A stretch of DNA of 64,000 nt, from positions 2,032,001-2,096,000 of the forward strand of contig NZ_UHFH01000003.1 of assembly GCF_900459225.1 (NCBI RefSeq), read 5' to 3'. The translations under genes and the position numbers were made by a program. The DNA comes from Streptococcus dysgalactiae subsp. dysgalactiae. Its GTDB lineage: Bacteria; Bacillota; Bacilli; Lactobacillales; Streptococcaceae. Within the stretch, counting starts at the first letter, position 1; the number at the start of each line of letters is the position of its first letter. Below are positions 1-64,000 of the stretch, piece by piece. Below the pieces are notes generated by a model, which was not told the DNA's origin, ran no database searches, and was given only the letters and a program-made list of their open reading frames with translations.

Positions 1-21
1 TAAGAGAGAGCGGTTGGTTTT

Positions 22-222
22 TTATTTCAGTTTTTCTTTGACAGCATCTACTGTCCCTTCGACTGCTTCTTTAGCATCATCTACTAGTTCTTTACCTTTG
101 GCAATTGTTTTTTCGACAAAACCTTTTGCTTCTAACTCTTTATCACCAGTTAGCTTCCCAGCACCTTCTTTAAGGCTGCCTGATGCTTGTTCAACTTTTG
201 CTTTTAGTTTTTCTTCTGACAT
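22..222 (-). CDS. CsbD-family stress-response protein
   Basis: A 66-residue, strongly charged protein made almost only of Lys, Glu, Ala, Gly and Asp. It carries the family pattern [21 protein letters not shown] near the N-terminus, followed by repeated KA/EK segments predicted to be helical. CsbD proteins are small, abundant general-stress proteins of unknown biochemical role; in Bacillus csbD is in the SigB regulon. There is no signal peptide or membrane segment, so it should be cytosolic. The start is fixed by AAAGGAGG about 6 bases upstream of the ATG at 222. It is a single-gene unit. The family assignment is firm; the function is not known. Confidence 0.88.
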
Positions 223-280
223 AATGTGCCTCCTTTGATTTTTACTTTATAATAACATTTTGATTATTTCTAGGCAAATA

Positions 281-312
281 AAAAAGTAAGAACCGCTAGT
301 GTTAGGCGATTC
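281..312 (-). terminator. Hairpin with U-run between csbD-like gene and tRNA-Cys
   Basis: AAGAATCGC and GCGGTTCTT (minus sense, one G-U pair) flank a nine-base loop and are followed on the minus strand by ACTTTTTTATTT. This has the form of an intrinsic terminator. No intact gene ends just upstream of it on that strand; only a decayed reading frame (about 326-478) does, which suggests the terminator belonged to a lost small gene. Confidence 0.5.
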
Positions 313-325
313 TTGCTAAAAATTT

Positions 326-478
326 CTACTTATTTGACATTAGTCCAGTGCACTTTATTCCATTAATCATTGCCTTAACAGAATCATAATCTTTAAAACC
401 TAAAAGCTTTGCCCTACTGTCATCTTCTTTACAAAGAACCTTCAAACTAGACTGTATTTTTCTCCATTTTTCTCTTTT
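326..478 (-). other. Possible small-gene remnant without a start codon
   Basis: An open frame of about 50 codons on the minus strand runs from an upstream stop near 480 to TAG at 326. It reads ...LKVLCKEDDSRAKLLGFKDY... and ends LMSNK. It has no good start codon or ribosome-binding site, and the first usable ATG lies near its end. It is followed by a terminator-like hairpin at 281-312. The composition looks coding-like, but I recognise no family. It may be the tail of a deleted gene next to the tRNA, or chance. Confidence 0.2.
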
Positions 479-489
479 TTATCCTGTCA

Positions 490-541
490 AAAAAAATAAA
501 AGCCTTGATTTAAAAACGTTTTTACGAGGTTAATCAAGGCT
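490..541 (-). terminator. Terminator after tRNA-Cys
   Basis: AGCCTTGATT (501-510) and AATCAAGGCT (532-541) form a perfect ten-base-pair stem. In the minus direction it is followed by TTTTATTTTTTTT. It lies 16 bases beyond the tRNA 3' end and should terminate the tRNA transcript. Confidence 0.85.
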
Positions 542-556
542 TCATTTGTATTATTA

Positions 557-627
557 AGGCGGTAGACGGATTTGAACCGACGATCAAGCTTTTGCAGAGC
601 CGTGCCTTACCACTTGGCTATACCGCC
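557..627 (-). tRNA. tRNA-Cys (GCA)
   Basis: Read on the minus strand, the acceptor arm GGCGGTA (627-621) pairs with TACCGCC (564-558), with U at 557 as discriminator. The D arm is GCC...GGC, the anticodon loop is CTGCAAA with anticodon GCA (cysteine), and the T loop is TTCAAAT. CCA is not encoded. It is about 71 nt long, transcribed alone, and followed by the strong terminator at 490-541. No integrated element is seen at its 3' end. Confidence 0.95.
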
Positions 628-787
628 ACAACACAAATTATTTTACCTTAATTCCCTATATCCGTCAAGTATTATTTCTAGTTCACAGGTGACACTATTT
701 CTCCCTCTCCTAACAAACTAGCGCTTAATATTTTGGAAAAAGTCCTTTTTTAGATTAAGTTAGCTTAATTCATTGAAAAAAATTTAA

Positions 788-803
788 ATGAAAGCGCTTT
801 AAT
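788..803 (+). promoter_or_regulatory. cre-like CcpA site upstream of ahpC
   Basis: ATGAAAGCGCTTTAAT matches the catabolite-responsive element WTGNAARCGNWWWCAW at 15 of 16 positions (A instead of C near the 3' end). It lies about 155 bases upstream of the ahpC -35 box, so repression by roadblock or at a second upstream promoter is possible. The rest of 628-957 shows only A+T-rich sequence with no gene. Confidence 0.55.
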
Positions 804-957
804 TTGGTTAAATTTTCTGTTTAAACTAATTTTATTAACCCTTTGATTTCACAGGCTTAGTGGCTTATTTAGAATGATTTTAATGTATGTGATGCTATTC
901 ACATCTAAATTGTCAGAAAACAATAGGCACTAATCTAGGAAAATCAAGGGTTTTTGA

Positions 958-987
958 TTGGACATACGCTTGTCGTTCTTTTATAAT
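958..987 (+). promoter_or_regulatory. Sigma-A promoter of ahpCF
   Basis: TTGGAC at 958-963 and TATAAT at 982-987 are separated by 18 bases. Transcription would begin about 994, giving a short leader before the GAGGAGGA ribosome-binding site of ahpC. No clear PerR box was seen here. Confidence 0.75.
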
Positions 988-1027
988 ACAAGTATAAAAA
1001 TTTAATAAATAAGAGGAGGACAGCTAT

Positions 1028-1588
1028 ATGTCTCTAATTGGAAAAGAAATTACTGAATTTTCAGCCGATGCTTACCATAATGGTAAATTTATCAAGGTAA
1101 CAAGCGATGATGTTAAGGGCAAATGGTCTATCTTCTGCTTCTATCCAGCAGATTTCTCATTTGTTTGTCCAACAGAGCTAGGTGACCTTCAAGAACAATA
1201 TGAAGCACTAAAAGCATTAGATGTTGAAGTTTACTCTGTTTCAACAGATACTCACTTTGTCCACAAAGCTTGGCATGATGATTCAGATGTTGTTGGTACA
1301 ATCACTTATCCAATGATTGGTGACCCATCTCATCTTATTTCTCAAGCCTTTGAGGTTTTAGGCGAAGATGGTCTCGCTCAACGTGGAACATTTATCGTGG
1401 ACCCAGATGGCATTATCCAAATGATGGAAATCAATGCTGATGGTATCGGACGTGATGCTAGCACATTGCTGGACAAAATCCGTGCTGCTCAGTACGTTCG
1501 TAAACATCCAGGTGAAGTTTGTCCAGCTAAATGGAAAGAAGGCGCAGAAACATTGACACCAAGTCTTGACCTAGTTGGTAAGATTTAA
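1028..1588 (+). CDS. ahpC: Alkyl hydroperoxide reductase subunit C (2-Cys peroxiredoxin)
   Basis: 186 residues, the usual AhpC length. It reduces H2O2, alkyl hydroperoxides and peroxynitrite in the cytosol and is re-reduced by AhpF, encoded next. The peroxidatic Cys47 lies in [13 protein letters not shown]. The resolving Cys165 lies in [10 protein letters not shown], and the C-terminal tail typical of sensitive, typical 2-Cys peroxiredoxins is present. The ATG follows AAGAGGAGGA. ahpF follows after 20 bases, so the two form one operon ending at 3154-3190. Streptococci lack catalase, so this pair is a main peroxide scavenger. A cre-like site upstream suggests carbon-source control. Confidence 0.98.
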
Positions 1589-1608
1589 CACCCCTAAGGA
1601 GGAAGATT

Positions 1609-3141
1609 ATGGCATTAAGTCCTGATATTAAAGAACAACTTGCCCAATACCTCACCTTGTTAGAATCTGATTTGGTTTTGCAAGCTTATCTTGGTGATGA
1701 TGAACAGTCTCAAAAGGTTAAAGACTTCGTGGAAGAAATTGCTGCGATGTCTGATCGTATTTCGGTTGAAGAAACTGTCTTAGATCGTAAACCAAGCTTT
1801 AAAGTTGCGAAAAAAGGACAAGATAGTGGGGTTGCCTTTGCTGGTCTACCTTTAGGCCACGAATTTACGTCTTTCATCCTTGCCCTCTTGCAAGTATCTG
1901 GACGTGCCCCAAAAGTAGATCAAGATGTTATTGACCGCATCAAGGCTATTGATCGCCCACTCCATTTTGAAACTTACGTCAGCTTAACCTGCCATAACTG
2001 TCCAGACGTTGTTCAAGCTCTCAACATTATGTCTGTTTTGAATGACAAGATTTCACATACTATGGTGGAAGGTGGCATGTTCCAAGATGAAGTGAAAGCC
2101 AAAGGCATTATGTCTGTGCCAACTGTCTTCTTAGATGGTGAAGAATTCACTTCAGGCCGTGCTACTATCGAACAACTCTTAGAACAAGTCGCTGGTCCCC
2201 TTTCAGAAGAAGCCTTTGCGGATAAAGGGGTCTATGATGTCCTTGTTGTTGGTGGTGGACCTGCGGGCAATAGCGCTGCTATCTATGCAGCTCGTAAAGG
2301 GTTGAAAACAGGCTTATTGGCTGAAACCTTTGGTGGTCAGGTCATGGAAACTGTTGGTATTGAAAATATGATTGGTACCCTCTACACAGAAGGGCCAAAA
2401 TTAATGGCCGAAGTAGAGGCTCATACCAAGTCTTATGATGTTGACATTATCAAAGCACAACTAGCTACCTCAATTGAGAAAAAAGAAAACATCGAGGTTA
2501 CTCTGGCTAACGGTGCTATTTTACAAGCCAAAACAGCTATTTTAGCCCTTGGTGCTAAATGGCGTAACATCAATGTTCCTGGGGAAGACGAATTCCGCAA
2601 CAAAGGGGTCACTTACTGTCCTCATTGTGATGGTCCTCTCTTTGAAGGCAAGGACGTTGCTGTTATCGGTGGTGGAAACTCTGGATTAGAAGCTGCCCTT
2701 GATTTGGCTGGTCTTGCTAAACACGTGTATGTGTTAGAATTCTTGCCTGAGCTCAAAGCTGACAAAGTGCTTCAAGACCGCGCAGCTGATACTGCTAACA
2801 TGACTATTATCAAAAATGTTGCAACCAAAGACATTGTTGGTGACGATCATGTTACTGGTCTCAACTACACTGTACGTGATAGCGGTGAGGAGAAACACAT
2901 TGACCTTGAAGGGGTCTTTGTCCAAATTGGTCTTGTTCCAAATACAGCTTGGCTCAAGGATAGCGGTGTGAACCTAACCGACCGCGGTGAAGTTATCGTG
3001 GATAAACATGGGTCAACCAATATTCCTGGTATCTTTGCTGCTGGGGACTGTACTGATTCAGCTTATAAGCAAATCATTATTTCAATGGGATCTGGGGCTA
3101 CTGCTGCCATCGGTGCCTTTGACTACTTGATTCGTCAATAA
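1609..3141 (+). CDS. ahpF: Alkyl hydroperoxide reductase subunit F (NADH:peroxiredoxin oxidoreductase)
   Basis: 510 residues, full length. The N-terminal tandem thioredoxin-like domain (about 1-200) carries the CHNC redox pair (Cys128/Cys131). The thioredoxin-reductase-like part follows, with FAD-binding GGGPAGNSAA near 215, the active-site CPHC near 337, NAD-binding GGGNSGLEAA near 350, and a second FAD motif GIFAAGDCTD near the C-terminus. Electrons pass from NADH through FAD and the two disulfides to AhpC. The start follows TAAGGAGG, and the gene is translationally close to ahpC. Confidence 0.98.
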   Translation: MALSPDIKEQLAQYLTLLESDLVLQAYLGDDEQSQKVKDFVEEIAAMSDRISVEETVLDRKPSFKVAKKGQDSGVAFAGLPLGHEFTSFILALLQVSGRAPKVDQDVIDRIKAIDRPLHFETYVSLTCHNCPDVVQALNIMSVLNDKISHTMVEGGMFQDEVKAKGIMSVPTVFLDGEEFTSGRATIEQLLEQVAGPLSEEAFADKGVYDVLVVGGGPAGNSAAIYAARKGLKTGLLAETFGGQVMETVGIENMIGTLYTEGPKLMAEVEAHTKSYDVDIIKAQLATSIEKKENIEVTLANGAILQAKTAILALGAKWRNINVPGEDEFRNKGVTYCPHCDGPLFEGKDVAVIGGGNSGLEAALDLAGLAKHVYVLEFLPELKADKVLQDRAADTANMTIIKNVATKDIVGDDHVTGLNYTVRDSGEEKHIDLEGVFVQIGLVPNTAWLKDSGVNLTDRGEVIVDKHGSTNIPGIFAAGDCTDSAYKQIIISMGSGATAAIGAFDYLIRQ

Positions 3142-3153
3142 TGACACCCTATT

Positions 3154-3190
3154 AAAAGAAGCTTTGAGCTAATGCTCAAAGCTTCTTTTT
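3154..3190. terminator. Bidirectional terminator between ahpF and hutI
   Basis: AAGAAGCTTTGAGC (3156-3169) pairs perfectly with GCTCAAAGCTTCTT (3174-3187) around a four-base loop. T-rich tracts follow in both directions, so it can serve ahpCF on the plus strand and hutI on the minus strand. Confidence 0.9.
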
Positions 3191-3198
3191 GGGACTTT

Positions 3199-4464
3199 TT
3201 AAAGGATGCGACCTTGGTCAACGACAAGTTGACCTTTTTTGTAAACTTGATGGATCAAGTTAGTGGCAAAGAAATAAAGAGGGTAATCAATATTTGGAGC
3301 GTCAAAAATGGCAATATCTGCTTCTTTACCAACTGTCAAACTGCCAACTCTCTCCTGACGATTGACAGAGTATGCCGCATTAATAGTAACAGCATTTAAC
3401 ACTTCAATGGGTGTTAAGCGTAACATGAAACATCCTAACTGCATAACAAATTGCATATTAGCTGTTGGACAACTACCAGGATTACTATCTGTTGAGAGAG
3501 TAATCGCCATGCCAGCATCAATCATCTTGCGCGCTGGTGCATAGGTATCTTCCATTAAACTAAAGGTAGTCGCTGGGAGAAGATTTCCAATCACGCCTGC
3601 TTGACTCATTTTGGCAATGCCCTCATCAGTTGCCATCATTAAGTGTTCTGCACTTATGGCGCCCAGTTCTGCTGCTACATCAACCCCACCGATAGACGCA
3701 ATCTCGTCAGCGTGAATACGAAGCTTGAACCCTAATTCTTTAGCCTTACTTAAAAGATAACGTGATTCCTCCGCAGTAAAGACATTCTTCTCACAAAAAA
3801 TATCACAAAATTCTGCCAGATTCTCTTTCTTCACCTCTGGTAACATCTGCTCAACAATCTCATCGAGGTAAGCCTTAGCATTCCCTTGGTATTCTTCAGG
3901 AATCGCATGAGCTGCCATAAAAGTGGAGACTAAATCAATAGGATGATCTTTTTCCAAGGCAGCAACAACATCCAATTGACGTTTTTCTGTTTCCCAATCA
4001 AGGCCGTAACCACTTTTAGCTTCGACGGTAGTTACCCCGTGAAGCAACATATAGTCCAGTAATCTCTTGGACTTTTGGTAAAGATTGTCAAAGCTAGCTG
4101 TCCGAGTGGCCCTTACCGTGCTTAAAATGCCTCCACCTTGAGCAAGAATGTCTAAATAAGGAACGCCTGCTAGTTTCTGTGCAAATTCATGTTCCCGACT
4201 ACCGCCATAAACCAAATGGGTATGACAGTCAATAATACCAGGTGTCGCAATTTTACCTTCATATGAACGCACAACAGTTTCTGGCCCAATTAAACTAGCA
4301 TCTGGCTGTCCGGAACCAAGGGCCATGATGAGACCATTTTTGAGAGCCAAGTAACCATCTTCGATAATGGTAGCTTCTTTCATTTCTTGCCCGGTCAAAG
4401 GATGACCAGGATCATTGGGGCAAACGATTTGATTGAAATGTGTTAATAAGACATCAGCAACCAT
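3199..4464 (-). CDS. hutI: Imidazolonepropionase
   Basis: 421 residues, amidohydrolase superfamily. It hydrolyses 4-imidazolone-5-propionate to N-formimino-L-glutamate, the third step of histidine degradation. The metal-binding HxH motif is in [12 protein letters not shown], further metal ligands are in RIHADEI and AEHLMMA, and [11 protein letters not shown] is the conserved C-terminal active-site segment. The ATG follows AAAGGAGG. It diverges from hutU, with a 304-base regulatory region between them, and ends at the shared terminator with ahpF. It is the only catabolic hut gene on the minus strand. Confidence 0.97.
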
Positions 4465-4500
4465 AAAAACCTCCTTTGTTAATATGACTTGTTACCTAAT

Positions 4501-4585
4501 GACGACTCACTGTTAATAGTCAAAAACAAACCTCCTAAACTCATAAAGCGTGAGTTTACTAAAGCACCGCTTAACAAAAGTCGTC
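4501..4585 (-). promoter_or_regulatory. Inverted repeats in the hutI leader
   Basis: Two nested inverted repeats lie just upstream of hutI. AAACTCA (4537-4543) and TGAGTTT (4551-4557) surround seven bases; GACGACT (4501-4507) and AGTCGTC (4579-4585) bracket the whole block. They could be a repressor operator or a leader RNA fold. The function is inferred only from the symmetry. Confidence 0.35.
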
Positions 4586-4622
4586 TTTTCCTACTTCTAT
4601 AGTGTCATAAACTCATCTTACT

Positions 4623-4648
4623 GTCAAAGCGTCAAATTTTAGTCAAAA
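4623..4648 (+). promoter_or_regulatory. Tandem GTCAAA repeats in the hut divergent promoter region
   Basis: GTCAAA occurs at 4623-4628, 4631-4636 and 4642-4647 in direct orientation. The last two copies make seven-base units (GTCAAAT, GTCAAAA) separated by four bases, an 11-base period, which is the arrangement typical of SARP/BTAD activator sites. A further GTCAAAAA is at 4519. A BTAD-domain regulator is encoded at the other end of the same cluster. The TTGACT at 4698-4703 may be the hutU -35, but no good -10 is visible. Confidence 0.4.
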
Positions 4649-4768
4649 AATAGGTTATAGCGATATTTTTAGACTTTTTTAGCATTTCTATCTCTGATTG
4701 ACTTTTTATAGACTAGGCTAAGTTAAACTAATCTCGACAATAAAAAATGATTTAAGGAGGAATTTTCT

Positions 4769-6799
4769 ATGTCATTTTACAGTGAAACTGAAATAGCTGC
4801 TGCTATGACCGTTAAGTTAGACGATGTTTTACCTGAAAAGACTGTGTTCGAAGAAGGTATCCGCAGAGCACCAGACAGAGGTTTTCGCTTGAGCCAATCT
4901 CAAACCGAAATTGCCTTAAAAAATGCCCTACGTTATGTGCCTACGAAGTTCCACGAAGAAGTCATTCCAGAATTTTTGGAAGAACTCAAAACCCGTGGCC
5001 GCATTTATGGCTACCGCTGGAGACCAAAAGATCGCATTTATGGAAAACCAATTAACGAGTACAAAGGCACTTGTACAGCCACCAAGGCTATGCAAGTCAT
5101 GATTGACAATAACTTGAGTTTTGAGATTGCCTTGTACCCTTACGAATTAGTCACTTATGGAGAAACTGGTTCTGTTTGTGCTAACTGGATGCAATACCAA
5201 TTAATCAAAAAATACCTAGAGGTCATGACTGATGAACAAACCTTAGTGGTTGAGTCTGGTCATCCAGTTGGTCTCTTCAAGTCCAAATCTGAGGCGCCTC
5301 GTGTAATCATTACCAACGGCCTTTTGGTGGGTGAATACGACAACATGAGAGACTGGGAAATCGCTGAAGAAATGGGTGTCACCAACTATGGTCAAATGAC
5401 CGCAGGTGGTTGGATGTATATTGGCCCACAAGGGATTGTCCATGGAACATTTAATACTCTCTTAAATGCTGGTCGTCTCAAACTTGGAGTGGCTGATGAC
5501 GGTGATTTGACCGGTAAGCTGTTCATCTCATCTGGTTTAGGAGGCATGAGTGGGGCACAAGGTAAGGCTGCAGAAATTGCTAAAGCCGTTGCCATTGTTG
5601 CTGAAGTTGACCAATCTCGGATTGAAACCCGTCATTCTCAAGGCTGGATCAGTCAAATTGCCGAAAGCCCTGAAGAAGCTCTGCAATTAGCCCAAAAAGC
5701 CATAGATGCTAAAGAATCCACTTCCATTGCTTACCATGGTAATATCGTTGACCTTTTAGAGTACGTCAATGACAACCATATTCATGTTGACCTTTTGTCT
5801 GACCAAACCTCTTGTCACAATGTTTACGATGGTGGTTACTGCCCAGTAGGTATTAGCTTTGACGAAAGAACTCGTCTCTTAGCAGAAGACAAGGATACCT
5901 TCCACCAAATGGTTGATGATACCTTGGCACGGCATTTTGAAGCTATTAAGACGTTAACTGAAAACGGCACTTATTTCTTTGACTATGGCAATGCCTTTAT
6001 GAAGTCTGTTTACGATTCTGGTATTAAAGAAATTTCTAAGAATGGTCTTGACGACAAAGACGGCTTTATCTGGCCATCCTATGTGGAAGACATCATGGGT
6101 CCTATGCTTTTTGACTACGGCTATGGACCATTCCGTTGGGTCTGCTTGAGTGGTAACCACGATGACTTGGTTGCAACTGACCATGCAGCTATGGAAGCCA
6201 TCAATCCTGACCGCCGTTACCAAGACCGTGATAATTATAACTGGATTCGTGATGCTGAGAAAAATCAATTAGTCGTCGGCACACAAGCTCGAATCCTTTA
6301 CCAAGACTGTATTGGCCGTGTGAATATCGCCCTCAAATTTAACAAATTGGTCCGCGAAGGTAAGATTGGACCTGTCATGATTGGACGTGACCACCATGAC
6401 GTGTCTGGTACTGACTCACCATTCCGTGAAACCTCAAACATTAAAGACGGTTCCAATGTGACCTGTGATATGGCAGTTCAATGTTACGCTGGTAACGCTG
6501 CGCGTGGTATGAGTTTGGTAGCTCTTCATAACGGTGGCGGAACTGGTATCGGTAAAGCCATCAACGGCGGCTTTGGACTTGTTCTAGATGGTAGCGAACG
6601 CATTGATGAGATTATTAAATCTGCCATTGCTTGGGATACTATGGGCGGTGTAGCTCGCCGTAACTGGGCGCGCAATGAACACGCTATTGAGACCGCTATT
6701 GAGTATAATCGTCTCCATGCAGGTACTGATCACATCACTATCCCATACTTGGCTGATGATGACCTTGTGACTTCAGCGGTGAATCAATTATTTCAGTAA
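4769..6799 (+). CDS. hutU: Urocanate hydratase
   Basis: 676 residues. It converts urocanate to 4-imidazolone-5-propionate with tightly bound NAD+, the second step of histidine breakdown. Recognisable urocanase features are the N-terminal GYRWRPKDRIYGKP segment, the NAD-binding loop SSGLGGMSGAQGKA (about residue 255), and the C-terminal RDHHDVSGTDSPFRET and HNGGGTGIGKAINGG motifs. It is about 120 residues longer than the roughly 555-residue Bacillus and Pseudomonas enzymes, so it belongs to the long urocanase type. RBS AAGGAGG. First gene of the main hut operon; ftcD follows after 95 bases. Confidence 0.96.
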   Translation: MSFYSETEIAAAMTVKLDDVLPEKTVFEEGIRRAPDRGFRLSQSQTEIALKNALRYVPTKFHEEVIPEFLEELKTRGRIYGYRWRPKDRIYGKPINEYKGTCTATKAMQVMIDNNLSFEIALYPYELVTYGETGSVCANWMQYQLIKKYLEVMTDEQTLVVESGHPVGLFKSKSEAPRVIITNGLLVGEYDNMRDWEIAEEMGVTNYGQMTAGGWMYIGPQGIVHGTFNTLLNAGRLKLGVADDGDLTGKLFISSGLGGMSGAQGKAAEIAKAVAIVAEVDQSRIETRHSQGWISQIAESPEEALQLAQKAIDAKESTSIAYHGNIVDLLEYVNDNHIHVDLLSDQTSCHNVYDGGYCPVGISFDERTRLLAEDKDTFHQMVDDTLARHFEAIKTLTENGTYFFDYGNAFMKSVYDSGIKEISKNGLDDKDGFIWPSYVEDIMGPMLFDYGYGPFRWVCLSGNHDDLVATDHAAMEAINPDRRYQDRDNYNWIRDAEKNQLVVGTQARILYQDCIGRVNIALKFNKLVREGKIGPVMIGRDHHDVSGTDSPFRETSNIKDGSNVTCDMAVQCYAGNAARGMSLVALHNGGGTGIGKAINGGFGLVLDGSERIDEIIKSAIAWDTMGGVARRNWARNEHAIETAIEYNRLHAGTDHITIPYLADDDLVTSAVNQLFQ

Positions 6800-6894
6800 A
6801 AGCAGCTAGATAACTAGATAAAAATGTAAGCGTTATCTATAATAGATAACCCATTCCCTTAATGAATAACTCAATGACATAAAAGGAGATTAAC

Positions 6895-7794
6895 ATGGCG
6901 AAAATTGTTGAATGTATTCCCAACTTCTCAGAAGGCCAAAATCAGGCTGTTATCGACGGCTTGGTAGCGACGGCCAAAAGTATTCCTGGAGTGACCCTCC
7001 TCGACTACTCTTCTGATGCGAGCCACAACCGGAGCGTGTTTACCTTGGTTGGAGACGATCAGTCTATCCAGGAAGCAGCTTTCCAACTGATTAAATACGC
7101 TTCTGAAAACATTGACATGACCAAACATCATGGCGAACACCCTCGTATGGGTGCCACCGATGTCTGCCCGTTCGTCCCAATCAAAGACATCACCACAGCA
7201 GAATGTGTTGAGATTTCCAAACAAGTCGCAGAACGGATTAACCGTGAACTTGGAATCCCAATCTTCCTTTATGAAGATTCTGCCACACGCCCAGAACGTC
7301 AAAACCTTGCTAAAATCCGTAAAGGTCAGTTTGAAGGCATGCCAGAAAAACTGTTGGAAGAGGACTGGGCACCTGATTACGGAGATCGTAAGATTCACCC
7401 AACTGCTGGAGTAACTGCCGTCGGTGCTCGCATGCCATTGGTTGCCTTCAATGTTAATTTGGATACGGACAATATCGACATTGCTAATAAAATTGCTAAA
7501 ATTATCCGCGGTTCAGGTGGTGGCTACAAATATTGTAAAGCCATCGGTGTTATGTTAGAAGACCGCCATATTGCCCAAGTCTCCATGAACATGGTTAACT
7601 TTGAAAAATGTTCTCTTTACCGTACTTTTGAAACCATTCGCTTTGAAGCTAAACGCTATGGGGTTAACATTATCGGTTCGGAAGTCATCGGACTTGCGCC
7701 AGCCAAAGCCTTAATCGATGTGGCTGAATACTACTTGCAAGTTGAGGACTTTGACTACAATAAACAGATTCTTGAAAACCATTTGCTAGGTTAG
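6895..7794 (+). CDS. ftcD: Glutamate formimidoyltransferase
   Basis: 299 residues, the monofunctional bacterial form; in animals this domain is fused to the cyclodeaminase. It transfers the formimino group from N-formimino-glutamate to tetrahydrofolate, releasing glutamate. Family signatures are the N-terminal CIPNFSEGQN, the SHNRSVFT segment, and HHGEHPRMGATDVCPFVP with its active-site histidine. RBS AAAAGGAG. The stop is 10 bases before fchA, so the two partner enzymes are probably co-translated. Position and product link histidine breakdown to the folate one-carbon pool. Confidence 0.96.
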   Translation: MAKIVECIPNFSEGQNQAVIDGLVATAKSIPGVTLLDYSSDASHNRSVFTLVGDDQSIQEAAFQLIKYASENIDMTKHHGEHPRMGATDVCPFVPIKDITTAECVEISKQVAERINRELGIPIFLYEDSATRPERQNLAKIRKGQFEGMPEKLLEEDWAPDYGDRKIHPTAGVTAVGARMPLVAFNVNLDTDNIDIANKIAKIIRGSGGGYKYCKAIGVMLEDRHIAQVSMNMVNFEKCSLYRTFETIRFEAKRYGVNIIGSEVIGLAPAKALIDVAEYYLQVEDFDYNKQILENHLLG

Positions 7795-7804
7795 GAGGTT
7801 CTCT

Positions 7805-8431
7805 ATGGGTTTAGTTGATTTAAGCTTAACAGATTTCGCTAAAGTCCTTGGCTCAGATGCCCCTGCTCCAGGTGGTGGTTCTGCTGCTGCTCTCTCTGGC
7901 GCTAATGGCATTTCCTTGACCAAGATGGTCTGTGAATTGACCCTCGGTAAGAAACAATATGCTGACTACCAAGCTATTATTACAGAGGTCCATGCTAAAA
8001 GCACCGCTCTACAAGTTAGCTTGCTTGCAGCCATTGACAAAGACACCGAAGCTTTTAACCGAGTTTCTGCCGTTTTCGACATGCCAAAAGAGACTGACGA
8101 AGACAAGGCTGCCAGACGAACTGCCATGCAAAAGGCTTTAAAAACAGCAGCACAATCACCATTTGAGATGATGACCCTCATGGTCGAAGCACTCGAAACC
8201 ACTGAAACAGCTGTCGGCAAGTCTAATACAAATGCTGCTAGTGATCTCGGAGTAGCTGCCTTAAACTTAAAAGCAGGTTTACAAGGCGCTTGGTTGAATG
8301 TCTTGATTAATCTGTCTGGCATCAAAGATGAAGACTTTGTTACCGACTATCGCCAAAAAGGGCAAGCCTTATTAGACAAGGGCTGTCACTTGGCCGATGA
8401 CATCTACACGAAAATTCTCGATATTGTTTAA
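7805..8431 (+). CDS. fchA: Formiminotetrahydrofolate cyclodeaminase
   Basis: 208 residues. It deaminates 5-formimino-tetrahydrofolate to 5,10-methenyl-tetrahydrofolate and ammonia, directly using the FtcD product. The FTCD_C family hallmark is the N-terminal [19 protein letters not shown], followed by an all-helical fold with charged helices around residues 60-120 and the [18 protein letters not shown] segment. RBS TAGGAGG lies over the end of ftcD. fhs follows after 17 bases. Confidence 0.95.
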
Positions 8432-8448
8432 CAAGTAAAGGAGCAACT

Positions 8449-10122
8449 ATGGTTTTATCAGATATTGAAATAGCCAACTCTGTCACTATGGAACCTATCA
8501 GTAAGGTTGCCGATCAATTAGGGATTATCGAGGAAGCCCTCTGTCTCTATGGCAAGTACAAGGCAAAAATTGATGCCCATCAACTGGTTGCCCTAAAAGA
8601 TAAGCCTGATGGTAAATTGATTCTTGTCACTGCTATATCACCAACACCAGCTGGTGAAGGCAAAACCACCACTTCCGTTGGGTTGGTAGATGCTCTCGCT
8701 GCCATTGGAAAAAAAGCAGTTATTGCCCTTCGTGAACCTTCTCTTGGTCCTGTTTTTGGGGTTAAAGGAGGAGCTGCTGGCGGTGGCCACGCGCAAGTTG
8801 TCCCAATGGAAGACATCAACCTCCACTTTACAGGGGACTTTCATGCCATCGGTGTCGCCAACAACTTATTAGCTGCCTTGATTGATAACCACATTCACCA
8901 TGGCAATAGCCTAGGCATTGATTCTAGACGTATCACTTGGAAACGTGTGGTGGACATGAATGACCGCCAGCTTCGTCATATTGTTGACGGCTTGCAAGGC
9001 AAGGTAAACGGGGTACCTCGTGAAGATGGTTATGACATTACCGTCGCCTCTGAAATCATGGCAATCCTGTGCCTATCCGAAAACATTTCTGACCTCAAAG
9101 CCCGCCTTGAAAAAATCATTATTGGTTACAATTACCAAGGTGAACCTGTAACAGCTAAAGACTTGAAAGCTGGTGGTGCCCTAGCAGCACTGCTCAAGGA
9201 TGCGATTCATCCTAATCTCGTGCAAACCCTAGAACACACACCAGCCCTCATTCACGGCGGACCATTTGCTAATATCGCCCATGGCTGTAACAGTGTCCTC
9301 GCAACCAAACTAGCCTTGAAATATGGTGATTATGCCGTTACCGAAGCTGGATTTGGTGCTGACCTTGGAGCTGAAAAATTCATTGACATCAAATGCCGTA
9401 TGTCCGGCCTTCGTCCAGCAGCCGTTGTCCTAGTAGCTACTATTCGTGCCCTTAAAATGCACGGTGGCGTTCAAAAAACTAACTTGGCTACTGAAAATGT
9501 TCAGGCCGTTGTGGATGGTTTGCCTAACCTTGACAAACATTTGGCTAATATCCAAGACGTCTATGGCCTTCCAGTTGTCGTAGCGATCAATAAATTCCCA
9601 CTCGATACCGATGCCGAATTACAAGCTGTCTATGATGCCTGCGACAAACGTGGCGTTGACGTTGTGATTTCTGATGTTTGGGCAAATGGTGGAGCTGGTG
9701 GCCGTGAATTAGCTGAAAAAGTCGTGGCATTGGCAGAACAAGATAATCAATTCCGCTTTGTTTACGATGAAGACGATAGCATTGAAACCAAACTCACTAA
9801 AATCGTTACCAAGGTTTACGGTGGTAAAGGCATCAACTTGAGCCCGGCAGCCAAACGTGAACTGGCAGAATTAGAACGCCTCGGCTTTGGCAACTACCCA
9901 ATTTGCATGGCCAAAACCCAATATTCCTTCTCAGACGATGCTAAGAAACTTGGCGCACCAACAGACTTTACAGTAACTATTAGCAACCTTAAAGTGTCCG
10001 CGGGAGCAGGATTTATCGTTGCCCTGACGGGTGCTATCATGACCATGCCTGGCCTTCCAAAAGTACCTGCCAGCGAAAAAATTGATATTGACGAGGAGGG
10101 CAACATCACAGGATTATTCTAA
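8449..10122 (+). CDS. fhs: Formate-tetrahydrofolate ligase
   Basis: 557 residues, full length. It interconverts formate + THF + ATP and 10-formyl-THF + ADP + Pi. The P-loop-like ATP site is [14 protein letters not shown] near residue 65, and [19 protein letters not shown] and the C-terminal [14 protein letters not shown] are family signatures. In this operon it probably runs in reverse, after methenyl-THF hydrolysis, so that the formimino carbon from histidine leaves as formate with a gain of one ATP. RBS AAAGGAG. Pyogenic streptococci commonly have a second fhs elsewhere, but that lies outside this window. Confidence 0.97.
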
Positions 10123-10143
10123 TCGGAAATAAGGAGAGAACAA

Positions 10144-10740
10144 ATGACAAAGGTAACAATCAAAACGCCCTCTGATTACCTCCAGACAGACTGGTCTGGT
10201 GGCAAAACGAAACAATTGTTCCTTTATCCTGAAAAGGGAGACTACGGAGAGAGAAAATTCTCCTGCCGTCTCTCAATTGCAACCGTGGCCCTACGACAGA
10301 CAACTTTTACCTTACTTGATGGCTATCATAGGATCCTAATGAGCCTAGACAAGCCCATCACATTAAGTGATTTGAGTCATGCTAAAGAGATTTCCCTAAC
10401 TCCTTTTGAACCCTATGCGTTTGAAGGCGATACCAGAATCGTCAGTCGTGGAACCTGCCAAGACATGAATTTAATGTATGATGATCATTACCGAGGGCAA
10501 CTATTACCCGTCTGGTCTGACACACCATTTGCGGCACCCAAAGCGGACTGCCAACTGCTTTATGCCCTAAGCAAGCTGACTTATTCTGTGACCAATCAGG
10601 TGAATCAAGAACTTGAAGCCAATCACTTGTTGGTGATTGACCAGGAGGCCAGCCTATCAGACCTAAAAGTTTGCTCCAATCAAACAAGCCATGCCCAAAC
10701 CCCAGTAGCTGTTTGGGCAGGCTTATGGCACAACTCCTAA
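10144..10740 (+). CDS. hutD: HutD family protein
   Basis: 198 residues with the HutD cupin pattern: a WSGGKTKQLFLYP segment matching the family's W-x-G-G start, then RLSIATV, TLLDGYHRILMSL, and PFEPYAFEGDT. HutD is a conserved accessory of hut operons; in Pseudomonas it has been proposed to set an upper limit on hut activity by binding urocanate or formimino-glutamate. Its molecular role is not settled. RBS AAGGAG, 21 bases after fhs. No membrane or signal segment. Identity rests on the pattern plus its place in the cluster. Confidence 0.85.
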   Translation: MTKVTIKTPSDYLQTDWSGGKTKQLFLYPEKGDYGERKFSCRLSIATVALRQTTFTLLDGYHRILMSLDKPITLSDLSHAKEISLTPFEPYAFEGDTRIVSRGTCQDMNLMYDDHYRGQLLPVWSDTPFAAPKADCQLLYALSKLTYSVTNQVNQELEANHLLVIDQEASLSDLKVCSNQTSHAQTPVAVWAGLWHNS

Positions 10741-10966
10741 TGAAACAAGACCGACGATGTCAGTAGTAAATTATTGACTCAAGTCTCATCTTTTTAGGCT
10801 GTCATTCATCATCACAACAGCTACTTATTTTCTCATCGCTAATCAATGTCTCATCACCGTCGTTAGACCTAAGAGGCAACCTCCTAACGCGAGGTGTTCT
10901 TCATTTCCTAGCGACCCTTCCCATTACATTTGAACGCAACTTGCATACAAAAAGGAGAGCATTATT
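10741..10966 (+). other. Intergenic region upstream of the hut permease
   Basis: 226 bases with no gene. It contains a possible -35 (TTGACT near 10774) without a convincing -10, and a weak hairpin around ACCTC...GAGGT near 10880-10897. The permease-hutH pair may be read from the hutU promoter or from an unrecognised one here. Confidence 0.3.
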
Positions 10967-12310
10967 ATGGCGTCAAATCACATGAACGAACAAGAAAGAG
11001 AACAGGCTAAGTTTAGCTTGAGCGGTGCCACTCTTTACGGTATCAATGCCGTTATCGGCTCTGGTATCTTCCTTTTACCTAGGGCCATTTATAAGGGCCT
11101 TGGCCCTGCATCAATCGCTGTTATGTTTGGGACAGCTATTTTGACCATCATGCTGGCAGTTTGTTTTGCGGAAGTCTCTGGCTATTTTGGCAAAAATGGC
11201 GGAGCTTTCCAATATTCTAAACGAGCTTTTGGTGATTTTATCGGCTTTAACGTTGGTTTCCTTGGTTGGGCCGTTACCATCTTCGCTTGGGCAGCCATGG
11301 CAGCTGGATTTGCCAGAATGTTTATTATTACCTTCCCAGCCTTCGAAGGTTGGCACATTCCTATTAGTGTTGGACTGATTATCTTACTATCCTTGATGAA
11401 TATTGCTGGCTTGAAAACCTCTAAAATTTTCACCATCACAGCCACCATTGCTAAGTTAATCCCAATCGTTGCCTTCTCTGCTTGTACCCTTTTCTTCATC
11501 AAAAATGGGCTTCCTAACTTTACCCCTTTTGTTCAATTGGAACCAGGTACTGACCTCTTAGGGGCTATTTCCAATACTGCTGTTTATATCTTCTATGGCT
11601 TTATCGGTTTTGAAACCCTCTCTATTGTCGCTGGGGAGATGCGTGACCCTGAAAAAAATGTGCCACGTGCTATTTTAGGATCAATCAGTATCGTCTCTGT
11701 CTTATACATGCTGATTATCGGTGGAACTATTGCCATGCTTGGCTCTCAAATCATGATGACCAATGCACCTGTTCAAGATGCCTTTGTTAAAATGATAGGC
11801 CCTGCTGGCGCTTGGATGGTGTCAATCGGTGCTTTAATTTCTATTACAGGTCTTAACATGGGAGAATCCATCATGGTGCCACGTTACGGTGCTGCCATTG
11901 CTGATGAAGGACTTTTACCAGCAGCTATTGCCAAGCAAAATAAAAATGGCGCACCACTCGTTGCTATCTTGGTTTCAGGAGCAATTGCCATTGTACTCCT
12001 ACTTACTGGCTCATTTGAAAACTTAGCAAAACTCAGTGTTGTTTTCCGCTTCTTCCAATACATTCCAACTGCACTAGCCGTTATGAAATTACGGAAAGAT
12101 GCTCCTGATGCTAACGTGATTTTCCGAGTACCATTTGGTCCTGTTATCCCAACTCTTTCCGTCATTATCAGTTTGATTATGATTTGGGGTGACAACCCAA
12201 TGAACTTTATCTATGGTGCTGTCGGAGTCATCATTGCAAGTAGTGTTTATTACCTTATGCACGGACGCAAGCGCCAAATGGATCAAATGCCCCCTGAAGA
12301 ACAAATCTAG
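10967..12310 (+). CDS. APC-family amino acid permease, probably histidine uptake
   Basis: 447 residues, about 12 hydrophobic segments, amino acid-polyamine-organocation superfamily. The N-terminal GINAVIGSGIFLLPR is the APC substrate-binding unwound helix motif; GFIGFETLSIVAGEMRDPEKNVPRA is the conserved TM6-loop region. It is an inner membrane secondary transporter. Location between hutD and hutH, 12 bases before hutH, suggests import of histidine (HutT role) or possibly urocanate. The substrate is inferred from context, not from sequence. RBS AAGGAG. Confidence 0.85.
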   Translation: MASNHMNEQEREQAKFSLSGATLYGINAVIGSGIFLLPRAIYKGLGPASIAVMFGTAILTIMLAVCFAEVSGYFGKNGGAFQYSKRAFGDFIGFNVGFLGWAVTIFAWAAMAAGFARMFIITFPAFEGWHIPISVGLIILLSLMNIAGLKTSKIFTITATIAKLIPIVAFSACTLFFIKNGLPNFTPFVQLEPGTDLLGAISNTAVYIFYGFIGFETLSIVAGEMRDPEKNVPRAILGSISIVSVLYMLIIGGTIAMLGSQIMMTNAPVQDAFVKMIGPAGAWMVSIGALISITGLNMGESIMVPRYGAAIADEGLLPAAIAKQNKNGAPLVAILVSGAIAIVLLLTGSFENLAKLSVVFRFFQYIPTALAVMKLRKDAPDANVIFRVPFGPVIPTLSVIISLIMIWGDNPMNFIYGAVGVIIASSVYYLMHGRKRQMDQMPPEEQI

Positions 12311-12321
12311 GAGAAAAAACT

Positions 12322-13863
12322 ATGACAAGAGTGATTAATTTAGATGGCAAAAGCCTTACCCTCGAAGATGTGATTGCGATTGCTCGCCAAGGTGTAGCCT
12401 GTCGCATTGATGACAGTGCTGTTAAAGCTGTGAATGCCTCTCGTAAAATTGTTGATGACATTGTCAACGAAAAACGGGTCGTTTACGGGGTGACCACTGG
12501 TTTTGGATCCCTTTGTAACGTGAGCATTTCACCAGAAGATACGATTCAACTCCAAGAAAATCTGATTCGTACCCATGCCAGTGGTTTTGGTGACCCATTG
12601 CCAGAAGATGCCGTGAGAGCCATTATGCTTATCCGTATCAATTCACTAGTCAAAGGCTATTCTGGTATTCGCTTGTCCACCATCAAAAAATTAGTGGAGT
12701 TACTCAACAAAGGGGTTCACCCTTACATTCCTGAAAAAGGTTCCCTAGGAGCTTCAGGAGATTTGGCACCGCTTGCTCACATGGTGCTTCCTATGCTTGG
12801 TCTAGGGAAAGCTTACTACAAGGGAGAACTTCTTTCTGGTCAAGAGGCCCTTGATAAAGCTGGTATCGACAAGATTTCTTTAGCCGCCAAAGAAGGACTC
12901 GCCCTTATCAACGGAACAACCGTTCTAACTGGTATCGGTGCCCTTGCAACCTATGATGCCATTCAATTATTGAAACTGTCAGACCTAGCGGGTGCCCTAT
13001 CCCTTGAAGTGCATAACGGGATTACTAGCCCATTTGAAGAAAACCTTCACACCATTCGCCCACAAAGTGGGCAGTTGGCAACAGCTCGCAATATCCGAAA
13101 CCTCCTAGAAGGCAGCCAAAACACAACCGTAGCTACTCAATCTCGTGTGCAAGACCCTTACACCTTGCGCTGCATCCCTCAAATTCATGGGGCTAGCAAA
13201 GACAGTATTGCCTATGTCAAATCCAAAGTTGACATTGAAATCAATTCTGTCACAGATAATCCAATTATCTGTAAAGATAGCCACGTTATTTCAGGAGGTA
13301 ACTTCCACGGAGAACCAATGGCACAGCCATTTGACTTCTTAGGCATTGCCATTTCTGAAATCGGAAATGTTTCTGAACGCCGTGTGGAACGTTTGGTCAA
13401 TAGCCAACTCAGCAAATTACCATCCTTCCTTGTCAAATACCCAGGTCTCAATTCAGGCTTTATGATTACTCAGTACGCCTGTGCCTCTCTTGCTTCTGAA
13501 AACAAGGTTTTGGCACATCCAGCCAGCGTGGATTCTATCCCATCTTGTGAAAACCAAGAAGATTTTGTCAGCATGGGCACCACCGCTGCTCGCAAGGCCG
13601 GTGAAATCCTTAAAAATTCTCGCCGCATCGTGGCTACTGAAATCATGGCAGCCTGCCAAGCTCTTGATCTCAAATCTGAAAATCATGAACTAGGTAAAGG
13701 GACTAAGGTTGCCTACGATCTCTTCCGCAAAGAAGTTAACTTTATCGAACACGATAAAGACATCGAAATCTACGATGAATTAAACAAGGCATCAGCAGTC
13801 ATTGAAGACCCAAGCTTCCTCGAAGCAGTCGAACAGGCAGTTGAGTTGAGTATCCAATTTTAG
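12322..13863 (+). CDS. hutH: Histidine ammonia-lyase
   Basis: 513 residues, full length. It removes ammonia from L-histidine to give trans-urocanate, the entry step of the pathway. The Ala-Ser-Gly that cyclises to the MIO electrophile is in GSLGASGDLAPLAHM near residue 145. VYGVTTGFGSL (catalytic Tyr) and QDPYTLRCIPQIHG are other lyase signatures. RBS AGGAG. It is last but one in the run; unusually, the first enzyme of the pathway is encoded far from the proposed operon promoter, beside the permease. Confidence 0.97.
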   Translation: MTRVINLDGKSLTLEDVIAIARQGVACRIDDSAVKAVNASRKIVDDIVNEKRVVYGVTTGFGSLCNVSISPEDTIQLQENLIRTHASGFGDPLPEDAVRAIMLIRINSLVKGYSGIRLSTIKKLVELLNKGVHPYIPEKGSLGASGDLAPLAHMVLPMLGLGKAYYKGELLSGQEALDKAGIDKISLAAKEGLALINGTTVLTGIGALATYDAIQLLKLSDLAGALSLEVHNGITSPFEENLHTIRPQSGQLATARNIRNLLEGSQNTTVATQSRVQDPYTLRCIPQIHGASKDSIAYVKSKVDIEINSVTDNPIICKDSHVISGGNFHGEPMAQPFDFLGIAISEIGNVSERRVERLVNSQLSKLPSFLVKYPGLNSGFMITQYACASLASENKVLAHPASVDSIPSCENQEDFVSMGTTAARKAGEILKNSRRIVATEIMAACQALDLKSENHELGKGTKVAYDLFRKEVNFIEHDKDIEIYDELNKASAVIEDPSFLEAVEQAVELSIQF

Positions 13864-13996
13864 TGAATAAGGGACTTCTTTAACCAAAAGGGGCTGTGGC
13901 AAAAGTCATGGCCTCTTTGGGCTAACTGACTGGGACCAAAAGCAGACGATTTTATTGCTCTGCTATTCCTAAAAAGCAGTCACAACGGCCACGAAA

Positions 13997-14030
13997 GTGT
14001 TGACTCTAAGCTTTATTTTGCTATCATAAT
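13997..14030 (+). promoter_or_regulatory. Candidate promoter of hutG
   Basis: TTGACT at 14000-14005 is followed after 16 bases by TATCAT at 14022-14027 (or after 19 bases by CATAAT at 14025-14030), just before the hutG RBS. A weak G+C stem (AAAGGGGC...GGCCTCTTT near 13888-13920), without a U-run, lies between hutH and this promoter. hutG may therefore be partly independent of the operon. Confidence 0.45.
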
Positions 14031-14049
14031 CCTAAAGGAGATGACGCGC

Positions 14050-15036
14050 ATGCTAGAAGATTACTACCCATCCACAACCAGTTACTACCACGGTGCGATT
14101 GATGACGACTTATACGCTGCCAAATGGGGCATGGTTATGACCTTCCTTGACCTTAACGACAGCTCACTAACCCCATTTGAAGGGACACATTTTGCCTTGA
14201 TTGGCTTTAAAAGTGATAAGGGAGTTTATATCAATAATGGTCGTGTCGGAGCAGTCGAAAGTCCAGCCGCCATACGAACCCAGCTCGCCAAACTCCCTTG
14301 GCATTTAGGAAACCAGGTCATGGTCTACGATGTAGGGAATATTGACGGCCCCAACCGCTCTTTGGAACAACTGCAAAACAGTTTAAGCAAGGCCATCAAA
14401 CGGATGCGTGACCTTAATCTCAGACCCATCGTCTTAGGAGGTGGCCACGAGACAGCCTACGGGCATTACTTAGGCCTTCGTCAAAGCCTAGCCCCAAGTG
14501 ACGACCTAGCCGTCATTAACATGGATGCTCACTTTGATTTAAGACCCTACGACCAAACAGGTCCCAATTCTGGCACCGGATTCCGCCAGATGTTTAATGA
14601 TGCCGTTGCGGAAAATCGTCTTTTTAACTATCTTGTTTTAGGCATTCAAGAACATAACAATAACCTATTCTTATTTGACTTTGTAGCAAAATCCAAGGGC
14701 ATTCAATTTTTGACTGGGCAAGACATTTATCGCATGGGCTATCAAAAGGTCTGCCAAACCATCGACCGTTTCTTAGCGGGGCAAGAAAGGGTCTATCTGA
14801 CCATTGACATGGACTGCTTCTCAGTTGGTGCTGCCCCTGGGGTTAGTGCTATCCAGTCCCTCGGTGTTGACCCAAATCTTGCCGTCTTGGTTTTGCAACA
14901 CATTGCAGCTAGCGGAAAATTAGTTGGCTTTGATGTGGTTGAGGTTTCACCACCACACGATATTGATAACCACACCGCCAATTTAGCAGCCACCTTTATC
15001 TTTTACCTCGTACAGATTATGGCACAACATAGCTAA
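14050..15036 (+). CDS. hutG: Formimidoylglutamase
   Basis: 328 residues, arginase/agmatinase superfamily. It hydrolyses N-formimino-glutamate to glutamate and formamide. Binuclear Mn ligands are visible in [24 protein letters not shown] and [11 protein letters not shown]; the last differs from the arginase S-x-D-x-D-x-x-D form, which is common in formimidoylglutamases. An ATG at 14041 directly abuts the AAAGGAG ribosome site, so the next in-frame ATG at 14050, nine bases downstream of it, is the better start. The cell thus has two ways to finish formimino-glutamate: this enzyme and FtcD/FchA. Confidence 0.93.
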
Positions 15037-15064
15037 AACCCTCTGATTCGCATCAGAGGGTTTT
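15035..15064. terminator. Bidirectional terminator between hutG and the SARP-like regulator
   Basis: AAAACCCTCTGAT pairs with ATCAGAGGGTTTT around a short TCGC loop. T-runs at both ends allow use in both directions, separating the convergent hutG and regulator gene. Confidence 0.92.
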
Positions 15065-15066
15065 CC

Positions 15067-18000
15067 TTAGCTTTTAGCAGATAATTGCTGACGCAAATCA
15101 TTCATCTCACTCACCAAATGACAATCTCGGTAAGGGTTTAGGTTAGTACTAGCAATTTCATAATAATACTCAAAGGATTCTGTCAACAGGAGGGCTACCT
15201 TTTCTTTTTCCTGCTGACTTAAGGTATCTCCTTGACGTATCAATTGGTACTTGACTGCAGCCATCAAATAGAAAATCAATCCCTTGTCACGCGGATTGCG
15301 ATACCTAGACATCAAAGTTTCCCTGTGACCAAGTAGGGACAAGGCTGGCTGATAATTGCCTTTTTTCCACTGAATCATGGCTAAGTATATCTCGAGCTGG
15401 GTTTCTTTCCACGGGTAAATATGATTGGCCAAGGCTTCTTTAGCCAAACTCAAGATTTGCTCAGCCTGATCAAAATGACCCAAATAGAAATAAGAAATCC
15501 CTAATCCAATGTAAAAAATACTCACCGATAACTCAGCTGGCTTGTTGTCTGTTAAGGAAATAGCTTCTTTTTGGTAAGCAACAGCCTTTTCAAACTGATA
15601 ACGAATCTGGGCAATCTCTCCCAAATAATCCAAGGCAGCAGCAATCTGAATCGCATAGTTAGCCTGCAATCCTGGTGTCACCTTAAAGAAATCAATTGAC
15701 TGTTGAAGCAAATGTTCTGCCTCATCCAACTCCCCAACAATCAAATGATAGAGACCTTTTAACCGCAAACTAATCGCTATAGCCTCAAAATGATTAGCAG
15801 CGACCGCTGCCTCTAGTGAAAGGCTAGTGTAATAACGCATTTCTGGCTTGTTTTCAACTTGGATACAGTAATGAATTAGCTGACGATAACCTTCTAACAA
15901 GAAGGAGGTCTGCTTTAGCTCAGTTGCCAAATCGATAACCTTTTGAATGTTTTTAATCCCTTCTTGATACCTCCCTGTTCGGATATCGTAACGGCCTTCA
16001 AGGTAAGCAAAACGAATCAATAACTGTTGAAAATCGCGATTATTATCATAGGTCAGTTCCAAATCCGCAATGTTTTGCCGAATCTTATCAAACTGCCTTT
16101 CCATCAAACGATGATTATCACGATCAGATTTTTCCACTAACCCAACACTCTTGGAGTAAATAGGAAAAAGTTCATGCTGAAATTGCAAGGTAGCATCAAG
16201 GTAATTGAGGTTATATTCTAAAGCCTTAATCACCTGTCGTGATTCTTTATAATGGTAAGCAATAGCCTCAAGCAAAGTTGGACTTGGAGGTAAAAGAGGT
16301 AGTAATTCCTCCAACCGTTTGGCAATTTGCCCGTGCAATAAACGCCTCTTCGATAAAGACAGACGGTCATAACAATAGAGTTGAATAATCCGCTGACGAA
16401 AAGAAATCAGCACCTCTTCTCCCTTATTCTCTTCCACTAAAATATAATAGTGGCATAGACTATCCACCATCTCAATGACTTCCTCAAGCGGCAGAAGCAT
16501 CAGCTGAGCCAAGGTGTTTAAAGGCACGGCTCCTCGGCAACAAGATAGGTAGTGCAACAGTTCATCATCACGGCTATTGAGATTAGCTAATTTTAGTCCC
16601 AATTTAGCCTTAATAGCAGGGGTTAGAGGCACAAACTTTTCTTTTCGCAACAAGGTTTGGGTGTATTCTGATAAGAAAAAGGGGATTCCTTGACTAGCTT
16701 GATAGAGGTGATCGATTTCTTGCTCCGTCACACTCTGGTTCCCCAATTGACTGCGGATATAAGCTGAACTTTCTTGTCGGGTGAACGGTTCCAGTCGAAT
16801 ACTTTCTAAGCGTCCCTGACTGATTAAAGCATTTAGACAAGTTCCCAGTTGAGGGGTGGTTCCTAAATGTTTGGTCAAAACAAAAGCTATGGGATAATGG
16901 GACAGCTGATTCATGACCCGTTGCAGTAAGGTCAAACTGTCCTCATCCATCCAGTGACAATCTTCAATCAATACTACTAAAGCCTTGATGTCTGCTAGAT
17001 TTTGTAAAATATCAACCACAAAGGAAACCAACAAACTAGTATGATCTTTAACAAAAGGATGCGCCACATGCTCTTGAAAAACGGTCGCCGTTGGAAAACA
17101 TTGCTTGAGCGCTGCCCGCCACGCTTTGGTCGACAACAAGCGATGCTGAATCACCAAGTCCCCTAAGCCATCTAAAATATTACGCCAAGGCAACAAAGAG
17201 TCCATAGCCTCTTCTCGAAAACAATTAGCCGTCACAATTTGGTAATCCTGCGTTTGATTAGCCAGCACTTGTCTCGCCAGCGTCCGCTTACCAATCCCAG
17301 TATCTCCAATTAAAAGTAAAGCACCTACTTCTCGATAGGTTAAACAATTAGCAAAATAAGCTTCTAGTTGCTTAATTTCATCAATCCGACCCAAAAAATG
17401 ATTACTATTACGTAAAAAATGTTTGATTTTACGTTCATTACGATCTTTAGCGACTACTTCCTGATAAATCTGTTGGCTTTGCGGACTAGGTTGAATCCCT
17501 AATTCTTTATCCAAAACATTCACTAATTGATAATAGGTCTCGATGACCTTACTAGGACGATTATCTTGCTGATAAAGTCGCATCAAGAGCTGGTAATTTT
17601 TCTCTTCAAATTCATCACGTTCAATAAGTTGTTTTAAATGCTCTTCAGTATCTTCAATGGCATCCAGAGATAGTCCCTCTTCGATTTTTTGATAACAAGT
17701 TTTAAGGTAGACCTGCTCACACTGCATTCGAATTTTTGAGACCCACAAGTCAAATTCCTCACCGCTTTTAAGGTAAAACCCTTGTAAAAATTCTCCCTGA
17801 TACAGTGCCAAATGTGCAAGGGGTGCCTCCAAAAAGGGGGCAATATCGGTTTGAATATCAAGAGCTGGATTTAGGCGAAGCATATTACGATTAGGACAGA
17901 TAATGACATCACTCTGCAAGACCTTATTAGCCTGATAGATGGTGTTGCGCAAATTCTTCTTGGCGGTCTGCGTGTTTTTGTTTTCCCATAACAAACTGGC

Positions 18001-18141
18001 AGCCATCTCACGACTCACAGATCCATTAACAGCTAAATAATAGAGGAGTGCATTCACTTTGGCAAAAGCAAAAAATTGTTCTTCGTTATTGAGCAAAATA
18101 CGTGGAATGCCAAGCAACTGGAAAGTGATAACGTTATTCAT
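15067..18141 (-). CDS. Large SARP-like regulator (BTAD, ATPase, TPR domains)
   Basis: 1024 residues. Residues 1-220 resemble the bacterial transcriptional activator domain of SARP/AfsR regulators: a winged-helix part with KKNLRNTIYQANK, then helical repeats ending near DKELGIQPSPQ. A STAND/AAA-type ATPase follows with Walker A LLIGDTGIGKRTLA (about 275) and Walker B-like ALVVLIEDCHWMDEDSL. The C-terminal half is rich in TPR-like helices (LEGRYDIRTGRYQEGI, AIQIAAALDYLGEIAQI). It probably senses a small molecule and activates transcription. It is convergent with hutG and closes the hut cluster, so hut control is the best guess. The gene stands alone and is much larger than usual streptococcal regulators. 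Confidence 0.8.
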   Translation of the reverse strand: MNNVITFQLLGIPRILLNNEEQFFAFAKVNALLYYLAVNGSVSREMAASLLWENKNTQTAKKNLRNTIYQANKVLQSDVIICPNRNMLRLNPALDIQTDIAPFLEAPLAHLALYQGEFLQGFYLKSGEEFDLWVSKIRMQCEQVYLKTCYQKIEEGLSLDAIEDTEEHLKQLIERDEFEEKNYQLLMRLYQQDNRPSKVIETYYQLVNVLDKELGIQPSPQSQQIYQEVVAKDRNERKIKHFLRNSNHFLGRIDEIKQLEAYFANCLTYREVGALLLIGDTGIGKRTLARQVLANQTQDYQIVTANCFREEAMDSLLPWRNILDGLGDLVIQHRLLSTKAWRAALKQCFPTATVFQEHVAHPFVKDHTSLLVSFVVDILQNLADIKALVVLIEDCHWMDEDSLTLLQRVMNQLSHYPIAFVLTKHLGTTPQLGTCLNALISQGRLESIRLEPFTRQESSAYIRSQLGNQSVTEQEIDHLYQASQGIPFFLSEYTQTLLRKEKFVPLTPAIKAKLGLKLANLNSRDDELLHYLSCCRGAVPLNTLAQLMLLPLEEVIEMVDSLCHYYILVEENKGEEVLISFRQRIIQLYCYDRLSLSKRRLLHGQIAKRLEELLPLLPPSPTLLEAIAYHYKESRQVIKALEYNLNYLDATLQFQHELFPIYSKSVGLVEKSDRDNHRLMERQFDKIRQNIADLELTYDNNRDFQQLLIRFAYLEGRYDIRTGRYQEGIKNIQKVIDLATELKQTSFLLEGYRQLIHYCIQVENKPEMRYYTSLSLEAAVAANHFEAIAISLRLKGLYHLIVGELDEAEHLLQQSIDFFKVTPGLQANYAIQIAAALDYLGEIAQIRYQFEKAVAYQKEAISLTDNKPAELSVSIFYIGLGISYFYLGHFDQAEQILSLAKEALANHIYPWKETQLEIYLAMIQWKKGNYQPALSLLGHRETLMSRYRNPRDKGLIFYLMAAVKYQLIRQGDTLSQQEKEKVALLLTESFEYYYEIASTNLNPYRDCHLVSEMNDLRQQLSAKS

Positions 18142-18249
18142 GTAAGCGCCTCCAATAGTAATACAAGTTCACTATAACTTAATTCCAAGTATTTCGCAAG
18201 TTTTCTCCTGTACCCTTTCAGAGGTTCATTGTTTTTATAGGGTTTGGAC

Positions 18250-18278
18250 TTGCTTTTAAGCTTTTTTTTTGATAATAT
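18250..18278 (+). promoter_or_regulatory. Candidate rpsB promoter
   Basis: TTGCTT (18250-18255) and TAATAT (18273-18278) are separated by 17 bases. The predicted start leaves a leader of about 115 bases before rpsB. Confidence 0.5.
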
Positions 18279-18284
18279 AGTAGG

Positions 18285-18385
18285 GTCGTGTAGACGGCAA
18301 ATACTCATTCTAGACCAATTGTGGGCTTGTTGCCGCTAGGTTAGCCTGCAAGTCGAAGTTTAGAAGAGGGAAAAACATTTTATAA
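18285..18385 (+). ncRNA. rpsB 5' leader, possible S2 autoregulatory RNA
   Basis: About 100 transcribed bases, relatively G+C-rich compared with the flanks (GTGGGCTTGTTGCCGC, GGTTAGCCTGC), lie between the candidate promoter and the rpsB RBS. Ribosomal protein S2 represses its own operon through such leaders in other bacteria. I can see potential short stems but cannot fold it with certainty. Confidence 0.35.
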
Positions 18386-18399
18386 AGGAGAAACTACTC

Positions 18400-19167
18400 A
18401 TGGCAGTAATTTCAATGAAACAACTTCTTGAGGCTGGTGTTCACTTTGGTCACCAAACTCGTCGCTGGAACCCTAAGATGGCTAAATACATCTTCACAGA
18501 GCGTAACGGTATCCACGTTATCGACTTGCAACAAACTGTAAAATTAGCTGACCAAGCTTACGAATTCGTTCGTGACGCAGCAGCTAACGACGCTGTTATC
18601 TTGTTCGTTGGTACTAAAAAACAAGCTGCTGAAGCAGTTGCTGACGAAGCAACTCGTGCAGGTCAATACTTCATCAACCACCGTTGGTTGGGTGGAACAC
18701 TTACTAACTGGGGAACAATCCAAAAACGTATCGCTCGTTTGAAAGAAATCAAACGCATGGAAGAAGAAGGAACTTTCGACGTTCTTCCTAAGAAAGAAGT
18801 TGCACTTCTTAACAAACAACGCGCTCGTCTTGAAAAATTCTTGGGCGGTATCGAAGATATGCCTCGTATCCCAGACGTAATGTACGTTGTTGACCCACAT
18901 AAAGAACAAATCGCTGTTAAAGAAGCTAAAAAACTTGGTATCCCAGTTGTAGCTATGGTTGATACAAACGCTGATCCAGATGATATCGATGTTATCATCC
19001 CAGCTAACGATGACGCTATCCGCGCCGTTAAATTGATCACTGCTAAATTGGCTGACGCTGTTATCGAAGGCCGTCAAGGTGAAGATGCAGACGTTGCTTT
19101 TGAAGCTGACACTCAAGCTGAGTCAATCGAAAAAATCGTTGAAGTTGTAGAAGGCGACAACGCTTAA
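18400..19167 (+). CDS. rpsB: 30S ribosomal protein S2
   Basis: 255 residues, full length. It begins [27 protein letters not shown], the S2 N-terminal signature, and carries [20 protein letters not shown] and [13 protein letters not shown]. It is needed for late assembly of the small subunit and S1/mRNA docking. RBS AAAGGAG. The codon use is strongly biased to GTT, GCT, AAA, CGT and similar, as expected for a highly expressed gene. It forms the classical pair with tsf, with a terminator-like structure between them. Confidence 0.99.
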
Positions 19168-19226
19168 TTAGCACAGAGTTTCTAACTCTCGTGACAAACT
19201 TCGTTTGTCTTTAACAATCGAAAACC

Positions 19227-19266
19227 AAACGGGGCAGAAAGCAAACCGCTCTGTCTCGTTTTTTTA
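19227..19266 (+). terminator. Internal terminator between rpsB and tsf
   Basis: AAACGGGGCAGA (about 19227-19238) pairs, with two G-U wobbles, to TCTGTCTCGTTT and is followed by TTTTTTT. An upstream hairpin, GACAAAC-TTC-GTTTGTC, precedes it. It probably reduces read-through from rpsB into tsf, allowing different levels of S2 and EF-Ts. Confidence 0.7.
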
Positions 19267-19300
19267 AACGAAAACAAACATAATTTGGAGGATACTACAC

Positions 19301-20341
19301 ATGGCAGAAATTACAGCTAAGCTTGTAAAAGAATTACGTGAAAAATCTGGTGCCGGCGTTATGGACGCTAAAAAAGCACTTGTTGAAACAGATGGTGACA
19401 TGGACAAGGCCGTTGAACTTCTTCGTGAAAAAGGAATGGCTAAAGCAGCTAAAAAAGCTGACCGTGTTGCTGCTGAAGGTTTAACTGGCGTTTACGTTCA
19501 TGGCAACGTTGCTGCTGTTGTTGAAGTTAACGCTGAAACTGACTTCGTTGCTAAAAACGCACAATTCGTTGAATTGGTAAACGCAACTGCTAAAGTAATC
19601 GCAGAAGGCAAACCAGCTAACAACGAAGAAGCTCTTGCACTTGTAATGCCTTCTGGTGAAACACTTGCTGACGCTTACGTTAACGCAACTGCTACTATCG
19701 GTGAAAAAATCTCATTCCGTCGTTTTGCTTTGATTGAAAAAACTGACGAGCAACACTTCGGTGCTTACCAACACAACGGTGGCCGTATCGGGGTTATCTC
19801 AGTTGTCGAAGGTGGCGATGATGCTCTTGCTAAACAAGTATCAATGCATATCGCTGCAATGAAACCAACTGTTCTTTCATACACTGAACTTGATGCACAA
19901 TTCATCAAAGACGAACTTGCTCAATTGAATCACGCTATCGAACTTGACAACGAATCTCGTGCAATGGTTGACAAACCAGCTCTTCCATTCTTGAAATACG
20001 GTTCAAAAGCTCAATTATCAGACGACGTGATTACTGCTGCTGAAGCAGACATCAAAGCTGAACTTGCTGCTGAAGGAAAACCAGAAAAAATCTGGGACAA
20101 AATCATCCCAGGTAAAATGGACCGCTTCATGCTTGACAACACTAAAGTTGACCAAGCTTACACTCTTCTTGCACAAGTTTACATCATGGACGACAGCAAA
20201 ACTGTTGAAGCTTACCTTGACTCAGTAAACGCTAAAGCGATTGCTTTTGCACGTTTTGAAGTTGGTGAAGGTATCGAGAAAAAAGCTAACGACTTCGAAT
20301 CAGAAGTTGCTGCTACAATGGCTGCTGCCCTTAACAACTAA
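19301..20341 (+). CDS. tsf: Elongation factor Ts
   Basis: 346 residues, the long streptococcal form. It catalyses GDP/GTP exchange on EF-Tu. The N-terminal UBA-like domain ([26 protein letters not shown]) and the core motif [13 protein letters not shown], which contacts the EF-Tu Mg site, are intact. The C-terminal half includes the internal duplication found in Gram-positive EF-Ts. RBS TTTGGAGGA. High-expression codon bias. It ends before a strong terminator at 20367-20403. Confidence 0.99.
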
Positions 20342-20366
20342 TCACTTTTTTCTAATAAGTATCAGA

Positions 20367-20403
20367 AAAAGACAACCTTCCGGTAGGAAAGTTGTCTTTT
20401 TTT
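20367..20403 (+). terminator. Terminator of tsf
   Basis: AAAAGACAACCTTCC and GGAAAGTTGTCTTTT form a stem with one mismatch around GGTA-like loop bases, followed by TTTT. A classical intrinsic terminator. Confidence 0.9.
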
Positions 20404-20437
20404 ACCTCATCTTTTCTAAAACAAGCATCTCACTAAG

Positions 20438-20471
20438 TAAAAAACTGATCCTGTGTTTCACAGAATCAGTC
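20438..20471 (-). terminator. Terminator of pepO
   Basis: In the minus direction ACTGATTCTGTG pairs with CACAGGATCAGT around AAA, followed by TTTTTT. It lies 44 bases past the pepO stop codon. Confidence 0.88.
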
Positions 20472-20514
20472 ATTTTTACAATCACAGGCATTTGAAGGTT
20501 TATCAACTACCTAC

Positions 20515-22410
20515 TTACCAAATAATCACACGGTCTTTCGGAGCTCTCCACATAGCGTCGCCTTCTTTAATATCAAAGGTCTCATGGAAAGCATCAAAGT
20601 TGGTTAAGGTGACATTTGTTCGCAGTTCACCCGGAGCATGAACATCAATGCTAGCTAACATTTGCATGTATTCCTCACGGGCTTTCATACGCCAAATCGT
20701 CGCAAAGTTAATAAAGAAGTCACGCGCTGAGAAGTCCTCTTCCGATTGTGCCGCTTCTAAAGCACAGGCAACTCCACCTAAATCAGCGACGTTTTCTGAA
20801 ACTGTCAATTTACCGTTGACCTTAGCACCATGTGACTCTAAGCCGTCAAACTGCGCTACAATCTTATCTGTACGCTCTTTAAAGGCAGTATAGTCCTCTT
20901 GTGTCCACCAATCATTTAGGCTACCGTGTTCATCAAAGGAAGCACCATTGGTGTCAAAGGCATGTGAAATCTCATGGGCAATGACTGCACCAATACCACC
21001 ATAATTAGCTGAGGAACTCTGTTCTAAAGAATAAAACGGTTCTTGTAAAATTGCCGCCGGGAAGACAATCTGATTTTGCTGAGGATCATAATAAGCATTG
21101 ACCAAGTGAGCTGGCATATGCCATTCACTACGATCAACTGGCTTGTTCCATTTACTCCAAGTGTGAGCAATCGTGATTTTTGCCAAGTTTTGAGCATTTT
21201 CAACCAAGGACAAAGTCTCATCAATCACTTTTTTGGCATAGGTTTCTGGTAATTTTTCTGGATAACCAATATGTGGCGTGATGACATTTAATTTAGTAAT
21301 GGCTTTTTCACGTGTAGCTGGTGCTAACCAATCAGCCATTTCTAGACGAGACTTATAAACCTCAATCATGCGTGCCACCTTGCTTTCCACATCAGCCTTA
21401 GCTTCTGGGGAGAATTTTTGACCAGCATACCACAAGCCAAGCGCTTGGTTAAACGGTCCTTGCGCCAAATAAAAGGCTGCTTTTTGTTTATCCATGGCTT
21501 GAGGCGTTCCAGACAAAGCACGCGCATAGGTACCAGACTGTACACGAATCTCATCGGTCAAGTAAGCATTATAAGCATTCGCCGCATCCACAATCAAATT
21601 AGCTTTTAGCAAATCCCAGTTAGCTTCAGAGTAGTAAGTGGCTGCAAATTCTGTCCAAAAACGTTCTTCAGGGACAATAACCTTGTCAGGTACTTGGCCT
21701 AAAATCTTTTCAAAAATGCTATCCAAAGGAAGCTCTGGAGCTAGTTTGGTAAAGTCAGCCCAAGCATAAGGATGGTATAGTTTGACATATTCAGAGCCTT
21801 CCTCACGAGACAAGACATAGTTAGCCAATTGCTTATCTAACTCAATCACCTTATCTAAAAGGTCCTTGATTTCTGCTGTTGAAAAACCAAATTGAGGAAG
21901 CAACGTTTCCTGAGATCGACGCCAAATGCCACGCAATTCCTCTGCCTTTTCGTTACCTTCTTCATAATAAGTCGTGTCAGGCAAAAGAATGCTTGGCGCT
22001 TCTGCCCAAAGCACATTCAGCTGAGCATTCATAAAATCTGGTGCCACACCAAACGGAAATTCATTAGGCTGACCTGATAATTCGTACTCCGCTACCTTTG
22101 CAGCAAACTCTGCAAAAGAGGTCAAAGCCTTGTAGTCTTCAATCATGGGAAGAACAGGCGCCACACCAATCTCATCACGTTTGTCATAATCCGCTACCAA
22201 ACGGTGAAATTTAACAAAGTTTGCTAAAATTGCATCATCAGGGACATGATCCCCTGCTAACCAAGCATCTGTAGTGGCCAGCATTAATACTTCAATCTCA
22301 TCTGCTAAATCTGAAAAACCACCTGTACGAGGTTTGTCGTCTGGGATAACCGCTGTCTCTGCCCACTTCCCATTGACCGCTTGGTAAAAATCATCTTGAT
22401 AAGTTGTCAT
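20515..22410 (-). CDS. pepO: M13-family zinc endopeptidase PepO
   Basis: 631 residues, neprilysin family. The zinc site HEISH (HExxH) lies in GAVIAHEISHAFD, and the third ligand and catalytic helper are in ENVADLGGVACALEA. NAYYDPQQNQIVFPAAILQ is the substrate-binding NxF/Y-like segment. There is no signal peptide or N-terminal anchor, unlike the animal enzymes, so it is made as a cytosolic peptidase. In pyogenic streptococci PepO is also found extracellularly and has been tied to complement and peptide-signal cleavage. RBS AAAAGGAGATAG; an extended -10 (TGGTACAAT, minus, 22479-22487) is present upstream. Confidence 0.96.
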   Translation of the reverse strand: MTTYQDDFYQAVNGKWAETAVIPDDKPRTGGFSDLADEIEVLMLATTDAWLAGDHVPDDAILANFVKFHRLVADYDKRDEIGVAPVLPMIEDYKALTSFAEFAAKVAEYELSGQPNEFPFGVAPDFMNAQLNVLWAEAPSILLPDTTYYEEGNEKAEELRGIWRRSQETLLPQFGFSTAEIKDLLDKVIELDKQLANYVLSREEGSEYVKLYHPYAWADFTKLAPELPLDSIFEKILGQVPDKVIVPEERFWTEFAATYYSEANWDLLKANLIVDAANAYNAYLTDEIRVQSGTYARALSGTPQAMDKQKAAFYLAQGPFNQALGLWYAGQKFSPEAKADVESKVARMIEVYKSRLEMADWLAPATREKAITKLNVITPHIGYPEKLPETYAKKVIDETLSLVENAQNLAKITIAHTWSKWNKPVDRSEWHMPAHLVNAYYDPQQNQIVFPAAILQEPFYSLEQSSSANYGGIGAVIAHEISHAFDTNGASFDEHGSLNDWWTQEDYTAFKERTDKIVAQFDGLESHGAKVNGKLTVSENVADLGGVACALEAAQSEEDFSARDFFINFATIWRMKAREEYMQMLASIDVHAPGELRTNVTLTNFDAFHETFDIKEGDAMWRAPKDRVIIW

Positions 22411-22478
22411 TTCTATCTCCTTTTGTCATTTTAGAATCGCAGAGCTGATAGCTCATCGCTCTGACTATAATCTTTTCC

Positions 22479-22487
22479 ATTGTACCA
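22479..22487 (-). promoter_or_regulatory. Extended -10 promoter of pepO
   Basis: TGGTACAAT in the minus direction fits an extended -10 (TGnTANAAT). No convincing -35 lies 17 bases upstream. It sits about 70 bases before the pepO start. Confidence 0.5.
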
Positions 22488-22586
22488 AAATTTAGCTGAA
22501 ATAACCCACCTTAATTGTTTTTAAATTGAAAAAATAAGAGTTTAAAAATAAATATATGAGAAAACTGCTTTTTTCGTGACAATCAC

Positions 22587-22617
22587 CAAAAGCCTGAGGC
22601 CTAACCCCAGGCTTTTA
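22587..22617 (-). terminator. Terminator of treB-treC
   Basis: AAAAGCCTGGGG and a matching TCAGGCTTTT arm form a G+C-rich stem ending in TTTT in the minus direction, right after the treC stop. Confidence 0.75.
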
Positions 22618-22618
22618 G

Positions 22619-24247
22619 TTAGTTATCAGCTAAAATAGCAAGTGTCTGATAAGGTTTCAGTATCACTTTTTCGCCAATAGAGACTTTCTCATAGTTGCTG
22701 ATTAAGACCTGTCCATGTTGATAACGTGGAGGTAATTCCAGTTCGACCTCATCAGCATAAAAATGATTGAGAACAAGTAAGCACTGGTCACCTAAATGGC
22801 GTTCAAAGGCGTAGACAGCCTGACTATCTTTAAAAGCAGCCCGATAATCCCCTTCAGCAATAATAGGGAGTTCCTTCCGCAAAGCAATCAAGCGTTGGTA
22901 GAAAGGAAAAATACGTCCCTCTTTTTCTGTTTCGACATTGATGTCTCGATAAGATTTGCCAACCCCTAACCAAGGCTTACCAGTCGTAAAGCCAGCATGT
23001 TCACTAGCATCCCATTGCATTGGGGTTCTGGCATTGTCCCTTGACTTAGCCTTGATAATGGCAAAGGCTTCTTCTGCACTTTTACCTGAGACTAGTAAGC
23101 TTGAGTAAGCATTGAGACTTTCCACATCCACATAATCATCCATACTATCAAAATCTGGATCAAGCATGCCAATCTCCTCACCCATATAAATGTAAGGCGT
23201 TCCTCGTGACAAATGGATGGAAGCCGCTAACATCGTAGCCCCTTCGTTTCGGAAATGTGTTACATCAACAAAACGATTCAGGGCACGTGGTTGATCATGG
23301 TTATTGTAGAACAAGGCACTCCACCCATTGCCTTGACTCATGCCTTCACCCCAGGCATGGAATAAGTCTCGCAGCGCTGCAAAATCAAAAGCCATAATAG
23401 TCCATTTCTGACCATTCTCATAATCAACTTTTAGATGGTGGAAATTAAAAGCCATGGACAACTCTTCCCGTTCGGGAGCCGTGTATAAAAGACAGTTGTC
23501 AATAGTCGTGGCAGACATTTCCCCTACTGTCATAAACGAATCATCCTGACCAAAACTGGCTTGATTGAGATCATGAAGATAAGTGTGAGTAATAGGACGA
23601 TCCGTATAAGCTGGCTTACCATCATTGACCGGACAATCCACCAGCTCTTCATCTTTCCCAATCAGGTTAATCACATCAAACCGGAACCCCTTCACTCCTT
23701 TATCTCGCCAAAAATTAACCACTTTAGCCAGTTCCTCACGAACGTGTGAGTTCCGCCAATTCAAGTCAGCCTGTGTCACATCAAACAAGTGTAAGTAGTA
23801 CTTGCCTGTATCTCCAAAAGGCGCCCAAGCATTCCCACCAAATTTGGAAACCCAATCAGTCGGCTGATCTCTCAAGATAAAGAAATCCTGATAATAAGGG
23901 TCTCCTGCTAAAGCTTTTTGGAACCACTCGTGGTCTGTGGAACAGTGATTCAAAACCATATCCAACATTAACTCAATCTGATGCTCCTTAGCAGCTTTCA
24001 CCAAATCTTCAAAATCAGCCATAGTCCCAAAATCAGGATTGACCGCCGTATAATCTGAAACATCATAGCCATTATCTCGTTGTGGACTAGGGTAGAAAGG
24101 GTTCAACCAAATCATATCTATCCCTAGTTCTTGTAAGTAAGGCAATTTGTCAATGATTCCTCGCAAGTCTCCCACACCATTTCCAGTAGTGTCCTTATAA
24201 GATTTTGGGTAAATTTGATAGACGACTTTCTTTTTATCAATTGTCAT
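22619..24247 (-). CDS. treC: Trehalose-6-phosphate hydrolase
   Basis: 542 residues, glycoside hydrolase family 13. It splits trehalose-6-phosphate made by the adjacent PTS permease into glucose and glucose-6-phosphate. Four GH13 regions are visible: LMLDMVLNH, the nucleophile in GFRFDVINLIGKD, the acid/base Glu in TVGEMSAT, and YNNHDQPRALN. It is cytosolic, with no signal peptide. RBS GGGAGGAAAA. It lies 66 bases downstream of treB, separated by a strong hairpin. An oligo-1,6-glucosidase is the alternative, but the treB/treR context decides. Confidence 0.94.
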   Translation of the reverse strand: MTIDKKKVVYQIYPKSYKDTTGNGVGDLRGIIDKLPYLQELGIDMIWLNPFYPSPQRDNGYDVSDYTAVNPDFGTMADFEDLVKAAKEHQIELMLDMVLNHCSTDHEWFQKALAGDPYYQDFFILRDQPTDWVSKFGGNAWAPFGDTGKYYLHLFDVTQADLNWRNSHVREELAKVVNFWRDKGVKGFRFDVINLIGKDEELVDCPVNDGKPAYTDRPITHTYLHDLNQASFGQDDSFMTVGEMSATTIDNCLLYTAPEREELSMAFNFHHLKVDYENGQKWTIMAFDFAALRDLFHAWGEGMSQGNGWSALFYNNHDQPRALNRFVDVTHFRNEGATMLAASIHLSRGTPYIYMGEEIGMLDPDFDSMDDYVDVESLNAYSSLLVSGKSAEEAFAIIKAKSRDNARTPMQWDASEHAGFTTGKPWLGVGKSYRDINVETEKEGRIFPFYQRLIALRKELPIIAEGDYRAAFKDSQAVYAFERHLGDQCLLVLNHFYADEVELELPPRYQHGQVLISNYEKVSIGEKVILKPYQTLAILADN

Positions 24248-24267
24248 GAGTTTTCCTCCCTAAAATA

Positions 24268-24297
24268 GTTTCAGGAACTGATCTCAGTTCCTGAACG
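24268..24297 (-). promoter_or_regulatory. Strong hairpin between treB and treC
   Basis: TTCAGGAACTGA (24270-24281) and TCAGTTCCTGAA (24284-24295) form a perfect 12-base-pair stem with a two-base gap. In the minus direction it is followed by AAACTATTTTAGG, too poor in U for efficient termination. Its likely effect is mRNA processing, stability or partial attenuation. Confidence 0.6.
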
Positions 24298-24313
24298 CTT
24301 TCTCTTAGTAAAA

Positions 24314-26338
24314 CTAATTTTTCACCGCTACTGCTAACTTATCATTAACCTTAATCTGACGCGGTAAGCTAACTTCAACAGTTACCGTAAAGTCATCTTG
24401 ATTAGTCACCACAAGAGGTGTTTCAGTGGCGTATCCAGCTTCAGAAATAGCTGCTATGTCAAATCGAATCAAGGTTTGTCCAGTCTTAACCTGATCACCT
24501 TGCCTCACCAAAGCTTCAAATCCTTGACCATCTAAGTTAACCGTATCCATGCCAATATGCATCAATAATTCCAAACCTTCAGCCGTCACCAAACCAATAG
24601 CGTGTTTGGTTGGGAACAAGACCGATACTTCAGCATCACAAGGCGCTACTAAAACCCCTTCTGTCGGTTGAAGAAGAACACCTTGGCCCATAGCTCCCTG
24701 TGCAAAGACAGGATCAACAGCTTCAGACAACGCTTTAACTTCACCAGTTAAAGGGCTGGTTAAAGTGATAACTGTCCCTTGCATAGTCTTATGTGGAGCA
24801 GTTGCTACAGGAGCCTCCGAAACGGGTCTCTCAAGTAGTTTAGCTTCATCTTCTGTCTTAGTCATGATATGTGATTTACGGAAAAAGAAGGTTAAAAACA
24901 TCGGTACCACAATGGCTACTGCCATACAGATGAAGAATGGAATCATATACTTCACATTGATAGCCATGAAACCTGGTAAGCCACCAACACCAATAGAATT
25001 TGCCTGAACATTAAAGGTTGTTGATAAGAGCCCCGCAATACCTGAGCCAATCATTCCGGCTACAAAGGGATAAACATATTTAACATTAACCCCAAATAAG
25101 GCAGGCTCAGTTACCCCAAGGTAAGCAGAAATTGCTGCAGGAAGCGATATTTCAGTCTCACGTTCTTCATGACGATTCATTAAATAGTAAGCAAAAACGG
25201 CTGACCCTTGAGCGATATTTGAAAGAGCAATCATTGGCCACAAACCAGTTGTACGAGTTGCAGTATCAGCAATTAATTGGGTATCAATGGCATTTGTCAT
25301 GTGATGTAAACCAGTAATAACTAGCGGAGCATACAAGGCACCAAAGATGGCACCGAATAGCCATTTAACAGGACCAGTCAATCCAGCTAACACAACAAAG
25401 GAAATCCCTTTACCAATAGTCCAACCGATTGGCCCCAATACCGTATGTGCTAAAATCAAAGCTGGAATCAAAGAAAGGAATGGCACAAAAATCATTGAAA
25501 CCACTTCTGGAATCCGTTTACGCCAGAAAATTTCAAGATAAGCAAGGGACAGACCAGCTAAAAGGGCTGGAATAACCTGTGCCTGATACCCAATACGATT
25601 AATGGTAAAGAAACCAAAATCCCAAACCCAGTTTTTGGCAATCTCAGCAGCAGGCGTTCCTGCCACCGCATAGGCATTCAATAATTGTGGTGACACCAAA
25701 CAGATACCAAGGACAATCCCTAAAATTTGAGTGGTTCCCATCTTACGCGTCACAGACCAAGTAATCCCAACTGGTAAGAAGTGGAAAATAGCTTCCCCTG
25801 GTAACCACAAGAAATGGTTAACCCCTGACCAGAAAGGAGATACCCTCACAATCGTATTCCAAACAGGATCCCCAGCTGCATCAAAAACTAATTTCCCTTT
25901 TTCGACCTGCTGCCCAAGAAATTCAAAAGGCACACTCTCCAAAATATTACGGAAACCTAAAATAAGCCCCCCAACGATAATCGCCGGAATAATAGGTGTG
26001 AAAATCTCAGCCAACATGGTCATCACCCGTTGTAAGGCATTTTGATTACTTTTAGCTGCTGATTTGGCAGCTTCTTTAGACACCCCTTCAATACCAGAAA
26101 CAGCTGTAAAGTCATTATAAAAGACTGGAACCTCATTACCAATGATTACCTGAAACTGTCCAGCATTGGTAAATGTCCCTTTCACTGCAGAAATTTTTTC
26201 AATCTCTTTGACATTTGCCTTATTATTATCATTCAAAACAAAACGCATACGCGTTGCACAGTGTGTGACAGCCTTGATGTTTTCTTTACCGCCAATAGCA
26301 GTTAGAAGACTCTTAGCATCCTGTTCAAATTTTCCCAT
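24314..26338 (-). CDS. treB: PTS trehalose transporter subunit IIBCA
   Basis: 674 residues in one chain. IIB is at about 1-90 with the phospho-Cys in KAVTHCATRMRF. IIC is at about 105-470, with around ten membrane segments and the GITEP-like loop (LGVTEPALFGVNVKY). A C-terminal glucose-type IIA is at about 515-670 with the phospho-His in LELLMHIGMDTV. It imports trehalose and phosphorylates it at C6. Many Bacillus TreB proteins lack IIA; here it is fused. It diverges from treR, and its promoter overlaps a cre-like site. Confidence 0.95.
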   Translation of the reverse strand: MGKFEQDAKSLLTAIGGKENIKAVTHCATRMRFVLNDNNKANVKEIEKISAVKGTFTNAGQFQVIIGNEVPVFYNDFTAVSGIEGVSKEAAKSAAKSNQNALQRVMTMLAEIFTPIIPAIIVGGLILGFRNILESVPFEFLGQQVEKGKLVFDAAGDPVWNTIVRVSPFWSGVNHFLWLPGEAIFHFLPVGITWSVTRKMGTTQILGIVLGICLVSPQLLNAYAVAGTPAAEIAKNWVWDFGFFTINRIGYQAQVIPALLAGLSLAYLEIFWRKRIPEVVSMIFVPFLSLIPALILAHTVLGPIGWTIGKGISFVVLAGLTGPVKWLFGAIFGALYAPLVITGLHHMTNAIDTQLIADTATRTTGLWPMIALSNIAQGSAVFAYYLMNRHEERETEISLPAAISAYLGVTEPALFGVNVKYVYPFVAGMIGSGIAGLLSTTFNVQANSIGVGGLPGFMAINVKYMIPFFICMAVAIVVPMFLTFFFRKSHIMTKTEDEAKLLERPVSEAPVATAPHKTMQGTVITLTSPLTGEVKALSEAVDPVFAQGAMGQGVLLQPTEGVLVAPCDAEVSVLFPTKHAIGLVTAEGLELLMHIGMDTVNLDGQGFEALVRQGDQVKTGQTLIRFDIAAISEAGYATETPLVVTNQDDFTVTVEVSLPRQIKVNDKLAVAVKN

Positions 26339-26432
26339 GTGACATCCCCTAGTCCTTTGTTCTAGTTGCTTTTAACAAGCAACGTCAAAATGAAATATTC
26401 AAATTCTTAGATAGAATCTGATTGACACCTTT

Positions 26433-26461
26433 ATTGTAATCGATTGCAAATTTGTCTGCAA
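26433..26461 (-). promoter_or_regulatory. treB promoter overlapped by a cre-like palindrome
   Basis: On the minus strand TTGCAG (26461-26456) and TACAAT (26438-26433) are 17 bases apart. The near-palindrome TTGTAATCGATTGCAA (26434-26449) resembles a cre site and covers the -10 and spacer, so CcpA binding would block RNA polymerase. Confidence 0.65.
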
Positions 26462-26506
26462 GTTGTTTGTGCCAAAAAAGCCATTATTTTGGTAAAATAA
26501 AAGGTG

Positions 26507-26528
26507 TTGTCTGTAAAAAAATAGACAA
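26507..26528. promoter_or_regulatory. Candidate TreR operator
   Basis: TTGTCT (26507-26512) and AGACAA (26523-26528) form an inverted repeat spaced by ten bases just before the treR RBS. A second half-site, TTGTCT, lies at about 26452-26457 near the treB -35. GntR/UTRA regulators bind such dyads. It probably controls both treR and treB. Confidence 0.45.
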
Positions 26529-26548
26529 GTGGAAAGGTAATTTACCCT

Positions 26549-27262
26549 ATGACAAAGTATGAACGTATTTATAAAGACCTCGAAACAAAAATCAACAAAG
26601 ACTTTTACAAAGAAGGGGATTTTTTACCTACTGAAATAGAATTGAGTCAACAGTACCAAGCTAGCCGAGATACCGTCCGCAAGGCTCTCTCGCTTCTCAC
26701 CAAGGCAGGCCTTATCCTCAAAAAACAAGGACGTGGCACCCAAGTGATTAAGCATCATCAGATCATGTTCCCCATCTCAGAACTAACTAGTTATCAGGAA
26801 CTCGTCTCTTACTCAAATCTAGATTCTAAGACCAACGTCATTGCCATTGATAAACTGATTGTGGATGAGACACTTTCAAAATTGACCGGTTTTAGCAAAA
26901 ACAGTTTGGTCTGGCGTGTTACGCGCCAACGCGTTGTTGAGGGTGTGGCTTCCGTCTTAGACATTGATTACCTTAGTAAAACTTTGGTGCCAATAATGAC
27001 AAGGGAAATCGCAGAGCATTCTATTTATCAATACCTGGAAAAGGAACTCCATCTCACCATTGACTTTGCCCTCAAAGAGGTTACCATTGACCAAATAACC
27101 GATCATGATAAAATTTTACTTGACCTTGGATCAGACCAACATGTTGTTTCCGTCAAATCCAAAGTCTACCTTTCCAATAATAACCAATTCCAATTCACCG
27201 AGAGTCGCCATAAACTGGAAAAATTTAAATTTTTAGATTTTGCTCGGCGCAGACCAAAATAA
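26549..27262 (+). CDS. treR: GntR/UTRA-family trehalose operon regulator
   Basis: 237 residues. The N-terminal winged helix (about 1-70) contains LPTEIELSQQYQASRDTVRKAL and the wing KKQGRGTQV, typical of GntR. The C-terminal UTRA ligand domain (about 85-230) should bind trehalose-6-phosphate. It diverges from treB-treC and is followed by its own terminator, so it is most likely their repressor. RBS GGAAAGG is modest. Confidence 0.92.
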   Translation: MTKYERIYKDLETKINKDFYKEGDFLPTEIELSQQYQASRDTVRKALSLLTKAGLILKKQGRGTQVIKHHQIMFPISELTSYQELVSYSNLDSKTNVIAIDKLIVDETLSKLTGFSKNSLVWRVTRQRVVEGVASVLDIDYLSKTLVPIMTREIAEHSIYQYLEKELHLTIDFALKEVTIDQITDHDKILLDLGSDQHVVSVKSKVYLSNNNQFQFTESRHKLEKFKFLDFARRRPK

Positions 27263-27270
27263 AGACAGAA

Positions 27271-27305
27271 AAAAGCCTTGCAAAATGCAAGGCTTGCTTT
27301 TCTTT
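27271..27305 (+). terminator. Terminator of treR
   Basis: AAGCCTTGCA and TGCAAGGCTT form a perfect stem (27273-27295 region), followed by GCTTTTCTTTTTCTT. Confidence 0.85.
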
Positions 27306-27344
27306 TTCTTGACTCTGAGTTTCCCCATCATCAACTGTGTTATT

Positions 27345-27360
27345 GTAAGTGTGTACTTAC
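27345..27360. promoter_or_regulatory. 16-bp inverted repeat in the treR/hxlR gap
   Basis: GTAAGT-GTGT-ACTTAC is a perfect six-base inverted repeat with a four-base centre. It lies in the 281-base space between two convergent genes, where no promoter is needed, and resembles an operator half of the HxlR/MarR kind. No gene is seen in the rest of that gap; part of it is AT-rich. Confidence 0.3.
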
Positions 27361-27543
27361 TTGACCTGAGCTTCTGTTTTCTCAAACAGACTTGAGACTA
27401 TATTATCATATTTGAGAGGAGGCGGCAAGCTTTTTCAGGTAAAAAAATAGTTTTTTATCAAATTGTAAAGAATGTGATAATAGATATTTTTCTCATCAAA
27501 TGAGAACATCGGAGATATAGCTGCTCCTTACACCCTAAAATAG

Positions 27544-27882
27544 CTATGCTTCCTCAAATAAAGCCACGTGCTTTTCTTGATAGCTTTGTCCCCAATCTGA
27601 CATCACTTCAATAACAGGCGATAAACTCAACCCAGTTTCAGTTAAGGAATACTCGACACGAGGTGGCACTTCTGCATACACTTCCCGATGAACCAAACCG
27701 TCTGCTTCCATAGCCCTCAATTGGGCAGTGAGTACCTTTTTGCTAACAGTCCCAATAGAAGCCTTTAATTGCCCAAACCTCAAAGTCCCCTTCAACAAAT
27801 CCCTTAATATTAATAATTTCCATTTATTCCCGATTACCGATAAGGTTGTTTCTACGGGACAAGCTGGTCTTTTTTTCAGCAT
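27544..27882 (-). CDS. HxlR/DUF24-family redox regulator (CatR/YodB-like)
   Basis: 112 residues, a winged-helix MarR relative. It has the family N-terminal ACPVETTLSVIGNKWK, with the single conserved Cys (Cys8), followed by LLILRDLLKGTLRFGQLK and the C-terminal YSLTETGLSL. In Bacillus YodB and CatR the equivalent Cys is oxidised or alkylated by quinones and diamide, releasing DNA. It diverges from a VOC dioxygenase, as catR does from catE, and a palindrome lies 30 bases upstream of its start. RBS AAAAGGAGC. Likely repressor of itself and the neighbour. Confidence 0.85.
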   Translation of the reverse strand: MLKKRPACPVETTLSVIGNKWKLLILRDLLKGTLRFGQLKASIGTVSKKVLTAQLRAMEADGLVHREVYAEVPPRVEYSLTETGLSLSPVIEVMSDWGQSYQEKHVALFEEA

Positions 27883-27911
27883 AGACAGCAGCTCCTTTTA
27901 GTATCTTTTTG

Positions 27912-27925
27912 TAACTTATAAGTTA
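27912..27925. promoter_or_regulatory. Palindromic operator between hxlR and the VOC dioxygenase
   Basis: TAACTTATAAGTTA is a perfect 14-base palindrome in the divergent gap. It is the best candidate binding site for the DUF24 regulator and lies over its probable promoter. Confidence 0.55.
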
Positions 27926-28020
27926 TTATAAACTATTACGAGAACAGAAACACGATAGGGCTGACAAATGAGTTACTTTTTAGTGCCTATACCACTTATT
28001 TGTGCTTACTTTTCCTTTTG

Positions 28021-28052
28021 AAACTAATTGGTTATGATAGGTTTAATTAGTT
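28021..28052 (+). promoter_or_regulatory. Inverted repeat before the VOC dioxygenase start
   Basis: AAACTAATT (28021-28029) and AATTAGTTT (28044-28052) form a perfect nine-base inverted repeat ending just before the GGAGG ribosome site. It may be an operator or a leader hairpin that affects translation. Confidence 0.4.
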
Positions 28053-28067
28053 TTTGGAGGTAATAGG

Positions 28068-28925
28068 ATGACATACCCTTACAACTCAACTATCTCTCTA
28101 GGAACGGTTTCTCTAAATGTTACCGATCTAGCAAAGATGACAACCTTTTACACAAGTATTATCGGTTTACAGATTCTCTCACAAGACACGACATCTCGTC
28201 AATTCACTACAGACGGTAAAACCGTTATCTTAGAGTTACGACAAACACCTTTATCAGGCGATAAAGCTTATGGCCTTTATCATACAGCCTTTCTAGTTCC
28301 TGATCGTCATAGCTTAGGAATTGTTCTCAATCATTTCTTAGTCAGAGGTGTCTCTTTAGAAGGCGCAGCAGATCACGGTTATAGCGAAGCTATCTACCTC
28401 AGCGATCCTGAGAGTAATGGGATTGAAATCTATCATGATAAACCCGTTGAGCAGTGGGATACCCGTGACAATGGGCAAATTATTGGTGTAACTGAGCCAA
28501 TGGATGCTCAAAGTATGTTGGATCAACTGACAGATATTTCAGAACACTTTTTACTAGCTACAGGCACACGCATTGGTCATGTCCATCTGAGTGTCAAAAA
28601 TGCTCTGGCTTCTTCACTTCTCTATCAAAAGGTTTTTGATTTAGGCGATAAAATGACCATTCCTAGCGCTAGCTGGATTGCTTCAGGCAACTACCATCAT
28701 CACCTTGCCTTCAATCAATGGTCTGGCCCTTACCTCAAAAAACACCAAGAAGGCACTCCAGGTCTAGGTTTCCTAACCATTCACATTGAGACGCCCCTGC
28801 TTTTTTTAGCCACTCTGAAAAAAGCTAGATTACACGGCCTAGCTATTTTACAAGAAGAGGCTTCTTCTTTCACGACAGAAGACGAGGACGGCATCCGTGT
28901 AAAAGTTATCCTTGGACAAAACTAG
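28068..28925 (+). CDS. Two-domain VOC/glyoxalase protein, CatE-like
   Basis: 285 residues, the same length as Bacillus CatE. Two vicinal-oxygen-chelate domains (about 5-125 and 165-280) each have paired beta-alpha modules. Metal-ligand candidates are His in LYHTAFLVPD, Glu in NGIEIYHDKP, and His in RIGHVHLSVKN. CatE is an extradiol catechol-2,3-dioxygenase used in quinone or catechol detoxification. The divergent DUF24 regulator supports a role of that kind. No catDE partner is visible. The substrate is an inference. Confidence 0.8.
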   Translation: MTYPYNSTISLGTVSLNVTDLAKMTTFYTSIIGLQILSQDTTSRQFTTDGKTVILELRQTPLSGDKAYGLYHTAFLVPDRHSLGIVLNHFLVRGVSLEGAADHGYSEAIYLSDPESNGIEIYHDKPVEQWDTRDNGQIIGVTEPMDAQSMLDQLTDISEHFLLATGTRIGHVHLSVKNALASSLLYQKVFDLGDKMTIPSASWIASGNYHHHLAFNQWSGPYLKKHQEGTPGLGFLTIHIETPLLFLATLKKARLHGLAILQEEASSFTTEDEDGIRVKVILGQN

Positions 28926-28966
28926 TTCTCTTGACAGGAAGCAACTAACTTTACTACAATAACACT

Positions 28967-29698
28967 ATGCTAACCTTTTTAATTCCAACTGCAAAAGAAA
29001 TGGTGATTCCTAAAGAATCTTATCCACACCTACTGCCTCAACCAAGCCAGGCCATTTTAAAGGCAATGGCAGCTATGACCACAGAGGACTTGGCCAAAGC
29101 CTATCGTATCAAAGAAGAGGCAGCTAAACAAGAGTATCAGCGCTGGCAAAACATAGACTCTCAACAAAGCCTCGCTTACCCTGCCTACCAGCTATTCAAC
29201 GGTCTAATGTACCGCAACATCAAGCGTGATAACCTTACTGCTAGAGAACAGGCTTACCTAAATCAACAAGTCTATATCACCTCATCCTTTTACGGTATCA
29301 TTCCTACTCATCATTCTATCTCAGAGCACCGCCATGATTTTCACACCAGAATAAAGATTGAAGGACAAAGCCTCAAGACTTACTGGCGTCCTTTCTATAA
29401 CCAGTTTGCCCAAGAGCATTCACAAGTGATTTCACTGTTATCCAGCGAATTTGACGATGTTTTTTCAAAAAATTATAAACAATTGTGGTTAAGTCCTAAA
29501 TTTATGGAAGAGAAAGAGGGGCAACTCAAGACCCATTCGACCATTTCAAAAAAAGCTCGCGGAGCCTTCCTTACAGCTTGTATGGAAAACAACTGCCAAA
29601 CCATCGATAGCCTGAAAACCCTTGTCTTTTCTGGCTTTCGTTACCATTCAGAACTATCAACAGATCACGAATTTGTCTATATTAAAAAAGAGGCCTAG
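28967..29698 (+). CDS. yaaA: Peroxide stress protein YaaA
   Basis: 243 residues, YaaA/DUF328 family. Signatures are the N-terminal [19 protein letters not shown] segment, and the conserved [21 protein letters not shown] block; the C-terminal [17 protein letters not shown] is also typical. YaaA lowers free intracellular iron and limits Fenton damage in E. coli during H2O2 stress. It lies near a probable quinone-response pair. No clear RBS precedes the ATG at 28967. It stops inside its own terminator. Confidence 0.88.
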
Positions 29699-29709
29699 CC
29701 TCTTTTTTT
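29684..29709 (+). terminator. Terminator of yaaA
   Basis: AAAAAAGAGGC-CTA-GCCTCTTTTTTT forms a compact hairpin overlapping the yaaA stop codon. Confidence 0.88.
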
Positions 29710-29713
29710 CTTC

Positions 29714-29859
29714 TTATTCACAAAATGTCAACTTGTCAACAACCTGTTGATAACTATGAGGATAATGTGGGGAAAACCATCTCTAAAAGCTACTTTTCCA
29801 CTAAATTAAGGTCAAAAGACCTGTTTTCATTCTTTCTTTTCAAAAATTAGTGTGGATAA
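29714..29859. promoter_or_regulatory. Group of DnaA-box-like nonamers between convergent yaaA and nrdG
   Basis: TTATTCACA (29714-29722), TGTTGATAA (29745-29753, complement TTATCAACA) and TGTGGATAA (29851-29859, complement TTATCCACA, the consensus DnaA box) lie in a 146-base stretch. Because both flanking genes end here, it is not a promoter. A DnaA-titration or regulatory cluster is possible. Confidence 0.45.
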
Positions 29860-29868
29860 GTCTTTCTA

Positions 29869-30483
29869 TTAAAGTAAATCTTCCCGGCTAACTTGCTCAA
29901 AGGATTGCTTACCATCATTTAACTTATCCCAAATAACCACTTTTTTGACGGCTAAAGACTTTTGAACATCTATAATTCGCTGGTTAGAAGAGCCTCTAAA
30001 TTGCAACATGAAGTTCTTTTTTGTGATATCAAAACGTCCATCCACCAGAATATCAATCAGTGACAGCATTTCTAGTTTATCTGGTGTCTCAAGCATTAAT
30101 TCTTCCCAAGTATAACCTGTCCAAGACCAAATGTCTTTTTCTGGCAATTCACACCGAATACGCTGAATCAAAGGGATCAGAAAACTCGTATTCAAGAAAG
30201 GCTCCCCCCCTAAAAGTGTCAACCCCTGGACATAGGGCTGAGCCAAATCTGCCATGATTTGTTCTTCTAGCTCTTGGGTATACGGTACTCCAGCTTTAAA
30301 CGACCAAGTTGCCGCATTGTAGCAGCCCTTACAGTGAAAGAGACAGCCAGAAACATACAGAGAGTTGCGAACCCCTTCCCCATCAACAAAATTAAACGCC
30401 TTGTAATCAATGATTCGCCCTTGACTTAATTCTTCAGCTTTCCATTCGGTAGGTTTGGGATTATTCCAACATTTTTCTTTCAT
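29869..30483 (-). CDS. nrdG: Anaerobic ribonucleoside-triphosphate reductase activating protein
   Basis: 204 residues, radical-SAM enzyme. The [4Fe-4S] ligands Cys47, Cys51 and Cys54 are in SGCLFHCKGCYN (CxxxCxxC). The SAM-binding GGEPFLN loop follows near residue 95. It makes the glycyl radical on NrdD. It is encoded last in the nrdD operon, 3 bases after the GNAT gene stop, so it is probably translationally coupled. Length is normal. No clear terminator was recognised downstream. Confidence 0.96.
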   Translation of the reverse strand: MKEKCWNNPKPTEWKAEELSQGRIIDYKAFNFVDGEGVRNSLYVSGCLFHCKGCYNAATWSFKAGVPYTQELEEQIMADLAQPYVQGLTLLGGEPFLNTSFLIPLIQRIRCELPEKDIWSWTGYTWEELMLETPDKLEMLSLIDILVDGRFDITKKNFMLQFRGSSNQRIIDVQKSLAVKKVVIWDKLNDGKQSFEQVSREDLL

Positions 30484-30486
30484 GAC

Positions 30487-30990
30487 CTATCCTTCTTGTC
30501 TTTCAATCCAATAGCGTTCTGTTCCCTCACAACTGTCTTCCAAAACCCCACCGTTAGCCATAATAACTGCTCGACTAGCAGTATTGGTTTGATGACATGT
30601 TACCAAGATTCTTTCGATATTTTTAGAAATCGCAAAGCTGATAGCTTGTTTAAGCATTTCTTTAGCATAACCTTTCCCACGTTGACTAGGACGAACAGAA
30701 TAACCGATATGACCGCCTTTTTCAAGTAATATCTCATTTAAACGTAAGCGAAGATTTAAGAACCCTATAGCCTGACTTCTCTCATCAAATGCGACGTATT
30801 GAATAGCAGGCACTCCTTGACTGGCCAAACCCATTTCCTGTCGTAAGGAATCTTCCAACCATGTTTCATAGTTAAAGTCGGCGACGTTAAAATGCCATAA
30901 CCCATCTGTAGCACTTTTCTGCTCTAAAAATTCGTTAATCATTGACAATACAGCATCTTTATCTTCCAAAGTCGGTCGTCTTATTTCCAT
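30487..30990 (-). CDS. GNAT-family acetyltransferase
   Basis: 167 residues. The acetyl-CoA site is the GYSVRPSQRGKGYAKEML segment (about 110-127), matching the Q/R-x-x-G-x-G/A motif of GNAT proteins, followed by VTCHQTNTASRAVIMANGG. It resembles RimJ/RimL-like or ribosomal-protein N-acetyltransferases but the substrate is unknown. It lies between an oxidoreductase gene and nrdG in the anaerobic reductase operon, as in related streptococci. RBS GGAATTAAT is poor. Confidence 0.88.
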   Translation of the reverse strand: MEIRRPTLEDKDAVLSMINEFLEQKSATDGLWHFNVADFNYETWLEDSLRQEMGLASQGVPAIQYVAFDERSQAIGFLNLRLRLNEILLEKGGHIGYSVRPSQRGKGYAKEMLKQAISFAISKNIERILVTCHQTNTASRAVIMANGGVLEDSCEGTERYWIERQEG

Positions 30991-30998
30991 ATTAATTC

Positions 30999-31934
30999 CT
31001 ACTCTTTAGGCAAATCTACCGTTAACTCTCCATAAGGAAGCTGAGAGTCAGCAATCTGTTGGCAAATCCAGTGGCTTAAAAGACTAGACTCAGGGCTGAC
31101 AGGATTGACACCTGTGCTAATAGCTTCTAAAAAGGCATCGATCATTGTTTCAAAACCTCTTTTGTGCAGAGTGGTGTCCCAAGAATCAAAGCCAAGCACC
31201 CTTTTTTCAGTACCTTTATAAATAGATAACTCGTCTAAGTTCTCTAAGTGATAAGTTTCTTCAGCCCGTTGAACTTCAATTACCTCACGGCGACTCCCTG
31301 ATTGTAAATTCATAGAAGCTGTAGTCGTCATGCTTTCGGTCATCAAGGTTACCATAACTTGACTCAGTAACCCTGCTTCCAGATGGTATTGAAAATGCCC
31401 TTTTAGTAAGGTGCCTTCTGTCAAGAATAATGCTGTATCTAAAGGATGGATAAAGAAATCAAAGAGTTTAAAAGTCATGTCTCCTGGGCGGTTCAAGTCA
31501 TTTTTTTCAACAGTAAATTTACACTTACTTGACAATATTGACAACTCCTTGACACGAGGTGTAAAGCGCCTATTAAATCCTGCCATCAGAAAAGTCTGGT
31601 TTTCTTTGGCTAAGTTATAGAGGTTCTTTGTCAGCAGGTAATTGTCAGCTATAGGTTTATCCATAAAGACTGGAATCCCTTGATTTAAAAATAAACTAGC
31701 CAATTCCGCGTGGGCCAATGTAGCCGCATGTATAAAGACGCCATCTAAACTTGCCTTTGATAACTCCTTGACATCACTGTAAAGAATAGACTGTCCAAAT
31801 AATTGGCCAACTTGCTCCCTAACGTTTCTATTTCGAGTGGACAGGTGCCAAATCACACCATCCAGTTGTCGCATATAAGGTAAATAGGCTTTCTGAGAAA
31901 TAGCACCTAATCCCACAATACCAATATTAAGCAT
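30999..31934 (-). CDS. Gfo/Idh/MocA-family oxidoreductase
   Basis: 311 residues. The N-terminal Rossmann fold has IGIVGLGAISQKAYLP as its dinucleotide motif, EKP-like DKPIADN near residue 95, and a C-terminal alpha/beta substrate domain starting with GFNRRFTPRV. Such enzymes oxidise or reduce sugars or related polyols with NAD(P). Substrate unknown. It sits between the 48-aa gene and the GNAT gene, 8 bases from the latter. RBS AGAAAGAAGG. Confidence 0.85.
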   Translation of the reverse strand: MLNIGIVGLGAISQKAYLPYMRQLDGVIWHLSTRNRNVREQVGQLFGQSILYSDVKELSKASLDGVFIHAATLAHAELASLFLNQGIPVFMDKPIADNYLLTKNLYNLAKENQTFLMAGFNRRFTPRVKELSILSSKCKFTVEKNDLNRPGDMTFKLFDFFIHPLDTALFLTEGTLLKGHFQYHLEAGLLSQVMVTLMTESMTTTASMNLQSGSRREVIEVQRAEETYHLENLDELSIYKGTEKRVLGFDSWDTTLHKRGFETMIDAFLEAISTGVNPVSPESSLLSHWICQQIADSQLPYGELTVDLPKE

Positions 31935-31962
31935 GGTTGACCTTCTTTCTTCACCATATTTC

Positions 31963-32109
31963 TTATTTAGTTTGTTTTTTGACTTTCTCTAAGAATTGAG
32001 CCTTGAGTTCTTGAACTCGGGATTTTTTATCTGCCTTTTTTGTAGAGTTCTTCTCATGGAAACGTTCCACTTGTTGCATTCCTTTATAATCTAATTGATA
32101 TTTTCCCAT
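31963..32109 (-). CDS. Conserved small basic protein in the nrdD operon
   Basis: A 48-residue reading frame, MGKYQLDYKG...KVKKQTK, with RBS AGGAAGAG six bases before the ATG. It has 13 Lys and one predicted helix in RVQELKAQFLEKVKK. It has no signal peptide. Small proteins in this position occur in other streptococcal nrdD-nrdG operons; the function is unknown. The 5' region carries the nested RNA structure at 32135-32209. It precedes the oxidoreductase by 28 bases. Confidence 0.75.
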   Translation of the reverse strand: MGKYQLDYKGMQQVERFHEKNSTKKADKKSRVQELKAQFLEKVKKQTK

Positions 32110-32134
32110 TATCTCTTCCTTTCTCTTTCTTCCT

Positions 32135-32209
32135 CATAAGCTGTTTCTCACCTGAACTCTGGACTTATCAATCTTCGTCCAAAGGTCAGGCTCACCAGCA
32201 CAGCTTATT
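32135..32209 (-). ncRNA. Nested stem-loop RNA downstream of nrdD
   Basis: Three stacked helices are visible: ATAAGCTGT (32136-32144) with ACAGCTTAT (32200-32208); CCTGA (32151-32155) with TCAGG (32186-32190); and TGGAC (32160-32164) with GTCCA (32177-32181). The internal loop between the first two has UGAG on both strands, compatible with sheared G-A pairs. It lies after the nrdD terminator and before the 48-aa gene, so it would be a 5' leader or separate small RNA. It matches no riboswitch class I know. Confidence 0.55.
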
Positions 32210-32215
32210 CAACAA

Positions 32216-32247
32216 TAAAAGATTGCTTGCATGAAGCAACCTTTTAA
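32216..32247 (-). terminator. Terminator after nrdD
   Basis: AAAGGTTGCTT and AAGCAATCTTTT (minus sense) flank a CATGC loop, with TTTTATTG following. It would at least partly separate nrdD from the downstream genes. Confidence 0.75.
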
Positions 32248-32293
32248 GCATATCATATTTCTATCAAAAGAGCTCTTACCCAGCTTAAACCTA

Positions 32294-34492
32294 CTACAAT
32301 CCTGGGTATTTGATGGTTGACCCATTCATGTGCTTCACACGCGCAGAAATTTCCTTATGACGACCATTAACCATTGGACGCGCTTGAGGATTTCCCAAAT
32401 AGCCACAGGTTCGTTTGACCACGTCAACTGTTTTAGGATCATTATTACCGCAGTTTGGACAAGTAAACCCACGTTCTGTTGGTGTAAAATCACCTTCGAA
32501 TTGGCACTTGTAACATTTATCAATAGGGGTATTAGTCCCCAAATAGCCCACACGATCATAAGCATAATCCCATACCGCTTCCAAGGCCTTTGGATTTTGT
32601 TGTAAAACAGGGTACTCACAGTAATGAATGAAACCACCTGAAGCGCCTGCTTCTGGGTAAGCTTTCTCAAAGTCAAGCTTTTCAAAAGGTGTAGGATTCT
32701 TACGCACGTCGTAGTGGAATGAATTGGTGTAATACTCTTTGTCTGTAATATCTGTTACAAGTCCAAATTTTTCAGTATCCAGACGGCAGAAACGATCTGT
32801 CAAACTTTCAGATGGTGTTGAATAAACCGAAAAATGATAGCCGTATTCATCTGACCACTCTTCACAAGCCTGTTTCATAGCTTTCACAATAGACAAGGTA
32901 AAGTCCTTAGCTTCTGAATCACCTTCCCACTTGCCACCATAAAAAACAGAGGCAACTTCATACAAACCAATATAACCGAGCGAAACAGTCGCACGACGGT
33001 TTTTAAAGAGGTCATCTACATTCCCTGTCTTCTCTAACCGTTTCCCAAAAGCACCATACTGATAAAGAATAGGAGCGTTGGCTGGTGTTGCTTCTTTGAC
33101 ACGTTCCACACGATAGACTAAAGCGTCTTTACTAATGTGCATTCTCTCATTAAAAAGCTCCCAGAACTTGTCCATATCCCCATTTGATTCCATAGCAATA
33201 CGTGGTAAATTAAGGGTTACCACCCCAAGATTCATACGACCAGAAGTCACATCTTGGCCATGCTCATCCTTCCAACCTTGGAGAAAAGAACGGCACCCCA
33301 TTGGTGACTTAAAAGATCCCGTCAAATCAATGATTTTATCATAGGATAGCATATCTGGATACATTCGCTTAGTGGCACATTCCAAGGCTAAGGTTTTAAT
33401 ATCATAGTTTGGTGAGTCAGGCTCTAAATTCAAGCCACGTTTCACCGTAAAAATTAATTTGGGGAAGATGGCTGTGCGATGCTCACTCCCAAGGCCATTA
33501 ATTCGAATGGTCAAAATAGCTTTCTGAATTTCACGTTCAAACCATGATTTTCCTAGACCAAATCCTAATGATGTAAAAGGGGTCTGACCGTTAGAAGTAA
33601 AGAGCGTATTAATCTCATACTCCAAGGACTGCATAGCATCGTAAATATCTTTTTGCGTCTTCTCGAAGGCATAATTTTCACGTTTATCTTCGATAACCCA
33701 TTTTTCTGCATCTGCTAAATGTTTTTTGAAATTAAGCTCCGCATATGGCGCTAAAAACTCATCAATTCGGTCTGCCGTACAGCCACCATACTGGCTAGAT
33801 GCTACATTAGCGATAATCTGTGAGATTTGAGCTGTCGCCGTCTGAATGGATTTAGGACTTTCAACCTCAGCATTCCCGATTTTAAAACCATTGGCTAACA
33901 TGCCCTTAAAGTCGATCAAACAACAGTTTGTCATTGGAGTGTAAGGACTATAATCCAAGTCATGGTAGTGAATATCACCTTTTTGATGGGCATTTGCAAC
34001 ATGAGGAGGCAACATTTTTAACCCGATGGATTTACCAACAATTCCAGCAGTCAAATCCCGTTGCGTATTAAAGACATCACTGTCTTTGTTAGCGTTTTCG
34101 TTAACAACCGTTTGATCTTTATTGATTAGTTTATCAATCGAAAAATTAATATCCGTTGCTTGAGAACGCGCAAAATCACGCTGTGTCCGGTAATTAATAT
34201 ACTCCTTGGCAATGGCATACTCATTAGCAGCTAGGAGTTCATGCTCTACAATATTTTGAATTTCATAAATCTTAATATTGGTCGGAAAGCGCTCATTGAT
34301 TTCAGCAATTACCCGTTCAGAGATAGCTTCCAACTTAGCTTCAATAAGTGGTGACATTCGAGTGACCTTCATACTAGCCTTTAGCAAGGCACTATATATT
34401 TTAGTCGTATCAAAATTAACAAGGCGGCCATCTCGTTTAATCACTTTAATCTCAGGTTGGATAAGAACCTTATCTTCTTCTAGTGTTATCAT
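32294..34492 (-). CDS. nrdD: Anaerobic ribonucleoside-triphosphate reductase
   Basis: 732 residues, class III reductase that makes dNTPs without oxygen. The N-terminal ATP-cone allosteric domain (about 15-100, VIKRDGRLVNFDTTKI) precedes the ten-stranded barrel. The C-terminal zinc site has two CxxC pairs (CYKCQFEG and CPNC). The radical Gly lies in RTCGYLGNP, followed by the short tail typical of glycyl-radical proteins. NrdG activates it. RBS AAGGAG. Two NrdR boxes overlap its promoter. Confidence 0.98.
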   Translation of the reverse strand: MITLEEDKVLIQPEIKVIKRDGRLVNFDTTKIYSALLKASMKVTRMSPLIEAKLEAISERVIAEINERFPTNIKIYEIQNIVEHELLAANEYAIAKEYINYRTQRDFARSQATDINFSIDKLINKDQTVVNENANKDSDVFNTQRDLTAGIVGKSIGLKMLPPHVANAHQKGDIHYHDLDYSPYTPMTNCCLIDFKGMLANGFKIGNAEVESPKSIQTATAQISQIIANVASSQYGGCTADRIDEFLAPYAELNFKKHLADAEKWVIEDKRENYAFEKTQKDIYDAMQSLEYEINTLFTSNGQTPFTSLGFGLGKSWFEREIQKAILTIRINGLGSEHRTAIFPKLIFTVKRGLNLEPDSPNYDIKTLALECATKRMYPDMLSYDKIIDLTGSFKSPMGCRSFLQGWKDEHGQDVTSGRMNLGVVTLNLPRIAMESNGDMDKFWELFNERMHISKDALVYRVERVKEATPANAPILYQYGAFGKRLEKTGNVDDLFKNRRATVSLGYIGLYEVASVFYGGKWEGDSEAKDFTLSIVKAMKQACEEWSDEYGYHFSVYSTPSESLTDRFCRLDTEKFGLVTDITDKEYYTNSFHYDVRKNPTPFEKLDFEKAYPEAGASGGFIHYCEYPVLQQNPKALEAVWDYAYDRVGYLGTNTPIDKCYKCQFEGDFTPTERGFTCPNCGNNDPKTVDVVKRTCGYLGNPQARPMVNGRHKEISARVKHMNGSTIKYPGL

Positions 34493-34512
34493 GTCGAATC
34501 TCCTTATGGATT

Positions 34513-34540
34513 ATTATATCATGACCAACAAAAAAATCAA
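34513..34540 (-). promoter_or_regulatory. nrdD promoter
   Basis: On the minus strand TTGATT (34540-34535) and TATAAT (34518-34513) are 16 bases apart. The -35 lies inside the proximal NrdR box. Confidence 0.65.
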
Positions 34541-34582
34541 TATATTGTGTCAAGTTTTTTGCTTAAACACAAGATATTGATT
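34535..34582. promoter_or_regulatory. Tandem NrdR boxes upstream of nrdD
   Basis: AATCAATATATTGTGT (34535-34550) and ACACAAGATATTGATT (34567-34582) match the NrdR consensus ACACWATATATWGTGT at about 14 and 13 of 16 positions. They are 32 bases apart from start to start, three helical turns, the usual NrdR spacing. NrdR with bound dATP should repress the operon here. Confidence 0.8.
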
Positions 34583-34588
34583 TTAATC

Positions 34589-36151
34589 TTATTTTTTACG
34601 ATAGAGGGTAAAGCCTTTCACATCAATCTTTTGATCGATTTTATAATTAGAAGATAACATGTTACGAATGATTGTTGGCAATTTCATTTTTTGATTAACC
34701 ACAATATAAACTGCTTTATTTTCCAGCAATTCATCTTCTAGAATTTTTTGATGACTGATCTTCTTCGTGTTGACGTTTGGTGAACTAAATTGTGACACTG
34801 ATTTAGCCTTACTCTCTAGATAGATTTTAGAGGTATTATCCCAGACATAGATAGGTTGATGACCATCTAATTGTTTTTGCAAGTAGCTAGCGATATGAGA
34901 ACGTTCCTGGTTAGTAGCCATACTAGTAATGGTATGGTAAGAAGGATAAGCTATCGCCGCTAGCATCAACACAAACGGCAAATAGAAGTGTTTCTTAAGG
35001 TATAGTGAAAGAACACGTCCCATCCCAGTTCTATTACCACGACGTCGACGATGACTGCGTTGACCTAAATCTAACTCATACCATTGCCCAATTGGTATAG
35101 CTGTTAGTATCAAACCAAATGGTAAAACCGCTAAAAGATGGTAAGGCTGGTAATCCTGAGACAAGGCTGCCACAATAAGATTTCCCAAAATAACGAAAGT
35201 AAATAGCCATTTAATCACCACGTCCGAAGATGTTTTAAGTTGTTTGATAAAACTAAAGACGCCAGTTAATAAACCTAGCCCTAGAGCAAGAAGAATCTGA
35301 ATGCCTACACCAAGTGGCAGAGAGAGATCGCCTACTCTAAAAAAAGTAAATTGATAAGCCACAGCTTGAGCTAAGTAGGGATTTAATATTTGCAAGTTCA
35401 AAATAAAATAACCTGCCGTGTAAAAAACCAAAATCATTCCCCAGATAGAAGCTAATAATTGGTAAAATCCTCTTGCAAGATGTTTTTGATGGATATTGTA
35501 AACAAGCACTGTGACACAAGCGAGAACCCAAAAAATCAATGTTCTAGGTTCAATTAGCATGGAAAGAGCTCCCATAAACCCAAACAGAATAAAGGCCTCA
35601 TCCTTTATCAAGTCCGCAAAGTACTTGGTTAAAAACCAGGCAGAAACCAAAACAAAGGGCATCGCTAACTGAATAGGGTAGAGTCCCCCAAAGCCAAGAC
35701 CTAACGATAAGAAGTAATAACCGATTGAAAAAGCCAAGGCAACCTTTTGAAAACTAGTAAAATAATTAATAAGCTTGTAAAGATAGAGTCCCGACAAATA
35801 GAAACAAAAAGCCTGAACAAAAACCAACCAAAGGGTTGTCCCTAGATAATAGCTGAGCGCAATAACTACAAAGTATAACAAACCACCAGTTGTAAAGACG
35901 TCACTATATGGGATTTGCCCTTTTGTCAACATCATCCCAATGTATAAATTTTGAGACTGAAGACTGTCAGCAGCATCAGTGAAAAACGGAACTGCAATTG
36001 TCAGTGCACTAAGGATAAGACTAAAAAATAGCAAATAAGATTTATGAAGCGTTGGAACCTTAGTCTCATATTTTGTTGTATGAATAGTTGGACCATCATT
36101 GGCCAATTGTATCGTTTCTTTTCGAATTAATTCGTCGTTTAACTGAGTCAC
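34589..36151 (-). CDS. Polytopic membrane protein, possible GT-C glycosyltransferase
   Basis: 520 residues with about eleven hydrophobic segments and a soluble C-terminal domain (about 415-520). The first external loop has the pattern YIGMMLTKGQIPYSDVFTTGG, resembling the G-x-x-P-Y-x-D loop of GT-C enzymes (PMT/ArnT-like), where acidic residues bind lipid-phosphate sugars. The donor and acceptor are unknown, and the family call is only moderately supported. It has no visible terminator before the nrdD promoter. RBS AGGAGAAA. Confidence 0.55.
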   Translation of the reverse strand: MTQLNDELIRKETIQLANDGPTIHTTKYETKVPTLHKSYLLFFSLILSALTIAVPFFTDAADSLQSQNLYIGMMLTKGQIPYSDVFTTGGLLYFVVIALSYYLGTTLWLVFVQAFCFYLSGLYLYKLINYFTSFQKVALAFSIGYYFLSLGLGFGGLYPIQLAMPFVLVSAWFLTKYFADLIKDEAFILFGFMGALSMLIEPRTLIFWVLACVTVLVYNIHQKHLARGFYQLLASIWGMILVFYTAGYFILNLQILNPYLAQAVAYQFTFFRVGDLSLPLGVGIQILLALGLGLLTGVFSFIKQLKTSSDVVIKWLFTFVILGNLIVAALSQDYQPYHLLAVLPFGLILTAIPIGQWYELDLGQRSHRRRRGNRTGMGRVLSLYLKKHFYLPFVLMLAAIAYPSYHTITSMATNQERSHIASYLQKQLDGHQPIYVWDNTSKIYLESKAKSVSQFSSPNVNTKKISHQKILEDELLENKAVYIVVNQKMKLPTIIRNMLSSNYKIDQKIDVKGFTLYRKK

Positions 36152-36294
36152 TGTTTTTCTCCTTGAACTGTCATATTCTCCAACGGTTAACTAGAAGTCT
36201 GTCCGGGTAAAACAAGTCTATCCATTTCTCTCACTATTCTTCATCATCGTTAAAAAATATCATAAATATCATAAAACAAGTATAACAGAATCTC

Positions 36295-36414
36295 TTATTT
36301 AGTCAATTTCTGACAAAGCATGGCATAGTGCTGTAACTCCCTAAACCTGTGTAATGATTTGGCTTGATAAGCTTTCAAAAACGCAGCATCTCTCTGGTTA
36401 AGTTTCTTACCCAT
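36295..36414 (-). CDS. Small protein of unknown function
   Basis: A 39-residue frame, MGKKLNQRDA...AMLCQKLTK, preceded by GAGGAGGTGAGC, one of the strongest ribosome sites in the window. It is basic and helix-rich (LHRFRELQHYAMLCQ), with one Cys and no signal peptide. It lies alone, 143 bases before the membrane-protein gene and just after the DUF1292 terminator. The strong RBS argues for real translation. I recognise no family. Confidence 0.6.
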   Translation of the reverse strand: MGKKLNQRDAAFLKAYQAKSLHRFRELQHYAMLCQKLTK

Positions 36415-36446
36415 GCTCACCTCCTCATCTACCTATTCGAAAAAAA

Positions 36447-36476
36447 GCAAAAAAAAATAGCCCTATGGCTACTTTT
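36447..36476 (-). terminator. Terminator of the ireB-ruvX-DUF1292 operon
   Basis: GTAGCC-ATAG-GGCTAT with nine T residues after it in the minus direction, just beyond the DUF1292 gene. Confidence 0.85.
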
Positions 36477-36496
36477 TCGTTATTGTTTAATAAGTT

Positions 36497-36802
36497 TTAG
36501 TCTTCATCTAAAAAACTATTGAACACTTCTTCAATCATGTCCCATTCAGCATCTGAATCTTCAGGAATTGGTTGTAAATCACCTTCTGTCCCGTCTTCAT
36601 TTTCTGTGAATGAGTAGGCTTGAATTTCAACTTCACCAGATTCATCTTCTTCAGAACCAGCTGGCACCAAAAGAACATAGTTTTTACCAAATTCTTCGCG
36701 GCCATCAATGGTTAACAAAATTTCAAATAACGTTTCATTCCCTTGTTCATCCACAAGTGTGATGAGTTCGTGCTCGTTATCATGTTCATGATTATGTGCC
36801 AT
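36497..36802 (-). CDS. DUF1292 family protein (YrzB-like)
   Basis: 101 residues, very acidic: Asp and Glu make up about a third. It has the DUF1292 pattern [20 protein letters not shown]...YVLLVPAG. The C-terminal half ends in an acidic tail. Function unknown, but it is encoded with ireB and ruvX in many Firmicutes. RBS AAGGAGATAAAA, 10 bases after ruvX. Confidence 0.9.
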
Positions 36803-36812
36803 TTTTATCTCC

Positions 36813-37232
36813 TTAATAATTGCGATCTAGATAATTTTGTAGGATTAGCTGAGCTGCTAATTTATCAATAACTTTCTTACGTTTTCCACGGCTAACATCA
36901 GCCTGTTCAATCAGCATACGTTCAGCTTCAACAGTTGTCAATCGCTCATCTTGATAATGAACGGGAAGGCTAAAGAGACTTTCTATTTTTTCTCCGTAAG
37001 CTTTACTGGCTTCCACACGTGGGCCGCTAGTATTGTTCATATTTTTTGGCAAACCCACAACAAACTGATCAACTTGGTATTGCTTGACAAGCTCACCTAG
37101 ACGTTCAAAGCCAAATTCTTCTTTTTCTTCATCAATTTTGATAATTTCAAGGCCTTGAGCCGTAAAACCAAGAGGGTCACTAATGGCTACACCAACAGTC
37201 TTCGAGCCGACATCGAGTCCCATTATTCTCAT
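36813..37232 (-). CDS. ruvX: Putative pre-16S rRNA nuclease / Holliday junction resolvase-like YqgF
   Basis: 139 residues, RNase H-like YqgF family. The N-terminal [16 protein letters not shown] has the metal-binding Asp, [12 protein letters not shown] is the second motif, and the C-terminal [13 protein letters not shown] has the last catalytic Asp. The family matures 16S rRNA 5' ends in E. coli; a resolvase role was also proposed. The start codon overlaps the ireB stop by four bases, indicating coupling. Confidence 0.95.
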
Positions 37233-37498
37233 TTAACGTCAATCCCATTTCCTTGCAAATAATAGCGGACAAGCTCTTCTACAATCTCATCACGCTCATA
37301 TTTACGAATTTGATTTCGAGCATCATTGTAACGAGGAACATAAGCTGGGTCCCCACTTAAGACATAACCTACAATTTGATTAATTGGATTATAGCCTTTT
37401 TCATCCAGTGAATGATAGACGGCAGTCAATGTTTCACTAATCTCCTTTTTGTCGCCATCATCCAATTTAAAGCGGACGGTTTCATCTGTAAATCCCAT
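37229..37498 (-). CDS. ireB: IreB family regulatory phosphoprotein
   Basis: 89 residues, DUF965/UPF0297 family. [14 protein letters not shown] is the near-invariant N-terminus, with the paired Thr residues that the Ser/Thr kinase IreK phosphorylates in Enterococcus. It has the middle [32 protein letters not shown] block. IreB helps regulate cephalosporin resistance and peptidoglycan precursor flow there. First gene of ireB-ruvX-DUF1292. RBS AGAAGG. Confidence 0.93.
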
Positions 37499-37609
37499 AC
37501 TTACACCTTCTTTCTAAAATTAAGTGCTATGCTTTATTATAACTCATTTTTTAATAATAAACAAGAATTTCAAGTCAAGAAGGTACGAAAAAAAGCTCCA
37601 GAAGAGCTT

Positions 37610-38008
37610 TTAAAGTGCTGCACGTAAACGTGCTTCAGTATTTTCAATATTACGAATAGAGCGTGGAAGGAAAGCGCGAATATCATCTTCCTTATAACCC
37701 ACTTGAAGGCGTTTGTCATCAATTAGAATCGGACTTTTAAGAATACGAGGGTTATCCTGAATCAAATCAATCACTTCACTAACACTTAGCTCTTCAATAT
37801 CACAATTAAGTGCCTTGGCATATCGATTCTTAGATGAAACGATACTTTCCACACCATTCTCAGTTTTTGATAAGATGGCTAAAATTTCTTCTTTTGTTAG
37901 TGGTTCTTTTCCCAAATTCTGTTCTTTATAAGGGAGCTTGTGGGCATTTAACCAAGTTTTTGCCTTTTTACAGCTCGTACAACTTGAAATCGTATAAATT
38001 TTAATCAT
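37610..38008 (-). CDS. spx: Spx-family transcriptional regulator
   Basis: 132 residues, thioredoxin-like fold of the ArsC/Spx family. The redox switch is Cys10-Thr-Ser-Cys13. The RNA polymerase alpha-binding surface includes the KSPILIDDKRLQVGY segment. Spx redirects RNA polymerase to thiol-stress genes. Pyogenic streptococci have two Spx paralogues. Location upstream of ireB and downstream of recA suggests SpxA1, but I cannot separate the two with certainty. An extended -10, TGCTACAAT, lies upstream (minus, 38043-38051). Confidence 0.94.
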   Translation of the reverse strand: MIKIYTISSCTSCKKAKTWLNAHKLPYKEQNLGKEPLTKEEILAILSKTENGVESIVSSKNRYAKALNCDIEELSVSEVIDLIQDNPRILKSPILIDDKRLQVGYKEDDIRAFLPRSIRNIENTEARLRAAL

Positions 38009-38042
38009 GTTGTTAACTCACTTTCTATTTCGTGATAACCAT

Positions 38043-38051
38043 ATTGTAGCA
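38043..38051 (-). promoter_or_regulatory. Extended -10 promoter of spx
   Basis: TGCTACAAT in the minus direction, with a weak -35 TATTGA 17 bases upstream. It lies 35 bases before the start codon. The rest of the 297-base gap up to recA has no gene apart from the recA terminator. Confidence 0.55.
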
Positions 38052-38282
38052 CAGTTTTTAGTTCATCAATATAGGTCTTCGGACCTATTTTTTAATTTTA
38101 AAGATATTATTTGGGTAAAATAAGGTTTTTGACCTGCCTTTCTTGAATTGTCAGTTATTTTAATCTTTTGTTTGTTATCGTTATCCTAAGTCCTGCTCTT
38201 TCCACATTGTTTTGAAATGATGATTTCCATTCACTCATACACCTATCAACAATAGTTCTACTATTCGTTAACAATGCATTTT

Positions 38283-38300
38283 AAAAAGCCCCAAGGGGCT
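38283..38300 (-). terminator. Terminator of recA
   Basis: AGCCCC-TT-GGGGCT followed by TTTTTAAAA in the minus direction, five bases after the recA stop. Confidence 0.85.
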
Positions 38301-38305
38301 CTTGT

Positions 38306-39442
38306 TTAATCTTCAATTTCAATCCCGTTATCTAAATCTAAAACAAGATCATCGGTTTCTTCTGTCGCCATTACCATAGCAGATTCTTCTTCGCTTTCTT
38401 CAAGCAAACCAAATTTAACACGTACTTTACGATCAATCTCATCAAATAATTCTGGATGATCCGCCAAATAACGCTTAGCATTTTCAGAACCTTGACCAAT
38501 TTTCTCACCATTATAAGAGAACCAAGCACCTGCTTTTTGGATAATGTCCAAATCAGAAGCAATTTTCACAAGCTCTCCAGTACGGGAAATGCCTTCTCCA
38601 TACATGATTTCAACCTCTGCCACTTTAAACGGAGGAGCTACCTTGTTTTTAACAACTTTGATTTTTGTTTCTTTACCAATACTACTGTCTTTTTGGTCAC
38701 CAGTTCCTTTAATTTGAGTGGTTCCACGCACATCTAAACGAACAGAAGCATAGAATTTCAAGGCACGACCACCCGGTGTTGTTTCAGGATTTCCAAACAT
38801 CACACCAACTTTTTCACGCAATTGGTTAATAAAGATAGCGATAGTTTTTGTTTTGTTAATAGAAGCCGATAGCTTACGCATCGCCTGACTCATCATACGT
38901 GCTTGCAATCCGACATGGCTATCGCCAATATCACCATCAATTTCAGCACGTGGCACTAAAGCTGCTACTGAATCGACAACAACCAAGTCAACCGCACCAG
39001 AATCAATCAACTTACCTGCAATTTCAAGTCCTTGTTCTCCAGAATCTGGTTGAGACAAAAGGAGTTCATCAATATTAACCCCAAGCGCAGCAGCGTAAGC
39101 TGGATCAAGCGCATGCTCGGCATCGATAAAGGCTGCGATTCCACCTTCTTTTTGAGCTTGTGCCACAGCATGTAAAGCCACAGTTGTTTTACCGGAAGAT
39201 TCTGGACCATAGATCTCAATGATACGTCCTTTAGGATAACCACCCGCTCCAAGCGCAATATCAAGAGCTAGGCTTCCTGAACTCATAACCTGAACTTTTT
39301 GCTCTGCACGTTCTCCCAAGCGCATCACTGCACCCTTACCAAAATCTTTTTCAATATTTTTTAGGGCATCATCAAGTGCCTTACGACGCTCGTCACCAAA
39401 TTTTTTAGTGATTTCTTCGTTTTTTTTCAATTTTTTTGCCAA
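38306..39442 (-). CDS. recA: Recombinase A
   Basis: 378 residues, full length. ATP Walker A GPESSGKT (about 74-81), the VVVDSVAAL Walker B region, loop L2-like [24 protein letters not shown], and the acidic C-terminal tail are intact. It catalyses strand exchange in repair and natural transformation. It follows cinA after 57 bases and shares its competence promoter. RBS AGGAGAAG. No obvious separate SOS operator was seen. Confidence 0.99.
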
Positions 39443-39499
39443 TATCTTCTCCTCTATGATTAGGGTTAACTGCTCAATCCCTAAAATAAACTGCTATTA

Positions 39500-40771
39500 T
39501 TATAGCAAATTTTCAGGTTTTAATAAAGTTTTACGGACCATATTAAAAGCATGTAAAGTCGCAATATGACGCACATCTGAACGGCTCCGTCTCCCGATTA
39601 AAACCTTCATTGATTCTACCTTATTTTGAGTGGCAAGACCAATGAAAACTGTACCTGCAGGCTGGTCCTCCAACATATCTGGTCCGGCAACACCTGTTAA
39701 ACTTACCCCAATATCAGCACCAGTCAATAATCTTGCTTGCTCCGCCATCTTCTCAGCCGTATAAGCACTAACAACTCCATACGATGTCAAATCCTCTAGA
39801 GGAATGCCTAGCATTTTCGCTTTTTCTTCCATGCTATAAGTCACAAAGCCTCCATTGAATACTTGAGAAGCTCCTGGAAAACTCGCCAAAGTTGACTGAA
39901 ATAATCCCGCGGTTAGACTTTCTGCTGCTGTAATTGTCTTATCATATTTTACTAAGAGCTCAAATACCTCACGCGCTAAGGAATTATCCTCTCTATAGCC
40001 ATAAAGAAAATCTGATAACGACTGGTTGTCAGGAGTTTTTCGCGACAATAGCTGCGCTTCTAGTTGATCTAATTTCGTATCTGCTAATGTTTGATTTTCA
40101 GCTTTCGTTGATAAACGAAGGGTCACTTCACCAGTTTTGGCATAAGGTGCAATGGTAGGGTCAGTTTGATTCTCAATAAGGTCTGATAAGACCGTCACCA
40201 GCTGACTCTCACCAATCCCAAAAAATCGTAAGACTCTCGAGTAAAGTTTGCGAGATTGTGTGGACAAAAGAGGAAGCAGTTCCTCATTAACCATAGGTTT
40301 TAATTCACTTGGCGGCCCTGGTAAAACAACATAAGTCACCTTATTAACAGTGATTAAGCCCCCCACTGCGAGTCCTGTTCTATTTTGCAGAGGGCTTGAA
40401 CCAGCAATGATTTGAGCCTGCTTAGCATTATTTGCCGTTCGAGACGACTCTTTACGACTGGCATAAAAATCGTCTAATTTTTGACTAGCTTGTTCTTCAA
40501 AGACCAAATCTCTATTAAGGTATTTTGCTAAAGTCTGCTTGGTTAAATCATCTTCCGTGGGGCCAAGACCACCACATAAAATGACCAAATCACTCCGCTG
40601 ACTAGCAGTTGCAATCACTGAAAGTAAACGCTCCTCGTTGTCCCCAACAGCCGTTTGAAAATAGACATCAATACCTAGCTCTGCCATTTTTTCCGACAGA
40701 AATTGAGCATTAGTATTCACAATTTGACCAGTCAAAATTTCGGTACCTACTGCAATCAGTTCAGCTTTCAT
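39500..40771 (-). CDS. cinA: Competence/damage-inducible protein CinA
   Basis: 423 residues, full length. The N-terminal COG1058 domain (about 1-170) has [17 protein letters not shown] and [12 protein letters not shown], a nucleotide-binding/pyrophosphatase fold. The C-terminal PncC domain (about 260-410) has [13 protein letters not shown] and [16 protein letters not shown] and deamidates NMN in related proteins. In pneumococcus it brings RecA to the membrane during transformation. A perfect SigX box sits 17 bases upstream. RBS GGTGGGGAA. Confidence 0.97.
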
Positions 40772-40788
40772 TTCCCCACCTACTTATC

Positions 40789-40796
40789 TATTCGTA
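40789..40796 (-). promoter_or_regulatory. SigX (ComX) CIN box of cinA-recA
   Basis: TACGAATA on the minus strand is the exact late-competence combined box recognised by the alternative sigma factor SigX in streptococci. It lies between a terminator (40820-40848) and the cinA RBS, and an A+T-rich tract with T-run precedes it, as usual for these promoters. Confidence 0.88.
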
Positions 40797-40817
40797 ATCT
40801 AATTTCATTTTATCAAA

Positions 40818-40850
40818 AAATCTCCCAATTCACGACGAATTAGGAGATGG
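40818..40850 (-). terminator. Terminator of the mutL-to-VOC operon
   Basis: ATCTCCTAATTC and GAATTGGGAGAT (minus sense) flank a five-base loop and are followed by TTTTTT. It separates the repair operon from the cinA promoter. Confidence 0.92.
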
Positions 40851-40894
40851 TATCGTTACTTGTTTTCTATTCTGTTGAGAGTGATGTAGAAAAT

Positions 40895-41248
40895 CTAGTC
40901 TTCACTAAATTGGTAGAAATCAAGCATCACACCCTCTGGTCCTTCCACCCAGACCGAGTAGGTTCCCCATGCCGTCTTGACTGGACCATTATTAATAGTA
41001 AAACCTGAGGATTTTAAGCGTTCAACTTCCTTGTCAACACAGTCAACTTCAATATGAAGAATGATACCTCCGTGAAGTGACGTAATGGGTTTGAGGGGGT
41101 TATCTGATACCATTAAACAATGACTACCTAAAGTGAACTGTGCAAAATGCTCATCTGCACAATCCACAGCTAAGTTAAGCAGTGATGCCAAAGCTTGGGT
41201 AGCCTTTGGAACATCTGAAACAATAAGATCCGTTTGGTTAAGATTCAT
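40895..41248 (-). CDS. VOC-family (glyoxalase-like) protein
   Basis: 117 residues, one vicinal-oxygen-chelate domain. It has paired beta-alpha modules: IVSDVPKATQALASLLNL and LHIEVDCVDKEVERLKSSGF, ending with WVEGPEGVMLDFYQF, where Glu or Asp could be a metal ligand. It could be a glyoxalase, a bleomycin-binding or a lyase-type protein; the substrate is unknown. The ATG at 41248 is preferred to an adjacent GTG because it stands six bases from GGAG. It overlaps the tag end region closely. Confidence 0.75.
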   Translation of the reverse strand: MNLNQTDLIVSDVPKATQALASLLNLAVDCADEHFAQFTLGSHCLMVSDNPLKPITSLHGGIILHIEVDCVDKEVERLKSSGFTINNGPVKTAWGTYSVWVEGPEGVMLDFYQFSED

Positions 41249-41250
41249 CA

Positions 41251-41823
41251 CTATCTCCTTTTAGTTGTTATTAACTTAAAAGCACACGTTTCTTCATGGT
41301 CATTTACCAGACCCGATGCTTGCATAAAAGAATAAACCGTTGTAGGTCCTAAAAATCTAAATCCTCTTTTCTTTAAATCCTTAGCTAAGCGAACAGATAA
41401 ATCTGTCTGAGCAGGAACAGGGTGCTCTTGATTGACAAGGTTGTCAATTGGCTTTCCCCCAACAAAATCCCAGAGATAAGTGGTAAAACTACCAAATTCT
41501 TCTTGAATTTTCTGTACTGCGATAGCATTGTTGACAGTTGCTGCTAACTTTAGCTTGTGGCGGATAATGGATGGATTCTGTAATGCATCAGCCATCTCCT
41601 CATCGGTAAAGGCTGCCACAGCCGAAATGTCATAATCATGAAAAACAGTTCTGAAAGTTTGGCGTTTTTTCAAAACCGTCAGCCAGGATAACCCGGACTG
41701 GTAACTTTCAAGGCACAGCAATTCAAAAAAATCTCTATCATCATCCAGGGGTTGACCCCATTCTAAATCGTGGTAATCACAGTAAAGCTGGTTATCCTTA
41801 GGAACCCATGAGCAACGTTTCAT
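41251..41823 (-). CDS. tag: DNA-3-methyladenine glycosylase I
   Basis: 190 residues. It removes 3-methyladenine from alkylated DNA. MKRCSWVPKDNQLYCDYHDLEWGQP matches the Tag N-terminus with one zinc-ligand Cys, FELLCLESYQSGLSWLTVLKKR is the helix-hairpin region, and the C-terminal HEETCAFK gives the other zinc ligands. A GTG at 41832 directly follows the ruvA stop, but the family alignment and RBS favour the ATG at 41823. Confidence 0.92.
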   Translation of the reverse strand: MKRCSWVPKDNQLYCDYHDLEWGQPLDDDRDFFELLCLESYQSGLSWLTVLKKRQTFRTVFHDYDISAVAAFTDEEMADALQNPSIIRHKLKLAATVNNAIAVQKIQEEFGSFTTYLWDFVGGKPIDNLVNQEHPVPAQTDLSVRLAKDLKKRGFRFLGPTTVYSFMQASGLVNDHEETCAFKLITTKRR

Positions 41824-41832
41824 GTGAAACAC

Positions 41833-42426
41833 CTACCCTTTCATTAACAGTTTCAATGCTGATTTGATGTATTGCTCTGCCGTCTCAGAGGTCCCCTCAA
41901 AGAAGGCACGAATTTTTTTCAGTTCTGTTGCTTTATAACCTAGGGCAAGAAGGGCTTCAATAGCCTCATCCAACTCGTCATTGTTTGAGGAGGTAGGTGG
42001 TTGTGCTTTACTAGTCTCTTGTGGAACCTCCACAAATTTTCCGGCTAAGTCAAGAACCATCTGTTGTGCCGTTTTTTTTCCGATTTTAGGAAATTTAGTC
42101 AGGTATTTGATGTCACTGGTATCAATGGCGTTAACAAGACCCCGATTATCATCAACTGCCACAATAGCGAGAGCTGTTGTCGGACCAATGCCTGATACAG
42201 AAATTAATTTCAGAAAAACATCTTTTTCGTCTTCCGTATGGAACCCAAACAACAAGTGAGCGTCCTCACGAATCACTTGATGCAGGTAAATAGTTACCAG
42301 TTGGTTGACACTATCTGTAAAGCTATAAGGATTGGCTACATTGATAATATAGCCCAGTCCATTGGTTTCAACGACAATGTATTTTGCCGTAATTTTGGTC
42401 AATTGACCTTTAATATAATCGTACAT
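41833..42426 (-). CDS. ruvA: Holliday junction branch-migration protein RuvA
   Basis: 197 residues. Domain I is the OB fold [30 protein letters not shown]. Domain II has two helix-hairpin-helix motifs, [16 protein letters not shown] and [19 protein letters not shown]. Domain III at the C-terminus ([19 protein letters not shown]) contacts RuvB. ruvB is not in this window. It is separated from lmrP by one base, so translation is coupled. Confidence 0.97.
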
Positions 42427-42427
42427 A

Positions 42428-43648
42428 TTACACCTTTTTCATTTTTGCAGAAACAACCGTAAAATAAACTCCTAGCAAAGCAATGACTACAAATAAACAT
42501 TGCACGCCTAAAGGACCTGTAAAATGGCTGACAGATACTAGTAGGCTAGCTAAAATAGCTCCTAGGGGGTGTGCCATTGACACAAAGCCTGTGTAAGAGC
42601 CTATTTTGGAATGATCCATCATATTAGCGCGTAAGACTTGACTAGCAGGGACGTTTATCATTTCCCCAAAAGTTAGCAAAACAACTGATAGCCAGATAGC
42701 ATAGAGCTGCGTAAAGGTAAATGCCAAGAGCATACCTAGAGTAAATACTAAAGAACCAATCACAAGTTGAGGCAATAGTTTCCATTTTTCAGTTAATTTA
42801 TTCACTATTGTCATGAAAAGAACAATCAACAATGTATTGGTAAAAACCATTAATGACAACATTTTAGAACTAGTTACCTGGAAACCTAACACGGTAGTTG
42901 GCTGAAAATACAGTTTCAAATGTACTGGCACATAGTTATCCATTTGCATCCAGATACTACCAGAAAAGATGGCACCTAAGGTAAACAAGACAAAGGCACG
43001 ATCATGAAACACCTGACGATAGTTCTGAAAACTATCCAGCAAGCCTTTACCATGGTCAAAAGCGTGTGTCTCTGGTCTGGTCTCATCAAAATAATAATAA
43101 GCAACGCCAAAACAAAGTACATTGACGAGTAATAAGGCAACTAACAAGGCTAAAAAATGGTGGTCATAAAAAAGCCCAGATAGCCCTGCACCAAACATGA
43201 CGGCAATATTGATAAACCAATAATTGATGGTGTAAACAAATCGACGATTACTCTCATCAGTCAAATCAATCAACATGGCTTCATAGGCAGGACCATAAAA
43301 ACTAGAAGCAATCTCTACCAATAAAATACCAGCAAATGTTAACCAAGGAATAGCTGCATTAGGCAAATTAGCTAAAATAGTCAGAAACCAGCCTAGTGTT
43401 GTTCCTACTGATCCAATCATAATGACTTTTTTGCGACCAAGAGCATCTGACAGATGCCCACCATATAAAGTTCCAACAAATCCCATCAAACTGGTAATCA
43501 TCATTAAAAGGCCTGTCCAAAAAGTACCAAAGTAAGTCGTATAATACATGGCCATAAAGGGAAAGATACTACTGCCTAAGGTAATGGTCACAAAGCGTAC
43601 CAGTTGCCTCAGCTGAATCTGCTTGGGAAGGTTTAAAAACTCTTGCAT
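42428..43648 (-). CDS. lmrP: MFS multidrug transporter, LmrP-like
   Basis: 406 residues, twelve hydrophobic segments, major facilitator superfamily. The loop 2-3 motif [17 protein letters not shown] is the canonical drug-transporter signature. Its position between mutL and ruvA is the same as lmrP in the S. pyogenes mismatch-repair operon, which supports the name. It should export lipophilic cations or drugs in exchange for protons. The function in repair, if any, is unknown. Confidence 0.88.
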
Positions 43649-43658
43649 CTCATCCTCT

Positions 43659-45644
43659 CTAATATTTTCCTAGTTCTCGCAGGCTAGTATGATTTTCTTG
43701 GATACGACGGAACATTTTTTCCATATCTGCTTTACTGAAATTAATCAACACGGGTCTACCATGAGGGCAGTTATAAGGATTTTGACATTGCGCCAATTGC
43801 AGCAGCAGATTTCTTGCTGAATAATCATCCAAGCTATGATTTGCCTTGATAGATCGTTTACAACTCATCATAATAGCTAACTCTGCTCGGTAAGTTTTGA
43901 TAGATACCTCATTGGTTAGAAGTAACATGTCACACATTTCATAGACACCAGATGCAATCTCTTCTTCTTTCATCCAGATAGGATGCTCCCTCAAGATGAA
44001 AGTATTGTGCCCATACACTTCCAGAAAGATGCCAACTTCATTTAAGAGTGCCATTTTCTCCTGTAAATTAATGAAATCCGAGCCGGAAAACTCAAACAAA
44101 TAGGGCACCAACAATTGCTGTAAACTACTGTCAACTTCACCTATCTTATCACGATAATATTCGTATTTAACCCGCTCTTGGGCAGCGTGTTGGTCAATGA
44201 TAAATAAACCATCTTTTCCCTGAGCAAAGAGATAAGTGCCGTGCATCTGACCAAAATAATCCAATTCAGGAAATACCGATCGCTCTTCATTTTCCAAACG
44301 GGTTAGCATTTGAGATAATTTCTGTTTGTTTTTCAAATCAAATCCAGGGTGATCAGCATCAGTTACCTCATCCTGTGATCGACTAGCACGTTTTACTGAG
44401 GAAAATCTTGTATTCTCTCCTAAATCAGGAAACTGCTCCGTTCTTTGATCCTTTACAGTCTTGTCAATCTCTGTATCATGAAAATTACTCTCAGGCAGTT
44501 TTTCAGAAACGTCTGATTCTTTGACAAAAAAATCATTCTTTTGAGGATCATAATAAAGCCCTTTAGATTGTAATGGAAGTTGTGTTTGCTCTGGTTTAGA
44601 AAAGTGTCGTGTGCTTGATTTAGCTAAGTTCTCCAGAGCATCTGGAATCAAATCTTGCTCCTTAAGACTTTCAGAAATCGCCGTACTAATTAAAGCCATC
44701 AACTCACGCTCTTTTGAAATACGGACCTCTTGCTTAGTAGGGTGAACATTGACATCGGCCAAATAGGGGTCAATCTGAATATCAATCACAACAATTGGGA
44801 AACGTCCAACCATCAACTTAGAGCCATAACCATCTAAAATAGCCCGATTGAGCAAGAAATTTTTAATGTAGCGTCCATTGATTAAAATGGTCATATAATT
44901 GCGGTTAGCGCGTGTCAACTCTGGTAAACTGACATAGCCAGACACTTCAAAGTCCAAATCAGCACTGGAAATAGGAATCATTTTCTTCGCAGTATTCAAG
45001 CCATAAATGCCCGCAATAGCCTGCCGAAGATCTCCCGTCCCTGACGTCTGAGTTAATTGACGGCCATCACTAATCAGGGTGAAAGCAATTTCTGGATGAG
45101 CCAAACTCAAACGATTAACCACATCAACAATATGAGCTAACTCTGCCTGTAAACTTTTCATGTATTTGAGGCGAGCAGGTGTATTATAAAAAAGGTTTTC
45201 AACCTTAATCTTGGTACCTACAGGCGTCGAGGTTTCCTCAAGCGTTTCAATCTCTCCACCAGTTGCAATTAGTAGAGAGCCATAAGCAGCTTCCTTAGTA
45301 GCTGTTTTTATCGTAATTTTGCTGATAGAAGCAACCGATGGTAAAGCTTCTCCCCTAAAACCAAGCGTTCTAATTCGAAAGAGATCACTCTGATTTTTGA
45401 TTTTACTGGTCGCATGTCGCCGCAAGCTCAAAGGGAGATCTTCAGATGACATCCCTTCACCATTGTCCGTAATCTGTATCTTTTTGAGACCAGACTCTTC
45501 AATATCAATGGTGACTTGGCTACTCTTAGCATCGATAGCATTCTCAACCAATTCCTTGACAACACTCGCTGGCCTTTCTACAACTTCACCAGCTGCAATT
45601 TGGTTGGCGAGAACTTCTGGTAATTCAATAATTTTTGATATCAT
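43659..45644 (-). CDS. mutL: DNA mismatch repair protein MutL
   Basis: 661 residues. The N-terminal GHKL ATPase has [17 protein letters not shown] and [11 protein letters not shown] variable linker (about 340-460) precedes the C-terminal endonuclease domain with [16 protein letters not shown], which fits the DQHA-x2-E-x4-E metal site, and CPHGRP near the end. RBS AAAGAG is weak. In S. pyogenes it is read from the mutS promoter; here 5.2 kb of accessory DNA separates the two, and I see no strong promoter upstream. Confidence 0.97.
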
Positions 45645-45787
45645 TATTTTTAACTCTTTCTAATGTTGATATAACAACTCTTATGGTCAATCGACTTCTG
45701 ATCAAATGCTCATTCATTAACTCACAAGTTATACATGGTATTTTCATAGTAGGAAACATTCTCTTTTTCTTTGACCCCGGCACATCC

Positions 45788-46246
45788 TAAAGTAATACTG
45801 GAGTTTTTTGCAGCGAAACACCAGTTTTCACAAAGAAACTAGTGTAGGTATAGGCAAAATCTTTAAGAGTAACATGTAGACTACTTAGCTCTTTCCTATA
45901 CTCTCTTATTTAGAGGGTTTCTCTAACAGAAATCTCAAAAGAGTTTCTGGTAAGCATCCTAAGCACTACTTTTGGCACACCTATCAGTCTCAGTGAATAC
46001 TTGTCACTATCTTTTTGTGATAGGTTTAGTTTTTATTAACCATTGATTGCTTCTGACCGATTTATTTCCTTCCTCTATCTTAGCGGTAATCAAAACCGTC
46101 AACCTTTTATAATAAATTTTACTAATAACTATTGTACCATTTTTTAAGTTAATATCTCCCCATTCTAACGTATAGAGTTCTCTTATCGTTATATCCATAG
46201 ATAGTAAACACTGATAAAAAACCATCGCAAAACATAAGCGATCTCA
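45788..46246 (-). pseudogene. Decayed tyrosine recombinase (phage-type integrase)
   Basis: A minus-strand frame (46225-46007) reads ...LCFAMVFYQCLLSMDITIREL then LEWGDINLKNGTIVI, matching the Arg-box region of tyrosine integrases (LxxTGxRxGELxxLxWxDID). About 100 codons further on (45876-45788) HVTLKDFAYTYTSFFVKTGVS resembles the H-x-x-R-H-T-x-A box, but the catalytic Arg and His are replaced. Several stops and a frameshift break the gene. It begins next to mutL, the same side as SpyCI integration in S. pyogenes. Function is lost. Confidence 0.65.
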
Positions 46247-46830
46247 CTTAGCTTACATCTTTTTTCTATATTCTGAAATAAGTCAAGAATGTCAGTTGGC
46301 AATTAAAAGACAATTATCAGTCACTACGGGTCTAAAATCGCTTGAATTTAAGATTTAACGACCTTTATCAATATGGTGTAGATGTTTCTTCCTAATCAAC
46401 AAACAACTTGACGTAAAGCATAGCTACCTTCTAAAAGAGCCGTTCATCATCAAATATATGAACAAGAAGCACTCTAAAAATACTATTAGATCCTTAAGAA
46501 AAAGCCTTAATAAGCGCCTATAGAAGCACTTACTAGAAACTAAAATTGATGTTACATTACCTCAAAAAGACTTTAGTTAAATGGGTAAAACTGTCCAGGT
46601 TCTTAGAAAAATAGAACTCTCGGAGTGTAGTCATATAAAAATCCAAGAATTTAAACTTTTGAATGTTTATGATTACTTTCATGAATCAAACTAAATTATT
46701 GCAAGAATATTAATTCACAGAAACTAAGGATTTTATGTGAAAATTACGTTTTCTAAACAGTTTTCTCTTAATATAATGCAAATAAAAACTAATATTCTCA
46801 ACGCTTATTTCATATTAGGTCATAAAACGA
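46247..46830. other. Decayed non-coding stretch between integrase relic and surface protein
   Basis: About 580 bases of low-G+C sequence with many stops in all frames. A fragment near 46459-46578 reads KIDVTLPQKDF after frame interruptions, reminiscent of a PheS motif but too short to trust. No intact gene, clear terminator or repeat was found. Confidence 0.35.
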
Positions 46831-46835
46831 ACAAC

Positions 46836-46880
46836 TCTCTAAATAATGAACTTAGAGATAAATTAGATTTATAGTATAGT
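46836..46880 (+). promoter_or_regulatory. Promoter and operator-like repeat of the surface protein
   Basis: TTAGAG (46852-46857) and TATAGT (46875-46880) are 17 bases apart. The inverted repeat TCTCTAA (46836-46842) - nine bases - TTAGAGA (46852-46858) covers the -35. A nearer TATAAT (46899-46904) would leave no room for the RBS. Control by an unknown regulator is likely. Confidence 0.45.
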
Positions 46881-46924
46881 ATTTATTGCTAAATTAACTA
46901 TAATGATGTGAAGGAATTGTGAAA

Positions 46925-49900
46925 ATGACTAACTGTAAGTATAAACTACGAAAATTATCTATTGGTCTTGTTTCGGTTGGAACCATGTTTATGGCAGCAC
47001 CTGTTATGGGAGAGGACGCTTCTCAATCAACTGCTTCCCGTGAGACCCCCTCGGCCTCGTCAACTACCACTTCGTCGACAACACAAAGTGAAGAGAGTCA
47101 AGATTCTAAAGAGACGGAAGTTCCTGTTACTAAAGCTCTTGAAGTAGCCGAGCCAACAACAGCCCCTAAAGAGGCTAGCCCCGCTCCACTAAAGGCTGAA
47201 GCAGCTAACCCCTCTGGTCAAGCTGCAGCTCCTACTAACACTGGTCAAACGGGCTCTCCAGAGCAAGCTCTTTCACGCACCAAACGTTCAGCGGAAGAAG
47301 CTCAAAAAACCATGGAAGTAGAAAAAATCCAGGTTGATAAAGAAAAGTCAGAGGTTACAGTCTCTGATGGAACTGGCAAAGAGAAGCTTATTAAAAATCG
47401 TGACGATAAACAACGTGATATTTTTGATGTCAAGAGAGATGTAGTCGTCGATCCGGATGGAAAAACCCTCAATGTTACTTTAACAGTTACCCCTAAAGAG
47501 ATTGACAAGGGTGCAGAAGTTATTGTTCTCTTAGATACTTCTCAAAAAATGACTGATACCGATTTCAATACTGCAAAAGAAAAAATCACAAAGCTAGTGA
47601 CGACGCTAACAGCTAAGAATCTCAGCCAGGATGATAGCACTCCAAACTATAATGGGCGAAATTCCGTGCGGTTGATTGACTTTTATAGGAAGGTAGGAGA
47701 GTCTACTGATTTATCTGGCTGGGATGAAAAAAAAATCGAGGAAAAACTTGATGAAGTCCGTAAAAAAGCTCAAAAAGACTATAATGGATGGGGCGTAGAT
47801 CTACAAGGAGCTATCCATAAGGCTCGAGAGATTTTTAATTTAGATAAAGAAAAGAACTCTGGTAAGCGCCAGCATATCGTGCTCTTCTCTCAAGGAGAGT
47901 CCACCTTTAGTTATGCTCTAAAAAAAGGAGAGAAAGAAAAATTACGAAAAGTAGCAGTTGAAGGACCAGTCACTTACAGTAATCCTCTTCTATTTTGGCC
48001 TTTTTACTTTGATACCACAACTAAAACGCATAATGTGGTTGAAGATGCAAAAGCAATGATCGCATTTTTAAATAAATTCGGTATTACTCAATTTGACAAT
48101 GCTGTTGATGATTTTGCCAATAATGGAAATAGTCTACTTTCGTTTTTTAATGATACTTTTGGTATAAAAAATCCACTAGATTATATTACGACGGCAGATT
48201 TAGATACTAGTGAGTTGAAATCAGAAAAGTTTGACTATTTGAATCAATTGGGTGAAGGTTATAATTTCAGAACATATGCCAATAGAGAGGTTGATAGCGT
48301 AGGTTTTAAAGAGGTTTTAGCAAAAAAAATTAAGGAAAACCTAAAGAAGTTCCAACCTAAACAAGCAGATACCTGGTTAAGTTCTTTGGGATTGAATAGT
48401 ATCAAAGAAAACATCCAAGATTGGATGATTGATCAAGCGCTTGATAATCTCTTTTATCGTCGCCAGTACCAATTTTATAACCACAATCTCTCTGCCCAAG
48501 CAGAAGCTAAAATGGCTAGAGAAGAAGGGATTACTTTTTATGCATTTGATGTCACAAAGCCAGAGCTTTTTTCAAAGAGGGAAAAAGAATTTAAGGATAA
48601 AGGAAATAGTAAAGAATATAAAGATTATTTAGAGAAAAGATATGAAAAAGAAAGTAAAGATTATGAAAAAAGAAATAATGAATTTGACAAATATCTGAAA
48701 GAAATGTCTGAAGGACAGAAATTCTTTGAAGAAGTTGAGAATGCTGATAAATTTAAAGATATCCTAACAGAGGTGAAATTGACTGAAACCTTTACTGATA
48801 AGGTAACCGTTGAAAAAAAATCATGGGAAGATAAAAGCAATAAAGGGAAAGTTCAGCATCAGGAAGCAGGTACTACAAGCTGGTTCTTCTTGTTATCATC
48901 TTCTACTCCAGAAAGTCTAACTTGGACAATCGATAAAGATGCACTTAAAGAAGCCTTCGAGAAAAGGTTACCATTGACCTTAACTTATAAGTTAAATGTT
49001 AATAAAGAAAAGTTCAAGTCAACGCCTCAAACAAGAGCAAAACGTTCTCTAGAAACACTGGAGAGCAGTAAAGCAACTGAAAAGGCGATATCTGGCAAGG
49101 TCACTTACAAGATTAATGATAAAGAAGCTAATGGCAATAATAAGTTAGAAGATGTGACATTGACTTATAGCAAAGTAACAGTTCCTATTCCAGATATTGA
49201 TGAGGAAATAGTGATTCCGCCAACACCGGAAAAACCTCTTGTAGAACCCATGTTGCCTTCACAACCATCTCTTCCAGAAATACCAATGCCAGAAGATCCA
49301 AGAGAGAGCGATCCTCAAATTATTAGTAACGATGGACTTATTGAGTTTACAGAAGATACTCAATCAGGTATGTCTGGTCAAAATCCTGGTTCTGGAAATG
49401 AAACAGTTGTTGAAGACACTCAAACAAGTCAAGAGGATATTGTACTTGGTGGTCAAGGTCAGGTGATTGACTTTACAGAAGATAGTCACCCAGGTATGTC
49501 TGGGGATAATAGCCATACAGATGGGACAGTGCTTGAAGAAGACTCTAAACCAAGTCAAGAGGATGAGGTGATAATCGGCGGTCAAGATCAAGTGATTGAT
49601 TTTATAGAAGATACTCAATCTGGTATGTCTGGGGATAATAGCCATACAGATGGGACAGTGCTTGAAGAAGACTCTAAACCAAGTCAAGGGGATGAGGTGA
49701 TAATCGGCGGTCAAGGTCAAGTGATTGACTTTACAGAAGATACCCAAACCGGTATGTCTGGGGCTGGACAAGTAGAAAATCCAACAATCACCGAAGAAAC
49801 CCATAAACCAGAAATTATCATGGGTGGTCAAAGTGACCCTATTGATATGGTTGAGGACACTCTTCCTGGTATGTCTGGCTCTAATGAAGCTACTGTTGTG

Positions 49901-50152
49901 GAAGAAGACACACGTCCTAAACTTCAATTCCATTTTGATAATGAAGAGCCCGTTCCTGCAACGGTTCCAACCGTTTCTCAAGCTCCTATTGCTCAGGTAG
50001 AAAGTAAAGTGCCTCATGCCAAAGCAGAGAGTGCGTTACCTCAAACTGGAGATACAAATAAACTAGAAACATTCTTTACCATTACAGCACTAACTGTTAT
50101 TGGAGCGGCAGGATTACTAGGCAAAAAACGTCGTGATAATCAAACTGATTAA
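46925..50152 (+). CDS. sof: Serum opacity factor/FnBA-type fibronectin-binding surface protein
   Basis: 1075 residues, sortase-anchored. The signal peptide (about 1-30) has a YSIRK-like YKLRKLSIGLVSVG. A Ser/Thr/Pro/Ala-rich region (about 30-125) is followed by a folded domain with a VWA-like strand VIVLLDTSQKM, whose metal site departs from DxSxS. Fibronectin-binding repeats of the GGQ...EDTQ.GMSG type fill about 810-1010. Then LPQTG, a hydrophobic segment and KKRRDNQTD. SOF opacifies serum by disrupting HDL and also binds fibronectin; FnBA of S. dysgalactiae is a close relative. ATG 46925 is nine bases from AAGGA. No sfbX follows. Confidence 0.72.
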   Translation: MTNCKYKLRKLSIGLVSVGTMFMAAPVMGEDASQSTASRETPSASSTTTSSTTQSEESQDSKETEVPVTKALEVAEPTTAPKEASPAPLKAEAANPSGQAAAPTNTGQTGSPEQALSRTKRSAEEAQKTMEVEKIQVDKEKSEVTVSDGTGKEKLIKNRDDKQRDIFDVKRDVVVDPDGKTLNVTLTVTPKEIDKGAEVIVLLDTSQKMTDTDFNTAKEKITKLVTTLTAKNLSQDDSTPNYNGRNSVRLIDFYRKVGESTDLSGWDEKKIEEKLDEVRKKAQKDYNGWGVDLQGAIHKAREIFNLDKEKNSGKRQHIVLFSQGESTFSYALKKGEKEKLRKVAVEGPVTYSNPLLFWPFYFDTTTKTHNVVEDAKAMIAFLNKFGITQFDNAVDDFANNGNSLLSFFNDTFGIKNPLDYITTADLDTSELKSEKFDYLNQLGEGYNFRTYANREVDSVGFKEVLAKKIKENLKKFQPKQADTWLSSLGLNSIKENIQDWMIDQALDNLFYRRQYQFYNHNLSAQAEAKMAREEGITFYAFDVTKPELFSKREKEFKDKGNSKEYKDYLEKRYEKESKDYEKRNNEFDKYLKEMSEGQKFFEEVENADKFKDILTEVKLTETFTDKVTVEKKSWEDKSNKGKVQHQEAGTTSWFFLLSSSTPESLTWTIDKDALKEAFEKRLPLTLTYKLNVNKEKFKSTPQTRAKRSLETLESSKATEKAISGKVTYKINDKEANGNNKLEDVTLTYSKVTVPIPDIDEEIVIPPTPEKPLVEPMLPSQPSLPEIPMPEDPRESDPQIISNDGLIEFTEDTQSGMSGQNPGSGNETVVEDTQTSQEDIVLGGQGQVIDFTEDSHPGMSGDNSHTDGTVLEEDSKPSQEDEVIIGGQDQVIDFIEDTQSGMSGDNSHTDGTVLEEDSKPSQGDEVIIGGQGQVIDFTEDTQTGMSGAGQVENPTITEETHKPEIIMGGQSDPIDMVEDTLPGMSGSNEATVVEEDTRPKLQFHFDNEEPVPATVPTVSQAPIAQVESKVPHAKAESALPQTGDTNKLETFFTITALTVIGAAGLLGKKRRDNQTD
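49366..49880 (+). repeat. Tandem fibronectin-binding repeats
   Basis: Five GMSG-containing copies are encoded, at about 49366, 49493, 49624, 49750 and 49869. Two central units of 129 bases (43 codons, starting about 49501 and 49630) are nearly identical, which points to a recent duplication. Each unit pairs a GGQxQVIDF strand with an acidic EDTQ/EDSK part, the pattern that binds fibronectin type I modules by beta-zipper. Confidence 0.85.
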
Positions 50153-50176
50153 TCAGCAGATTTCATCAAACGCTAT

Positions 50177-50210
50177 AAACAAGGCTAACATTTTAGCCTT
50201 GTTTTATATT
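50177..50210 (+). terminator. Terminator of the surface protein gene
   Basis: AACAAGGCTAA-CATT-TTAGCCTTGTTTTATATT, a perfect stem with a T-rich tail, 25 bases past the stop. Confidence 0.9.
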
Positions 50211-50800
50211 GTTTCACTGACCTCCAAAAGTTATGACTGTTTTAAAGGAGGTAGGCTAATCCTCAAAAGTAGTTAAGTTGAGAAACACCACATCACTTTA
50301 GTCTTACTGCGCATACTAAAAGCAAAAGATAATTAGGAGCACTTGCTAACTGGAAAAAATCAAATGCAAAGCTAGTTGCCAAAGAACTCTAGAAATCATA
50401 AATAGCACAATAGAACCCTCTATCAACGCTTTTTCAAAACAATAACTTTTCTAAATTATTGTCTAAAAATGAAACTTTAATACGTTATATTAGTTTGGTG
50501 ATGTCATGAAATACAGTAATAGAACAGCCATGCCAGTAAAGCTAAAAAAAACATCGTTGAAACACTAGTTTTTAACTATTGGACTTTTAAACGTAAAGGA
50601 CCTGCAAAGGTTCTTTTTATTCACTACTTTTAAACCTTTGAGAAGAACATATAAAATGTTAAAACTCATATCTCCTAATAGCTAATAATGTCAACACTTA
50701 AAATTGCCCAAGATAGTAAACAAGATATACTTTTAGCATCATTGACTGGCATTATGATGCCCATTACATTATATGATAGATAAAAGGACAATTGTACAAA
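50211..50800. other. Non-coding accessory sequence between surface protein and mutS
   Basis: About 590 bases without an intact gene. There is a terminator-like AAAGGACC-TGCAAA-GGTTCTTTTTATT at about 50595-50621 on the plus strand, and a possible but poorly spaced promoter at about 50459-50490. No transposase or repeat was identified. It looks like decayed island DNA. Confidence 0.4.
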
Positions 50801-50804
50801 CAAG

Positions 50805-50842
50805 AAAAAGAGCCTCCTTAAATAGAAGTACTCTTTTAATAA
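50805..50842 (-). terminator. Terminator of argR-ylbF-mutS
   Basis: AAAAGAG and CTCTTTTT arms (minus sense) close a loop of about 18 bases with short internal pairing, followed by TTTCTTG. It would stop mutS transcription before the accessory island. Confidence 0.55.
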
Positions 50843-50843
50843 C

Positions 50844-53399
50844 CTATAATAAGTTTTTCAATTCATATAACGCCGTCATAGCTTGCATTGGAGTCATGTT
50901 CATGACATCAATAGCTTCTAAAGTTCGTATAATTTCTTGAAACCTGTCCTCATCAGCAAAAAGTGATAATTGTTCCTTATGAGCTATATTAGTTTGCTCA
51001 ACTCTTAGAGAATCCGATATGAGGTCAGTTGATGGTGACTGTGCTTCAAATCGTGTAAGAACTGTGTCTGCTCTATTTAATAGAGACTCTGGCAGACCTG
51101 CTATTTTAGCTACATGAATACCATAAGATTTATCCGCAGGTCCTTGGGCAATCTTATGAAGAAAGGTAACATCACCACCTTTTTCAAGTGTTTCCACATG
51201 GACATTGATCAATCTTGTCAACTTCGTTGACAACTCTGTCAATTCGTGGTAATGCGTTGCAAACATGGTTTTTGCACCGATCCTATCATGAATGTGTTCG
51301 ATAATTGCCTGAGCCAATGCCATACCATCATACGTCGCTGTACCTCGTCCCAATTCATCAAATAAAATGAGAGAATTTTCACTAGCACGTTTGATCGCTT
51401 GATTAGCTTCCATCATCTCTACCATGAAAGTGGATTGACCGGAAATCAAATCATCAGCAGCACCAATTCGCGTGAAAATAGCATCAAATAAAGGCAAATT
51501 CACATAATCAGCAGCCACAAACGAGCCCATCTGGGCCATGATAACCGTTAAGGCTAGTTGTCTCATATAAGTCGACTTACCACTCATATTTGGACCTGTA
51601 ATCAATTGAATGCTTGTCTCTTGGTCAAAAGAGATACTATTTGGAATGTATTCCTTCACTCCCATAACCTTTTCAACAACCGCGTGACGACCTTCTTGAA
51701 TTGTAATCACATGATCATCATTGAAACTAGGCCGACTGTAATGGTTTGTCTCAGCAACAACTGCTAAACTTTGCAAGACATCAATCGTTGCCAAGGTTTT
51801 GGCAAGCTTCTGCAAACGATTAATATAGGTTTCAACTTGAGTTCGAATACGCATAAAAATATCGTATTCTAAACTAGCTGATTCTTCCCTAGCCTCTAAC
51901 ATCTGACCTTCAATCTTAGCCAATTCTGCCGTACCATAACGTTCGGAATTTTTTAAAGTTGCCTTTCTGAAAAAATGCTCAGGTACTAAGCTAAGATTTG
52001 AATTCGTAACGTGAAAATAATAACCATCTTTTTTATTGTAATCAATTTTTAGGTTATTAATGCCGCTGGCTTGACGCTCTTTGGCCTCAATATCCGCAAT
52101 CCAGCCTGTCCCCTCTCGCATTACTTTACGATAATGGTCCAAGCGCTCATCAAAACCATTGCGGATAATACTTCCCTCACTAATAGTTGCTGGTGCATCT
52201 GGATCAATGGCTGTTCTAATCAAGTATTCCAACTCAGGTAAACTGTCAATATCATTGACAAGTTTGTCAATATAAGGGCTGCTAAAAGACTCTAAAATAG
52301 CTTTGATATAGGGTACTTGGGCTAAAGTATGCCCCAATTGAAGTAAATCTTTCGGATTTGCCTTTCCAAAAGACACGCGACTAGATAAGCGTTCGATATC
52401 GTAAACACCTTTTAAGCTATTGCTTAAATCTGTTCGCTCAATAAAAGCATTCAGAAAAACTTGAATAATTTCTTGACGCTCTAAAATCGCTTCTTTAGAG
52501 ACCAAAGGTCGATCAATCCATGAGCGCAAAAGCCTCATCCCCATAGCTGTCTTGGTTTCATCTAAAAGCCAATAGAGACTCCCATGTTTTTTATTCGTTC
52601 TAGCATTCTCTACCAAATCTAAACTTGACTTAGTGGCATACGACATCTGCAAATAATCCTTGATTTCATAGTGAACCAAGGCTTGCAAGTGACTAAGTTC
52701 TCGCATTTGTGTTTTGTGAACATATTGCAAGAGTTTTCCTGCCGCTGTTAATTCTACCGTTGTCAATTGGCCGTCAATTAAAGATTTATCTTCATAGACC
52801 GTTTCCTCATAAGAAAGCAGCAAATTCATCTGCTTGACCAAAATCATCTGTTCTTCTTCAGATAAATCAAAACCTAGTAAGACTTCTTTTGCCTTGAGGT
52901 TTTGGATTTCGCTACGAACACTCGTAAAGTCCGCTAAATCTGTCACGCAAAATTCACCTGTGGACACATCCATATAAGCCAATCCATAACGAAAACCATC
53001 AAAGTCAACAGCTACCAAAAAGTTATTGGCGCTATCTGGCTTAGCTGAATCCACAACCGTTCCAGGAGTTATGACTTGAACAACTTCACGCTTCACCACT
53101 CCAACAGCTTGTTTGGGGTCCTCCATCTGTTCTGCGATAGCTACCTTGTAACCCAACTCAATTAACACATCAATGTATTGCTGGGCAGAATGATGTGGCA
53201 CTCCTGCCATTGGAATTGGATTTTCCGCATTCTTGTTGCGACTGGTCAAACCAATCTCTAAAAGTTGCGCTGCCTTGACAGCATCATCATAAAATAATTC
53301 ATAAAAGTCACCCATCCTGAAAAGCAAAAAAGCATCTGGATAATCTTTTTTGATGTCCAGATACTGTTGCATCCCAGGAGAAATGTTAGCTTTTGCCAT
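50844..53399 (-). CDS. mutS: DNA mismatch repair protein MutS
   Basis: 851 residues, full length. The mismatch-reading Phe and Glu are in RMGDFYELF (F-x-E). The ATPase has [13 protein letters not shown] (Walker A, about 605) and [14 protein letters not shown] (Walker B/signature), and the helix-turn-helix dimer contact is at the C-terminus. It recognises mispairs and recruits MutL. It overlaps the upstream ylbF-type gene by 14 bases. In S. pyogenes it heads the mutS-mutL operon; here the operon is split by a surface protein gene in the opposite orientation. Confidence 0.98.
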
Positions 53400-53739
53400 T
53401 CGTTAGCTCCTCGTTTAACTGTTCTTCTATACGTTTGGTAATGTATTGAATCAAATCACTTGCATCTTGCATTTTCTCACGATAATCATCAATTACTGGT
53501 TGGTGGTTGAGATGATGTTCTAATTCTTTGGCCTTGTTTGAAGACACAGCGGCAGCTTGATTTTTCGCTATCTTTTGGAATAGCTCCGCCTCTTGCTGAT
53601 AACGTTTCATCTGGTAAGCTTGGTCTTCAAACTGATCAAGCTGAGATAACTGTTGTTTGGCTTCTTTATAGGCAATGATGCTAGGGTGGGCATTGATAGC
53701 CACGATTAAATCCTTCAAGGCATTTTGATAGCTTGTCAT
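53386..53739 (-). CDS. YlbF/YmcA-family protein
   Basis: 117 residues, all-helical, charged, DUF964 family. It starts [26 protein letters not shown] and has a coiled-coil-like middle ([19 protein letters not shown]). In Bacillus the YlbF-YmcA-YaaT complex affects RNase Y and sporulation or competence. The streptococcal member has no known role. It overlaps argR by four bases and mutS by 14, so the three are translationally coupled. Confidence 0.85.
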
Positions 53740-54173
53740 AGGCCAGCTGCCAACTCTTTTTCAAAACGCTTGGCAATCTCTTCATCACGACAAATCACCA
53801 ATAAAGTATCTGCTCCTGCAATAGTTCCTAAGATATCTTCAATGTCGTCATTGTCAATCAGATTAGCCAACACATCAGCCTCTCCTAAGTTAGTGTGGAG
53901 AACAAGCATAAAACCAGCGCGATCAACTGATAACACATAAAAACGCACCTCAGGGCTAAAGGGGGTCGCAACAGGTTCAGACAAACTATAATAGAGTTTG
54001 CCTTGCTCATCCCTTAATTTCAAGAGACCAATTTCCCTCAAATCACGCGATAAGGTGGCTTGAGTGACGACAATACCTTCTTTTTGAAGGGCTTTCTTAA
54101 TATCTTCTTGTGTACCAATATGCTCCGCTTGAATGATTTGTTTAATTTGATGTTGTCGCTCTATTTTATTCAT
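53736..54173 (-). CDS. argR: ArgR-family arginine regulator
   Basis: 145 residues. The N-terminal winged helix has [23 protein letters not shown] and [14 protein letters not shown]. The C-terminal hexamerisation and arginine-binding domain has the [13 protein letters not shown] motif. It is one of several ArgR paralogues usual in pyogenic streptococci. It is divergent from argS, which it may regulate; a TGTATAATTAT sequence near 54190 resembles an ARG box. No strong RBS was seen. Confidence 0.93.
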
Positions 54174-54460
54174 AATAGATTACCCCAATTGTATAATTAT
54201 CCTCTCAAATTATAACAAAAAAACTATGTTTTTTCATCTTTCCCCTGTTATTTACTCCATTTTTTAAGAATACTAAAAAGAAACTTTACTAAAAACTATT
54301 GACGGTTATCGGCGTTTATCTTTTGACAACTTTTCTTAAAGTAATTTTGTAAATTAAGAAGCACCTTTGAATTTGACAGTATAAATTATCAATCCTCTCC
54401 TCGTTTATTTTAAAGAAATATGTTAGAATAGGGTGACAAACAATTTTTAGGAGACGCTGT

Positions 54461-56152
54461 ATGGATACTAAAACTCTAATCGCAAGTGAAATAGCCAAAG
54501 TTGTTCCAGAGTTAGAACAAGATGCTATTTTTAACTTGCTTGAAACCCCAAAAAATTCTGACATGGGAGACCTTGCCTTTCCAGCCTTTAGTTTAGCAAA
54601 AGTCCTTCGCAAAGCCCCTCAAATGATCGCAGGCGAATTAGCTGAACAAATCGATGCAAGCCAATTTGAAAAAGTCGTAGCTGTCGGCCCTTACATCAAC
54701 TTTTTCCTTGATAAAGCTAAGATTTCCTCACAGGTTCTTGAACAAGTGATTACAGCAGGTTCAGACTATGCTCAGCAAGACGAGGGTCAAGGCCGAAATG
54801 TTGCTATTGACATGTCAAGCCCAAACATTGCTAAACCATTTTCAATCGGTCACCTCCGCTCAACTGTTATTGGTGATAGCCTTGCTAATATCTTTGCTAA
54901 AATGGGTTATCAACCTGTAAAAATCAATCACCTTGGTGACTGGGGTAAACAATTTGGTATGCTAATTGTTGCCTACAAAAAATGGGGAGATGAAGCTGCT
55001 GTCCAAGCACATCCAATCGATGAACTCTTAAAACTTTACATTCGTATCAATGCTGAAGCTGAAACTGATCCCACCGTTGATGGAGAAGCTCGTGAATGGT
55101 TCCGTAAGTTGGAAGATAGCGACAAAGAAGCTACTGAATTATGGCAATGGTTCCGTGACGAGAGTTTGCTTGAGTTTAACCGTCTCTATGACCAGCTTAA
55201 TGTAACCTTCGATAGTTACAATGGTGAAGCCTTCTATAATGATAAAATGGATGAGGTTCTTGAGCTATTAGAAACGAAAAACCTTCTTGTAGAATCTAAA
55301 GGTGCCCAAGTTGTTAATCTTGAAAAATATGGCATTGAACATCCTGCCTTGATTAAAAAATCAGATGGCGCTACTCTTTACATTACCCGTGACCTAGCTG
55401 CCGCACTTTACCGTAAACGCACTTATGACTTTGCTAAATCCGTTTATGTTGTTGGTAATGAGCAAGCTGCTCACTTCAAACAATTAAAAGCAGTGCTAAA
55501 AGAAATGGGTTACGATTGGTCAGATGATATGACACACGTTGCTTTTGGACTTGTCACAAAAGGCGGTGCTAAATTATCAACACGTAAAGGTAATGTTATC
55601 CTTCTTGAACCTACGGTTGCTGAAGCCATTAACCGTGCAGCTTCTCAAATTGAAGCGAAAAATCCAAACCTTGCTGACAAAGAAGCCGTTGCCCATGCCG
55701 TTGGTGTTGGTGCCATCAAGTTTTACGATCTCAAAACAGATCGTATGAATGGGTATGACTTTGACCTTGAAGCCATGGTTTCCTTTGAAGGAGAAACTGG
55801 ACCTTACGTTCAATATGCTCATGCTCGTATCCAATCTATTCTACGTAAAGCTGACTTTACGCCATCTGCAACCACCACTTACAGTTTAGCTGATGCTGAA
55901 AGCTGGGAAATTATCAAACTTATCCAAGATTTCCCACGCATTATCAAGCGAACATCAGATAACTTTGAGCCTTCTATTATGGCTAAATTTGCTATTAACT
56001 TAGCCCAAAGCTTTAACAAATATTATGCTCACACTCGCATCCTCGATGACAACTCAGAACGTGATAGTCGCTTAGCCCTCTGCTATGCTACTGCCACTGT
56101 GCTTAAAGAAGCACTTCGTTTACTCGGTGTAGAAGCACCAAATGAAATGTAA
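54461..56152 (+). CDS. argS: Arginyl-tRNA synthetase
   Basis: 563 residues, class I. The N-terminal Add-1 domain leads to the HIGH motif variant SIGHLRST near residue 130; the KMSK signature is degenerate, as usual for bacterial ArgRS. The C-terminal anticodon-binding domain starts near residue 440 and ends EAPNEM, a typical end. It charges tRNA-Arg. The ATG follows TTAGGAG. An extended -10 (TGTTAGAAT) lies at about 54421-54429. Confidence 0.97.
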
Positions 56153-56171
56153 ACGAAACAGCATATTATTA

Positions 56172-56206
56172 GCCCTCTCCACAATAACATGGAGAGGGTT
56201 TTTAGT
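56172..56206 (+). terminator. Terminator of argS
   Basis: CCCTCTCC and GGAGAGGG (eight G+C-rich pairs) around a ten-base loop, followed by TTTTTAGTTTTG. Confidence 0.9.
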
Positions 56207-56221
56207 TTTGTCAAAAAATCT

Positions 56222-57619
56222 TCAAAAGTGGTCTTTATCAATCTGCTCTAACTGCCCGTCCCTAATAACATAACAGCGATTGACCACAGATGATATAAAC
56301 TGCTGATCATGTGACACTAGAACAAAAGGATAAGGGTACTGTTTTAAACACCTTTCCAGCGCCTCCATGGCAACAAGGTCCAAATAGTTCGTTGGTTCAT
56401 CCAGAATCAGCAACTGGTGATCACCAAGCATAGCACCTACTAAAGCCAACCGAACCCTTTCACCTCCAGATAGACTAGCTATCTTTTGGTGTGCTTTTTG
56501 ATAAGGAATCCCCATCATAGCTAGATAATTGAGAATAAGTCTGCTGTCTTGATTAGACTGTCCTTGTACAAACTCAAAAGCAGTTAATTGACTATCTAAT
56601 TGCACCTGATCTTGCTTAAAAAAAGTTAGTTTAAGGTGGTCACTATAAAATCCCGGTAAGTCCTGATTGGCCAGAGACTCTAAAAACGTTGACTTCCCAG
56701 CCTTATTTCTACCAATAATAGCTAATTTACTGTCAGCTCTAATAGCGATGTCTGGATACGTAAACAAAATCTGCTTATTCCGAGATAAGTTCCCCTCCCT
56801 TAGATGGATAAGGGTGTGAGGGATTTTCTTCTCCTGAGGATTGAATTTCAATTTAGCCCAAATCTCTTTGCTTTCCTGTCTATTAGGTGTAAGTTTGGCT
56901 AAACGATTTTCCATCGCCTTTGCTGACTTGGCTATCCGCTTAGCCTGAGAATCATAACTACCTGCAAAAGCATTCACTTTCCAATCTGAACGTGAGATGT
57001 TTTTTTTAGGCTTTACCATTTGGTTGGCACGTTCTTTTTTCGCTTGAATTTGCTTTGTTAGCTTAGTCACCTGACGCTGATAGTCAGCCTTTTCAATAGC
57101 TTGTTTTTGCATTTCTAGTTCTTTGGCTTGTCTATAGGCATCATAATTTCCTTGATAAACCTTTATATTCTGTTTTTCAATGGCCCATATTTGTTGAGCT
57201 ATCTGGTTCATCAAATAGCGGTCATGGCTTACCACTAAAAGAGTGCCACGATACCGTTTGAGTTGATGAATCAACCACTTCTGATTAGCCTTATCTAAGT
57301 GTGAACTAGGTTCATCCAAAATGAGTAAAGAAGCATTCTTTTGAAAAAGTGCCTTTAATGAAGCCATCACCTTCTCTCCACCAGATTGGTTTTGAGCTGC
57401 TTGTAGTTGAGGTAAGTAAGCAACGTCACTATGTAAACTAAGTTGACCCTGATAAGATCGCCTTTCTCCTATAAGGGTTTGCAAAAAGCTCGTTTTCCCA
57501 GAACCATTGTCACCTATTAGAAAAACCTTATCCCCTTGATGAAGGTGTAATTGGTTAATCGATAAGAGAAGATTTCCTCCCACTTCTAATTGGTAATGAG
57601 ACAATGTTAGTATTTCCAT
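56222..57619 (-). CDS. ABC-F family ATPase, possible ribosomal protection protein
   Basis: 465 residues with two ABC domains and no membrane part. Walker A motifs are GDNGSGKTS and GRNKAGKST. The first domain has a short signature SGGEK, the second LSGGERVRLAL; Walker B motifs are LLILDEPSSHLDK and LLILDEPTNYLDL. The basic interdomain linker (about 185-230) would enter the ribosomal P/E site. It resembles short ABC-F proteins such as Msr, Vml or Lsa. No drug specificity can be read. The ATG at 57619 after AAAGGAT is preferred. A leader with attenuator-like pairing precedes it. Confidence 0.85.
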   Translation of the reverse strand: MEILTLSHYQLEVGGNLLLSINQLHLHQGDKVFLIGDNGSGKTSFLQTLIGERRSYQGQLSLHSDVAYLPQLQAAQNQSGGEKVMASLKALFQKNASLLILDEPSSHLDKANQKWLIHQLKRYRGTLLVVSHDRYLMNQIAQQIWAIEKQNIKVYQGNYDAYRQAKELEMQKQAIEKADYQRQVTKLTKQIQAKKERANQMVKPKKNISRSDWKVNAFAGSYDSQAKRIAKSAKAMENRLAKLTPNRQESKEIWAKLKFNPQEKKIPHTLIHLREGNLSRNKQILFTYPDIAIRADSKLAIIGRNKAGKSTFLESLANQDLPGFYSDHLKLTFFKQDQVQLDSQLTAFEFVQGQSNQDSRLILNYLAMMGIPYQKAHQKIASLSGGERVRLALVGAMLGDHQLLILDEPTNYLDLVAMEALERCLKQYPYPFVLVSHDQQFISSVVNRCYVIRDGQLEQIDKDHF

Positions 57620-57644
57620 CGTGTTATCCTTTCTCTGACAAGAA

Positions 57645-57690
57645 AGGTTTGAAAAAGTGCACACAAAAAGCCCTGATTTTCAAACCTCAA
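57645..57690 (-). promoter_or_regulatory. Attenuator-like hairpin in the ABC-F leader
   Basis: AGGTTTGAAAA and TTTTCAAACCT (minus sense) pair over 11 bases around a 20-base loop, 25 bases before the start. An overlapping frame from GTG at about 57697 encodes MCTLRFENQGFLCALFQ... and ends at CGATGGAAATACTAA, overlapping the ABC-F start. That is the layout of ribosome-mediated attenuation or translational coupling. Confidence 0.45.
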
Positions 57691-57795
57691 AGTACACACT
57701 ATTTCCTTGATTCACAATCGTTCAAAGATTAGTGTATGACGATGAGTTAGTTGTTAATCATGGCTTTTTTCAACCTCTTATTTCATTTATTACTT

Positions 57796-58710
57796 TTATT
57801 TTAGCAGCTTAGGTTTCTTCTGTAAAGCCTTTTCAATAGGCTTATCAAAATTTTTACGACGAATTTTAAAATCTGAACTAATCACTTCATCCACATCAAG
57901 AATGGAGATGAAAGCATCTGGGTCTAATTCTGCTAGTATCCGTTTCACTTCTCTGACTTCTGTTGGATTAAGGGTCACATACATGATATTGTAATCATTC
58001 CCTGAATAAGCCCCCTGACCCTTCAAGTAAGTCACCCCACGGTTAATTTCATTTAAAATAGCCTGAGCGGCAGCTTCAGAATGCTTGGTAATGATGATCA
58101 TACCACGGATAGTATACCCACCATTTTGGACAACACTAATCATTTGGCTAAAGACAAAACTAGCCACTAAGGTGTAAAGCATATGTTTTAAGTCCACATA
58201 GGTCAAGGAAGCCGTCAAAACAAGGGCATCAACTAGCAGTAAGGTCTGACCTAATTTAGCGCCAAATTTTTCTTCAGCAATCCGTCCGATAATATCTGTT
58301 CCTCCCGTCGTTGCACCATAGCGGAAAACCAGGCCACTGCCAATCCCCGAAAAGAGTCCTGCCACGACAGCTACTAACATCATATCATTTTCTAGCCCCA
58401 ATTCCATGGGAAACTTTTGCCACATCCAGATAAACACAGACATCAGAACTGTTCCGTAAATAGTCAATGCTAAGGAACGCTTCCCAAAAATTTTTGCTCC
58501 TAAAATGAAAAGCGGGAGGTTAAACAAAAGAGAAGAGTAAGCGGGGTTAATCCCAAAATGTGCATGTAAAATTAGGGTTATTCCTGCCACACCACCCTCA
58601 GCTAAGGCATTGGCCATATTAAAATTAACAAATCCAAAAGTGTAGATGGCCACTCCTAGGGCTATTAACAACAGTTCTATTAGTTTAGTCAGTTTATCGT
58701 GACGTATCAT
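57796..58710 (-). CDS. YitT family (DUF161/DUF2179) membrane protein, copy 1
   Basis: 304 residues. Five to six hydrophobic N-terminal segments (about 10-190) hold the family pattern FNMANALAEGGVAGITLIL and YGATTGGTDIIGRI. The C-terminal soluble DUF2179 domain (about 205-290) has TIRGMIIITKHSEA and NYNIMYVTLNPTEV. The transport role is unknown. It is one of three tandem paralogues, encoded 29 bases after copy 2. Confidence 0.88.
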   Translation of the reverse strand: MIRHDKLTKLIELLLIALGVAIYTFGFVNFNMANALAEGGVAGITLILHAHFGINPAYSSLLFNLPLFILGAKIFGKRSLALTIYGTVLMSVFIWMWQKFPMELGLENDMMLVAVVAGLFSGIGSGLVFRYGATTGGTDIIGRIAEEKFGAKLGQTLLLVDALVLTASLTYVDLKHMLYTLVASFVFSQMISVVQNGGYTIRGMIIITKHSEAAAQAILNEINRGVTYLKGQGAYSGNDYNIMYVTLNPTEVREVKRILAELDPDAFISILDVDEVISSDFKIRRKNFDKPIEKALQKKPKLLK

Positions 58711-58739
58711 TCATTATCCTCACTATTCGTTAAAATGGG

Positions 58740-59639
58740 TTACCGTTTGGAAACATTGCTTCGACTTTTCTTTTTATGGTATTTGCTCTTAGTGGCAACA
58801 AACTCTGGGCTATTCACTTCATCCACATCAAAATAAGAAACAAATGCATTCGGATCGATTTGAGCTAGAAAGGCTTTTAACTCCCTAATATCTGTTCGCC
58901 CCAAAGCCACATAAATGACTTTTTTACCACGACCAGAATAGGCCCCTTCACCATGTAAGTAAGTGACTCCCCTCCCTAACTCCTCCATAATGAACCGAGC
59001 AATTGTCTCCGATTGATCTGAAATAATAAGGGTGCCACGTGCAGTATAACCGCCTTGTTGTACCAGACGAACAATCTGACCATACATAAAACTAGCAATT
59101 AAAGCATACATCATTTGAGGCAATGAAATATAGGTTAAAGAAACAATCATGACAAAAATATCAATCCCCAAAAGGGCTTGATTCAGTTGTAAACCTAATT
59201 TGTCTTCAAATAATTTGGCAATAATATCTGCTCCACCGATGGTTCCACCATTTCGAAAGACAAGTCCTCCACCAAGTCCTCCTATAATCCCAGCCATCAA
59301 CGAAACCACTAAATTATCATGATCCAAATCAACTACCAAAGGAAGTTGCTGAAAGACCCAAACAAAAAAGTAAAGCGAAAAAATGCCTGTCACTGTGTAA
59401 GCCATGGCTCTTTTCCCAAAAAGTTTGGCGCCTAGTAGCACTAGAGGCAAATTTATCAGATATCCTGTCAAAGAGGGGTCGACATCAAACAGGGCCTTCC
59501 CAACTAACGTTAAACCAGCTAGTCCATTAGCCGCAATCCGATTAGCCATGTAAAAATAAACAAAGGCAAATGCATAGATAGCTGCTCCTAAAATAATAAA
59601 GCAAAAATTCTTTAGCTGTAACCGTTGATTAACTGTCAT
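58740..59639 (-). CDS. YitT family membrane protein, copy 2
   Basis: 299 residues, same layout as copy 1: FYMANRIAANGLAGLTLV, FRNGGTIGGADIIAK, then a soluble domain with TARGTLIISDQSETI and KKVIYVALGRTDI. It is clearly closer to copy 1 than to copy 3, so the pair arose by a later duplication. The C-terminus is Lys/Arg/Ser-rich. RBS GGAGGTG. It lies 20 bases after copy 3. Confidence 0.88.
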   Translation of the reverse strand: MTVNQRLQLKNFCFIILGAAIYAFAFVYFYMANRIAANGLAGLTLVGKALFDVDPSLTGYLINLPLVLLGAKLFGKRAMAYTVTGIFSLYFFVWVFQQLPLVVDLDHDNLVVSLMAGIIGGLGGGLVFRNGGTIGGADIIAKLFEDKLGLQLNQALLGIDIFVMIVSLTYISLPQMMYALIASFMYGQIVRLVQQGGYTARGTLIISDQSETIARFIMEELGRGVTYLHGEGAYSGRGKKVIYVALGRTDIRELKAFLAQIDPNAFVSYFDVDEVNSPEFVATKSKYHKKKSRSNVSKR

Positions 59640-59659
59640 AGCACCTCCTGTGTTTTTTA

Positions 59660-60601
59660 TTAATCTTCTTCAACAAATCGACCGATAATCCTCACGTTTT
59701 CAGCAACTGAAACAAAGGCTTGAGGGTCTGCTTTTAACATCAACCATTTAAATTCTGTATATTCTTCTCGTGTCAAAATGGTAATTAAGACGGCTTTTTG
59801 TTCATGCTTATAGGTACCCTCTGCATCATTAATACTCGTCACGCCACGATGTAATCGTTTGTGAATCATTTGAATCACACGCTCTGGATGACTTGTGATG
59901 ATGGTTGCCTGCATTTTCTTTTGCTTGGTAAAAATGGCATCCGTAACACGGCTCGATACAAAGATAGAGACCATAGAATAGAGGGCGTACTGCCAACCAA
60001 ACAAGATGCCCGCAAAGGTCAAAATGGCACCATTTACCATCAGTGACAAACTTCCCACATCTTTTCCAGTTCGCTTTCTAAGAGTCAAACTAATAATATC
60101 AGTTCCACCACTTGAAATCCGTGATTTAAAACCTGTACCAATTCCCATACCCATGACCAAACCACCAAAAATAGAATTGATAAGAGGATCAGTCGTCAGC
60201 GTCACTTGAGGCATGATTTGAATAAAGAAAGAGCTCATGCTAACCGTAATAAAGGTAAAAATAGTAAATTGATGTCCAATTTTATACCAAGCTAGAATAA
60301 GCAAAGGAATATTTATCAAGTAAAACGCAAGGGCAATCGGGAAGTCATAGCCTAAAAGTCGATGACTAAGAGCTGAAAAAACCTGTGCTAGACCAGTTGC
60401 TCCACTTGAATAAACATGCCCTGGTTGGAAGAAAAAATTCACAGCAATACTTGAGAGAATGCCATAAAGCAGAGAAGCGGAAATCTTCTCTGCATACTTT
60501 TCTCTTGAAATACTTCTTAGAGCGTGGAGTAGCCCAACTTTCTTGGCTCCCCTACTAATGACATATTTTACTTTTTTCTTATAAGTTGTTTTCTTAATCA
60601 T
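59660..60601 (-). CDS. YitT family membrane protein, copy 3
   Basis: 313 residues. A basic N-terminal stretch ([16 protein letters not shown]) precedes the membrane part. Family motifs [17 protein letters not shown] and [13 protein letters not shown] and a DUF2179 domain with [13 protein letters not shown] and [13 protein letters not shown] are present. It is more divergent from copies 1 and 2. It overlaps aspS by eight bases, so all three may be read with aspS. Confidence 0.88.
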
Positions 60602-62342
60602 GACTTTCTATTTGAAGAGTGAGTTCTTCTAATTGTTTTTCAGAAACAAGACTAGGTGCTTGCGTCATTGGATCAGAGGCTTTGTTATTTTTAGGGAAGG
60701 CAATAACTTCTCGAATATTGTCTTTTCCAGCAAGCAACATGACAAAACGGTCAAGACCAATAGCCAAGCCACCATGTGGTGGGAAGCCGTAGTCCATCGC
60801 TTCTAGTAAGAAACCAAATTGGTCATTAGCTTCTTCTGCAGTAAACCCAAGAGCTTTGAACATAAGCTCTTGCATCTCTTTTTGATTGATACGAAGGCTA
60901 CCACCACCAAGCTCGTAGCCATTTAATACGATGTCATAAGCAATGGCCTGTACCTTAGCCAAATCACCCTCTAACTCATGAGCTGATTCTGGCGTTGGAA
61001 GAGTAAATGGGTGATGAGCTGACATGTAACGCCCTTCTTCTTCTGACCACTCAAACATTGGCCAATCAACCACCCAAAGGAAATTAAACTGCGACTGATC
61101 AATCATGTCAAGGTCCTTGGCAATACGATTGCGAAGGGCCCCCAACGTATTATTAGCAACCTCAAGAGTATCCGCCACAAATAAAACCAAATCATTCTCA
61201 GCAAGTTTTAATTGGCTTGACAACTCTGTCTCAATAGCTGTCAAGAATTTAGCTACTGGGCCTGCCAATTGACCATCTGTCACCTTAACCCAGGCAAGGC
61301 CTTTAGCGCCAAATTGTTTGGCAAACTCAGTTAGTTTGTCAATATCTTTACGAGAGTATCGATCTGCATTTCCCTTAACCACAATCGCCTTGACAGCTGT
61401 TGCTTCTGAGAAAACCTTGAAGTCAATTCCCTTGACAGTTGCTGTCAAGTCTTGTAAAAGCATTTCAAAACGTGTGTCTGGTTTATCAGAACCGTAGCTA
61501 TTCATTGCTACATCGTAACTCATGCGTGGGAATGGTAAGGTTACATCTATTCCTTTTGTCTCTTTCATCACTTTAGCAATCATGCCTTCAACGATGTCTT
61601 GAATTTCTTGTTCAGAAAGGAATGACGTTTCCAAGTCAACTTGTGTAAACTCAGGTTGACGATCACCACGTAGATCTTCATCACGGAAACATTTCACAAT
61701 TTGATAATAGCGATCAAAGCCAGCATTCATCAATAATTGTTTGGTAATTTGCGGACTTTGTGGCAAAGCATAGAAATGCCCTTGGCTAACACGACTTGGA
61801 ACCAGATAGTCACGCGCACCTTCTGGAGTTGATTTTGTCAACATAGGTGTTTCGACATCAATAAACTCAAGGTCATCAAGGTAATTACGGATAGAATGAG
61901 TCACTTTTGCACGTAGCTTGAAGTTTTCTAACATTTCTGGACGACGTAAATCTAAGTAACGGTAACGTAAACGTGTGTCGTCACTTACCTCAACGTCATC
62001 TTTAATTTCAAAAGGGGTCGTTTTAGCTGTGTTTAAAATGGTCAAAGCAAATACTTTTAGCTCAACCATCCCTGTCGCCAACTTATCATTAGCTTGTTGT
62101 CGAGCTTCAACAAGACCTTCCACTTCAATCACATATTCACTACGTAGACGTTCAGCAGTTGCCATCACATCACTAGACACATCCTCAGGATTAATGACTA
62201 ATTGCATCACACCCTCACGGTCACGCAAATCAATAAAGATGAGACCACCCAAGTCACGTCGGCGTCCTACCCATCCTTTCAATGTGATTGTCGTTCCAAT
62301 GTGTTCTTCGCGAACACGCCCTGCATACATGCTACGTTTCAT
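60594..62342 (-). CDS. aspS: Aspartyl-tRNA synthetase
   Basis: 582 residues, the normal bacterial length, class II. It starts [16 protein letters not shown]; an upstream in-frame ATG (62393) would add 17 non-conserved residues and is rejected. The OB fold has [22 protein letters not shown]. Class II motif 2 has [18 protein letters not shown] and motif 3 [13 protein letters not shown]. The GAD insertion domain is present. An extended -10 (TGCTATAAT, minus, 62433-62441) is upstream. Confidence 0.97.
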
Positions 62343-62432
62343 AAATAAATTCCCTAAAACAAACAGAATCCTGTGAAACCTGCTCGTTTCCAATTCCTTT
62401 CACAATATAAATCAATTAATTCATTCCCTACT

Positions 62433-62441
62433 ATTATAGCA
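62433..62441 (-). promoter_or_regulatory. Extended -10 promoter of aspS
   Basis: TGCTATAAT in the minus direction, about 90 bases before the aspS start. No clear -35 lies at the right distance. Confidence 0.55.
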
Positions 62442-62574
62442 AAAAGCCCTTAAAAACCCCACCCATTTAAAAAGAGTTTTTCTAAAGATAGAACAAGAAT
62501 ACTGAGTCGTCAGCATTTTGACATATCAGGTGTCCTCACAGAATACTAAGAAAGCTAATCAATCCCCTTACCGA

Positions 62575-62627
62575 AAACAAACAGGTGCTACTTCCTTCTA
62601 AAAAGAGAAGTTACACCTGTTTTAGTG
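62575..62627. terminator. Terminator-like hairpin between hisS and aspS
   Basis: AAACAGGTG(C/T)(T/A)ACTTC arms at 62579-62595 and 62606-62624 pair as a long stem with short bulges. In the minus direction a GTTTG-TTTTCGG follows; in the plus direction TTTTAG follows. It should terminate hisS, or act in both directions. Confidence 0.6.
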
Positions 62628-62679
62628 ATTATATTCTAAACAATCATATCAACAAAAGTTTATGACGACAATAAAGCCA

Positions 62680-63960
62680 TTAAGACAATAATTGCTCTGA
62701 GACGTTCGCAAAGTTGGTCATAATATCTTCAAAACTGACTTCCAATTCTTGGCGGCTATGATTATTCTTAATCACAGCTTTGCCTGCTTCAACTTCACTT
62801 TCTCCTAAAGTAATTACCAATTTTGCTTTAAAAGTATCGGCTGATTTAAACTGAGCTTTAATCTTACGCCCAAGGTAATCCCGTTCAGCTGTAAACCCTT
62901 GATGGCGAATGGCTTGAACCAATTCTAAGGCTTTGCTATTAGCACCGTCACCTAGCACAGCGAGGTAAACATCCATCTCTGTCTCAATTGGCAAGGTAAG
63001 GCCCTGCTTTTCAATAATCATCAAGAGACGTTCTAAACCAAGACCAAATCCAAATCCTGGAGTCTCAGGCCCACCAAAATAACCTACCAAACTATCATAA
63101 CGTCCACCCGCACAGATGGTTAAGTCAGAGCCTTCCACAGACGTGATGAATTCAAAAATAGTGTGGTTATAGTAATCAAGGCCACGTACCATATTGGTGT
63201 CAATCACATAAGGAATGTCAAGTGCTTCAAGCATAGCTTTGACTGTCTCAAAATGCGCCTGACTTTCCTCATCTAAATAATCCAAAATAGAAGGCGCCTT
63301 TTCAACGGCTAGTTTATCTTCTTTTTCTTTAGAATCAAGCACGCGCAGTGGGTTTTCATCCAAGCGACGTTGACTATCTTTAGATAATTGATCACGCATT
63401 GGTGTCAAATAATGAATCAAGGCTTGACGATAGGCAGCACGACTTTCGGGACTTCCTAAACTATTTAAGTGAAGGGTGACATCCTTAATGCCCAATTTTT
63501 CAAAGAGGTGATAGGCCATTGCAATGGTTTCAACATCTGTTGCTGGATTAGCAGCACCGAAACATTCTACCCCAATCTGGTGAAATTCCCGTAAACGACC
63601 AGCTTGAGGGCGTTCGTAGCGGAACATGGAACCGATATAATAAAGTTTGACAGGTTTTTGGACCTCTGGCGCAAACAATTTATTTTCAACATAAGAACGC
63701 ACCACTGGAGCTGTACCCTCTGGTCGCAAGGTAATGTGACGATCTCCTTTATCGTAAAAATCGTACATTTCCTTCGTCACAATATCAGTCGCATCACCTA
63801 CAGACCGCGAGATTACCTCGTAGTGTTCAAACATAGGGGTACGAATTTCTCCATAATTATATTGGCTAAACGTATCACGCGCAACAGATTCCACATACTG
63901 CCATTTCGCAGCATCCCCAGGCAGAATATCCTGAGTTCCTTTTGGTTTTTGAAATGCCAT
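62680..63960 (-). CDS. hisS: Histidyl-tRNA synthetase
   Basis: 426 residues, class II. Motif 1-2 has [20 protein letters not shown], and the HisA and HisB boxes are [11 protein letters not shown] and [13 protein letters not shown], with motif 3 [12 protein letters not shown]. The C-terminal anticodon domain runs from about 330. The family start [15 protein letters not shown] is at 63960; an ATG three codons upstream (63969) is less likely. It is followed by aspS, the usual order in Firmicutes. A T-box upstream is possible but outside the window. Confidence 0.97.
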
Positions 63961-64000
63961 GGTTAACATACTAAGAGAGTGCTACTTCAAGACATAAACG

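What the first reader, a model, noticed from the sequence alone, without database searches (positions are those of the whole stretch)
45645..50843. Surface-protein island splits mutS from mutL
In S. pyogenes, mutS and mutL-lmrP-ruvA-tag are a transcription unit that SpyCI islands switch on and off by inserting at the 5' end of mutL (established knowledge). Here 5.2 kb lie between the genes, holding an integrase relic beside mutL and an oppositely oriented SOF/FnBA-type gene. mutL has no obvious strong promoter of its own, and mutS has a terminator. This looks like a fixed, decayed island that left a virulence gene and may have uncoupled mismatch repair from mutS permanently.
Basis: partly seen in the sequence, partly recalled or inferred. 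Interest (0 to 1): 0.75.

Follow-up and report, generated by a model that had tools for sequence, protein, structure and literature searches.

The report
Dead satellite island left adhesin gene
Between two DNA-repair genes of a Streptococcus dysgalactiae-like bacterium lies the wreck of a small phage-satellite island that appears to have brought in a surface adhesin gene and cut the repair gene mutL off from its usual promoter, so the repair genes probably rely on a substitute promoter today.

Summary
The 5,199 bp between mutS and mutL hold the remains of a mutL-targeting satellite island (SpyCI type). An integrase relic beside mutL matches residues 211-394 of 394 of an intact mutL-site integrase (E 4e-15; 10 stop codons). 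The island's mutL-side arm abuts the mutL start codon (E 0.012). Its mutS-side arm lies beside mutS (E 2e-9; next hit in 64 kb 0.86). An intact 1077-aa SOF/FnBA adhesin gene lies between the arms, in the orientation and end slot of cargo genes of intact islands, and of SOF in one complete S. canis-type island. No replication gene was found.
New point: 34 of 39 mutS-mutL-linked Streptococcus loci carry a perfect TGnTATAAT within 110 nt upstream of mutL. The attachment site lies at the mutL start, so insertion separates mutL from this element, not only from mutS. The window lacks it, yet mutL is intact and looks constrained; substitute transcription is inferred, with one weak candidate site.
Untested: expression, mutation rate. 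Against: three genomes hold SOF here without island arms, and published work on S. pyogenes found a mutS-mutL polycistronic message and no separate mutL start. New variant of a known kind.

The parts
43659..45644 (-). mutL, intact (661 aa), followed on the same strand by lmrP and by the frames the finding calls ruvA and tag; N-terminus MISKII
   Evidence: dN/dS 0.07-0.11 against G091, G044 and L184
45645..45678 (-). island right (mutL-side) arm relic, abutting the mutL start codon; the usual TGnTATAAT of mutL is absent here
   Evidence: nhmmer E 0.012, best hit of 64 kb, model built without the window
45725..46249 (-). integrase pseudogene, C-terminal half (residues about 207-394 of 394), 10 stop codons
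46131..46139 (-). weak candidate substitute -10 element TGGTACAAT inside the integrase relic, about 495 nt upstream of mutL (speculative)
   Evidence: Highest-scoring -10 on the mutL strand between SOF and mutL by my own scan, without a shuffle control
46853..46880 (+). weak promoter-like site upstream of the SOF gene
   Evidence: the number of such sites is at chance level
46919..50152 (+). SOF/FnBA-type surface adhesin gene (1077 aa), presumed island cargo
50177..50204 (+). hairpin terminator after the SOF gene; the hairpin also folds on the other strand, facing transcripts from mutS
50562..50702 (-). island left (mutS-side) arm relic
   Evidence: nhmmer E 2e-9 (composition bias 20.7 bits), next hit in the window E 0.86
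50717..50778 (-). possible remnant of the displaced native mutL promoter and attL
   Evidence: 12 of 1000 shuffles reach the alignment score against L223; 177 and 232 of 1000 against two other references
50806..50837 (-). hairpin after mutS (weak terminator candidate)
   Evidence: z -1.0
50844..53399 (-). mutS, intact (851 aa)

Best explanation
The interval is the fixed wreck of a mutL-targeting phage-satellite island. Shown: a SpyCI-type integrase relic and right arm sit against mutL, a left arm sits against mutS, and an intact SOF/FnBA gene lies between them; no other island gene was found there. Inferred: (1) the island inserted at the mutL start and carried the SOF gene in its mutS-side cargo slot; (2) insertion pushed mutL's own extended -10 element to the mutS side; (3) the integrase died and the core was deleted, so the island can no longer leave and the growth-phase switch is locked; (4) the adhesin gene was kept by selection; (5) the mutL operon is now transcribed from a substitute promoter in the 1.27 kb between SOF and mutL, perhaps in the integrase relic, independently of mutS.
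For: Integrase relic E 4e-15 and 1.4e-15 in the whole genome. Both arms found with models that exclude the window: left 2e-9, right 0.012. Order mutS - promoter/attL - left arm - cargo - satellite genes - integrase - right arm - mutL in G091, and the same mutS-side end with a cargo gene pointing at mutS in the four island records whose mutS side I fetched. SOF itself is in that slot in G091, whose integrase is 99.7% identical to that of satellite phage Javan97 of S. canis. G160 shows an intermediate decay stage. Attachment site at the first 16 bases of mutL (PMC4689407 passage). The mutL -10 element is in 34 of 39 linked loci against 0.3 expected; it is absent at mutL in all four loci with integrase traces, and lies on the mutS side intact in L223-L226 and with one hexamer change in G091 and G160. 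mutL constrained like mutS.
Against: G051, G033 and G195 hold SOF between mutS and mutL with the native mutL element in place and no arms. Window and G091 SOFs are only about 49% identical and fall in different clades. SOF inside a complete island was seen in one genome only. No SOF in 50,697 phage records, in 79 integrase-bearing viral stretches or in 16 of their full records (the tool warns that this empty answer shows little). The attL core at mutS is only suggestive. The -10 element is also missing in 5 of the 39 loci and in G125, which show no integrase trace. Published work: no mutL start by primer extension in island-free S. pyogenes NZ131 (PMC3430984, section 18) and a polycistronic mutS-mutL message (PMC4689407, passage). 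No transcript data for this organism.
Confidence: 0.64

Rival explanations
1. Two separate events: the SOF gene entered the mutS-mutL interval by ordinary recombination, as in G051, G033 and G195, and a mutL island inserted and decayed independently.
For: SOF lies between mutS and mutL without island arms in G051, G033 and G195; 4 of the 10 SOF-bearing genomes carry it at other chromosomal sites; the SOF tree does not group the window with G091.
Against: In the window SOF lies inside the two arms; a gene already on the mutS side of the mutL promoter would end up outside the left arm. The complete island of G091 has SOF in that very slot and orientation.
Confidence: 0.25
2. mutL is still transcribed by read-through from the mutS promoter, so nothing is uncoupled.
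For: mutS and mutL keep their order and strand; in S. pyogenes the operon is reported as one message (PMC3430984 section 18; PMC4689407 passage); the mutS hairpin in the window is weak.
Against: Such RNA would have to pass a strong hairpin at 50177-50204 and 3.2 kb antisense to SOF. 17 of 39 linked loci have a strict terminator after mutS against 0.3 expected, though the window itself does not.
Confidence: 0.1
3. The locked island silences the mutL operon and the strain is a permanent mutator.
For: Loss of the native -10 element; no convincing replacement by consensus scan; most integrated SpyCI tested gave mutators in S. pyogenes (PMC3430984, passages).
Against: mutL and lmrP are intact and the next two frames are open; mutL dN/dS 0.07-0.11, like mutS; strain Manfredo shows that a locked island can be bypassed (PMC3430984).
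Confidence: 0.07
4. The integrase and arm matches are chance or belong to an unrelated phage.
For: The right-arm match alone is marginal (E 0.012), and the left-arm match has a high composition bias (20.7 bits).
Against: Three separate matches in the right order, strand and place; integrase E 4e-15, left arm E 2e-9 with the next hit at 0.86.
Confidence: 0.02

Closest known systems
SpyCI / mutL-targeting streptococcal chromosomal islands (SpyCIM1, ScaCI, SeqCI; satellite phages Javan97, Javan125, Javan168)
   Same: Site at the mutL start, integrase beside mutL, both arms, cargo slot facing mutS. A surface adhesin gene (ebhA) is already known as cargo of one SpyCI (PMC4129442).
   Different: Core genes gone, integrase dead, cargo is a large LPXTG fibronectin-binding protein; predicted unable to excise.
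SpyCIM5 of S. pyogenes Manfredo (locked island with cryptic promoter; PMC3430984, passages and section 18)
   Same: Integrase pseudogene, locked insertion, mutL presumably rescued by island-derived DNA.
   Different: Manfredo's integrase lacks only 128 bp. Its mapped promoter lies, by the primer position given, near the integrase 5' end, a part missing in the window, so a different promoter is needed here.
PauA/PauB locus of S. uberis between hexA and hexB (PMC2657157, passages)
   Same: Virulence gene between mutS and mutL, with phage insertion already proposed there as a source of variation.
   Different: Different gene (plasminogen activator).
SOF/FnBA fibronectin-binding opacity factors
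   Same: SOF domain, five stretches of Fn-binding repeat, LPXTG; nearest named relative is from S. dysgalactiae, 83%.
   Different: Location inside the remains of an island; S. pyogenes sof lies elsewhere (recalled).

Membership tests
SpyCI-type mutL satellite island | integrase of the mutL group beside mutL | tested here: met
   Relic only, residues 211-394, 10 stops
SpyCI-type mutL satellite island | insertion at the 5' end of mutL with a right arm abutting mutL | tested here: met
   45645-45678, E 0.012, best hit in the window
SpyCI-type mutL satellite island | left arm on the mutS side | tested here: met
   50562-50702, E 2e-9
SpyCI-type mutL satellite island | duplicated attachment core (attL) | tested here: inconclusive
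   12 of 1000 shuffles reach the score against L223; 177 and 232 of 1000 against two other references
SpyCI-type mutL satellite island | conserved replication/regulatory genes | tested here: not met
   No hit of island proteins other than SOF and integrase (and frames overlapping them) in the window interval: a relic, not a working island
SpyCI-type mutL satellite island | growth-dependent excision | not testable with these tools
   Predicted impossible: the integrase is a pseudogene
SOF/FnBA adhesin | SOF domain above curated cut-off | tested here: met
   NF040483 390 bits, cut-off 150
SOF/FnBA adhesin | Fn-binding repeats and LPXTG anchor | tested here: met
   PF02986 five stretches, PF00746
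SOF/FnBA adhesin | serum opacification and fibronectin binding | not testable with these tools
   Needs protein assays

The most novel reading that the evidence does not exclude
Streptococcal mutL has a widely conserved promoter of its own that mutL islands displace by inserting exactly between it and the coding sequence. SOF-family adhesins spread between pyogenic streptococci as cargo of these satellites. In this lineage the island died, kept the adhesin, and rewired the mutL operon to a promoter born inside the dead integrase gene.
Probability: 0.3. Interest if true: 0.72.

Novelty: new variant of a known kind. Interest (0 to 1): 0.55.

Why it matters
It would give a mobile origin for a major adhesin of S. 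dysgalactiae and S. canis, show what becomes of the SpyCI mutator switch when the island decays, and change the accepted reason why these islands silence mutL: loss of mutL's own promoter rather than only separation from mutS. Each step can be tested with simple RNA mapping and with existing genome collections.

Tried and rejected
Simple vertical inheritance of SOF between mutS and mutL through the whole pyogenic group: rejected. Of the 18 intervals compared (window plus 17 relatives, chosen as SOF-bearing genomes and the nearest MutL relatives) 6 hold SOF there, island-free genomes such as G044 have 129 bp, and the SOF tree does not place the window with G091.

Direct repeats at the junctions by blind repeat search: the SOF repeats and short families that look like chance (20 of 35 families shown). 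The arms needed models from relatives.

SOF in IMG/VR viral contigs: 5 pattern matches, none a relative. SOF in phage and plasmid records: none. RNA families in 40000-56000: none. Pfam and NCBIfam on five cargo-slot proteins: none.

That the Manfredo promoter is retained in the window: rejected, because by the paper's primer position it lies near the integrase 5' end, which the window lacks.

A literature report of SOF between mutS and mutL or in a mutL island: not found in the held library (searches). The main text of PMC4129442 holds neither 'fibronectin' nor 'opacity'; PMC8489961, the only hit, is unrelated. The papers and most were seen as listings only. Subscription journals are not held. 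A paper with a mapped hexB/mutL start: none found.
Full report
The host. The window is part of contig C3 of a 2.15 Mb genome. Its MutL is 98-99% identical to proteins named S. dysgalactiae and 97% to one named subsp. equisimilis. Its SOF-type protein is closest to S. dysgalactiae proteins, 83%. I treat it as S. dysgalactiae or very near it; no call names the genome.

The observation. mutS and mutL are intact, and 5,199 bp lie between them. The only long intact gene there is on the opposite strand, 46919-50152: a SOF domain (390 bits, cut-off 150), five stretches of fibronectin-binding repeat and an LPXTG anchor. SOF is convergent with mutS and divergent from mutL.

The two arms. In G091 the order is mutS, mutL-type promoter and mutL start remnant (attL), a left arm, a 316-aa gene, SOF, satellite genes, integrase, right arm, mutL. 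Four IMG/VR island records whose mutS side I fetched (L223-L226) have the same left end, followed by a 186-244 aa gene pointing at mutS; that these encode secreted proteins is my reading of their N-termini. Pfam and NCBIfam know none of the five slot proteins tested: G091, G018, L223, L224, L225. [quoted passage not shown] I built one model per arm from seven sequences each, none from the window. In 64 kb the left-arm model hits 50562-50702 at E 2e-9, with the next hit at 0.86; its composition bias is high (20.7 bits). The right-arm model's best hit is 45645-45678, E 0.012, ending at the mutL start. Order, strand and place are all as expected. Hits in the loci used for building are by construction. 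The duplicated attachment core near mutS is only suggestive (12, 177 and 232 of 1000 shuffles reach the score against three references).

Stages of decay in relatives. I compared 18 intervals: the window and 17 relatives chosen as SOF-bearing genomes and nearest MutL relatives, so the proportions are not a survey. Integrase traces occur in four: complete in G091 and G018, relics in G160 and the window. G160 keeps the left arm, the ends of a cargo gene and of two core genes, the integrase C-terminus and the right arm, a halfway state. G018 carries a broken SOF gene, then an old right arm with a mutL start fragment (E 5e-7), then a complete second island: two invasions of one site. No native mutL promoter was found in G018 on either side.

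Is SOF cargo? For: inside the arms in the window and in G091, in the same orientation as other cargo. PMC4129442 already lists a surface adhesin gene, ebhA, in one SpyCI. Of the 10 SOF-bearing genomes among 197 sampled in the genus, the window's own included, 6 have it between mutS and mutL and 4 elsewhere. The tree of 37 SOF proteins (28 picked by me from 120 listed hits, eight genomes and the window; quick method) puts the window in a clade of nine rows, all others S. dysgalactiae (support 100), and G091 in another clade with S. canis proteins and two of S. dysgalactiae. These two are 62% and 68% identical to the G091 protein and about 48% to the window's. So SOF lineages are shared between species, as mobile cargo would be, but more than one route to this site is likely. 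No SOF was found in 79 integrase-bearing viral stretches, in 16 of their full records (the tool warns that this shows little), or in 50,697 phage records. Such records may be trimmed to phage genes: Javan97 begins at the integrase and ends at the ArpU gene, the frame next to SOF in G091.

The mutL promoter. Among 80 loci fetched with MutL, 39 have a mutS match of over 60% identity on the same locus. Of these, 34 carry a perfect TGnTATAAT within 110 nt upstream of mutL, at 12 to 75 nt; Markov resampling gives 0.3 on average and 3 at most in 200 rounds. The five without are L002, L006, L020, L029 and L032; G125 lacks it too. The loci are not independent: seven share nearly one upstream sequence (five named S. 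oralis or S. mitis, two unnamed), and in L033 the element is too close to the annotated start. Seventeen of the 39 also have a strict terminator after mutS (0.3 expected). In the window, G091, G018 and G160 the element is missing at mutL. In L223-L226 it is intact on the mutS side of the island; in G091 and G160 it is there with one change in the hexamer. So these islands insert between this element and mutL. PMC3430984 (section 18) explains silencing by separation from the mutS promoter and reports no mutL start by primer extension in island-free NZ131, and PMC4689407 (passage) calls the mutS-mutL message polycistronic. Both speak against an active mutL promoter under those conditions; this stays unresolved.

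How mutL is expressed here. RNA from mutS would have to pass a strong hairpin (50177-50204; z -6.6 and -5.3) and the whole SOF gene antisense. The SOF-mutL gap has no promoter excess (7 found, 6.6 expected). The best-scoring -10 on the mutL strand is TGGTACAAT at 46131-46139 in the integrase relic (no shuffle control). It is also present at the same codons in the intact integrase genes checked, where it is ordinary coding sequence, so it is a weak candidate. mutL is nonetheless constrained: dN/dS 0.07 and 0.08 against G091 and G044, 0.11 against L184; mutS 0.05 and 0.10 against the first two (G160 and others saturated in dS). Pairwise values average both lineages and do not prove expression in this one. 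mutL and lmrP are confirmed by family models; the next two frames, called ruvA and tag in the finding, are open but were not searched. The precedent is strain Manfredo, where a promoter in the dead integrase drives mutL; by the primer position given there it lies in the 5' part, which the window lacks.

How widespread. Seven of the 120 listed MutL relatives begin with MISKII as in the window, including P0126 and P0127 named S. dysgalactiae (P0127: 54 contigs; P0122: 22; P0123: 43); five of the seven, P0122 and P0123 among them, are shown without source and may belong to the window's own or very near genomes. Other S. dysgalactiae MutLs begin MTKII or MTNII. P0124 (MISKII) and the SOF protein P0006 report the same longest contig length, 15,882, which suggests linkage but does not prove it. 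The relic is probably fixed in a lineage rather than in one strain; I could not read those contigs.

Known and new. Known: mutL islands and their mutator switch, in S. dysgalactiae and S. canis too (PMC4129442: abstract, passages, sections 6 and 8), the Manfredo rescue (PMC3430984: passages, section 18), the attB site (PMC4689407: passages), virulence genes and phage at the hexA-hexB site of S. uberis (PMC2657157: passages). Satellite prophages were surveyed in PMC6813308 (passages). Not found in the held library: SOF/FnBA as mutL-island cargo, or displacement of a promoter of mutL's own (searches).

Noticed in passing
L126 (G018:C43), oriented 3408-21073: Two successive islands at the same mutL site: an old right arm with a mutL start fragment beside a broken SOF gene serves as the left junction of a complete second island.
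   Followed up: partly
L132 (G160:C12), mutS-mutL interval of 2.7 kb: Half-decayed mutL island: left arm, ends of cargo and core genes, integrase C-terminus (65-70% identity), right arm; no SOF.
   Followed up: partly
L002 (S. didelphis) and L133 (G125), upstream of mutL: TGnTATAAT is missing and a TTTAGAA-type stretch resembling the island right arm is present; possibly older relics, but no hit of the arm model at E 1 or better.
   Followed up: no
Proteins P0149, P0150, P0153, P0161, P0164, P0166: MutL annotated as 673 aa with N-terminus MLYQRLESVKNKI: the extra residues are translated from the island right arm, so this annotation probably marks integrated islands.
   Followed up: no
L005 / L140 (S. 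pseudoporcinus): A second, incomplete SOF-like stretch lies between the first SOF and mutL.
   Followed up: no
window genome C3:277851-279032 and C3:478775-479956: Two intact integrases 65% and 61% identical to the mutL-island integrase; other satellite islands are likely present in this genome.
   Followed up: no
L223 / L184 (IMG/VR island record): MutL 97% identical to the window but the partial MutS on the other side only 86%; possible recombination around the island site.
   Followed up: no
window 49317-49829: Four direct repeats spaced 126-129 bp apart in the fibronectin-binding part of the SOF gene; a 217-aa open frame runs antisense to them.
   Followed up: no
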